Origin: Chloroflexota bacterium | GTDB taxonomy: Bacteria; Chloroflexota; UBA6077; FW602-bin22; JAMCWG01 | DNA length: 35,249 bases | NCBI GenBank assembly: GCA_023475235.1 | Contig: JAMCWG010000057.1 | Span: 1-35,249 of the forward strand | Direction of reading: 5' to 3' | Shown: positions 1 through 35,249 of the stretch, piece by piece | How the letters are laid out: the number at the start of each line of letters is the position of its first letter | Numbering within the stretch: the stretch's first letter is position 1 | The notes under the pieces: model-generated | Database searches by the model: none | What the model was told of the DNA's origin: nothing | Seen by the model: only the letters and a program-made list of their open reading frames with translations | Translations under genes and position numbers: made by a program

Positions 1-1347
1 CAGGCCCATCAACTGGGTGAAATAGAAGATGGGCATGTCGTAGCGGCGGCCGAGTCGGCCCGCCATCTCCTCCTGGTGCTGGTCGAGGTTGCCGTGGCAG
101 AAGGGGCATGCTACGGCGATGGCCTGCGCCCCCACGGCCTGCGCCTCCCGCAGCAGACGCTCGGCGAGAGGGAGGGCCGCGCCCGGCTCCGTCAGCATCA
201 GGCTGGCGCCACAGCATTCCGTCTTATACGACCAATCGAGCACCTCGGCCCCGAGCCGGCGCAGCAGACGGTCCATCTTCTGGGGGTTCTCGGCGTGGTC
301 GGCGCCGGTCACCTCCGGCGGGCGCGTCAGCAGGCAGCCGTAGTAGGAGACGACGCGCAATCCCGCCAGCGGCCGGGTCACCCGCCGGCCGACGGCATCC
401 AGCCCGATCTCGTCCACGAAGGTATCCAGCAGGTGGTCCACCTCTATCCCTTTGTTCAGGGTATATCCGGTGGCCTTCTCGACAGCCGCCCGCAGCTTGG
501 CGTCCTGCTCGACGGCGTGGATGCTGCGCCGGAAGCGCGAGTAGCAGGCAGCGCAGCCCATCGTCACCCTGGTCTCGCCCTGGGCAGCGGCCAGGGCCAG
601 GGTCTTCATCGGCCAGGCCGCGGCCTCCACGGGGGGCATCGCGTGCCCCATGCCGCTGCCACAGCAGGGCCAGTCCTTCACCTCGGCCAGGTCCAGCCCG
701 ACGGCGTCGGCGGCGACCCGAATCGACATGTCGTACTCGATTGCCGACGAATGTTGGGAGCAGCCGGGGAAGTAGCCGGCCCGTATGCTGTCGGCGGCCG
801 CCCGGTCGAGCCGCTCTTCCCTGTAGATAGGCCCGGAGGGGGCGCGATAGCGCACGAAGCTGGGCAGCAGCTTCAGCTTGCCGGCGGATAACATCTTCAT
901 GCCCAGCCTCAAGTCGCGAAAGGGCTGCCCGCTCCGCAGGTTGCGCTCGGCCATGATCCCCAGCTCGTACATCCTGCCCATCCGCCGAATCCACGATATC
1001 GCCAGATGGTTGATGAGGGCGACTTCGGGCAGGGCAGGGCGGATGTCCCGCTCGCGGCTGATGGTGGTGAGAACATCCATCATAGTAGGAATGTCGATTT
1101 CCTGCGGACACCGGGTGAAGCACGTCTCGCAGTGAGCGCACATCCAGATGGTCTTGCTTTTCAGCACCAGATCATCGAAGCCAAGTTGCAGCGACCTCAT
1201 CACCTCCGATGGCGTGAGGTCCATATGGGCAGACAGCGGGCAGCCGCTGGTGCACTTCCTGCAGAAGTAGCACAGGTAGGCGTTCTCGCCACAGCGCTCT
1301 TTGACTGCCTCGGCGAGCGGTTGCGTAGTATCGACTTGAGTCGCCAC
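1..1347 (-). CDS. hdrCB: HdrC-HdrB fusion protein, heterodisulfide reductase-like (C-terminus cut by window edge)
   Basis: The frame gives 449 residues from a GTG at 1347 and runs off the window still open. HdrC part: two [4Fe-4S] motifs, C26-C29-C32-C36 and C70-C73-C76-C80. HdrB part: two CCG-type cysteine domains (CCGSG...GCAACYSRF, then ECCGAS...CPFCHGN), which in HdrB bind noncubane clusters that handle disulfide electrons. It is clearly paralogous to the complete 467-residue protein at 26599-28002; by comparison roughly 30 residues are missing. The GTG start fits the paralogue's N-terminus and has a purine-rich GGAAGGGGG a few bases upstream. In the cell it should be a cytosolic or membrane-associated partner of an HdrA flavoprotein; the same-strand split HdrA of 13684-17386 and the plus-strand HdrA are both candidates. 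Methanogenic CoM-S-S-CoB is an unlikely substrate in a bacterium, so the physiological acceptor is unknown. Confidence 0.9.
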   Translation of the reverse strand, partial: MATQVDTTQPLAEAVKERCGENAYLCYFCRKCTSGCPLSAHMDLTPSEVMRSLQLGFDDLVLKSKTIWMCAHCETCFTRCPQEIDIPTMMDVLTTISRERDIRPALPEVALINHLAISWIRRMGRMYELGIMAERNLRSGQPFRDLRLGMKMLSAGKLKLLPSFVRYRAPSGPIYREERLDRAAADSIRAGYFPGCSQHSSAIEYDMSIRVAADAVGLDLAEVKDWPCCGSGMGHAMPPVEAAAWPMKTLALAAAQGETRVTMGCAACYSRFRRSIHAVEQDAKLRAAVEKATGYTLNKGIEVDHLLDTFVDEIGLDAVGRRVTRPLAGLRVVSYYGCLLTRPPEVTGADHAENPQKMDRLLRRLGAEVLDWSYKTECCGASLMLTEPGAALPLAERLLREAQAVGAQAIAVACPFCHGNLDQHQEEMAGRLGRRYDMPIFYFTQLMGL

Positions 1348-1416
1348 ATTGCCCCCTTCCGACCTCTTTGTCGGTCGAAGCTGCGTTACCCGGCGGTAGA
1401 ACATCGGCCTGGCAGT

Positions 1417-1446
1417 AGTTTACAGCCTGTGCCGCCCTTTGTGCAA
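1417..1446 (-). promoter_or_regulatory. Candidate sigma70-type promoter for the HdrC-HdrB fusion
   Basis: Read on the minus strand, TTGCAC (1446-1441) and TAAACT (1422-1417) are separated by 18 bp. The predicted start lies about 60 nt upstream of the GTG at 1347. The hexamers match consensus at 5/6 and 4/6. It would uncouple hdrCB from the upstream cytochrome genes. This is inferred from sequence only. Confidence 0.35.
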
Positions 1447-1494
1447 CGTCAGCTTCGATTCACGATGGAAGGCGCCGGGCTTACAGTCGAGAGC

Positions 1495-1911
1495 CTACTG
1501 CGAATCCGGGGCACCTGCATCCGAAGCTCCCGCATCCGGCGCCGGACCACCCTGGTCAGAGGGGGCCGGTTCTGGCGCCGATGCATCCTGGTCGGGCGAA
1601 GCCGGCGGTGCTGCTGATGCGCCATTCTGATCAGACGGAGCCGGGGGCGCCGATGCGCCGGACGCCTGGGCAAAAGCGCCAGCCGGGTCGTCGGCGTGGG
1701 TGGGAATGGCCTCGAAGGCCTGGCCGAAATCGTTTCGCGGGCCACCGCCGCCCGGATTGACGTGGCAGGTGCCGCAGGCTTGGCCAGTGGCAGCGGCGTA
1801 ATTCGGCAAGGCCGCGCTGGGAGTTGGCCAGAACAGCAGCGCCACGGCAACTACAATGCAAGCTCCCGTCATCATCAGCAGCCGGGACCGCTTTGTGGTG
1901 ATGGAAATCAT
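1495..1911 (-). CDS. Exported monohaem c-type cytochrome-like protein with Pro/Asp/Gln-rich tail
   Basis: A 138-residue protein. The start ATG at 1911 has a good AGGAGG upstream. Residues 1-33 form a signal peptide (KR-rich start, hydrophobic core, PSA cleavage-type site). The haem c motif is C46-G-T-C49-H50, followed by a glycine-rich NPGGGGPRNDFGQAF segment that also occurs in small haem domains of secreted multihaem systems. Residues about 85-138 are low complexity with loosely repeated (A)PSDQ/SPDQ units and no obvious fold. It lies 13 nt downstream of the next cytochrome gene, so the two are probably co-transcribed. No Met ligand is evident, so the second axial ligand is unclear. Probably a small extracytoplasmic electron carrier; the exact partner is unknown. 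Confidence 0.75.
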   Translation of the reverse strand: MISITTKRSRLLMMTGACIVVAVALLFWPTPSAALPNYAAATGQACGTCHVNPGGGGPRNDFGQAFEAIPTHADDPAGAFAQASGASAPPAPSDQNGASAAPPASPDQDASAPEPAPSDQGGPAPDAGASDAGAPDSQ

Positions 1912-1924
1912 CGGCGTCTTCCTC

Positions 1925-2455
1925 CTATTTGAGTGTGGCGAGAAATGCTGCCAAATCAGCCAGGTCGGCATCGCTAACCTGAGCCGGTGTGAAGGCCGGC
2001 ATAATGCCCTTGCCCGCGCGCACCCTCTGAGCCAGGTCACCCTCACCCCCTCGGGCGATGAATCCGACCAGACTGGGGCCTACTCCCGCCTGACCATTGG
2101 GATGGCAGGCCGTGCACCGCGCTTGAAACACCGCTTTGCCCTTGGATGCATCCCCTTTCGGCTTTTCCTCAGAAGCCGCGGCCGCAGCCCCGGCCGGCGC
2201 TCCACCGGTCTTAGGAGCAACGGCCGGCGTCGCCGACGCCACGGCCTGAACGGGCGGCGGCGTGGGAAACGTCTTCTCGACGGTAGGTATGGAGGCCGGT
2301 CTAGCCGGTGCCTCGCAGGCTACGAGAAGGCCCAGCAACAGCACGGCCAGGACCCAGCCCTTCGGGCCGCTGCCCCTTTTACTCCAGCCGAGGCCCTTCC
2401 CGCCTTCCGGACCCGGTCGCGCCGGGCCGCCCCCATCCACTGTGGAAAGTCCCAT
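1925..2455 (-). CDS. Lipoprotein cytochrome c (class I type, one haem)
   Basis: A 176-residue protein. The ATG at 2455 overlaps the upstream stop as TGATG, indicating translational coupling; the ribosome site itself is weak. A long positively charged N-region precedes a hydrophobic segment ending in LLVAC (lipobox, C47), so the mature protein should be lipid-anchored outside the cytoplasmic membrane. A Pro/Ala-rich linker (about 50-100) leads to a cytochrome c domain with C114-T-A-C117-H118 and a probable Met ligand at M152 in GIMPAF. The usual final helix (DADLADLAAFLATLK) is present. It likely shuttles electrons between a membrane complex and a terminal acceptor or oxidase. The N-terminus is unusually long for a lipoprotein signal; an internal non-ATG start is possible. 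Confidence 0.82.
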   Translation of the reverse strand: MGLSTVDGGGPARPGPEGGKGLGWSKRGSGPKGWVLAVLLLGLLVACEAPARPASIPTVEKTFPTPPPVQAVASATPAVAPKTGGAPAGAAAAASEEKPKGDASKGKAVFQARCTACHPNGQAGVGPSLVGFIARGGEGDLAQRVRAGKGIMPAFTPAQVSDADLADLAAFLATLK

Positions 2456-3120
2456 CACTTTTGATGGATCGTCCGAACGTAGTTTATCAGGTGCCAAATC
2501 TCTTCCTCGCTAAGGTTATTCTTGAAAGCCGGCATCCCGTACCAGCCGTTGCCGATGACCCAAAACATCTCGCCATCGGTAACATCTCTCATGTAAGCCT
2601 GGGTCAAATCGACCGGCCTGTCGCTCAAGCCCTTGACCGCCGGGCCGTCACCCTTCCCGGAAGTCCCGTGGCACGGCGCGCAGCTCTGGATGAAGAGTTG
2701 GCGGCCCCTAGCCACTGACTCGGGCGTGCTGGGTATCGGGTTCTGCAGCGTGTCAGCCTCGACCGGGCGGCTCTGTACCACGATGGTCCCCTTCGCCGTT
2801 CTTTGCAGCCAGCTTTCGAAGGAGAAGGTGCCCTCTTTGGAGGGGACGAAGAACACGTTCACGGTGCCGCGCGCCGGAATGCGGGTCGGACCCACGCCGA
2901 ATTCGGGGATCACGATGTCGTATTCGAGATCGCGGCTGGTGACTTGCAGCTTCACCTTGCGCAGCGCCATCGCCACAATCTTCGACGGGACAAACTGGCC
3001 ATCCACCGCCGTCACTGCCACCACCTGGACGGGCTCAAAGCTGGCCTGGGCCTTGGGCCCCGGGCTGCAAGCGGCCGACACAATCAACAGGAATGCCATC
3101 GTTGCCCAAAGCGTGCGCAC
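2455..3120 (-). CDS. Cupredoxin-like domain fused to cytochrome c, exported
   Basis: A 221-residue protein starting at GTG 3120 behind AAGGGGGG. Residues 1-18 look like a lipoprotein-type signal (SAAC, C18). Residues about 30-116 form a beta-rich domain of the cytochrome oxidase subunit II/cupredoxin type (VTAVDGQFVPSKIV, then SKEGTFSFESW). It contains no Cys or His where the CuA or type-1 copper ligands would be, so I infer a copper-free domain. Residues about 132-221 are a class I cytochrome c with C147-A-P-C150-H151 and the Met ligand M196 in YGMPAF. The layout resembles the soluble part of a caa3 oxidase subunit II without its membrane helices, but no oxidase subunit I is nearby. It probably acts as an electron carrier together with the two cytochromes downstream. 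Confidence 0.8.
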   Translation of the reverse strand: MRTLWATMAFLLIVSAACSPGPKAQASFEPVQVVAVTAVDGQFVPSKIVAMALRKVKLQVTSRDLEYDIVIPEFGVGPTRIPARGTVNVFFVPSKEGTFSFESWLQRTAKGTIVVQSRPVEADTLQNPIPSTPESVARGRQLFIQSCAPCHGTSGKGDGPAVKGLSDRPVDLTQAYMRDVTDGEMFWVIGNGWYGMPAFKNNLSEEEIWHLINYVRTIHQK

Positions 3121-3258
3121 AGCCCACCCCCCTTCTGTCTGTCAGATCCGAGTCTCTCGCTTTCTAACAGCGGCCCCGAGGGCCATCACCACCACACACC
3201 CAATGCGACCCGGCCGGCGCCGGCACGGCGCAAGCAGCCGCCAGGCCAACGCCCTTTG

Positions 3259-3954
3259 TCACAAGCCAGCCTGAAGCTTGTATCCCTGCTGCCTGGCGGT
3301 GATCAATCTCTTCGGCTCATCGGGATTGGCCTCCAGCTTCAGACGCAGCCGGCGCACATTCACCCACAGTCTGCAAGGGTCTCCCTCGCCGTCGGGCCAT
3401 CCCTCGTCCAGCAGCATCTCATCCCTCACCACCCGGTTCAGGTTGCGGGCCAGCGCCGACAGCAGGCGGCTTTCCACGGGGGTGAGGCGAATCTCGACGC
3501 CATTCAGGACGGCTACGTGCCTGGCGAAGTCGATGCTCAGCTCCTTATCGATCACCACTATCTGGCTTTCGGGGAGGAGGTGCCGCGTCCGCTTCAACAC
3601 CCGATTGATGCGGGCCAGGAGCTGCCGGTAGCTGAACGGCTTGACAACGTAGTCCTCCGCATAGAGGTCCAAGCCGTCGGTCACCGACTCTTCGGTGTCC
3701 ACGGCCGTCAGAAGCACGACCGGCAGGTCCAGGTAGCGCTTGAGCTCCTGGCACAACTGGAACCCGTGCATGTCCGGAAGGAGCAGATCCACGATGGCGA
3801 GATCAGGGAGCTTCTGCTGGGTCTTCTCAAGAGCTTCGCGCGCGGTAGAGGCCGTCATAATGTCAAACCCATCAGCCTCCAGATTGACCTGCAACGACCG
3901 CAAGATCGTTGGATCGTCGTCCACTACAAGTAACAGCGGAAAGCGTACGAGCAT
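3259..3954 (-). CDS. OmpR/PhoB-type response regulator
   Basis: A 231-residue protein. The receiver domain (about 5-118) has acidic residues D12-D13, phosphoacceptor D56 (DLAIVD), T83 and K105 (VVKPF). The C-terminal winged helix (about 135-231) has the typical ending RLITARQQGYKL. The ATG at 3954 is chosen because AGGAGAGG lies just upstream; a GTG at 3972 is in frame but less well placed. The gene lies 101 nt downstream of the hybrid histidine kinase on the same strand, so it is the likely partner, perhaps receiving phosphate from the kinase's own receiver or directly. It sits between the kinase and the cytochrome genes, which makes those genes (and the divergent membrane complex) plausible targets. 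That link is inference. Confidence 0.92.
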   Translation of the reverse strand: MLVRFPLLLVVDDDPTILRSLQVNLEADGFDIMTASTAREALEKTQQKLPDLAIVDLLLPDMHGFQLCQELKRYLDLPVVLLTAVDTEESVTDGLDLYAEDYVVKPFSYRQLLARINRVLKRTRHLLPESQIVVIDKELSIDFARHVAVLNGVEIRLTPVESRLLSALARNLNRVVRDEMLLDEGWPDGEGDPCRLWVNVRRLRLKLEANPDEPKRLITARQQGYKLQAGL

Positions 3955-4055
3955 ATCCTCTCCTGCCACCACTTACTTGTGCAATGGAATATACTCAGTT
4001 GACCTTACAGAATAACTTACGGACCATGCATAGGCTACAAGAACATTGAGCAATG

Positions 4056-6968
4056 TCACGCCGATGGGCTGCCGGCAGGATCGTCTTTGCCGGGCGCGGC
4101 AGCCTCCACGGATATCAGCGATCTCTCCACCACCTCCAGCAGGTCGAGGCCGGCGAATGGCTTGCGCACATACGCCACACCGCCCGCTTGCTTGCCCTTT
4201 TCCTCATCGTCCTCGCCTGCTTTGGCGGTCAAGAACACCAGGGGGATCCCGAACGTGGCTGGATCGGAGCGCAGTGTGTGAGCGATCTCAAAGCCATCCC
4301 CGTCGGGTAGCACGACGTCCAGCAGGATCAGGTCAGGATGATTCGTCTTCAGGAAGGCAAACAACTGCTCGGCGCTGGCGGCCTCGGACACCTCGAAGCT
4401 ATGGGCCCGCAGACTGAGGCGTACCGCTTTCAGAACATCAGGCTCGTCGTCGACCACCAGAACGTGCCGTCCGGCCACGCGGACCGGCAGGGCGAACGGC
4501 AGGCTTTTGTCCCGAGGCTTGGACTTCACGGAAGCAGATGCATTTGCGCCCCGGAATGCCGGCAGGCAGAAGCTGAAGGTGGTCTGCCTCCCCGGCTCGC
4601 TCACCACCCAGATCGCGCCGTGCATCGCCTCCAGATAGGTCTTGCAGATGTACAGGCCCAGGCCAGCCCCGGCGGTGGACCGGGTGACAGGGTTGTCGAT
4701 CCGGCTGAAGGGTTGAAACAGGCGGAACTGGTCTGCGGCCGCTATGCCGACGCCGCCGTCGGTAACCGATACCACGACGAAGGCGGGGGATTCGCCTTGT
4801 CTGCCCGACAGGCCGACTTCCGGGGGTAGGGACCGGCCGTCCGCCGGCCGGAGATCTACAACGATGGTCCCACCGCCGGGCGAGTACTTCACCGCGTTCG
4901 AGATGAGGTTGCTCAACACATCTTCCACCCGGTCAGGGTCGGCGAAGACGAAGGGCAGTTTGGGAGCGATGGAGACGGTGAAATCGCGGCTGGTATTCCG
5001 GCGAAATTCGGCCACCACTCTCTCGACGACCGCGGGGAGAGGGAGAGGCCCAGCACGCAGCTCCAGCTTACCGGACTCGAAGCGAGTGACGGCCAGCAGG
5101 TCTGCCACCAAGCGCGTCAGGCGGTCCGCGGCACGGTCGATCCCCTCCAGGAATTCACGCCGCTCGCGAGAGCTGAGTCGCACATCGCGGCGGAGGAGGG
5201 TCTCGGCCAGGCTCTTTATCACCGTGAGCGGGGTGCGCAGTTGATGCGACGCCCGGGCCACAAACTCGGTCTTGAGCCGGTTGAGCTCGCGCCAGGCGCC
5301 GGCAAGGCTGGCCTCCCGAAAGAGCCGTGCATTGAGGATGGCCAGGGTAGCCTGATTGGCCAGGTTACGGAGAAGCTGCATCTCCGACGGCGAGAAGACA
5401 CCTCCGCGCCGGGAGTAAAGGGCGAGGCTCCCCAGCACCTGGTCTTCGGCGGCCAGGGGAACGGCCAGCCCCGGTCCCTCGGCCAACAGCCGCGATGCGT
5501 CTCCACCCTCGTCCACGGTCCTCTCACCCGGGCCGGCCGGCTCGTGGCCCTCCAACAGCACCGGCTGCTGGCTGGCGAAGGCCTCTCCCGCGCAGCCTTC
5601 GCCGGGCGCAAACGTCAGCACTTCCGGCCCGGCCCCGTCGAACCCGAAGGAAGCCTCGGCCACCAGGCGGTGCTCTTCAGGACGGTAGAGGAACACCGCC
5701 CCGGCGTCGGCGGCAGGGAAGAGCGCCCGCAGCGCCTCGGTGGTGCCCTTCAGCACGGTCTCCATTTGCAGCGTGGAGGCCAGCGCGCTGGAGACCTCAA
5801 AGAGGGCCGAAAGCTCCTTAGTCTTCGCCTCCAGGTCCTCCGCCCGCTGCTCCAGTTGCTGGCGGGAGCGACGTAGCTGGACCCGCATATCTTCGAAGCT
5901 CTTGGCCAGCCGGCCGATCTCGTCCTGCCGGGATGACTCCATCGGGGTATCCAGCTCGCCGGCGGCGATGCGCTGGGTGGCTTCCGTCAGTTGCCCGATG
6001 GGCCGGACCACCCGCCTGGTGAAGGCCCACACGACGATCAGCGCCACCGGCCAGGCCAGGAGGTCGAAAATGATCAAGCTGCTCTGCAGGCGTCGAGTGG
6101 GCTGCAGGGCCTCGTCCTCCGACTGGCGCAGCACAACTCCCCACGGCAGGCCTGATAGGGGAGCGAAAGCCGCCACATCGCGCCGCCGGGCTGTTCCCGT
6201 GTCCGTCTCGTGGCACCGGTGGCACGTGCGCACCACCGGCCGATCCTCGCGGATCAGCATCTTGAAGCGGTCGGCGTGGTCGGACTTCTCCAGCTTGTCC
6301 GGCGGGCGCCCCGGCTCGGTCCGGGCCAGCACCATCCCGTGCTGGTCCACAAGCTCGGCGTATCCGGTCTGTCCGAGCTTCAGCGATTGGGAGGCGCCGC
6401 CCCACACGAGCTCTGCCGGATCGACGGCATTGATGACCAGTCCACCGGTCCGGTTTACCTGGCCAAGGGGAGCTACCAACAGGACCATCGGCCCTGGACC
6501 GAAGGGCGCGCCCTGGGTGGTCAAGATCCGCGGCTGTCCGTCTTTCAGGGCATCCAGCACGTCCGGCTGGGCTTCCAGGCTGGCGCCGAGCAAGGGCACT
6601 CCGTTGGTCCCGGCCGAAACGACGTGCCCGGCCTCGTCCACGACGACGATGATGCCGCCCAGCACCTCCTCGACGCGCGATGGCAGGATGGTTGGCTTGG
6701 CACTTTCGTTATACTCAGGCTCTTGCCAGGAAGCAGCGACCACGGCTTGTAGCTGCCGCAGCCGGCGGTGCACGACGGCATCGGTGTTGTTGGCGACGAA
6801 CTCGGCCACGGACAGGCGCTCTTCGAGCATGCGATCGGTGCTGTATTGCACCGCCTGGTAGCCCAGATAGGCCATACTGAGGAACAGCACCACGAGGCCG
6901 GCGATGAGCAGCAGCAAGACCTTGGTCTGCAAGCGCCAGTCGGAAAAGACAAACCACTTCCTCGCCAC
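4056..6968 (-). CDS. Hybrid sensor histidine kinase with haem c motif in the extracytoplasmic sensor domain
   Basis: A 970-residue protein starting at GTG 6968 with GAGGAG upstream. Order of parts: TM1 about 14-36; an extracytoplasmic sensor (about 38-295) of apparent dCache/PAS fold containing C249-H-R-C252-H253, a canonical CxxCH haem c attachment site; TM2 about 297-317; HAMP about 318-370; a short coiled coil; GAF about 388-548; HisKA with H575 (ASHQLRTP); HATPase_c with N-box N691, DGGVGI near 737 and GAGLGLY near 767; then a receiver with D884 and K936. The combination suggests redox or gas sensing (O2, NO, redox potential) through a covalently bound haem. A class of haem-c sensor kinases and chemoreceptors is known (for example in Geobacter). 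The gene is divergent from a pentahaem-cytochrome complex and upstream of more cytochromes, which fits redox control. Confidence 0.92.
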   Translation of the reverse strand: MARKWFVFSDWRLQTKVLLLLIAGLVVLFLSMAYLGYQAVQYSTDRMLEERLSVAEFVANNTDAVVHRRLRQLQAVVAASWQEPEYNESAKPTILPSRVEEVLGGIIVVVDEAGHVVSAGTNGVPLLGASLEAQPDVLDALKDGQPRILTTQGAPFGPGPMVLLVAPLGQVNRTGGLVINAVDPAELVWGGASQSLKLGQTGYAELVDQHGMVLARTEPGRPPDKLEKSDHADRFKMLIREDRPVVRTCHRCHETDTGTARRRDVAAFAPLSGLPWGVVLRQSEDEALQPTRRLQSSLIIFDLLAWPVALIVVWAFTRRVVRPIGQLTEATQRIAAGELDTPMESSRQDEIGRLAKSFEDMRVQLRRSRQQLEQRAEDLEAKTKELSALFEVSSALASTLQMETVLKGTTEALRALFPAADAGAVFLYRPEEHRLVAEASFGFDGAGPEVLTFAPGEGCAGEAFASQQPVLLEGHEPAGPGERTVDEGGDASRLLAEGPGLAVPLAAEDQVLGSLALYSRRGGVFSPSEMQLLRNLANQATLAILNARLFREASLAGAWRELNRLKTEFVARASHQLRTPLTVIKSLAETLLRRDVRLSSRERREFLEGIDRAADRLTRLVADLLAVTRFESGKLELRAGPLPLPAVVERVVAEFRRNTSRDFTVSIAPKLPFVFADPDRVEDVLSNLISNAVKYSPGGGTIVVDLRPADGRSLPPEVGLSGRQGESPAFVVVSVTDGGVGIAAADQFRLFQPFSRIDNPVTRSTAGAGLGLYICKTYLEAMHGAIWVVSEPGRQTTFSFCLPAFRGANASASVKSKPRDKSLPFALPVRVAGRHVLVVDDEPDVLKAVRLSLRAHSFEVSEAASAEQLFAFLKTNHPDLILLDVVLPDGDGFEIAHTLRSDPATFGIPLVFLTAKAGEDDEEKGKQAGGVAYVRKPFAGLDLLEVVERSLISVEAAAPGKDDPAGSPSA

Positions 6969-6988
6969 CGCCCCACTCCTCGACAGGC

Positions 6989-7017
6989 ACGATACATCTG
7001 CGCCCCAGGTTTGTCAA
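6989..7017 (-). promoter_or_regulatory. Strong candidate sigma70 promoter for the haem-sensor kinase
   Basis: On the minus strand, TTGACA (7017-7012) and TATCGT (6994-6989) are exactly 17 bp apart. The -35 box is perfect and the -10 box matches 4/6. The predicted start leaves a leader of only about 15 nt before the GTG at 6968, which still includes the GAGGAG ribosome site. No equally good promoter is visible for the divergent cytochrome gene in the rest of this roughly 200-nt gap; a TTGACA at 7116-7121 lacks a matching -10 box. Confidence 0.6.
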
Positions 7018-7165
7018 TCACTTGAACCTGCCTTCAACGGATTGTCAGGAAGCTTGTAAGGTGGCTTCTTTATGATGCCTAACGAGAGCACCATACTGGC
7101 ATCTATCGGACAAGGTTGACACCCGTGGCCCTGGAAAACCGGCGGAGCAAAGGGAAGGAGCCGTA

Positions 7166-7690
7166 GTGCGAGAGTTCGCTGCTTTCTTGCTGGGCCTGCT
7201 CATCATAGTTGGCGGAGCCGGCTACGCCGTGGCCTATGCGAACAAGGCTGAGGAGGTGGTGCAGCCGATCCGCTTCCCGCACGCCAAGCACACGTCGCTG
7301 GTGTCGTGCCAGACCTGCCATACCCAGGTGAACGACACGCCCCACGCCGGGCTGCCCAAGATAGCGACCTGTATGGGTTGCCATCAGGCCGACGTCAGCA
7401 AGAGCCCGGAAGCAGCGAAGGTCCGCCAGTACAGCGACCGCGGCGAAGAAGTCCCCTGGATCAGGCTGTACGAGCTGGCAGACGACATCTCCTTTTCCCA
7501 TCGTTTCCACCTGAAGCAGGGGCTTGACTGTCAGGCCTGCCACGGCGCCATCGGCGAGAGCACCCAGTGGAACACCGGGTTCGGGAAGAACGGGACAAAT
7601 GGCCCGTCGGGGCGAGACCTTATGGGCTTCTGCCTGGCGTGCCACCAGGGCCGGGGGGCCGCCACTGACTGTGTGGCTTGTCACAAGTAG
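7166..7690 (+). CDS. Membrane-anchored pentahaem cytochrome c (QrcA/ActA-like)
   Basis: A 174-residue protein starting at GTG 7166, five nt after AAGGGAAGGAG. Residues about 4-24 form one hydrophobic helix that is probably retained as an anchor. Five CxxCH haem sites are visible: C48-H52, C69-H73, C122-H126, C156-H160 and C169-H173. Extra histidines (HAKH, HAG, SHRFH) fit bis-His ligation as in class III cytochromes. It is the first gene of a four-gene set with a molybdopterin-family protein, a four-cluster ferredoxin and NrfD. The same order occurs in QrcABCD (quinone reductase complex of sulfate reducers, where QrcA is hexahaem); alternative complex III has a pentahaem ActA. It should pass electrons between the Mo-family/FeS subunits and soluble cytochromes outside the membrane. 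Confidence 0.88.
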   Translation: MREFAAFLLGLLIIVGGAGYAVAYANKAEEVVQPIRFPHAKHTSLVSCQTCHTQVNDTPHAGLPKIATCMGCHQADVSKSPEAAKVRQYSDRGEEVPWIRLYELADDISFSHRFHLKQGLDCQACHGAIGESTQWNTGFGKNGTNGPSGRDLMGFCLACHQGRGAATDCVACHK

Positions 7691-7710
7691 CTCGTGGTTG
7701 GGGAGTTGAC

Positions 7711-10146
7711 GTGAGCATCGGGCGTCGTACCTTTCTGAAGCTGGCGGGGACTACCGTGGTCGGCGCCACGCTGCTCCCCAATGTATCCATCCCTCTGCCA
7801 TCGCCTCAACCAGAGGCGCCGGCGGCTGCGGAGGAGCCGGCCGTCGAGGATGTTGCCACCTGGGTGCCCAGTGTGTGTCTCCAGTGCGACGGGGGCTGCG
7901 GCATCATGGTCAGGGTGATAGATGGCCGGGCCATCAAGATCGAGGGCAACCCGTCGTACCCGGTGAACAGGGGAAAGCTCTGCCCGAAGGGGCAGGCAGC
8001 CCTCCAGGTACTATACGACCCGGACCGCATCAAATGGCCGATGCAAAGGGTCGGGGAGCGCGGCCAGGGCCAGTGGCGGCGTATCGCGTGGCCGGAGGCC
8101 CTGAATCTGGTGGCAAGCCGGCTCAACGCACTTCGAGGGCGGGGAGCGCCTCAGTCCCTGATGGTGTGGTCGGGAAGGACCCGCGGACAGATGGGCACCC
8201 TGCTATCCCGCTTCACCGAGGCCTTCGGGTCTCCGAACTACCTGGAGAACAGGTTCTCCGGCGCCGACGCCGCTCTCAAAGCCCACTACCTGGCCACCGG
8301 CATAAATGAGCTGCCGGCGTACGACCTGAGCAACACCAGCTATCTGCTGAGCTTTGGGGTCAGCTTCGCCGAGGCGTGGCGCCCCACGGTGAGCGTCCTG
8401 CGCGCTTTCGGCCACATGCGGCGTGGCACGCCCGGACGCCGGTCCAAGATCGTCCAGATCGACCCGCGCTTTTCCCCTTCGGCGGCCAAGGCCGACGAGT
8501 GGATTCCCATCCAACCGGGGACCGACGCCCTCCTGGCCCTGAGCATCGCCCACGTGATCATCAAGGAGAAGCTGTACGACGATGCCTTCTTGAAGGACAG
8601 CGTCTTCGGCTTCCAGGACTGGAGGGGGCCGGACGGGCAGAAGCACATGGGATACACGGCCCTCGTCCTCGACGAGTACGCGCCGTCGGCGGTGGCGGAG
8701 CGCACCGGCGTTTCAGCCGACGATATTACCCGGCTGGCCAGGGAGTTCGCCACCCACCGGCCGGCGCTGGCGGTGGCAGAGCGGGGCGTGTCCGGCCATA
8801 CCAATGGCCTCTTCAGCCACCTGGCCATCCAGAGCCTGAACGCTCTGGTAGGCAGCGTGGGCGCGACAGGCGGCGTCATCGCCCAGGAACATCCTCCTCT
8901 GGCGGCCCTCCAGCCCCTGAAGCTGGACGAGGCGGCCCGGAAAGGGCTGGGCAACATCAGAGTCGACCGGGCCGGGACCTCCCGGTTTCCGCTGGCCGAC
9001 GGCACCAGCCAGGGCCTGGCCGATGGCATCCTGCGGCAGGACCCGTATCTGGTGGATACCCTTCTTCTCTACTACACGAATCCGCTTTTCAGCCAGCCCG
9101 GCTTGACCCAATTCCATCAAGCCTTTCAGAAGATACCATTCATCGTCAGCTTCTCTCCGTTTATGGACGAATCCAGCCAGTATGCCGACCTCATACTGCC
9201 TGACTGCACCTTCCTGGAGCGCCTGCAGGACGACGAGCCGCCCCCTCACCTGGGCTCCCCAGTCCTGGGGCTTCGCCAGCCGGTGGTGACTCCCCTGTAC
9301 GACACGGCGAACACCGGCGACGTGCTGATTCTGCTGGCGCGGATGATGGGCGGAGCCGTCGGCGCCGCCTTCCCCTGGCGCAACTTCGAGGAGATGCTCC
9401 GCCAGCGCCTGGCGGGCCTGCCCGCCACCTCCACCAGCCCGGCCGGGACCGATTGGGAGCGTCTGCGTCAACAGGGAGGCTGGTGGGACCCAGGTGCCGC
9501 AAAGACCGAGGGTGGCTACCCCTTCACCACCCCCTCCAAGAAGTTCGAGCTGTACGCTCAGCTAATGCAGCGCGGGCTCCAGACCGTAGCGGATGCAGGA
9601 GGCCAGAACCCCGCCTCCAACCCGGGCGACAGGCTGGATAACATGTTGTCTCACGTGGGAATCGGAGCTTACGTGGGGATTGCCGCCCAGGGGGACAAGG
9701 CGTTCCTGCCGCACTATGAGTCGGCGCACTTCGCCGGCGACGAGAAGGAATACCCTCTGTACCTCAACACTTATAAGAGTATGGCTCTGGCCGAGGGCCG
9801 CGGGGGCAACGAGCCCTGGCTACTGGAGGTCTTCGGGCCGGCCCTGGGAGAAAAATGGACCTCCTGGATAGAGATCAACCCCGAGACGGCCCGCCGGCTG
9901 GGCATCGCCGACAAGGACCAGGTATGGATGGAGTCGGCATTCGGGCGCATTCCGGCCCGCGCCCGTCTCTTTGCCGGCGCCCGGCCGGACACGGTGAACA
10001 TGCCCTTCGGCTTCGGCCACCGCGCCTACGGACGGTGGGCGAAGGATAGAGGTGCGAACCCCAACTGGATCCTGGCGAGCGACGGCGACCCTCTAGCCGG
10101 ACTGGTCGGCTGGTCGGCTACCCGGGTGAAAGTCTACAGGGCATGA
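7711..10146 (+). CDS. Tat-exported molybdopterin oxidoreductase-family subunit (QrcB/ActB1/PsrA-like)
   Basis: An 811-residue protein. The start GTG 7711 places a Tat signal (SIGRRTFLKLAG) at the very N-terminus, with GGGGAG upstream. An N-terminal [4Fe-4S] site is seen as C56-x2-C59-x3-C63-x27-C91, then the long bis-MGD-type domains and a C-terminal molydopterin dinucleotide-binding-type domain (YPLYLNTYKSMALAEGRGGN onward). Around residues 178-195, where catalytic family members carry the Cys/SeCys/Ser/Asp metal ligand, I see NRFSGADAALK and no cysteine. QrcB and ActB are family members reported to lack Mo, so an electron-transfer rather than catalytic role is plausible; an alternative is a polysulfide/thiosulfate-type reductase with a non-Cys ligand. 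Its stop overlaps the next start (ATGA). Confidence 0.88.
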   Translation: MSIGRRTFLKLAGTTVVGATLLPNVSIPLPSPQPEAPAAAEEPAVEDVATWVPSVCLQCDGGCGIMVRVIDGRAIKIEGNPSYPVNRGKLCPKGQAALQVLYDPDRIKWPMQRVGERGQGQWRRIAWPEALNLVASRLNALRGRGAPQSLMVWSGRTRGQMGTLLSRFTEAFGSPNYLENRFSGADAALKAHYLATGINELPAYDLSNTSYLLSFGVSFAEAWRPTVSVLRAFGHMRRGTPGRRSKIVQIDPRFSPSAAKADEWIPIQPGTDALLALSIAHVIIKEKLYDDAFLKDSVFGFQDWRGPDGQKHMGYTALVLDEYAPSAVAERTGVSADDITRLAREFATHRPALAVAERGVSGHTNGLFSHLAIQSLNALVGSVGATGGVIAQEHPPLAALQPLKLDEAARKGLGNIRVDRAGTSRFPLADGTSQGLADGILRQDPYLVDTLLLYYTNPLFSQPGLTQFHQAFQKIPFIVSFSPFMDESSQYADLILPDCTFLERLQDDEPPPHLGSPVLGLRQPVVTPLYDTANTGDVLILLARMMGGAVGAAFPWRNFEEMLRQRLAGLPATSTSPAGTDWERLRQQGGWWDPGAAKTEGGYPFTTPSKKFELYAQLMQRGLQTVADAGGQNPASNPGDRLDNMLSHVGIGAYVGIAAQGDKAFLPHYESAHFAGDEKEYPLYLNTYKSMALAEGRGGNEPWLLEVFGPALGEKWTSWIEINPETARRLGIADKDQVWMESAFGRIPARARLFAGARPDTVNMPFGFGHRAYGRWAKDRGANPNWILASDGDPLAGLVGWSATRVKVYRA

Positions 10147-10877
10147 CCCAGATGGCGAGCGATGGGGAGGAGCGAAGGGTGTATCGGTGGGGGATGGTGA
10201 TCGACCTGGACAAGTGCACCGGCTGCCAGGCCTGCGTGGTGGCCTGCCGGGCGGAAAACAACATCCCCTTCGCCGGCGAGGAGCAGGCCCAGATGGGCCG
10301 GGCCATCTTCTGGATCAGAATCATGCCCGTCCTCGAGGGGGAATACCCGCGCGTCAGGCAACGCTTCATTCCCGTTCCCTGCCAGCAGTGCGACAATCCG
10401 CCTTGCATCAAGGTGTGTCCGGTAGGTGCCACCTACAAGAACAACGAGGGCGTGGTATCGCAGGTCTACGCCCGCTGCATCGGGTGCCGGTTTTGCACCG
10501 TGGCCTGCCCCTACACCGTCCGCAACTTCAACTGGTACTCCCCGCAGTGGCCCGAGGGAATGGACCGCTACCTCAATCCCGATGTGCCGGTTCGCCCTCG
10601 AGGCGTCGTGGAGAAGTGCAGCTTCTGCAGCCAGCGGATAAGGGAGGCCAGGATGAGGGCCGAAGAGGAGAACCGCCCCGTGAGAGACGGCGAGGTTGTC
10701 CCGGCGTGTGTTCAGACCTGTCCCGCCGACGCCATGTTCTTCGGCGACCTCAACGACCCCGACAGCACCGTGTCGCGGCTCGCGCGCAGCCGTCGCGCCT
10801 TTCGCCTTCAGGAGGAGCTCGGCACCAATCCCAAAGTGATCTATCTCGGAGAGGAGGACTGGGATGCGAAGGCTTGA
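10143..10877 (+). CDS. Four-[4Fe-4S] ferredoxin-like electron-transfer subunit (QrcC/PsrB/ActB2-like)
   Basis: A 244-residue protein. Four clusters can be traced by cysteines: C25-C28-C31-C35, C80-C83-C88-C92, C112-C115-C118-C122 and C159-C162-C189-C193, the pattern of DMSO-reductase-family B subunits. It has no signal peptide, so it is probably carried across the membrane bound to its Tat-exported partner, as known for this family. The start overlaps the previous stop by 4 nt and the end overlaps the NrfD gene by 14 nt, which indicates tight coupling. It should wire the Mo-family subunit to the quinone site in the NrfD protein. In ACIII the equivalent domain is usually fused to the Mo-like domain; here it is separate, as in Qrc and Psr. 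Confidence 0.93.
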   Translation: MTQMASDGEERRVYRWGMVIDLDKCTGCQACVVACRAENNIPFAGEEQAQMGRAIFWIRIMPVLEGEYPRVRQRFIPVPCQQCDNPPCIKVCPVGATYKNNEGVVSQVYARCIGCRFCTVACPYTVRNFNWYSPQWPEGMDRYLNPDVPVRPRGVVEKCSFCSQRIREARMRAEEENRPVRDGEVVPACVQTCPADAMFFGDLNDPDSTVSRLARSRRAFRLQEELGTNPKVIYLGEEDWDAKA

Positions 10878-12210
10878 GCCCGAATCCGCGGACCACGACC
10901 TCGTTTTCCAGCCCATCCTGCGCCCGGGAATGTGGTCCTTCCCGGTGGCGGGCGTTCTCCTGGCCGTAGTGCTGTGGGCCGGGTACGCCTGGGGCTATCA
11001 GCTTATGCACGGCCTGGGCGTCACGGGCCTCAACCGCCCCGTGTTCTGGGGCATTTACGTGACGAATTTCATCTTCTTCATCGGCATCAGTCACGCCGGG
11101 ACCCTGATCTCGGCCATTTTGCGGGTCACCCACGCAGGCTGGCGCCGGCCCATCACGCGAGCCGCCGAGGCCATCACCGTCTTCGCCCTGATGATCGGCC
11201 CGATGAATATCATCATCGACCTGGGCCGGGCGGACCGCCTGCTGTATCCCTTCATCTTCGGCCGGTTTCAGTCTCCCCTCTTGTGGGATGTGATGGCCAT
11301 AACCACGTACTTCACCGGCAGCGTGATCTACCTCTACCTGCCGCTGATCCCCGACATCGCAATGGTCCGGGACCGGCTGTCGCGCCACGACTTCCGAAGG
11401 CCTCTCTATCAACTGCTGTCCCTGGGCTGGACGGGGAGCGAGGAGCAGAGGCGCCGCCTCAGCCGGGCCATCGGCATTATGGCCGTCGCCATCATCCCCA
11501 TCGCGGTGTCGGTGCACACCGTCGTGTCGTGGGTCCTGGCGATGACCATCCAGCCTATGTGGCACAGCGCCATCTTCGGGCCCTACTTCGTCGTCGGGGC
11601 TATCTTCTCCGGCATCGCCACACTGATCATCGCGATGGCTATCCTCAGGCGGGCCTTCCATCTGGAGCCGGTGCTGACGCCGCGCCACTTCAATAACCTG
11701 GGCATTCTCCTGCTGGTGATGACCCTTGCCTGGCTCTACTTCACGTTCGCCGAGTATCTGACCACCTTCTACGGCGGAGAGCCGAGCGAGATGGCGGTGT
11801 TCCGGGCCAAGGTGTGGGGGGATTACCTCTGGCTCTTCTGGGGCATGGTGTTCATCACCTTTGTCATTCCTTTCTTCATCCTGGCCCTTCCCAAGACGCG
11901 CACCATCGCCGGCACGGTGGTGGCCTCTATTCTGATCAACATCGGAATGTGGATCGAGCGCTTCACCATCGTCGTGCCCACCCTCATTCACCCGCGCCTG
12001 CCGTACGACCCGGGGCAATACAGCCCCACCTGGGTGGAGTGGTCGATAACCGCAGGGGAGTTCGCTGCCCTGGCGCTGCTCTATGTTATCTTCTCCAAGC
12101 TGTTCCCGATCGTCTCCCCGTGGGAGATTTCCGAGGGCGAGGCCGAGGAGGCATTGAAGGCATCGAAATCGCAACGTGTGGTGGTCGAAGCGCTGGCGCG
12201 CCAGAGATGA
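10864..12210 (+). CDS. NrfD-type integral membrane quinone-binding subunit (QrcD/ActC-like)
   Basis: A 448-residue, very hydrophobic protein with about ten transmembrane helices starting near residue 24. Typical PsrC/NrfD-family segments are FWGIYVTNFIFFIGISHAG in the second helix, then NIIIDLGRADR and IWLILNI-like helices including IAGTVVASILINIGMWIERF. The length and ten-helix layout fit the ActC/QrcD branch better than the shorter eight-helix NrfD. It should oxidise or reduce menaquinone at the outer membrane face and pass electrons to the ferredoxin subunit. The start ATG 10864 lies inside the end of the ferredoxin gene. No ActD, ActE or ActF homologue follows, so this is not a complete ACIII operon. 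Confidence 0.93.
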   Translation: MRRLEPESADHDLVFQPILRPGMWSFPVAGVLLAVVLWAGYAWGYQLMHGLGVTGLNRPVFWGIYVTNFIFFIGISHAGTLISAILRVTHAGWRRPITRAAEAITVFALMIGPMNIIIDLGRADRLLYPFIFGRFQSPLLWDVMAITTYFTGSVIYLYLPLIPDIAMVRDRLSRHDFRRPLYQLLSLGWTGSEEQRRRLSRAIGIMAVAIIPIAVSVHTVVSWVLAMTIQPMWHSAIFGPYFVVGAIFSGIATLIIAMAILRRAFHLEPVLTPRHFNNLGILLLVMTLAWLYFTFAEYLTTFYGGEPSEMAVFRAKVWGDYLWLFWGMVFITFVIPFFILALPKTRTIAGTVVASILINIGMWIERFTIVVPTLIHPRLPYDPGQYSPTWVEWSITAGEFAALALLYVIFSKLFPIVSPWEISEGEAEEALKASKSQRVVVEALARQR

Positions 12211-12329
12211 GCGCGTTGCCATTGAGGGCTCTTAGCGTAAAGCTGAGCCGAGGTCAGCGCGGCGGACCCTTGAGGACCGAGGGGACCCGTAGGTGAGGGG
12301 GACCTGGCGCTCCTCAAAGGAGGCGGCTG

Positions 12330-12449
12330 ATGGAACCGGAAGTGATGATGCTTGTGGCACTCGTGGGGGCCGTGGTGGTGGTGCTTTCCTGGGTCTGGCT
12401 TGGGCTCAGTTGGGATACCCCGGAGGACGAAGGAGAGGAGAAAACATGA
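12330..12449 (+). CDS. 39-residue single-helix membrane peptide resembling the slipin N-terminus
   Basis: An ATG at 12330 sits 5-6 nt behind a strong AAAGGAGG. The peptide has a short acidic start (MEPE), a hydrophobic helix (about 7-27) and an acidic tail (DTPEDEGEEKT), then TGA. An ungapped comparison with the first 25 residues of the slipin encoded 168 nt downstream shows M1, P3, E4, L8, V9, A14, V15-V18, W21, W23, L24 and G25 in common. Even the ribosome sites are alike (AAGGAGGCG before both). I infer a truncated duplicate of the slipin 5' end, now possibly a separate membrane microprotein. It may associate with the NrfD complex or with the slipin. Function unknown. Confidence 0.6.
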   Translation: MEPEVMMLVALVGAVVVVLSWVWLGLSWDTPEDEGEEKT

Positions 12450-12466
12450 GACCGCGGGACGAGCAA

Positions 12467-12478
12467 CCGAAGCTTCGG
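12467..12478. repeat. 12-bp perfect palindrome
   Basis: CCGAAGCTTCGG lies between the 39-residue peptide and the slipin gene. It is too short and lacks a T run for a convincing terminator. It could be a protein-binding site or chance. Confidence 0.3.
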
Positions 12479-12549
12479 CCCCGGAGAAGCAACAGGACTA
12501 CCCGGCAGACAAGCGTCGGATAGGAAGGGTATCAGGCCCTGGTGCAATG

Positions 12550-12568
12550 CCGTGGAGGCCCTCCACGG
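12550..12568 (+). other. 8-bp stem hairpin upstream of slipin gene
   Basis: CCGTGGAG and CTCCACGG flank a GCC loop. The hairpin ends about 50 nt before the slipin start and has no following T run. It may be an mRNA-processing or attenuation element that uncouples slipin expression from the upstream genes; this is inference. Confidence 0.35.
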
Positions 12569-12617
12569 GGGCTTGAGAGGCTTGGAAATAATCACCGCTT
12601 TTTGAAGGAGGCGATTG

Positions 12618-13397
12618 ATGGGTCCAGAGACATTGCCGCTGGTGATAACCGCGGTGGCTGTGGTGGTGGTCGCCGGCTGGGGCTGGCTGGGAGTGAAGAT
12701 CGTGCATCAATGGGAGCGCGGCGTGCTCTTCCGGCTGGGCCGCTTGGCGGGGACGCGTGACCCCGGGTTGAACTTCATCATCCCGATCGTGGACCGGCTG
12801 GTGAAGGTGGATATGCGAATTCTGACCACCGTCCTCGAGCCTCAGGAGGTCATCACGCGAGACAACGTTACCATTCGCGTCGATGCGGTCGTCTACTTCC
12901 GGGTGACCGATGCCCAGAAGTCGGTCATCGAGGTGGAAGATTTCGTGAACGCCACCAATCAGATCGCCCTGGCCACGCTGCGGAGCGTCCTGGGCCAATC
13001 GGACCTGGACGAATTGCTCGCGCACCGCGACCGCGTGAATGACCTGTTGCGGGAGATCATCGAGCAGCAGACCGAGGCGCCCTGGGGGGTTAGGGTGACG
13101 GTGGCCGAGGTGAAGGACGTGCTCCTTCCGGAGGGCATGCAGCGGGCGATGGCCCGCCAGGCCGAGGCAGAGCGGGAGAAGCGGGCCAAGATCGTGCACG
13201 CCGACGGGGAATTCGCCGCCGCGCAGACCCTGGCCGACGCCGCAGAGATTCTGGAAGCGCGCCCGGCCGCCCTCCAGCTCAGATACCTGCAGAGCATGGT
13301 GGAGATGGCCGGCGAGCGGAACAGCACTATCATCCCAATCCCGGTGGAGATGCTCAGTCTGGCCAAGCACCTTTCCACCGTGGATCTGCGGTCCTGA
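12618..13397 (+). CDS. Slipin/stomatin-type SPFH (band 7) membrane protein
   Basis: A 259-residue protein. The ATG at 12618 follows AAGGAGGCG at a good distance; a TTG directly before it is less likely. An N-terminal helix (about 6-24) is followed by the SPFH domain (WERGVLFRLGR, GLNFIIPIVDRLVKVDMR, ITRDNVTIRVDAVVYFRV) and an Ala/Glu-rich coiled coil (about 170-225: ARQAEAEREKRAKIVHADGE). The closing segment NSTIIPIPVEML is typical of slipins. Slipins form oligomeric membrane rings or scaffolds. Bacterial slipins are often next to NfeD-type proteases, but no nfeD is present here; instead the gene follows the NrfD complex, so a role in stabilising that complex is possible. Confidence 0.93.
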   Translation: MGPETLPLVITAVAVVVVAGWGWLGVKIVHQWERGVLFRLGRLAGTRDPGLNFIIPIVDRLVKVDMRILTTVLEPQEVITRDNVTIRVDAVVYFRVTDAQKSVIEVEDFVNATNQIALATLRSVLGQSDLDELLAHRDRVNDLLREIIEQQTEAPWGVRVTVAEVKDVLLPEGMQRAMARQAEAEREKRAKIVHADGEFAAAQTLADAAEILEARPAALQLRYLQSMVEMAGERNSTIIPIPVEMLSLAKHLSTVDLRS

Positions 13398-13426
13398 GCC
13401 AGGTGCGCCGACAGGCGGGGTGCTGA

Positions 13427-13636
13427 ATGAGAAAAAAGGCCATACCGTTGGCGCTGGTCCTGCCCGGGGCTACGCTTGCCGTCATCGCTCAGGTCTTGAA
13501 GGTGGAAGCTATCTGGCTCTTCATGTGGTTCGGCGTGATATTCACGCTGGCCACGTTGCTCTTAACCTGGACTTTCGCGGGATGGGCGTCCACGCCGTCG
13601 AGGACGCGAAGGAGCCCCTTCGACCTCAGACGCTAG
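13427..13636 (+). CDS. Small hypothetical membrane protein with two helices
   Basis: A 69-residue protein that I do not recognise as a named family. It starts MRKKAIPLAL and has two hydrophobic stretches (about 5-22 and 27-51), then a basic, Ser/Thr/Arg-rich tail (STPSRTRRSPFDLRR). It begins 29 nt after the slipin stop on the same strand, so it is probably co-transcribed. The ribosome site is weak (GGCGGGG). The positive-charge pattern suggests both ends face the cytoplasm. It could be an accessory subunit of the slipin assembly; no function is assigned. The gene converges with the HdrA-like gene that ends 47 nt downstream. Confidence 0.6.
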   Translation: MRKKAIPLALVLPGATLAVIAQVLKVEAIWLFMWFGVIFTLATLLLTWTFAGWASTPSRTRRSPFDLRR

Positions 13637-13683
13637 ACTGAGAAGGCAATCCAGAGGCGAGGGCTCGGCGGAGGGGACTGGAT

Positions 13684-16600
13684 TTACCTGCCCACCAGCA
13701 GGGCCTCGGCCTTGGCCACGATCTGGTCGTCTTCGTAGTGCTGCAGGCGGATGGCCTTGCCCGGGCAGGCTGCCACGCACGTGCCGCAGCCGTGACACTC
13801 CGCCGCCTCTATCTCGGCGACGCCGCGGCTGCCGACGCGGGGCACCTGGTAGGGACAGACCCGCACACAGGTCAGGCAGGCCGCGCACCTGGCGCCGTCC
13901 ACCGTGGCCACGGCACCGCCGACCTCCAGACGGGGCCGGGACAAGATCGCGGCCGCCCGCGCCGCTGCAGACAGGGCCTGGGCAATGCTCTCTTCGGCGA
14001 ACTTCGGGTAGTGGGCCGTGCCCGCCAGGAAGAGCCCCTCCGAGGCGAAGTCCGTGGGCCGGAGCTTGACGTGGGCCTCCAGGAAGAAGCCCTCGCGCGT
14101 GAGCGGGACCTTCAGCGTCGAGGACAGGGCATCGGCGCCGTCGGCCGGGACGATGGCCGTGTTCAGCACCACCAGGTCAGCCGGTATGGTGATCTCCCCC
14201 TCCTGCACCTGCGATTGGGCGGTCACGGCGAGGTGGCCGTCGTGCGGCACGATAACCGGCCTGTGCTCGTCATCGTAGCGCAGGAAGACTACGCCTTTCT
14301 CACGCGCCTCTCGATAGAACAGCTCCTTGAAGCCATAGGTGCGCACGTCCCTGGCCAGGACGAAGACGCGGGCCGCGGGCGCCAGCTCCTTGACTCGCAG
14401 GGCGTTTTTCATCGAGAGGACGCAGCAGATGCGGCTGCAGTACTCGCCGCGGCCCTCCTCCGGTCCCACGCACTGGACGATGACGATGTTCCTGGCCCCC
14501 ATCACCTCCGGCCGGGCATCGGCCACCATCTGCTCGAAGTCGGCGATGGTGGTGACGCGCGGGTCCTGGCCGAGCAGGTATTCGTCCCCGCGGTACTCGT
14601 GCCCGCCGGTGGCCACGATGGTCGCGCCGTGCTCCACCCGGCGCTCGATGCCGTCCTGTGCGATGGTCGTGGTGAAGTTGCCGACGTAGCCGGTCGTGTC
14701 CACCACCTGCGCGCCCAGCAGCACCTCGATGTCCGGATGCTCTTCCACCTTGCGCGTTAGGTCGCTCAGGAAAGCGGCCGGATCGGACCCTTCCGCGGTG
14801 AAGCGCACCCTCCGCAGGGTACCGCCCAGGCGCTCCTCACGCTCCACTATAGTGGCCGGGAAGCCCTGGCCGGCCAGGGAAAGGGCAGCGGTCATCCCGG
14901 CGATGCCGCCGCCGATGACCAGCGCCCGCGACGTCACCGGTATCTGCTGCTTGTAAAGTGGCCGCAGCCGCGCCGCCCGGGCCACAGCCATTCGCACCAG
15001 GCCCTTGGCCTTCTCCAGGGCCGCTTCGGGCGTGCCCTTATGCACCCACGAGCACTGGTCGCGTATGTTGGCCATCTCGAAGAGGTACGGGTTGAGGCCC
15101 GCCTCTCGCAGGGTGTCCTGGAAGAGAGGCTCGTGGGTCCGCGGCGTGCAGGCCGATACCACCAGGCGGTTCAGCCTGTGCTCCTCGATGGCCTGCTTGA
15201 TGACCTCCTGGTTGTCCTGCGCGCAGGTATAAAGGTTGGACGTGGCGTAGACCACATTCGGCAGGGTGGCGGCGTACTCGGCCACCCTGCGGACGTCGAT
15301 CACGCCGGCGATGTTGGTGCCGCAGTGGCAGATGAAGACGCCAATGCGCGGCTCCTGCCCGTCGAGCGGGACCTCCGCCGGATACTCCTTCCGGGCGGCC
15401 AGGGTGCCCCGGGCCGCGCCCACCAGCTCCAGGCTGCGGGCGGCCGCGCCGCTGCCCTGCACGACGCTATCCGGAATGTCGCAGGGTTGAACGATGGGCC
15501 CGCAGGCGAAGATGCCGGGACGGTTGGTCTCCAGCGGGGCGAACTTGTCCGTGTGGCAGAAGCCGAACTCGTTCAGCTCGATGCCCAGGGCCTCGGCCAG
15601 GGCGGGCATATTTGCTGCCGGCTCCATTCCCACCGAGAGCACCACCAGATCGAACTCCTCCTCGACGATTTCCCGGTCGTCCGCCTGGTACCGGACCAGC
15701 AGGTTGCGACTGCCCGGCACCTCTTTGATGCTGGAGGGACGGCACCGCACGTAGCGCACGCCGTAGTCGGCCTGGGCCCGCTCGTAATAGGCGTCGAAGC
15801 CCTTGCCGAAGGCCCGCATGTCCATCATAAAGATGGTGCTGCTGGCCGTGCTGTCGTGGTCCCTGGTCAGGATGGCGTGCTTGGTGGCGAACATGCAGCA
15901 GACGGACGAGCAGTACGGATGCCGCTGGTCGCGGGAGCCGACGCACTGGAAGAAGGCAATCCGCTTGGGATGGCGGCCGTCGGAGGGGCGCACCACCGTG
16001 CCGGCGGTCGGCCCGGCGGCCATCAGCAGGCGCTCGTACTGCAGGCTGCTGAGCACATTGGGGTAGCGGCCGAAGCCGAATTCCTCCGACTGGCGGGCGT
16101 CGTAGGGCTCGAAGCCGGTGGCTACCACGATCGCCCCCACCGGCACCTCGATTTCCTGTTCCTGCATCTCGTGGTCGATGGCCCGCCGCTCGCACAGCTC
16201 GGCGCAGATCCCGCAGTTGCCGGTGCGGAAGTGGATGCAGGTCTCCGGGTCGATGACGGGCACCTTGGGCACGGAGGTGGCCGACGGCGTGTAGATGGAG
16301 GTGATGGGACCGAGAGGCAGGGCGCTCATCACCGCTTCGTCGAGGCCCTCGATGCGGATAGCGCCGGTGGGACAGACGGCGGCGCAGGCCCCGCAGGCGA
16401 TGCACTCCTCGGAGGTCGCATCGTACGGCGTGCTCACCTCGCGGTCGGGGCCGCGGTTCACGAAGGTCAGGACGCTCTTGCCCACCACTTCCTCGCACAC
16501 CCTGACGCACAGGCCGCAGAGTATGCAGTCGTGGTCTTCGACGGGGAAGGCCGGCTTCTCGATGCCGAACTGCCGGGCCAGGCCCTGGATGACGGGGACA

Positions 16601-16908
16601 TTCGGACAGCGCGCCAGCAGCAGCTCGACCATCATCTTACGCGCTTCCATCACTCTGGACGAGCTGGTGCGTACCACCAGCCCTTCCTCCACCGGGTAGG
16701 TGCATGCCGTGTACAGCCGCGATCGCCGGGGGCCCACGGCCTCCACCAGACACAGGCGGCAGGCCCCGAAGGGACTGATCCCCTCGTGATAGCAGAGGGT
16801 GGGAATGTACACCCCCAGACGCCGGGCAGCCTCCAGAACGGTCAGCCCCTCTTCGACCTGGACTTCGCGATTATCAAGGGTGAAGGTCACCATCGCTCGT
16901 CCCTTCAT
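13684..16908 (-). CDS. hdrA: HdrA-like flavoprotein lacking its first domain, fused to an N-terminal NuoG/hydrogenase-type [2Fe-2S]-ferredoxin module
   Basis: A 1074-residue protein. Residues 1-75 are a plant-type [2Fe-2S] domain with C39, C50, C53 and C69, as in NuoG and [FeFe]-hydrogenase N-termini. Two [4Fe-4S] motifs follow: C128-C131-C134-C138 and C169-C172-C175-C179. The NuoG HxxxC cluster motif is not seen. From about residue 200 it aligns with the plus-strand HdrA downstream of that protein's first ferredoxin motif (C224, C232, C235, C239; CVGSRDQ; SSVCCMFATK). A second complete HdrA unit follows with CHCGTNI, an FAD-binding GGGIAG near 660, and two C-terminal [4Fe-4S] sites. The missing first FAD domain is encoded by the overlapping gene just upstream. 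The start is ATG 16908 (GGGAG upstream); ATG 16893 is also reasonable. Likely a bifurcating flavin protein receiving NADH electrons from NuoEF. Confidence 0.9.
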   Translation of the reverse strand: MKGRAMVTFTLDNREVQVEEGLTVLEAARRLGVYIPTLCYHEGISPFGACRLCLVEAVGPRRSRLYTACTYPVEEGLVVRTSSSRVMEARKMMVELLLARCPNVPVIQGLARQFGIEKPAFPVEDHDCILCGLCVRVCEEVVGKSVLTFVNRGPDREVSTPYDATSEECIACGACAAVCPTGAIRIEGLDEAVMSALPLGPITSIYTPSATSVPKVPVIDPETCIHFRTGNCGICAELCERRAIDHEMQEQEIEVPVGAIVVATGFEPYDARQSEEFGFGRYPNVLSSLQYERLLMAAGPTAGTVVRPSDGRHPKRIAFFQCVGSRDQRHPYCSSVCCMFATKHAILTRDHDSTASSTIFMMDMRAFGKGFDAYYERAQADYGVRYVRCRPSSIKEVPGSRNLLVRYQADDREIVEEEFDLVVLSVGMEPAANMPALAEALGIELNEFGFCHTDKFAPLETNRPGIFACGPIVQPCDIPDSVVQGSGAAARSLELVGAARGTLAARKEYPAEVPLDGQEPRIGVFICHCGTNIAGVIDVRRVAEYAATLPNVVYATSNLYTCAQDNQEVIKQAIEEHRLNRLVVSACTPRTHEPLFQDTLREAGLNPYLFEMANIRDQCSWVHKGTPEAALEKAKGLVRMAVARAARLRPLYKQQIPVTSRALVIGGGIAGMTAALSLAGQGFPATIVEREERLGGTLRRVRFTAEGSDPAAFLSDLTRKVEEHPDIEVLLGAQVVDTTGYVGNFTTTIAQDGIERRVEHGATIVATGGHEYRGDEYLLGQDPRVTTIADFEQMVADARPEVMGARNIVIVQCVGPEEGRGEYCSRICCVLSMKNALRVKELAPAARVFVLARDVRTYGFKELFYREAREKGVVFLRYDDEHRPVIVPHDGHLAVTAQSQVQEGEITIPADLVVLNTAIVPADGADALSSTLKVPLTREGFFLEAHVKLRPTDFASEGLFLAGTAHYPKFAEESIAQALSAAARAAAILSRPRLEVGGAVATVDGARCAACLTCVRVCPYQVPRVGSRGVAEIEAAECHGCGTCVAACPGKAIRLQHYEDDQIVAKAEALLVGR

Positions 16909-17386
16909 CTTTCGATCTCCCGATCACCAGGCTGCCCTTGCGTATGGTTTTCACCAGAGGGATACGCCTGGATACACAAGCATTCCAGCAGATGCCGCAG
17001 CCGGTGCATCTCTCCTCGTCCACGAAGCGGGACTTGCGCTTCACCCGCACCTTGAAGTTGCCGGCCGTTCCCTCGACCGCGGTGACCTCACTGTAGGTGA
17101 GGAGGGTGATGTTGGGATTGCGGGCCACCTCGACCAGCTTGGGGGAGATGATGCAGGTGGCACAGTCGTTGGTGGGGAAGGTCTTGTCGAACTGGACCAT
17201 CTTGCCGCCGATGGCCGGGGCCGACTCCACCAGATAGACCTTGATGCCGGAGGCGGCCAGGTCCAGCGCCGCCTGCATGCCAGCCACACCGCTGCCGATG
17301 ACCATCGCCGCGCCTACCGGCGCCGCGCCTGTCGGGACGCCGCATGCGGGTGCCGCGCCCGGGTGGCCACTCTCCTGTCCTGCCAT
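16874..17386 (-). CDS. hdrA: Detached HdrA N-terminal FAD/[4Fe-4S] domain
   Basis: A 170-residue protein. The ATG at 17386 has GGAGGT 8 nt upstream, which overrides an in-frame ATG at 17401. After a Gly/Ala/Pro-rich start comes a Rossmann motif (GSGVAG), then AIGGKMVQFDKTFPTNDCATC and a [4Fe-4S] motif CTGCGICWNAC. It then ends in a short charged tail. This equals residues about 10-125 of the plus-strand HdrA, where the same segment is the start of a 1005-residue protein. The gene overlaps the next one by 35 nt, so the two chains probably assemble into one split HdrA. A 179-nt stretch is identical to the plus-strand hdrA. A 116-nt gap with AT-rich sequence separates it from nuoF; a weak internal promoter (TATACT) there is possible. 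Confidence 0.85.
   Translation of the reverse strand: MAGQESGHPGAAPACGVPTGAAPVGAAMVIGSGVAGMQAALDLAASGIKVYLVESAPAIGGKMVQFDKTFPTNDCATCIISPKLVEVARNPNITLLTYSEVTAVEGTAGNFKVRVKRKSRFVDEERCTGCGICWNACVSRRIPLVKTIRKGSLVIGRSKDEGTSDGDLHP
17103..17281 (-). repeat. 179-bp inverted repeat, left copy (within hdrA N-terminal gene)
   Basis: The reverse complement of this interval is identical at all 179 positions to 20296-20474, including every synonymous site over about 60 codons. Identity breaks off abruptly on both sides: the next codon positions differ (GCT/GCC on one side, CTC/CTT on the other) and the proteins then diverge. The interval between the copies is 3014 bp and holds nuoF, nuoE and the divergent promoters. 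Confidence 0.97.
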
Positions 17387-17502
17387 TGGACTAACCTCCA
17401 TTGGGACGTGCGAGGAATTCTCTCGCCGCTATCACTAATTAAGTATAAGCATCAGCCAAGTTATGACATGGGCTACTTCACGTTCTTTTTCGAGGGGAAG
17501 GC

Positions 17503-19386
17503 TTACGAACAGCTAGCGTGGACGTGATCCCTCCCGCCAATCCGCACCGCATCGAAGCGGCAGGCCTGGTAACAGGCGCCGCATTTGATACACTTGTCTG
17601 CGTCGATGACGTGCGCGACGCGTCGCTCGCCCCCGATGGCCCCTTCCGGGCACTCCCGCCGGCACACGCCGCAGCCGTTGCATTTATCGGCGACGATCTC
17701 GTAGGAGATCAAGGCGCGGCAGGCGCCCGCCGGGCACCGCTTCTCGCGGATGTGAGCCTCGTACTCCGAGCGGAAGTACCTCAAGGTGGTGAGCACCGGG
17801 TTGGGAGCGCTCTGGCCCAGGCCGCAGAGCGAGGCGTCCGCCACGACATTGGCCAGCGTCTCCAGGCGCTCCAGGTCGCCCTCCCGGCCGCGGCCTTCGC
17901 TGATGTCGGTGAGCATCTGCAGCATCCGCTTGATGCCCTCCCGGCAGGCCGTGCACTTGCCGCATGACTCGAACTTGCAGAAGCTCAAGAAATACTTGGC
18001 GATGTCCACCATACAGGTGTCTTCGTCCATCACGATCATCCCGCCAGAGCCCATCATCGATCCCAGGCGAGACAACTGCTCGTAGTCCACCGGCACATCC
18101 AGGTACTCTTCAGGGATCACGCCGCCCGAGGGACCGCCGGTCTGTACCGCCTTGAAGCGACGACCATTGGGAATACCGCCGCCGATGTCGTAGACCATCT
18201 CCCGTAGGGTGATGCCCATCGGCACCTCCACCAGGCCGGTGTTGACGATCTTGCCCACCAGAGAGAAGATCATAGTCCCCTTGCTGGTCTCCGTGCCGAT
18301 CTGAGAGTACCAGCCGGCGCCGCGGCCCATGATGATCGGCACGTTGGCCCAGGTCTTGACGTTGTTGAGGACGGTCGGTCTATCCCAGAGGCCGTTTTCG
18401 GCCAGATGGACGTGCTTGGCCCGCGGCTCACCGGGGCGACCCTCGATGGAGGCCACCAGCGCCGTGGACTCGCCGCAGACGAAGGCGCCGCCGCCGCGGA
18501 TGAGGTGCAGACGGAAGCTGTAGTCGGAGCCGAGGACGTGCTCACCCAGGAGGCCGAGCTCCTCGGCCTGGCGTACGGCGATGGCGGCGTGCTGGAGGGC
18601 CAGGGGGTACTCGTTGCGGACGTACAGATAGCCCTCGCGGGCGCCGACCGCGTAGCCACCGATGAGCATGCCCTCGATGATGCTGTGGGGGTTGCCCTCC
18701 AGGAGGGTGCGGTCCATAAAGGCGCCCGGGTCGCCCTCATCGGCGTTACAGATGACGTACTTCTGGGGACCGGGCTCGTCGTGGCAGGCCTGCCACTTGC
18801 GCCAGGTGGGGAAGCCGGCCCCGCCGCGGCCGCGCAAGCCTGCCCGCTTTAGCTCGTCGATGACCTGCTGGGGCGTCATCCCGTCGAGCACGGCGGCGGT
18901 TGCCGAGTAGCCGCCCAGGGCGATGTAGTCCTCGATCTTGACGGGGTCGATGAGCTCGTTGTTCCCGGAGAGGATGCGCAATTGTCGCTTGTAAAACGGC
19001 ACGTCGTACTCGTGCACGATTTTCTCGCCGGTGGCAGGGTCGATATATAGGAGCCGGTCCACCACGCCCTTACCGGCCAGCGTGGTGTCGACGATCTCCG
19101 GCACGTCCTTTTCGGTCACCTGCCGGTAGAAGGTGCGCTCCGGGTGGACCACGACCAGCGGGCCGCGGGCGCAGAAGCCGTGACAGCAGGTGCCTTTCAC
19201 ATCCACTGCATCAGCCAGGCCGGCGCGCTTCAGCTCCCGGCGAAAGGCGGCGATGACCTGCCCCGCGCCCGAAGCGGCGCAACTGGGGCCATTGCACACC
19301 GAGACCACGACGCGGGTCGGGTCGCGATGAAGAAGGACCGACCGTCCCAGCTCCTCGAGCCGGGTTGAGCTAGCGACTGTGCTCAT
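17503..19386 (-). CDS. nuoF: NuoF/HoxF-type NADH-binding flavoprotein with extra ferredoxin domains
   Basis: A 627-residue protein starting at ATG 19386 behind GGGGGTG. Order: thioredoxin-like [2Fe-2S] domain (C31, C36, C68, C72); FMN/NADH-binding 51-kDa domain with GLRGRGGAGFPTWRKW (183-198) and CNADEGDPGAF; SLBB segment; [4Fe-4S] site SCGKCTACREG; and two C-terminal [4Fe-4S] motifs (CNGCGVCRRECP and CIKCGACYQAC). This is longer than the complex I subunit and matches the soluble NADH modules of bifurcating hydrogenases (HydB) and related enzymes. It lies 70 nt downstream of nuoE. With the split HdrA downstream it should oxidise NADH and feed electrons to the HdrA flavin, or run in reverse. 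No hydrogenase catalytic subunit is in the window. Confidence 0.94.
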   Translation of the reverse strand: MSTVASSTRLEELGRSVLLHRDPTRVVVSVCNGPSCAASGAGQVIAAFRRELKRAGLADAVDVKGTCCHGFCARGPLVVVHPERTFYRQVTEKDVPEIVDTTLAGKGVVDRLLYIDPATGEKIVHEYDVPFYKRQLRILSGNNELIDPVKIEDYIALGGYSATAAVLDGMTPQQVIDELKRAGLRGRGGAGFPTWRKWQACHDEPGPQKYVICNADEGDPGAFMDRTLLEGNPHSIIEGMLIGGYAVGAREGYLYVRNEYPLALQHAAIAVRQAEELGLLGEHVLGSDYSFRLHLIRGGGAFVCGESTALVASIEGRPGEPRAKHVHLAENGLWDRPTVLNNVKTWANVPIIMGRGAGWYSQIGTETSKGTMIFSLVGKIVNTGLVEVPMGITLREMVYDIGGGIPNGRRFKAVQTGGPSGGVIPEEYLDVPVDYEQLSRLGSMMGSGGMIVMDEDTCMVDIAKYFLSFCKFESCGKCTACREGIKRMLQMLTDISEGRGREGDLERLETLANVVADASLCGLGQSAPNPVLTTLRYFRSEYEAHIREKRCPAGACRALISYEIVADKCNGCGVCRRECPEGAIGGERRVAHVIDADKCIKCGACYQACRFDAVRIGGRDHVHASCS

Positions 19387-19456
19387 ACCGCACCCCCATT
19401 GTCTAACGCACAACCCTGTCCAGCGCCGCACTCCATCGTGCACGCCTGTGCTGCCC

Positions 19457-19930
19457 TTAGGGTTCCTCGTACCGTTTCAGCAGTGTATCTACCTTGGTCA
19501 CGCTTATCTTCGCGTAGATCTCCCCATCCACCAGGCATACGGGGCTGACCGCACAATCGCCGACGCAGTTGACCACTTCCAGGGTGAACCGGCCGTCGCG
19601 CGTCGTGTGCCCGGCCCTGACCCCCAGCTCCCGCTCTATCTTCTCTAGGATGACGCCGGCCCCCCGCACGTGACAGGCCGTCCCCAGGCACACGCTGATG
19701 ACGTGTCTGCCGCGAGGCTCCAGGCTGAACGCCTTGAAGAAAGTGGCCAGACTATAGATGCGACTGATGGGCAGGCCGGTGCGTTGAGCGACGCGTTCCA
19801 ACGCCTCGCGCGGGAGGTAGGAGTACTCGGCCTGGATATCCTGCAGGAGGCCCACCAGCCCACCCTCGGCGCTATCGTAAGCGGCCAGGGCGGCGTCTGT
19901 CTTCGCCAGATCAATCGCCGCGGTTGTCAT
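19457..19930 (-). CDS. nuoE: NuoE/HydC-type [2Fe-2S] thioredoxin-like subunit
   Basis: A 157-residue protein with the four ligands C81, C86, C122 and C126 (CLGTAC and NCVGDC), preceded by the helical N-terminal domain typical of 24-kDa subunits (YLPREALERVAQRTGLPISRIYSLATFF). Two adjacent ATGs are possible (19933 and 19930); the second has better spacing from GGGAGG. It is the first gene of the minus-strand operon and the partner of the NuoF-like protein. A promoter about 180 nt upstream gives an unusually long leader. With NuoF it forms the NADH-oxidising module. Confidence 0.94.
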   Translation of the reverse strand: MTTAAIDLAKTDAALAAYDSAEGGLVGLLQDIQAEYSYLPREALERVAQRTGLPISRIYSLATFFKAFSLEPRGRHVISVCLGTACHVRGAGVILEKIERELGVRAGHTTRDGRFTLEVVNCVGDCAVSPVCLVDGEIYAKISVTKVDTLLKRYEEP

Positions 19931-20114
19931 CATTGTCCTCCCGACGATCAGTTACCAGAGTGAATAGCACTTTTGCCCACGATACGGCCTGTACCGATGG
20001 CCCGCCGTTCCTGGACACGCACCAATTCCCGTGCTTTTCTGTTGCCCTTGCTGCCACGACGCCGGCAACTGCACATAGGCATCCACGCCAACGTCTGCGG
20101 GACCGGGCAGGGGT

Positions 20115-20143
20115 ATTATAGCCTACTGCCTGGCCGGTTTCCA
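20115..20143 (-). promoter_or_regulatory. Candidate sigma70 promoter of the nuoEF-hdrA (split) operon
   Basis: On the minus strand, TGGAAA (20143-20138) and a perfect TATAAT (20120-20115) are 17 bp apart. The predicted transcript has a leader of about 178 nt before nuoE. Confidence 0.55.
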
Positions 20144-20149
20144 CAAATC

Positions 20150-20179
20150 TGGACTTAAGTCGTATCTTTGACATATAAT
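20150..20179 (+). promoter_or_regulatory. Candidate sigma70 promoter of the hdrA-mvhD-metV operon
   Basis: TGGACT (20150-20155) and a perfect TATAAT (20174-20179) are 18 bp apart. The predicted start near 20186 lies after the first possible in-frame GTG (20185). This supports the downstream GTG at 20239, which has GAGGAGG in front of it, as the real hdrA start. Confidence 0.55.
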
Positions 20180-20238
20180 GGTCTGTGGCGTTGTGCCTGC
20201 AATGGGCCGCGACAGGCGACCATACTGAGGAGGTCTTG

Positions 20239-23200
20239 GTGCTTAGGGACAATAGGGTGGTGGGTGCCGCGATGGTGGTTGGCGGAGGCATTGCCGGCAT
20301 GCAGGCGGCGCTGGACCTGGCCGCCTCCGGCATCAAGGTCTATCTGGTGGAGTCGGCCCCGGCCATCGGCGGCAAGATGGTCCAGTTCGACAAGACCTTC
20401 CCCACCAACGACTGTGCCACCTGCATCATCTCCCCCAAGCTGGTCGAGGTGGCCCGCAATCCCAACATCACCCTTCTGGCCTATTCCGACGTGGTCGGCG
20501 TGAAGGGCGAGGCCGGGAATTTCCAGGCCCGCATCCGCCACAAGGCCCGCTATGTCGACGTCGATCGCTGCACGGGCTGCGGCTCGTGCGTCGAGGCGTG
20601 CGTCCTGCGAAACCGCATCCCCTCGGAAATGAACGCGGGGCTGGGCAAGCGCGGCGCCGCCTACATCCCCTTCCCGCAAGCGGTGCCGCTGGCGGCCACC
20701 ATCGACCCCCAGCGCTGCCTGCTGCTCACCGCGGGCCGGTGCAACAAGGCCTGCGCGAAGGCCTGCACGCTCAACGCCATCGATTTCGACCAGCGCGAAT
20801 GGGAAGAGGATATCTCCGTCGGCGCCATCGTGGTGGCCCCGGGCTTCGAGCCCTTCGACGCCCGCCTGGCGGAAGAATATGGCTTCGGCCGCTTTCCTAA
20901 CGTCATTACCTCGATCCAGTTGGAGCGGCTGCTGAGCGCTTCCGGTCCCACCAAGGGCAAGGTCGTGCGCCAGTCCGACGGCCAGGAGCCGAAGCGAATG
21001 GCCATTATCCAGTGCGTGGGCTCGCGGGACCGGCACCACAACTATTGCTCCTCGGTCTGTTGCATGTTCGGCACCAAGGGCGCGATGCTCGCCAAAGAGC
21101 ACATACCGGGGCTGGAGTGCTCCATCTTTATGATGGACGTGCGCGCCCACGGCAAGGGCTACGACGCCTATTACCAGCGCGCCAAGGCCCAGGGCGTTCG
21201 CTACATCCGCTGCCGGCCCTCCGGCCTGAAGGAAGTGCCGGCCAACAATAACCTGATCGTGAAGTACCAGGCCGAAGACGGCACCATACGGGAAGAGGAA
21301 TTCGATCTGGTGGTGCTGGCCATCGGCATGGCCCCTTCCTGGAGCGCCCGCACGCTGGCTGGCGCCCTGAACATCGGCCTGAACGAGCATCACTTCTGCG
21401 CCACCACCAAGTTCGCGCCGCTGGAGACCACCCGGCCGGGCATCTTCGCCGCCGGGCCCTTCGTCGAGCCGATGGACATTGCCGAGAGCGTGACGCGCGG
21501 CAGCGCCGCGGCAGCCAAGTGCCTGGAGATCGTGGGCAAGGCGCGCGATACTCTCGTCGCCAGCCGGAGCTATCCGATTGAGTTCTGTCAGGACGGCGAG
21601 GTGCCCCGCATCGGCGTGTTCGTCTGCCACTGCGGCACCAATATCGCCGGTGTGGTGGACGTGAAGAGGGTGGCCCAGTACGCCTCCACGCTCCCCAACG
21701 TGGTCTACGCCGACACCACCCTCTACGCCTGCGCGCAGGATACCCAGGAGATTCTCAAGGCCGCCGTTCAGGAGTACAAGCTCAACCGGCTGGTGGTATC
21801 GGCCTGCACGCCGCGGACCCACCTCCCGCTGTTCCAGGAGACCGGCAAGGAGGTGGGCCTCAACCCGTACCTGGTGGAGATGGCCAACATCCGCGACCAG
21901 TGCTCCTGGGTGCACAGCAATGACCCGGAGGCGGCCACCGAGAAGGCGAAGACGCTGGTGCGAATGGCCGTGGCCCGGGCCAACCATCTGCACCCGCTGC
22001 ACACCCATATCGTGCCGGTGACCCAGAATGCGCTGGTCATCGGCGGCGGCATCGCCGGGATGAACGCGGCGACCGCCCTGGCGGCCCAGGGCTTCGGAGT
22101 ATACCTGGTGGAGCAGGAGGACCGGCTCGGCGGCAACTTCCGCCAGTTGCACTATACGGTGGAAGGCTACGATCCCCAGGTCTACTTGCTCGACCTCATC
22201 GAGCAGGTGCAGTCCAACCCCCGGATACAGGTCCTGATGGGCGCCAAGGTGCTGACCACCACCGGCTTCGTGGGCAACTTCCGCTCGACCATCCAGCGCA
22301 ACGGCAAGCTGGAGGTGCTGGAGCACGGCGCTACCATCGTGGCCGTGGGAGGCAAAGAAGCCCACGAGGACGCCTATCTGCTGGGACAGGACCCGCGGGT
22401 GATGACCTCGCTGGACTTCCAGGTGAAGGTAGCCGCCGATCCGGAGTCGATGGCGGGTGTCAAGAACGCAGTGTTCATCCAGTGCGTGAACTACCGCTAC
22501 TGCAGCCGCATCTGCTGCACCACGGCCATTCAGAATGCGATGAAGATCCGCGAGCTGGCGCCCGACGCCAACATCTATATGCTGGTCAAGGACGTGCGGA
22601 CTTTCGGCTTCCGGGAGCAGTACTATACGAAGGCCCGGGAGGCCGGCATCATCTTCCTGCGCTACGAGGAGCGGGAGCCGCAGGTGGAGATCGAGGACGG
22701 CCAACTGGCGGTGAAGGCGTGGGACGCCATCCTGGGCGAGGAATTGCGGCTGCCGGCAGACCTGCTGGTGCTGGCCGAGGCGGTGCGCCCGCTGGAGGGG
22801 AACGCGGCCCTGGCCGCGGCGCTCAAGGTGCCCCTGACCGAGGACGGCTTTTTCCTGGAGGCCCACACCAAGCTGCGGCCGGTGGACTTCTCCGCCGAAG
22901 GCGTGTTCGTCTGTGGCCTGGCCCACTACCCGAAGTTTGCCGAGGAGACCATCGCCCAGGCATATGCCGCCGCTGCCCGCGCCACTATCTTCCTGTCCAA
23001 GCCATACCTGGAGGTGGGCGGCATCGTCTCCACGGTGGAGGGGGCCAAGTGCACGGCCTGCCTGACCTGCGTCCGGGCCTGCCCATATCAAGTGCCGCGC
23101 ATCAACGAAGGACAGGTGGCGGAGATAAACCCGGCAGCCTGCCACGGCTGTGGCATCTGCGTGTCTGCCTGTCCGGCTAAGGCCATCCACATCAGCCACT

Positions 23201-23256
23201 ACGACGACGATCAGTTGATGGCCAAGAGCAAGGTGTTAATCGGAGAACAAGCATGA
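20239..23256 (+). CDS. hdrA: Double-length HdrA-type FAD/iron-sulfur protein
   Basis: A 1005-residue protein. The GTG at 20239 follows GAGGAGG by 5 nt. First unit: Rossmann GGGIAG (15-20), NDCATCIISPKL (C59, C62), [4Fe-4S] C111-C114-C117-C121, and a further Cys set near residues 160-185 (CLLLTAGRCNKACAKAC). Second unit, corresponding to a whole methanogen-type HdrA: FVCHCGTNI (C463, C465), FAD-binding GGGIAG near 601-606, CSRICC, and two C-terminal [4Fe-4S] sites (C938-C941-C944-C948 and C968-C971-C974-C978). HdrA is the known site of flavin-based electron bifurcation. The gene is first in an operon with mvhD, a GltD-MvhD fusion, metV and hdrCB, and its stop overlaps the mvhD start. This is the intact counterpart of the split version on the other strand. 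Confidence 0.94.
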   Translation: MLRDNRVVGAAMVVGGGIAGMQAALDLAASGIKVYLVESAPAIGGKMVQFDKTFPTNDCATCIISPKLVEVARNPNITLLAYSDVVGVKGEAGNFQARIRHKARYVDVDRCTGCGSCVEACVLRNRIPSEMNAGLGKRGAAYIPFPQAVPLAATIDPQRCLLLTAGRCNKACAKACTLNAIDFDQREWEEDISVGAIVVAPGFEPFDARLAEEYGFGRFPNVITSIQLERLLSASGPTKGKVVRQSDGQEPKRMAIIQCVGSRDRHHNYCSSVCCMFGTKGAMLAKEHIPGLECSIFMMDVRAHGKGYDAYYQRAKAQGVRYIRCRPSGLKEVPANNNLIVKYQAEDGTIREEEFDLVVLAIGMAPSWSARTLAGALNIGLNEHHFCATTKFAPLETTRPGIFAAGPFVEPMDIAESVTRGSAAAAKCLEIVGKARDTLVASRSYPIEFCQDGEVPRIGVFVCHCGTNIAGVVDVKRVAQYASTLPNVVYADTTLYACAQDTQEILKAAVQEYKLNRLVVSACTPRTHLPLFQETGKEVGLNPYLVEMANIRDQCSWVHSNDPEAATEKAKTLVRMAVARANHLHPLHTHIVPVTQNALVIGGGIAGMNAATALAAQGFGVYLVEQEDRLGGNFRQLHYTVEGYDPQVYLLDLIEQVQSNPRIQVLMGAKVLTTTGFVGNFRSTIQRNGKLEVLEHGATIVAVGGKEAHEDAYLLGQDPRVMTSLDFQVKVAADPESMAGVKNAVFIQCVNYRYCSRICCTTAIQNAMKIRELAPDANIYMLVKDVRTFGFREQYYTKAREAGIIFLRYEEREPQVEIEDGQLAVKAWDAILGEELRLPADLLVLAEAVRPLEGNAALAAALKVPLTEDGFFLEAHTKLRPVDFSAEGVFVCGLAHYPKFAEETIAQAYAAAARATIFLSKPYLEVGGIVSTVEGAKCTACLTCVRACPYQVPRINEGQVAEINPAACHGCGICVSACPAKAIHISHYDDDQLMAKSKVLIGEQA
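20296..20474 (+). repeat. 179-bp inverted repeat, right copy (within hdrA)
   Basis: Identical in reverse complement to 17103-17281. It encodes the FAD-binding start of HdrA (GMQAALDLAASGIKV through NPNITL). The reading frame is the same in both copies, so recombination between them would preserve both proteins. Confidence 0.97.
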
Positions 23257-23699
23257 GTTTTGAGCCCGAGATAATCGGCTTTTGTTGTCAGTACTGCGCT
23301 TTCGCGGCCGCCGACCTGGCGGGGGCGATGCGCCTCCAGTACCCGCCCAATGTGAAGATCGTGCTGATTCCCTGCACGGGCCGGATCGACATCATCCACC
23401 TGTTGCGGGCCTTCGAGGACGGCGCCGACGGCGTCTTCGTCGCCGGCTGCCTGGAGGGGAACTGCCACTTCCTGGAGGGCAACATCTGGGCCAAGAAGCG
23501 CGTGATCTATACCAAGGGCATCCTGGACGAGATTGGGGTCGGCGGCGACCGTCTGGAGATGTACAATATGTCGGCGGCGATGGGGCAGCGCTTCGCCGAG
23601 GTGGCGACCGAGATGACGGAGCGCATCCGTGCCCTGGGACCCAATCCAGCCCGTAAACATAAGAAAATCGAAGCAGCAGAAGTGGCAGTGGAGGCATAA
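23253..23699 (+). CDS. mvhD: MvhD/FlpD-type [2Fe-2S] electron-transfer subunit
   Basis: A 148-residue protein whose ATG overlaps the hdrA stop (ATGA). Cysteines C11, C12 and C15 (CCQYC), C41 (PCTG), C66 (GC) and C72 (GNCH) match the family pattern. The core GADGVFVAGCLEGNCHF is typical. In methanogens and in acetogens such as Moorella, MvhD links an electron donor to HdrA. Here the donor is probably the GltD-like fusion encoded next, because no hydrogenase is present. The C-terminal tail is short and Lys/Ala/Glu-rich. The ribosome site of the following gene (GGAGG) lies in its last codons, indicating coupling. Confidence 0.94.
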   Translation: MSFEPEIIGFCCQYCAFAAADLAGAMRLQYPPNVKIVLIPCTGRIDIIHLLRAFEDGADGVFVAGCLEGNCHFLEGNIWAKKRVIYTKGILDEIGVGGDRLEMYNMSAAMGQRFAEVATEMTERIRALGPNPARKHKKIEAAEVAVEA

Positions 23700-23702
23700 C
23701 CT

Positions 23703-25829
23703 ATGGCGGTGATCGTCACTGACGAACGACTCGGCATCTTTCCCTCGCTGGATACCAAGACTGAGCAGGCCCCCTGCCGGGTGGCCTGCCCCCTGCACAC
23801 CGATGCGCAGGGGTATATCTGGCTGATCGCCCAGGGACGCTTCCGCGAGGCTTTCGAGGTCGCCAAGGCCGTGAACCCGCTGGTATCGGCGATATCCCGC
23901 GTGTGCGCCCATCCCTGCGAGACCAAGTGCCGGCGGGCCAAGGTGGACGAGGCCATCTCCATCTGCGCCCTCAAGCGCTTCGCCGTCGACTGGGGCCGGG
24001 AGGCAGCCGGTGCGGCGCCCGTTCCGCCGCGCCGCTATTCGGAGCGCGTGGCCATTATCGGCGGCGGCCCTTCCGGCCTGACCGCGGCCAGCGACCTGGC
24101 CCGCCTGGGCTATGCCGTCACCATCTTCGAGAAGCTGCCCGCGGCCGGCGGCATTTTCTACTACGGCATCCCGACCTACCGTCTGCCCCGCACCGAGCTC
24201 GCGGAGGACGTAAAGGCCATCGAAGCCCTGGGGGTGGAGATCCAGACCGGCGTGGAAGTGGGCAAGGATATCACTGTCCAGGAGCTGTTCGACCAGGGCT
24301 ACAGCTCGGTCCTCATCGCCGTGGGCCTCTCGGTCAGCCGCGACCTGCCCATTCCCGGCGCCAAGCTGCCGGGAGTGCTGATGGCGCTGCCCTTCCTGGC
24401 GGAGGTGAACGCCACCGGCAAGTGCAAGGACGTGCCCTCCGGCTCCTCGGTAGTGGTCATCGGCGGGGGCAACGTGGCCATCGACGTGGCCCGCTCCGCC
24501 TTCCGGGCCGGGGCCAGCCGCGTGCAGCTTGCCTGTCTGGAGTCGGAAAAAGAGATACCGGCGTCCCCCTGGGAAGTCGAGGAGGCTGCCGAGGAAGGGG
24601 TGGAGATCAACTGCTCCTGGGGGCCCGTGCAGGTGCTGGAGAAGGACGGCAAGGTGGCTGGTCTGGAGGTACAGTCGTGCACCTGCGTCTTCGACGCCGA
24701 CCACCGTTTCAACCCGCAGTTCGACCCGTCCTGCAAGATGCAGCTCGAGGGCGATATCGTCATCTTCGCCATCGGGCAGGGCTCGGACCTATCTCTGGCG
24801 AAGGACACCGATATCCAGCTTAACCAGCGGGGTCAGCTCATCGCCGACCGGGAGAAGTTCACCACCACCCAGCCCGGGGTCTTCGCCTGCGGCGAGGTGA
24901 TGCTGGGTCCCGGCAACGCCGTCACCGCGATGTCCAGCGCCCACCGTGCGGCGATGGCCGTCCACTGCTACCTGCGGCAGATCGAGATGCCGGAGCGGGT
25001 CGAGGACACCTTCCAGGCCCTCGGCGAGGTGGCCGAGCCGACCATCGAGCGAATACCCACCCAGAAGCGCCAGGCGATGCCGGTGATCGAGCCGGAGGTG
25101 CGCAAGCGGAGCTCCGAGCCCTTCGAGCTCGGCTTCTCCGAGGAGCAGGCCATTGCCGAGGCCCGGCGCTGCCTGAACTGCGCGGCAGGGGCCGAGAACC
25201 AGATGGTCCGCTGCGCCAACTGCCTCACCTGTCTGCGGGTGTGCCCGTTCGGCGTGCCCATCATCGGCGACGAGGGCAAGATACAGATCCGCCTCGACCA
25301 GTGCCAAGCCTGCGGCATATGTGCGCGTGAATGCCCGGCCACCAGCATCGAGCTGCGCCGCGACCAGCACGAGACCATCCCCGCCCAGCTCGAAGCCCTG
25401 GGGGTGAGCATCGAGGCCCTGGCCCGGACGGCCGATCCGGTGATCGTGGCCTACCGCTGCCACTACGGCTGGCACGCCGAGAACGGCGTGGATGAGGAAG
25501 CTCCCACCGGCGCACGGGTGGTGGATATGCTCTGCAGCGCCCGGGTGGACATCCAGGACATCATCAAGGCGTTTCAACTGGGTGCCGACGGCGTGATGGT
25601 GGCCGTATGCGCCGACGACGATTGCCACCTGCAGGGCGTGAAGCGGGTGCGGGCCCGCGTGGAACGGACCCGGCAGTTGTTGGACGCCATCGGGATTGAC
25701 GGAAAACGGCTTGAAGTGGTGGAGCTGACCAGCCCGGTGCGCCAGAACTTCCGCAAGGCCGTGGAGGAAATGACGCATAGGCTGGCGGAGATGGGGCCGA
25801 GTCCGGCGCGGCGCGTGCCGGCGGTGTGA
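23703..25829 (+). CDS. GltD/NfnB-like NAD(P)H-FAD oxidoreductase fused to ferredoxin and MvhD domains
   Basis: A 708-residue protein. N-terminal iron-sulfur domain of the GltD type (PCRVACPLHTD, CAHPCETKCRR); FAD Rossmann GGGPSGL (about 119-125) with AGGIFYYGIPTYRLP; NAD(P)-binding GGGNVAIDVAR (about 258); FAD-closing segment PGVFACGEV. Then two [4Fe-4S] motifs (CANCLTCLRVCP and CQACGICARECP), and from about residue 578 an MvhD domain (GADGVMVAVCADDDCH). In the latter the first cysteine cluster is reduced to YRCHYGW and the PCTG motif reads MLCSAR, so its cluster is probably altered. The fusion offers a direct NAD(P)H-to-Hdr path and could replace a hydrogenase or formate dehydrogenase as the donor. 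It starts 3 nt after mvhD. Confidence 0.93.
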   Translation: MAVIVTDERLGIFPSLDTKTEQAPCRVACPLHTDAQGYIWLIAQGRFREAFEVAKAVNPLVSAISRVCAHPCETKCRRAKVDEAISICALKRFAVDWGREAAGAAPVPPRRYSERVAIIGGGPSGLTAASDLARLGYAVTIFEKLPAAGGIFYYGIPTYRLPRTELAEDVKAIEALGVEIQTGVEVGKDITVQELFDQGYSSVLIAVGLSVSRDLPIPGAKLPGVLMALPFLAEVNATGKCKDVPSGSSVVVIGGGNVAIDVARSAFRAGASRVQLACLESEKEIPASPWEVEEAAEEGVEINCSWGPVQVLEKDGKVAGLEVQSCTCVFDADHRFNPQFDPSCKMQLEGDIVIFAIGQGSDLSLAKDTDIQLNQRGQLIADREKFTTTQPGVFACGEVMLGPGNAVTAMSSAHRAAMAVHCYLRQIEMPERVEDTFQALGEVAEPTIERIPTQKRQAMPVIEPEVRKRSSEPFELGFSEEQAIAEARRCLNCAAGAENQMVRCANCLTCLRVCPFGVPIIGDEGKIQIRLDQCQACGICARECPATSIELRRDQHETIPAQLEALGVSIEALARTADPVIVAYRCHYGWHAENGVDEEAPTGARVVDMLCSARVDIQDIIKAFQLGADGVMVAVCADDDCHLQGVKRVRARVERTRQLLDAIGIDGKRLEVVELTSPVRQNFRKAVEEMTHRLAEMGPSPARRVPAV

Positions 25830-25840
25830 TTGGCACTATG

Positions 25841-25872
25841 CCCTCACCCTACCCTCTCCCAAAGGGAGAGGG
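25841..25872. repeat. GC-rich REP-like palindrome inside the hdr operon
   Basis: CCCTCACCCTA is followed by a 9-bp hairpin, CCCTCTCCC and GGGAGAGGG, with an AAA loop. It sits in the 100-nt gap between the GltD fusion and metV. It shares the CCTCACCC plus CCTCTCC-AA-GGAGAGG pattern with the larger element at 29776-29889, so it is probably a dispersed genomic repeat. It could shape mRNA stability within the operon. Confidence 0.65.
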
Positions 25873-25929
25873 AATTAGAGAGAAGAGGTAAGTGTTTTCG
25901 GCTGCCAGCGCAGCCGTGGAGGAATAGAG

Positions 25930-26598
25930 ATGATCGTAGCGGAACAGAAGCCACTGGCGGAGATCCGCCAGATGATCAAGGGCCATCGCAAGGTGCTGCT
26001 CGTGGGTTGCGGCTCCTGCGTCACCGTCTGCTTCGCCGGCGGAGCGAAGGAGGTCGGCATCCTGGCCTCGTCGCTGCGCCTGGCCGCGCAGATCGACGGC
26101 GACGACCTGGAGGTGACCGAGGAGACGGTGCTGCGCCAGTGCGAGCCGGAGTTTGTGGAGACCCTCCGCCGGAAGGTCGAGGACGCCGACATCGTGGTGT
26201 CGCTGGCCTGCGGCGTGGGACCCCAGACGATGGTGGAGGCCTTCCCCAATGCCAGGATCGTGCCCGGCCTCAACACCAAGTTCTTCGGTCGCGTGCTCGG
26301 CCCGGGCGTGTGGACGGAGACCTGCGCCGGCTGCGGCAACTGCATCCTGCACCTGACCGGCGGCATCTGCCCCGTCGCCCGCTGCTCGAAGAGCCTCTTG
26401 AACGGGCCCTGCGGCGGGTCGGTGGGCGGCAAGTGCGAGGTCTCGCCCGACATCAAGTGCGTGTGGCAGGAGATCTACGACCATCTCGCGGTCCAGGGCA
26501 AGGCCGAGAACCTGGCCGAGATCATCGAGGAGAAAGACTGGTCGACGGCCGGCCACGGCGGCCCGCGCACGATCACCCGAAAGGACTTGCAGATCTAA
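25930..26598 (+). CDS. metV: MetV-type methylene-tetrahydrofolate reductase partner (MTHFR C-terminal-like iron-sulfur protein)
   Basis: A 222-residue protein starting at ATG 25930 after GTGGAGGAA. The N-terminal part has VGCGSCVTVCFAGGAKEVGILASSLRLA. The C-terminal part is Cys-rich (CAGCGNCILHLTGGICPVARCSKSLLNGPCGG and further C residues), as in the MTHFR C-terminal/MetV family that carries [4Fe-4S] and zinc sites. In Moorella, MetV forms a complex with MetF and HdrCBA-MvhD in the methyl branch of the Wood-Ljungdahl pathway. Its place between the GltD-MvhD fusion and hdrCB fits such a complex. MetF is not in the window and would have to be encoded elsewhere. Confidence 0.9.
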   Translation: MIVAEQKPLAEIRQMIKGHRKVLLVGCGSCVTVCFAGGAKEVGILASSLRLAAQIDGDDLEVTEETVLRQCEPEFVETLRRKVEDADIVVSLACGVGPQTMVEAFPNARIVPGLNTKFFGRVLGPGVWTETCAGCGNCILHLTGGICPVARCSKSLLNGPCGGSVGGKCEVSPDIKCVWQEIYDHLAVQGKAENLAEIIEEKDWSTAGHGGPRTITRKDLQI

Positions 26599-28002
26599 AT
26601 GGCCGCCCAGCTTACCCAGGTATCCCACGACATCGCCCGCCTGCTTCAGGAACGGACAGGCGAGAATGTCCACCTGTGCTACCTCTGCCGGCGCTGCACC
26701 AGCGGCTGCCCGGTGGTCGAGCACATGGACCTCACCCCCACCCAGATAATGCGCTCGCTGCAACTGGGCCGGGACGACGTGGTGCTGCGCAGCCGCACTA
26801 TCTGGCTGTGCTCACATTGTGAGATATGCTACACGCGCTGTCCATACGCCCTCGATATCCCCAGCATCATGGACGAGCTGACGCGCATCGCTAAAGAGCG
26901 GGGCATCCCCCCGAACCTACCGGAGGTACCGGAGTTCCAGGAGATCGCTCTTAAATGGATCAATCGCCTCGGGCGGATGTACGAGCTGGGCATTATGGCC
27001 GAGCGCAACCTGCGCCGCGGCCAGCCATTCCGGGATATGGCGCTGGCCCAGAAGATGATGGCGGCGGGCAAGCTGCGCATTGTGCCGCCGATGGCCCACT
27101 ACCCGAAGACCCTGCCGCCGCGGGCCAAGGCGAAGCCGGCCGGCATCGCCTACTTCCCCGGCTGCTCACAGCACGCCTCGGCCGTCGAGCTGGGCACGTC
27201 GATCACCAGGGTCGCCGGCATACTTGGCCTGGATCTGGTCGAGCCGCAGGGCTGGAAGTGCTGTGGCAGCGGGCTGGCCCACGGCCTTCCGCCGGCGGAG
27301 AGCGCCGCCCACCCGATGCGGACCATGGCCCTCATCGATAACGCCGGCTTCGAGAAGATGACCACCGGCTGCGCTGCCTGCTTCTCGCGCTTCCGGCGCG
27401 CCGTCTACGCCGTACAGCAGGACCCGCAGGTGAAGCGGGAAGTGGAGGCGAAGACAGGATACCGCTACGAGGGCGGCGTCCAGGTCGATCACCTTCTCGA
27501 CACCTTCTACGACGATGTAGGGCTGGACAAGGTGGCCGCGGCAGTGAAGCGCCCCCTCAAGGGACTGAAGGTGGCCTGTTACTACGGTTGCCTGCTGAGC
27601 CGTCCGCCGGAGATCACCGGCTTCCAGCACATCGACAATCCGATCAAGATGGACCATCTGGTACAGAAGATCGGCATCGCCAGCCTCAACTGGTCGTACA
27701 AGACCGAGTGCTGCGGCGCCAGCCTGATGCTGACCCAGACCGACATCGCCCTGGAGATGACCGAGCGCATCCTGAGGAATGCCGAAGAGGTAGGGGCCGA
27801 CGCCATCGTAGTTGTGTGCCCCTTCTGCCACGGCAACCTCGACACGCGGCAGGAGCAGATTTCTCAGCGCACCGGCCGGCGCTACGACATGCCCATCATT
27901 TACCTGACCCAACTGATGGGGGTGGCGTTCGGTCTGGACCCCAAGGAGCTGGCGATGGACAAGCACTTCGTCAGCCCGCTCCGCCTGTTCGAAGCGAAAT
28001 GA
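26599..28002 (+). CDS. hdrCB: HdrC-HdrB fusion protein
   Basis: A 467-residue protein starting directly after the metV stop (TAA ATG). HdrC part: C27-C30-C33-C37 and C71-C74-C77-C81, two [4Fe-4S] sites. HdrB part: FPGCSQHAS, KCCGSGLAHG, GCAACFSRF, then YYGCLLSRPP, ECCGASLM and CPFCHGN, the two CCG domains that bind noncubane clusters. It is the complete paralogue of the truncated gene at 1-1347. HdrC and HdrB are usually separate in methanogens; fusion is common in bacterial Hdr-like complexes. It probably accepts HdrA electrons and passes them to MetV/MetF or another low-energy acceptor. The last codon overlaps the acpS start by 4 nt. Confidence 0.94.
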   Translation: MAAQLTQVSHDIARLLQERTGENVHLCYLCRRCTSGCPVVEHMDLTPTQIMRSLQLGRDDVVLRSRTIWLCSHCEICYTRCPYALDIPSIMDELTRIAKERGIPPNLPEVPEFQEIALKWINRLGRMYELGIMAERNLRRGQPFRDMALAQKMMAAGKLRIVPPMAHYPKTLPPRAKAKPAGIAYFPGCSQHASAVELGTSITRVAGILGLDLVEPQGWKCCGSGLAHGLPPAESAAHPMRTMALIDNAGFEKMTTGCAACFSRFRRAVYAVQQDPQVKREVEAKTGYRYEGGVQVDHLLDTFYDDVGLDKVAAAVKRPLKGLKVACYYGCLLSRPPEITGFQHIDNPIKMDHLVQKIGIASLNWSYKTECCGASLMLTQTDIALEMTERILRNAEEVGADAIVVVCPFCHGNLDTRQEQISQRTGRRYDMPIIYLTQLMGVAFGLDPKELAMDKHFVSPLRLFEAK

Positions 28003-28367
28003 TCTCCGCCGGCGTCGACGCTGTCGAAATCTCGCGTATTGAGAAATCGTTCGCCCGCTTCGGCGAACGATTTCTGCAACGGGTGTACACACCGCGCGAG
28101 GTGGACCGCTACCGCTATCGGGTGCGGGAGCTGGCGGCGCGCTTCGCGGCGAAGGAGGCCGTCTCCAAGGCTCTGGGGACGGGGATGCGGCACGGGGTTG
28201 CCTGGCGGCAGATCGAGGTCCTGCCCGACAGCCGGGGGAAGCCGCTGGTGTACCTGCACGGCGAGGCCGCGGCCAGGGCCAGAGAGCTTGGCCTCAACAC
28301 CTTCGCCATCAGCCTCACCCACACGGACGACGTCGCCCTCGCCTTCGTGGTGGCGACGAGGGAGTAG
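27999..28367 (+). CDS. acpS: Holo-[acyl-carrier-protein] synthase
   Basis: A 122-residue protein of normal AcpS length. Family motifs: GVDAVEISRIE (D7, Mg2+ ligand), YTPREVDRY, RFAAKEAVSKALGTG (E53) and SLTHTDDVALAFVVA. It transfers 4'-phosphopantetheine from CoA to acyl carrier protein in the cytosol. The ATGA overlap with hdrCB makes it the last gene of this operon even though it has no obvious redox role; a strong hairpin follows. Translational coupling may tie lipid synthesis capacity to the carbon-fixation operon, or the placement may be neutral. Confidence 0.95.
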   Translation: MISAGVDAVEISRIEKSFARFGERFLQRVYTPREVDRYRYRVRELAARFAAKEAVSKALGTGMRHGVAWRQIEVLPDSRGKPLVYLHGEAAARARELGLNTFAISLTHTDDVALAFVVATRE

Positions 28368-28386
28368 TCCTTTCAAAACCCTGATT

Positions 28387-28425
28387 GATACCCTTGCGCG
28401 GGTCCGGGACCCGCGCAGGGGTATC
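28387..28425 (+). terminator. Strong hairpin terminator after acpS
   Basis: GATACCCTTGCGCGGGTCC pairs with GGACCCGCGCAGGGGTATC as a nearly perfect long stem with one G-T pair and a minimal loop, followed by TTCCT. It closes the hdr operon, though the T tract is short. Confidence 0.75.
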
Positions 28426-28927
28426 TTCCTACGCCATTCCGCCAGCTCGATGCTCCTGAGCTTCAGTGCCGATACGTACAGGTCCAGGAATGCAGGCCCC
28501 GCCAACTGAACGCTTGCCGGTCCAAGACGGGCGTTAGCCCCGCTCACCGGCTTCGCCTCCGTTGGCAGGCGAAGCGGCTGCATCGCATGCCACGGCCAGA
28601 AACAGCCACCTTTGTGTATCCCCAGCGCCTGCAACTCACAGCTCGCTTCGCTCACCGTAACCTCCCGCTCGCACGACCCGTTCGCACTTCGGGCAGGGTA
28701 GGCTAGCTTGCCAACATTGACCCCCGGTCTTCCCACCTGGCTGGGCTCCCGACCACACTATAGCCTCGAAGCGCACACCCGACATCAGTGCAATGCTGGA
28801 ACTCCACACGCCAAAAGGCGGCTTTTTGATATCGGACGAAAGGCCTATGTGTGGCTGGAGGACCGTATATGAAGGCCGGTTCGTCGCCCTGGAAGGCCCA
28901 GCAGCGCCATACCAGCCACTAATTCTC
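28426..28927. other. Gene-poor stretch with small inverted repeats
   Basis: About 500 nt with no frame that I can support. It includes a hairpin of GCTTCGCCT and AGGCGAAGC (28550-28575) and a small GGGC-GCCC stem (28529-28540). An open minus-strand frame through this area lacks a ribosome site and any family resemblance. It may hold a small RNA or the remains of a mobile element, but nothing is recognisable. Confidence 0.35.
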
Positions 28928-28956
28928 TTGAATGACGGGCGCTAGTAGTCTACAAT
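28928..28956 (+). promoter_or_regulatory. Candidate sigma70 promoter of the NarL-type two-component genes
   Basis: TTGAAT (28928-28933) and TACAAT (28951-28956) are exactly 17 bp apart. The predicted start is about 70 nt before the response-regulator ATG at 29035. Confidence 0.6.
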
Positions 28957-29034
28957 TATGTCGGGGTTGTTGGGGCCTCCCTTGGACAAAGATGTCTCTC
29001 GCCCGCTGCGGGCGATGCCAATCTCGGAGCTGAG

Positions 29035-29703
29035 ATGGAAAAAATAAGAATAATGCTCGCGGACGATCATGCCGTGTTCCGCGAGGGCATGCGCAAGGTC
29101 CTGGCCGAAAACGCGGATATGGAGATAGTCGGCGAGGCCGCCAACGGCAAGGAAGCCGTCAGCCTGGCCGCCGAGCTGGCCCCCGATGTGGCCATCATGG
29201 ATATCGTGATGCCCGAGCTGAACGGCATCGAGGCCACCAAGCAGATCAAGCAAACCAGTCACTCCACCGCCGTGCTGATCCTCACCGCCTACGATGACGA
29301 GCGCTACATCCTGGGGCTCCTGGAAGCGGGGGCTGCCGGCTATCTTCTGAAGAATGCGCGCAGCCAGCAGCTCGCCAACGCCATCCGTGCCGTCCGCGCC
29401 GGCGAGTCCGTGCTGCTTCCGGAGGTGGCCCGCAAGCTGCTCCGCCGCGCCTCGCGCCCATCGGCCCTGACAGACCACGCAGGCGCCGAGGAGCTGACCG
29501 CCCGTGAGCTCGAGGTCCTGAAGCTGGCCGCCAAAGGGATGAGCAACAAGGACATCGCCAGAAAGCTCTTCCTCAGCGTGCGCACCGTGAAGGCCCATCT
29601 TTACAGCATCTTCGGCAAGATGCAGGTCGGCTCGCGGACCGAGGCAGTGCTGAAGGGGCTGAAACGAGGGTTGGTGAGCATCGAGGACACGCCGGACGTC
29701 TGA
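29035..29703 (+). CDS. NarL/FixJ-type response regulator
   Basis: A 222-residue protein. Receiver domain with D10-D11, phosphoacceptor D56 (DVAIMDIVMP), T84 and K106. C-terminal LuxR-type helix-turn-helix (about 152-215: LTARELEVLKLAAKGMSNKDIARKL, VRTVKAHLYSIFGKM). The ATG at 29035 has CGGAG at good spacing. It is 304 nt upstream of a HisKA_3-type kinase on the same strand, the class that normally partners NarL regulators. Targets are unknown; the adjacent hdr operon or transporter genes are possible. Confidence 0.94.
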   Translation: MEKIRIMLADDHAVFREGMRKVLAENADMEIVGEAANGKEAVSLAAELAPDVAIMDIVMPELNGIEATKQIKQTSHSTAVLILTAYDDERYILGLLEAGAAGYLLKNARSQQLANAIRAVRAGESVLLPEVARKLLRRASRPSALTDHAGAEELTARELEVLKLAAKGMSNKDIARKLFLSVRTVKAHLYSIFGKMQVGSRTEAVLKGLKRGLVSIEDTPDV

Positions 29704-29713
29704 AAGTGCTGTC

Positions 29714-29723
29714 CCCCCGGGGG
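29714..29723. repeat. CCCCCGGGGG palindrome after the response-regulator gene
   Basis: A 10-bp perfect palindrome 10 nt after the stop codon. It may add to transcript-end structure together with the larger repeat just downstream. Confidence 0.3.
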
Positions 29724-29775
29724 CTAGAGGTGGACACATTGGCAGGTGTAGAGTGCTGACTCTGCGGCGGGGGCT

Positions 29776-29889
29776 ACCTCACCCCTTTGATGGCGGCTAA
29801 AGGGAGGCCCAACGTGGCATGTTCCCCCTCTCCGCAAGCGGAGAGGTCGCCAGAGGCGACTCGCCGCGGCGAGGGGCAGGGGGTGAGGT
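29776..29889. repeat. Compound palindromic repeat (REP/MITE-like)
   Basis: Outer arms ACCTCACCCC (29776-29785) and GGGGTGAGGT (29880-29889) are perfect complements. They enclose three adjacent hairpins: CCTCTCCGC-AA-GCGGAGAGG (29827-29846), GTCGCC-AGA-GGCGAC (29846-29860) and the palindrome TCGCCGCGGCGA (29861-29872). The whole fills most of the 304-nt gap between the response regulator and the kinase. The CCTCACCC/CCTCTCC pattern recurs at 25841-25872. No transposase or flanking target duplication was found. Confidence 0.7.
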
Positions 29890-30007
29890 CCTATCCTGAC
29901 TGGCAAGTCAATAACGCTCGCCTGTCCGCCCTTAGACTCCTCCGGGGGGAAGGTTAGCCGGCCAGGGTCGGGCTGGCAAGCAGCGGGGGAAGAACGGACT
30001 AGAGAGT

Positions 30008-32068
30008 ATGAAGGACAAGGGTGAGCGGCGAAGCCCCCTGCCGACGGCGCGGTCGGCAATCGGCGGTGCCCCAGAGCTGCTGGGGGTGCGCGGCTTCTGG
30101 CTCATCGTGGCCCTGTTCGCCATTCTTGCATCACTCCACTACGTTGAGCTTTCCGGTCCCCTGCCGTTCCTGCAATGGTGGCCGGCCGGCCTCGGCCTCA
30201 GCCGCCATTCAGCCGAGCGGATCCTGTTCCTGGTGCCAATCACCTACGCCGGCCTTCTGTTCGGGACCAGGGGATTGTGGGCGGTCTCGATAGCGGCCCT
30301 CGCGGTAATGCTGCCGAGGTCCCTCTTCATTTCCCCCGCGCCCCGAGATGCGCTGCTGGAGAGCGGAGCCGTCGTCGCGGCCGGCTGCTTCACCGGTATG
30401 TTTGTCGAGATGCTGAGAAGGGAGCGACTACGCTTCGCTGAGCTGGAGCTTGCCCAGAAAGCGCTCCAGTCCAGCCTTCGAGCGATGGAGCAGGACCGGA
30501 GACAACTTGCCGCCTTGAACGAGACGGCGACCATTGTCTCGCAGTCGTTGGAGCTCAACAACGTCCTGAGGGGCGCGGTCGACAACGTGAAGCACGTGGT
30601 ATGGGTGGACGCCGTGCTGCTGTTCCTGCTCGACGACGCGGCGCAGGAAATCGTCCTGGCCGCCCATCGCGGCATACTCGGCGAGTGCGCCCAGGAGCTG
30701 TCCAGGCTGAAGCTGGGCGAGGGCTTCAACGGCCGGGTGGCGGAGTTGGGAGAGCCGATGGCTGTGGAAGACGCGTCCCGGGACACCCGGCTGACCAGCG
30801 CTATCGTACGTCAGGAGAATATCCAGTCCGAGTTGATCGTTCCGTTGAAGGCCAAGGGTGCGGTGCTGGGCACGCTGTGTGTGATGATGCGCAGCCGCCG
30901 CCGCTTCCTGCCGAGCGAAGTGACTCTTCTGACGGCCATCGGCAACCAGATTGGCATGGCCGTGGAAAACGCCCGTCTCTACGAGCGGCAGCGCGAGGCG
31001 ACTAAGCAACTGCGCGCCTCGGAGCGGCGATACCGTTATCTCTTCGAGAATGCCAACGATGCTATCTTCGTTCACGATCTGCATGGCACCATCGTGGCCG
31101 CCAACCGGGCCTGCGAGAGACTCACGGGATATCCGGTGAGCGAGCTGGTGGGGGCGAGTGTGACCGAGCTGCTGTCGGCGCAGCACCTGAGTGTGGCGGG
31201 GCGCGTCGAGGAGCAAGTGCTGGCCGGGGGACTGGCCGAGCCCTGCGAGCTGCAATTTATGTGCAAGGACGGCCGGGAGGTGCTGGTGGAGCTCGCCACC
31301 AACCTCATCACCAGCGACGGACAGCCCGCCGGGTTCCAGCACATCGCCCGGGATATCACCAGGGAAAAGCGAATGCAGGAGAACCTGGGGTACTACGTGC
31401 AGCAGATCACTACGGCCCAGGAAGAGGAGCGAAAGCGCATCGCCCGCGAGCTTCACGACGAGGCCGCCCAGTCCGTGCTGGTCCTCTCCCATCGCCTGGA
31501 TGCCCTGGTCTCCAGACCGCGGCGAACGTCACATCAGGCCCTCAAAGAGGAGCTGACGTCGTTGCAGGAGCTATCCGACGAGATACTGCAGAGCCTGCGC
31601 CGGTGCGCGCAGGACCTGCGGCCGCGCATCTTGGACGACCTGGGACTGGTCGCCGCCGTCGAGTGGCTCGCCGAGAGCCTGGGTAACGGCCAGGGAATCG
31701 CCACCCGCGTGGACGTCGAAGGCAGCCTTCCCGTCCTATCCTCGCAAGAGCAACTGCTCCTGTTTCGTATCGCCCAGGAGGCCACCAGTAACATCCGCCG
31801 GCACGCCCAAGCTTCCGAAGTGACGATAACGCTGCGGTCTTCGCCAGAGGAGATGGAGATGGTCATCTGCGATAATGGGCGGGGCTTCGAGCTGCCCGAG
31901 ATGATCGGCGACTTTGCCAGCAGCGGGCGACTGGGCCTGGCCGGCATGCAGGAACGGGCCCGGCTGCTCGGCGGCACCCTCAAGGTGCACTCGGCACCCG
32001 GGAAAGGAACGGCCATAACCGTCAGGGTGCCCATTGCTTCGCCATCGCTCGATCGTGGTAGCCCTTGA
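30008..32068 (+). CDS. Membrane sensor histidine kinase (GAF-PAS-HisKA_3)
   Basis: A 686-residue protein. The N-terminus has about four hydrophobic segments (about 30-46, 71-87, 89-108, 117-136) and little extracytoplasmic sequence. Then a GAF domain (about 170-325), a PAS domain (about 340-455: YLFENANDAIFVHDLHGTIVAANRACERLTGY), HisKA_3 with H483 (RIARELHDEAAQ) and an HATPase_c domain (N595 in EATSNIRRHA; DNGRGF; GLAGMQERA). This is the NarX/DegS-type layout that pairs with NarL-type regulators, so the gene upstream is the probable partner. The cytoplasmic GAF and PAS domains are the likely sensors; the signal is not evident. The ribosome site is poor (AGAGAG). Confidence 0.93.
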   Translation: MKDKGERRSPLPTARSAIGGAPELLGVRGFWLIVALFAILASLHYVELSGPLPFLQWWPAGLGLSRHSAERILFLVPITYAGLLFGTRGLWAVSIAALAVMLPRSLFISPAPRDALLESGAVVAAGCFTGMFVEMLRRERLRFAELELAQKALQSSLRAMEQDRRQLAALNETATIVSQSLELNNVLRGAVDNVKHVVWVDAVLLFLLDDAAQEIVLAAHRGILGECAQELSRLKLGEGFNGRVAELGEPMAVEDASRDTRLTSAIVRQENIQSELIVPLKAKGAVLGTLCVMMRSRRRFLPSEVTLLTAIGNQIGMAVENARLYERQREATKQLRASERRYRYLFENANDAIFVHDLHGTIVAANRACERLTGYPVSELVGASVTELLSAQHLSVAGRVEEQVLAGGLAEPCELQFMCKDGREVLVELATNLITSDGQPAGFQHIARDITREKRMQENLGYYVQQITTAQEEERKRIARELHDEAAQSVLVLSHRLDALVSRPRRTSHQALKEELTSLQELSDEILQSLRRCAQDLRPRILDDLGLVAAVEWLAESLGNGQGIATRVDVEGSLPVLSSQEQLLLFRIAQEATSNIRRHAQASEVTITLRSSPEEMEMVICDNGRGFELPEMIGDFASSGRLGLAGMQERARLLGGTLKVHSAPGKGTAITVRVPIASPSLDRGSP

Positions 32069-32164
32069 GAGAATTGCGGCTGCGGAGCACAGACGGAGCA
32101 CCGGTGAAGGCCATTCCCAGCCGTGCGAAGAAGGAAGCAGATAAGAGCTGTGGCACACTGGCCG

Positions 32165-32199
32165 GAACCTTGCGCAGGTTCGGCACCTGCGCAAGGTTC
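32165..32199. terminator. Bidirectional hairpin between convergent kinase and transporter genes
   Basis: GAACCTTGCGCAGGT and ACCTGCGCAAGGTTC form a perfect 15-bp stem around TCGGC. It lies in the 179-nt gap between two converging genes and can serve both strands. No T run follows. The CCTTGCGC core is shared with the hairpin at 28387-28425. Confidence 0.6.
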
Positions 32200-32247
32200 G
32201 CTCGGGTCTCGCCCGCCGAGACCTTCTTTCACATCAGAACGAGCGCC

Positions 32248-33921
32248 TCAGCGACTCAGCCACACATCCCGATAATCGCGCATCAGGAACTGGTTGCGGA
32301 TGCCGTTTACCCTCTTGTTGTAAACGTCATTGTTCACCTCATAGTACCCCGTCCCGATGAACGCCCGCTCATAGATGATCTGCTGGCAGCGCTTGTATAT
32401 CTGCTCGCGCTGCTTCATGTCGAGGGTGCTGCGCCCGTCCTCCATGCACTTGTCCATCTCCGGGTCGCTCCAGCCCGACCAGTTGGCCACGCCGCCCGTG
32501 GTCAGGTAGCGGCTCAACAGATCGGGGTCGAGCTGCGTGCCACCGGTCCAGAAGCCCGCCTGGAAGTTGAACGACTGCAGCTTGGCGTTGAAGGCCAGCC
32601 GCTCCAGCACCTCGAGGGTGGTGCGGATGCCCACGGCGTCCCACATGCTCTTGGTTATCTCGGCGATGCGCTGCTCTCGCGAGCGCGAGATGACGGACAG
32701 CGTGACGTCCAGGCCGTTCGGGTATCCGGCATCGCTCAACAGTTGCTTCGCCTTGGTCGGGCTGAACTCGTAGGAGGGAAGCGTCTCGTCGTAGCCGATC
32801 ATGCCGGGGCCCCAGAGGGGACGCGGCGCCGGCCCGCCCAGGCCGAAGGCGAGGGTCTTGGCCATCGAATCCCGGTCCACGGCGTGCTCGGCGGCTTGGC
32901 GCAGCTTCAGGTTGTCGGCGAAGGGGCCCGAGCGCTGATTGTAGCCGTGGTGGAAGTAGAAGGTCAGGCCCCACGGCAACTGAGCATACGTCAGCTCCGG
33001 GTTGGCCTTCACGCCTGCCACATCTTTCGGCTCGACGTTCTCCACCGTATCGAGATTCCCGGCCTTGAGCTCGAGCAGCATCACCGAGGCATCCGGCATG
33101 TAGCGGAAAGTGGCGCTATCGAGGTACGGGAGGGGCTGCCCGTCCTCGCCCTTCCGCCAGTAGCCGTCCCATTTCTTGTAGGTGACGTGGTCATCCTGCA
33201 CCCACTCGCCCAGCACCATAGGGCCGGAGCCCACCGGATGGCGGCCGAACTCATCGTCGCCCAGCTTCTCCACCGCCTCCTTGGAGACGATGCTAGTCGG
33301 CGAGGTATAGCCGCTCAGGCTGGGCAAAGCAGAGGCGGAGGGGACCTTCAGGCTTACCTTGACCGTGCTGGCATCGACCACCTGAACGCTGTCCACCGCC
33401 GTTACCGAGGACTTGGCGAAGGACTTCGGGTTGTTCCTCATCCGGTCGATGTTGAACTTGACAGCCTCGGCGTTGAGGGGGGAGCCGTCCTGGAACTTCA
33501 CTCCCTGCCGGACCTTCAGCACGATCGTCTTGGCGTCCGGCTGCTCCCACTTCTCCACCAGGTCCGGCCCGACCTCGAACAGCTTGCTCTTGGGATTTAG
33601 CTCATAGGTCAGGAGCGCATCGAACATCATCCGCATGCCGGCCTGGGTCACCACCTGACTGAGCTGAGGATCGAGCCGGTCGTAGGTCGCGCTGTTGCCG
33701 ACCCGCAGCGCTCCTCCTCGCTTGATCTTCGCCGAAAGTGTGGGCGAGGCTGCTGCAGGAGGGGCCGTAGGAGCAGCGGTAGGCGCGGCGACCGGTTTAG
33801 TAGGAACAGCCGGAGCAGCGGTAGGTGCTGCCGGTGCCGCAGTGGGGGCAGCCGGCACACACGCCACAAATAACGACAGACACGCCAGAAACAGTGTGAG
33901 CTTCCAGATCATGGACTTCAT
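32248..33921 (-). CDS. SBP_bac_5 family ABC-transporter substrate-binding lipoprotein
   Basis: A 557-residue protein. The ATG at 33921 has AAGGAGG upstream, which sets the start well inside the longer open frame. Lipoprotein signal MKSMIWKLTLFLACLSLFVAC (lipobox cysteine C21), then a long Pro/Ala/Thr linker (about 22-58), then the family-5 binding fold (RLDPQLSQVV, KVRQGVKFQDGSPLNAEAVKFNIDRM, VGSGPMVLGEW, FAFGLGG-like and SYEFSPTKAKQLLSDAGY segments). Such proteins bind peptides, nickel-chelates, sugars or other small solutes for Dpp/Opp-type importers. The substrate cannot be told from sequence by eye. No permease or ATPase is visible; they may lie past the window end. A paralogue is directly upstream. 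Confidence 0.92.
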   Translation of the reverse strand: MKSMIWKLTLFLACLSLFVACVPAAPTAAPAAPTAAPAVPTKPVAAPTAAPTAPPAAASPTLSAKIKRGGALRVGNSATYDRLDPQLSQVVTQAGMRMMFDALLTYELNPKSKLFEVGPDLVEKWEQPDAKTIVLKVRQGVKFQDGSPLNAEAVKFNIDRMRNNPKSFAKSSVTAVDSVQVVDASTVKVSLKVPSASALPSLSGYTSPTSIVSKEAVEKLGDDEFGRHPVGSGPMVLGEWVQDDHVTYKKWDGYWRKGEDGQPLPYLDSATFRYMPDASVMLLELKAGNLDTVENVEPKDVAGVKANPELTYAQLPWGLTFYFHHGYNQRSGPFADNLKLRQAAEHAVDRDSMAKTLAFGLGGPAPRPLWGPGMIGYDETLPSYEFSPTKAKQLLSDAGYPNGLDVTLSVISRSREQRIAEITKSMWDAVGIRTTLEVLERLAFNAKLQSFNFQAGFWTGGTQLDPDLLSRYLTTGGVANWSGWSDPEMDKCMEDGRSTLDMKQREQIYKRCQQIIYERAFIGTGYYEVNNDVYNKRVNGIRNQFLMRDYRDVWLSR

Positions 33922-34001
33922 CTCTCCTCCTTGTGAGATTTCTTTAACATCGTCCGTCACCATCGATGGCCAACCGTGCATCAACCAAAGGCAATAAGCA
34001 G

Positions 34002-35249
34002 CTATCGGTCCTCCAGCCACACCCCTCTCAGGTCGTCGGACAGGAATTGCAGGCTCAGGCCCTTCATCGCCTTGCTGAATACCCTGTTCTCCGGTATTCG
34101 ATACCCGCTGCTGATGGTCGCATCTTCGTAGATGACGCGCTGACAACGCTTGTAGATTTCGCTCCGCTTCGCCGCGTCGTACTCGCCCCGCCCCTCCATC
34201 ATACAACTGTCCAGCGCAGGATTGTTGTAGTTGAAGACATTCGCGACGCTGCCTTTGGTCATCCGCTCGGCGAGGAGGTCGGGGTCCACTGCCAGGGTCG
34301 GTTCGCGGATGAAGCCGGCATCGAAGCTACCCGTCGCCGCCCTGGTATAGAAGGCCAGGCCCTCCATAGCGTCGAGCCTGACCCGCATCCCGGCGCGGCC
34401 CCACATTTCCTGTACCAGCTCACCGATGCGCTGCTCCGGCTGCCCGGCAATGGTGGACATTGTGATTTCCACACTGTTATTGTAGCCGGATTCGCTCACC
34501 AACTGCTTCGCTTTGGCGAGGTCGTACTTGTAGCTGGGCAGCGCCTCATCGTAGCCCAGGAGGGCCGGCTGCCAGAACGGGTAGTAGTCCGGCCTGGCCA
34601 GTCCCTGGCCGAGCGCCTTTGCCAGAGCCTCGCGGTCGACGGCGTACAGGGCGGCTTGCCGCAGCTTGGGATTCTGGAAGGGACCTTTGGTTGCGTCGAG
34701 ACCGGCGAAGAAGTAAGCCGGTCCGGCCCAGCCCAGCTCCCAGTACACCAGCTTCGGGTCAGCCTTCACCCCGGCCACATCCTCGGCCCTGACGTTGTCG
34801 ATGAGATGGGCGTTGCCGGTTTTCACTTCCACCAGCGCCGCTGCCGGATCGGCGACGTAGCGTTCTATGTAGCCGTCCAGGTACGGCAGCGTCTTTCCGT
34901 CGGCCCCTTTCTCCCAGTAACCATCCCACTTCTTGAGGACGAGCTGGTCGTCCCGCCGCCACAGGACCAGCTCCATCGGGCCGGTGCCCACTCCCTTGGC
35001 CGCGAAACCATCGTCGCCCAGCTTCTCGACGGCCGCCTTCGAGATCATGGCGGAGCCGGTGGCCGCCCCTCTCGTCAGCAGCACAGGCAGCGCGGCATCC
35101 GGTGAACTGAGATTCACCTTGATGGTGCTAGCGTCCACGACGTCGACCGACTTGATGGCCCCCAGGACGGCCCGAGAGAGCGATTTCGGGTGGGTGAGCA
35201 GCCGGTCCAGGTTCCACCTGGCAACCTCTGCGTTCCACTCGCTGCCGTC
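34002..35249 (-). CDS. SBP_bac_5 family substrate-binding protein (N-terminus beyond window)
   Basis: 415 residues are visible, open to the window edge; the signal peptide and first domain start are missing. The first visible residues (DGSEWNAEVARWNLDRLL) align with the paralogue's DGSPLNAEAVKFNIDRM. Further shared features are VVDASTIKVNLSSPDA, GTGPMELVLWRRDD, PFWQPALLGYDEALPSYKYD and the end GVWLEDR. It lies 80 nt upstream of the second binding-protein gene on the same strand, so they are tandem duplicates with clearly diverged sequences and presumably different ligands or affinities. Confidence 0.9.
   Translation of the reverse strand, partial: DGSEWNAEVARWNLDRLLTHPKSLSRAVLGAIKSVDVVDASTIKVNLSSPDAALPVLLTRGAATGSAMISKAAVEKLGDDGFAAKGVGTGPMELVLWRRDDQLVLKKWDGYWEKGADGKTLPYLDGYIERYVADPAAALVEVKTGNAHLIDNVRAEDVAGVKADPKLVYWELGWAGPAYFFAGLDATKGPFQNPKLRQAALYAVDREALAKALGQGLARPDYYPFWQPALLGYDEALPSYKYDLAKAKQLVSESGYNNSVEITMSTIAGQPEQRIGELVQEMWGRAGMRVRLDAMEGLAFYTRAATGSFDAGFIREPTLAVDPDLLAERMTKGSVANVFNYNNPALDSCMMEGRGEYDAAKRSEIYKRCQRVIYEDATISSGYRIPENRVFSKAMKGLSLQFLSDDLRGVWLEDR

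Follow-up and report, generated by a model that had tools for sequence, protein, structure and literature searches.

Genes and features of the kinase locus

The window, that is the whole stretch of 35,249 nucleotides that was analysed, carries a hybrid sensor histidine kinase gene on its minus strand, with the following features within and upstream of it.

4056..6968, minus strand: hybrid sensor histidine kinase, 970 aa, GTG start (ORF and Pfam matches)
6858..6932, minus strand: predicted transmembrane helix 1 (TM1), residues ~13-37 (Kyte-Doolittle scan)
6090..6857, minus strand: predicted extracytoplasmic double Cache sensor domain, residues ~38-293 (Pfam, PDB profile, AlphaFold2, Foldseek)
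6276..6278, minus strand: H231, candidate sixth (distal) haem ligand, the best conserved of the candidates (residue counts given below)
6210..6224, minus strand: CHRCH (C249-H253), where covalent attachment of haem c is predicted (sequence, conservation, AlphaFold2 topology)
6015..6089, minus strand: predicted transmembrane helix 2 (TM2), residues ~294-318, followed by HAMP (Kyte-Doolittle scan)
6989..7017, minus strand: putative promoter of sigma-70-like type (TTGACA-17-TATCGT) ahead of the kinase gene

Pfam matches and hydrophobicity gave the domain order TM1, dCache sensor, TM2, HAMP (residues 316-366), GAF (401-544), HisKA (566-633, E 5.6e-17), HATPase_c (677-804, E 1.7e-24) and receiver (836-947). 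The sensor domain is predicted to lie outside the cytoplasm because hydrophobic helices flank it and HAMP follows directly after TM2, in agreement with the earlier note, which had placed it between two membrane helices. The note had also credited the gene with a promoter of its own, and the hexamers upstream fit this claim, with 10 of 12 consensus positions and one pattern found versus 0.1 expected, as a pattern match only. A second histidine kinase, of GAF-PAS-HisKA_3 type, is encoded at 30008-32068 of the same window.

The sensor domain has a predicted double Cache fold

Pfam dCache_1 matched the sensor domain of the window kinase with an E value of 1.8e-8, at 34.6 bits versus the curated cut-off of 45; at E<=0.001 it matched all 35 members of the family (the window kinase and the 34 homologues described below), the best with 3.9e-19. 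A profile built from eight of the domains matched PctA in the PDB at 8e-9. AlphaFold2 modelling with 34 sequences produced two Cache modules (pLDDT 90.4, pTM 0.86), and Foldseek ranked the dCache sensors 3lif, DctB and PctA at the top for this model. By Pfam, PDB profile, predicted structure and structural search alike, the sensor domain is thus modelled as a double Cache fold.

In the model the CHRCH motif falls at the beta3-beta4 junction of the second, membrane-proximal Cache module. It starts at the end of a strand (215-220 in model numbering, to which 30 is to be added) and runs into a loop of lower confidence (~67), which is followed by the strand 233-240 (same numbering). Such low confidence might be expected around a cofactor that the prediction leaves out. 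A profile of the second Cache module searched against the PDB gave weak hits only, with no haem-sensor structure among them.

The CHRCH motif and candidate haem ligands

A CHRCH sequence in the sensor domain had been reported in the earlier note and is indeed present at C249-H253. C249 and C252 are the sole cysteines of the extracytoplasmic segment, the three others of the protein being at 459, 775 and 801. From the amino-acid composition of the 970-aa kinase, 0.0004 chance occurrences of CxxCH are expected. The motif is also kept in paralogues and homologues, as described below, and is not due to chance.

Comparison of 43 motif-bearing with 36 motif-less domains, sampled as described below, was used to look at other residues. 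H231 occurs in nearly all domains that have the motif (41/43), yet 23/36 of those that lack it have this residue too; it was dropped as a haem-specific ligand for this reason, and is kept as the best candidate for the sixth ligand. Other residues track the motif: F235 (38/43 motif-bearing versus 1/36 motif-less), R281 (37/43 versus 1/36) and Y203 (42/43 versus 6/36), along with the invariant H250.

Variants of the site were seen in a few relatives. In the CHDCH domains of L095 (8049-8882) and L098 (8995-9828) the stretch around position 231 reads NCRYGDRF, so that H231 is replaced and a cysteine sits just ahead of its position; by analogy with Tll0287 these domains may have Cys/His haem ligation. 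Two motif-less dCache domains, L016 and L052 (G054, G247), read CLGC-T at the position of the haem motif, a Cys pair without the His that is either a decayed haem site or a site for another metal or a disulphide.

Conservation and phylogeny of the motif

Two paralogous kinases of the same genome, with 33-35% identity, have CHRCH in the same alignment column, and a third, more distant one is without it. CHxCH was found in 10/46 homologous domains of a first sample taken across the phylum. A scan of named genomes, with four domains as the query, used the patterns WGV... and ...TGYAEIV, which lie in other parts of the domain, so that the motif itself was not selected. All 33 loci obtained were from MAGs labelled Chloroflexi/Chloroflexota, Dehalococcoidia, Dehalococcoidaceae or Dehalococcoides. 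The scan was aimed at relatives that carry the motif, and its result is compatible with occurrence in other phyla.

Conservation of CxxCH among homologues had been set beforehand as a test of the haem reading, and CHxCH was present in 33 of the 34 homologous domains at these loci. The second such test, whether the domain is predicted to be cytoplasmic, likewise went in favour of that reading. C249, H250 and C252 are invariant in the 34 retrieved domains and H253 is present in 33; the sole exception, L097, reads CHDCG and has lost H231 too. Among the 35 family members HAMP was found in every one, HATPase_c in 32 and HisKA_3-type kinase modules in 26.

A quick tree of 79 domains (43 with and 36 without the motif) was built with the motif columns left out. 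Motif presence needs 3 changes on this tree versus a mean of 26.2 for shuffled labels, and the haem clade has an SH-aLRT of 94. The simplest account of the three changes is a single gain followed by two losses. A more careful tree, of 45 domains, supported the haem clade with 92/93 and had two motif-less domains nested inside it, both of which fall outside in the 79-domain tree. In both trees motif-less dCache relatives surround the clade.

Relationship to sCache_heme

A 2026 preprint (PMC12889525) groups the DUF3365/Tll0287 domains as sCache_heme and presents them as the first Cache type to have a covalently bound cofactor. It proposes an unusual evolutionary event in which part of a cytochrome was inserted into a sensor, and reports these domains to be rare or absent in Chloroflexota. 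PF11845, the Pfam family of sCache_heme, was found in 13/400 sampled Chloroflexota genomes, all outside the class of the window. Membership of the window kinase in sCache_heme was considered and rejected: it has no PF11845 match, its AlphaFold2 model has two Cache modules and its best Foldseek hits are dCache.

Descent of both groups from one haem-carrying ancestor, with the window kinase as a divergent sCache_heme member, would account for two Cache-superfamily domains that both have CxxCH late in the fold. We nevertheless consider it unlikely. PF11845 matched neither the window kinase nor any of the 34 homologues, and when the second modules of ten domains were searched separately, none matched even with E values up to 1 allowed. 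HHalign comparison of the family with twelve PF11845 sequences from the Chloroflexota sample aligned only ten columns around CxxCH, with a probability of 8.5%. The motif precedes the ...FAPL strand in the dCache family but follows the ...YMAPL strand in sCache_heme, where strand order was read from sequence, so that it apparently lies one hairpin earlier in the former. Because the haem clade is nested among motif-less dCache domains, and because of the ten-column match and the different placement of the motif, the haem-c dCache family of Dehalococcoidia/Chloroflexota appears to have made its single gain of the motif independently of sCache_heme.

Haem maturation genes and the nature of the site

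The earlier note had suggested checking the genome for ccm/ccs genes, and the outcome was divided. No CcmC/CcmF/CcsA, ResB or CcmE gene was found in the MAG of the window itself, which is 74.8% complete, and both CcmC/CcmF-type and CcmE genes were present in all four motif-bearing relatives tested.

The result in the MAG itself would suit a site that binds another metal such as zinc, or acts as a disulphide switch, without covalent haem, as would the CHxC of L097 without its last His and the presence of H250 in 43/43 domains, an invariance equal to that of the residues of the haem motif. Such a site is, however, quite improbable in our judgement: CHxCH is a usual form of the cytochrome c motif, its exact CxxCH spacing is kept in 43 domains, the sensor domain is predicted to be on the side of the membrane where c-type maturation works, the relatives have Ccm genes, and the same genomes encode multihaem cytochromes. 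A covalent haem c remains the preferred reading of the motif.

Gene neighbourhood

The genes on either side of the kinase are as follows.

1495..2046, minus strand: small 183-aa protein with one CxxCH (CGTCH) and a long proline/alanine-rich tail
1925..2497, minus strand: monohaem cytochrome c with one CxxCH (Pfam)
2455..3120, minus strand: cupredoxin-like and cytochrome c protein with one CxxCH (Pfam)
3259..3972, minus strand: OmpR-type response regulator (Response_reg and Trans_reg_C), probable partner, directly downstream of the kinase
7166..7690, plus strand: five-CxxCH cytochrome, QrcA-like (NCBIfam QrcA E 9e-29, below cut-off), first gene of the divergent operon
7678..10146, plus strand: molybdopterin-oxidoreductase-family subunit (Pfam Molybdopterin; ArrA/PhsA/QrcB-like below cut-offs)
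10143..10877, plus strand: multi-cluster FeS subunit, QrcC-like (NCBIfam QrcC E 1.6e-90, below cut-off)
10864..12210, plus strand: NrfD-type membrane subunit (Pfam NrfD E 2.5e-35)
12615..13397, plus strand: SPFH/Band_7 protein (Pfam Band_7), with homologues recurring beside related kinases

Cytochrome genes thus stand on both sides of the kinase as the earlier note had described, the five-CxxCH protein starting at 7166 on one side and the three single-CxxCH proteins at 3120-1495, beyond the response-regulator gene, on the other; the 183-aa protein among the latter had no Pfam or NCBIfam match. In NCBIfam matches, which fall below the curated cut-offs, the divergent operon at 7166-12210 most resembles the Qrc menaquinone reductase and complexes related to it. 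Nothing convincing was found in a search for regulator-site repeats in the intergenic regions. Further along, window positions 13684-28002 encode an HdrA-like protein of 1074 aa, a NuoF-like protein of 646 aa, a pyridine-nucleotide oxidoreductase fused to a FlpD/MvhD domain and an HdrB/CCG-type protein, and look like a heterodisulfide-reductase-like electron-transfer cluster.

A group of FeS, NrfD and SPFH genes recurs beside dCache kinases in many related Chloroflexota loci. At L075 and L077 the order is kinase, LuxR/NarL-type regulator, SPFH, (multihaem cytochrome), FeS, NrfD, and the SPFH/Band_7 copies of related loci are 66-74% identical. Two of the three NrfD genes of the window's own genome lie <=10 kb from motif-bearing kinases (binomial ~0.001, computed after the pattern was seen). 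Motif-less dCache kinases likewise adjoin FeS-NrfD genes (L117, L118 and L122), and multihaem neighbours are not significantly commoner beside motif-bearing than beside motif-less kinases (15/41 versus 3/12, p=0.73), which leaves a haem-specific association of the motif with such neighbours unsupported. For these two reasons the link to respiratory complexes is a trait of the wider kinase family and not of the haem, and the gene context does not identify the signal of the haem.

Proposed mechanism

On the strength of the sequence with its predicted topology and fold, of the conservation and phylogeny of the motif, and of the gene context, we infer a dCache sensor kinase, in a family that gained its motif once, in which one haem c would be attached through C249 and C252 with H253 as the proximal ligand, signalling redox state (or NO) to the kinase and an OmpR-type regulator. 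We hold this reading with good confidence, and the results support the haem-c sensor proposed in the earlier note. Oxidation or reduction of the haem iron, or exchange of its sixth ligand, would alter the membrane-proximal Cache module, and TM2 and HAMP would relay the change to the kinase with its receiver domain and on to the OmpR-type regulator encoded beside it. This regulator would probably tune the neighbouring genes for the cytochromes and the Qrc-like quinone oxidoreductase, as the earlier note had supposed in giving the kinase control of the neighbouring electron-transfer locus.

By analogy with known haem sensors, the signal would most likely be tied to the redox poise of the respiratory chain outside the cytoplasm, as for the Geobacter sensors (PMC8396549), with NO as the alternative, as for signalling-linked sCache_heme (PMC12889525). 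Redox has a slight lead, since a conserved His could serve as the sixth ligand and the surrounding genes are respiratory. A genuine haem that responds to NO or another diatomic gas instead of redox poise is a real but lesser possibility. A HAMP-linked sCache_heme protein releases NO slowly and forms no stable O2 complex (PMC12889525), and the HAMP of all 35 family members and the HisKA_3-type modules of most are in keeping with such a role. The window family differs from sCache_heme in fold family and motif position, however; the conserved H231 could make a six-coordinate haem that is less open to gas, and an unsystematic look at the neighbours of the window kinase showed no genes that were recognisably related to gases. 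A redox signal remains preferred by a small margin.

If the haem-c reading is true, the dCache family would be a second family, with another Cache architecture, and haem acquisition by Cache sensors would have happened more than once. It would also offer a natural comparison for the coupling of haem to the Cache/HAMP signalling route, and a handle on the regulation of electron-transfer complexes in uncultured subsurface Dehalococcoidia.

Comparison with known haem sensors and dCache domains

The dCache_1 sensors PctA, DctB and 3lif share the overall double-Cache fold with the window kinase, but bind small ligands, and we know of no CxxCH or covalent cofactor in them. No dCache domain with a haem turned up in the literature that was searched. 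Haem in a double Cache is not discussed in PMC12889525, where 'dCache' occurs twice, in one reference and in the wording for a P. azotoformans protein.

Covalent haem in periplasmic sensors is already known from DcrA, GSU0582/GSU0935 and Tll0287/sCache_heme. DcrA of Desulfovibrio vulgaris, which senses redox potential or O2 (PMC8396549), is a transmembrane sensor with a c-type haem outside the cytoplasm, as is predicted for the window kinase, but is a chemoreceptor. GSU0582 and GSU0935 of Geobacter also have haem-c sensor domains in the periplasm, for which a redox-linked change of spin and ligand has been proposed as the signal; they differ from the window kinase in being chemoreceptors that form domain-swapped dimers, with a single PAS-like/Cache domain and axial His with Met or water (PMC8396549). 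The sCache_heme domains, like the window family, are extracytoplasmic members of the Cache superfamily that have a single conserved CxxCH and are frequently joined to kinases or to signalling modules of other kinds, but they have a single Cache with a PF11845 match, whereas the window family has a double Cache with the motif in the second module.

Judged from these sequences, the predicted haem-c sensing on a double Cache is a new and probably independently evolved variant. With somewhat less confidence than in the haem-c sensor itself, we favour the view that this 'dCache_heme' would represent a second, independent origin of covalent-haem Cache sensors, centred in Chloroflexota, in which CHxCH arose in an ordinary ligand-binding dCache domain, within its membrane-proximal module and in a different hairpin from that of sCache_heme, and came to be used to tune respiratory complexes.
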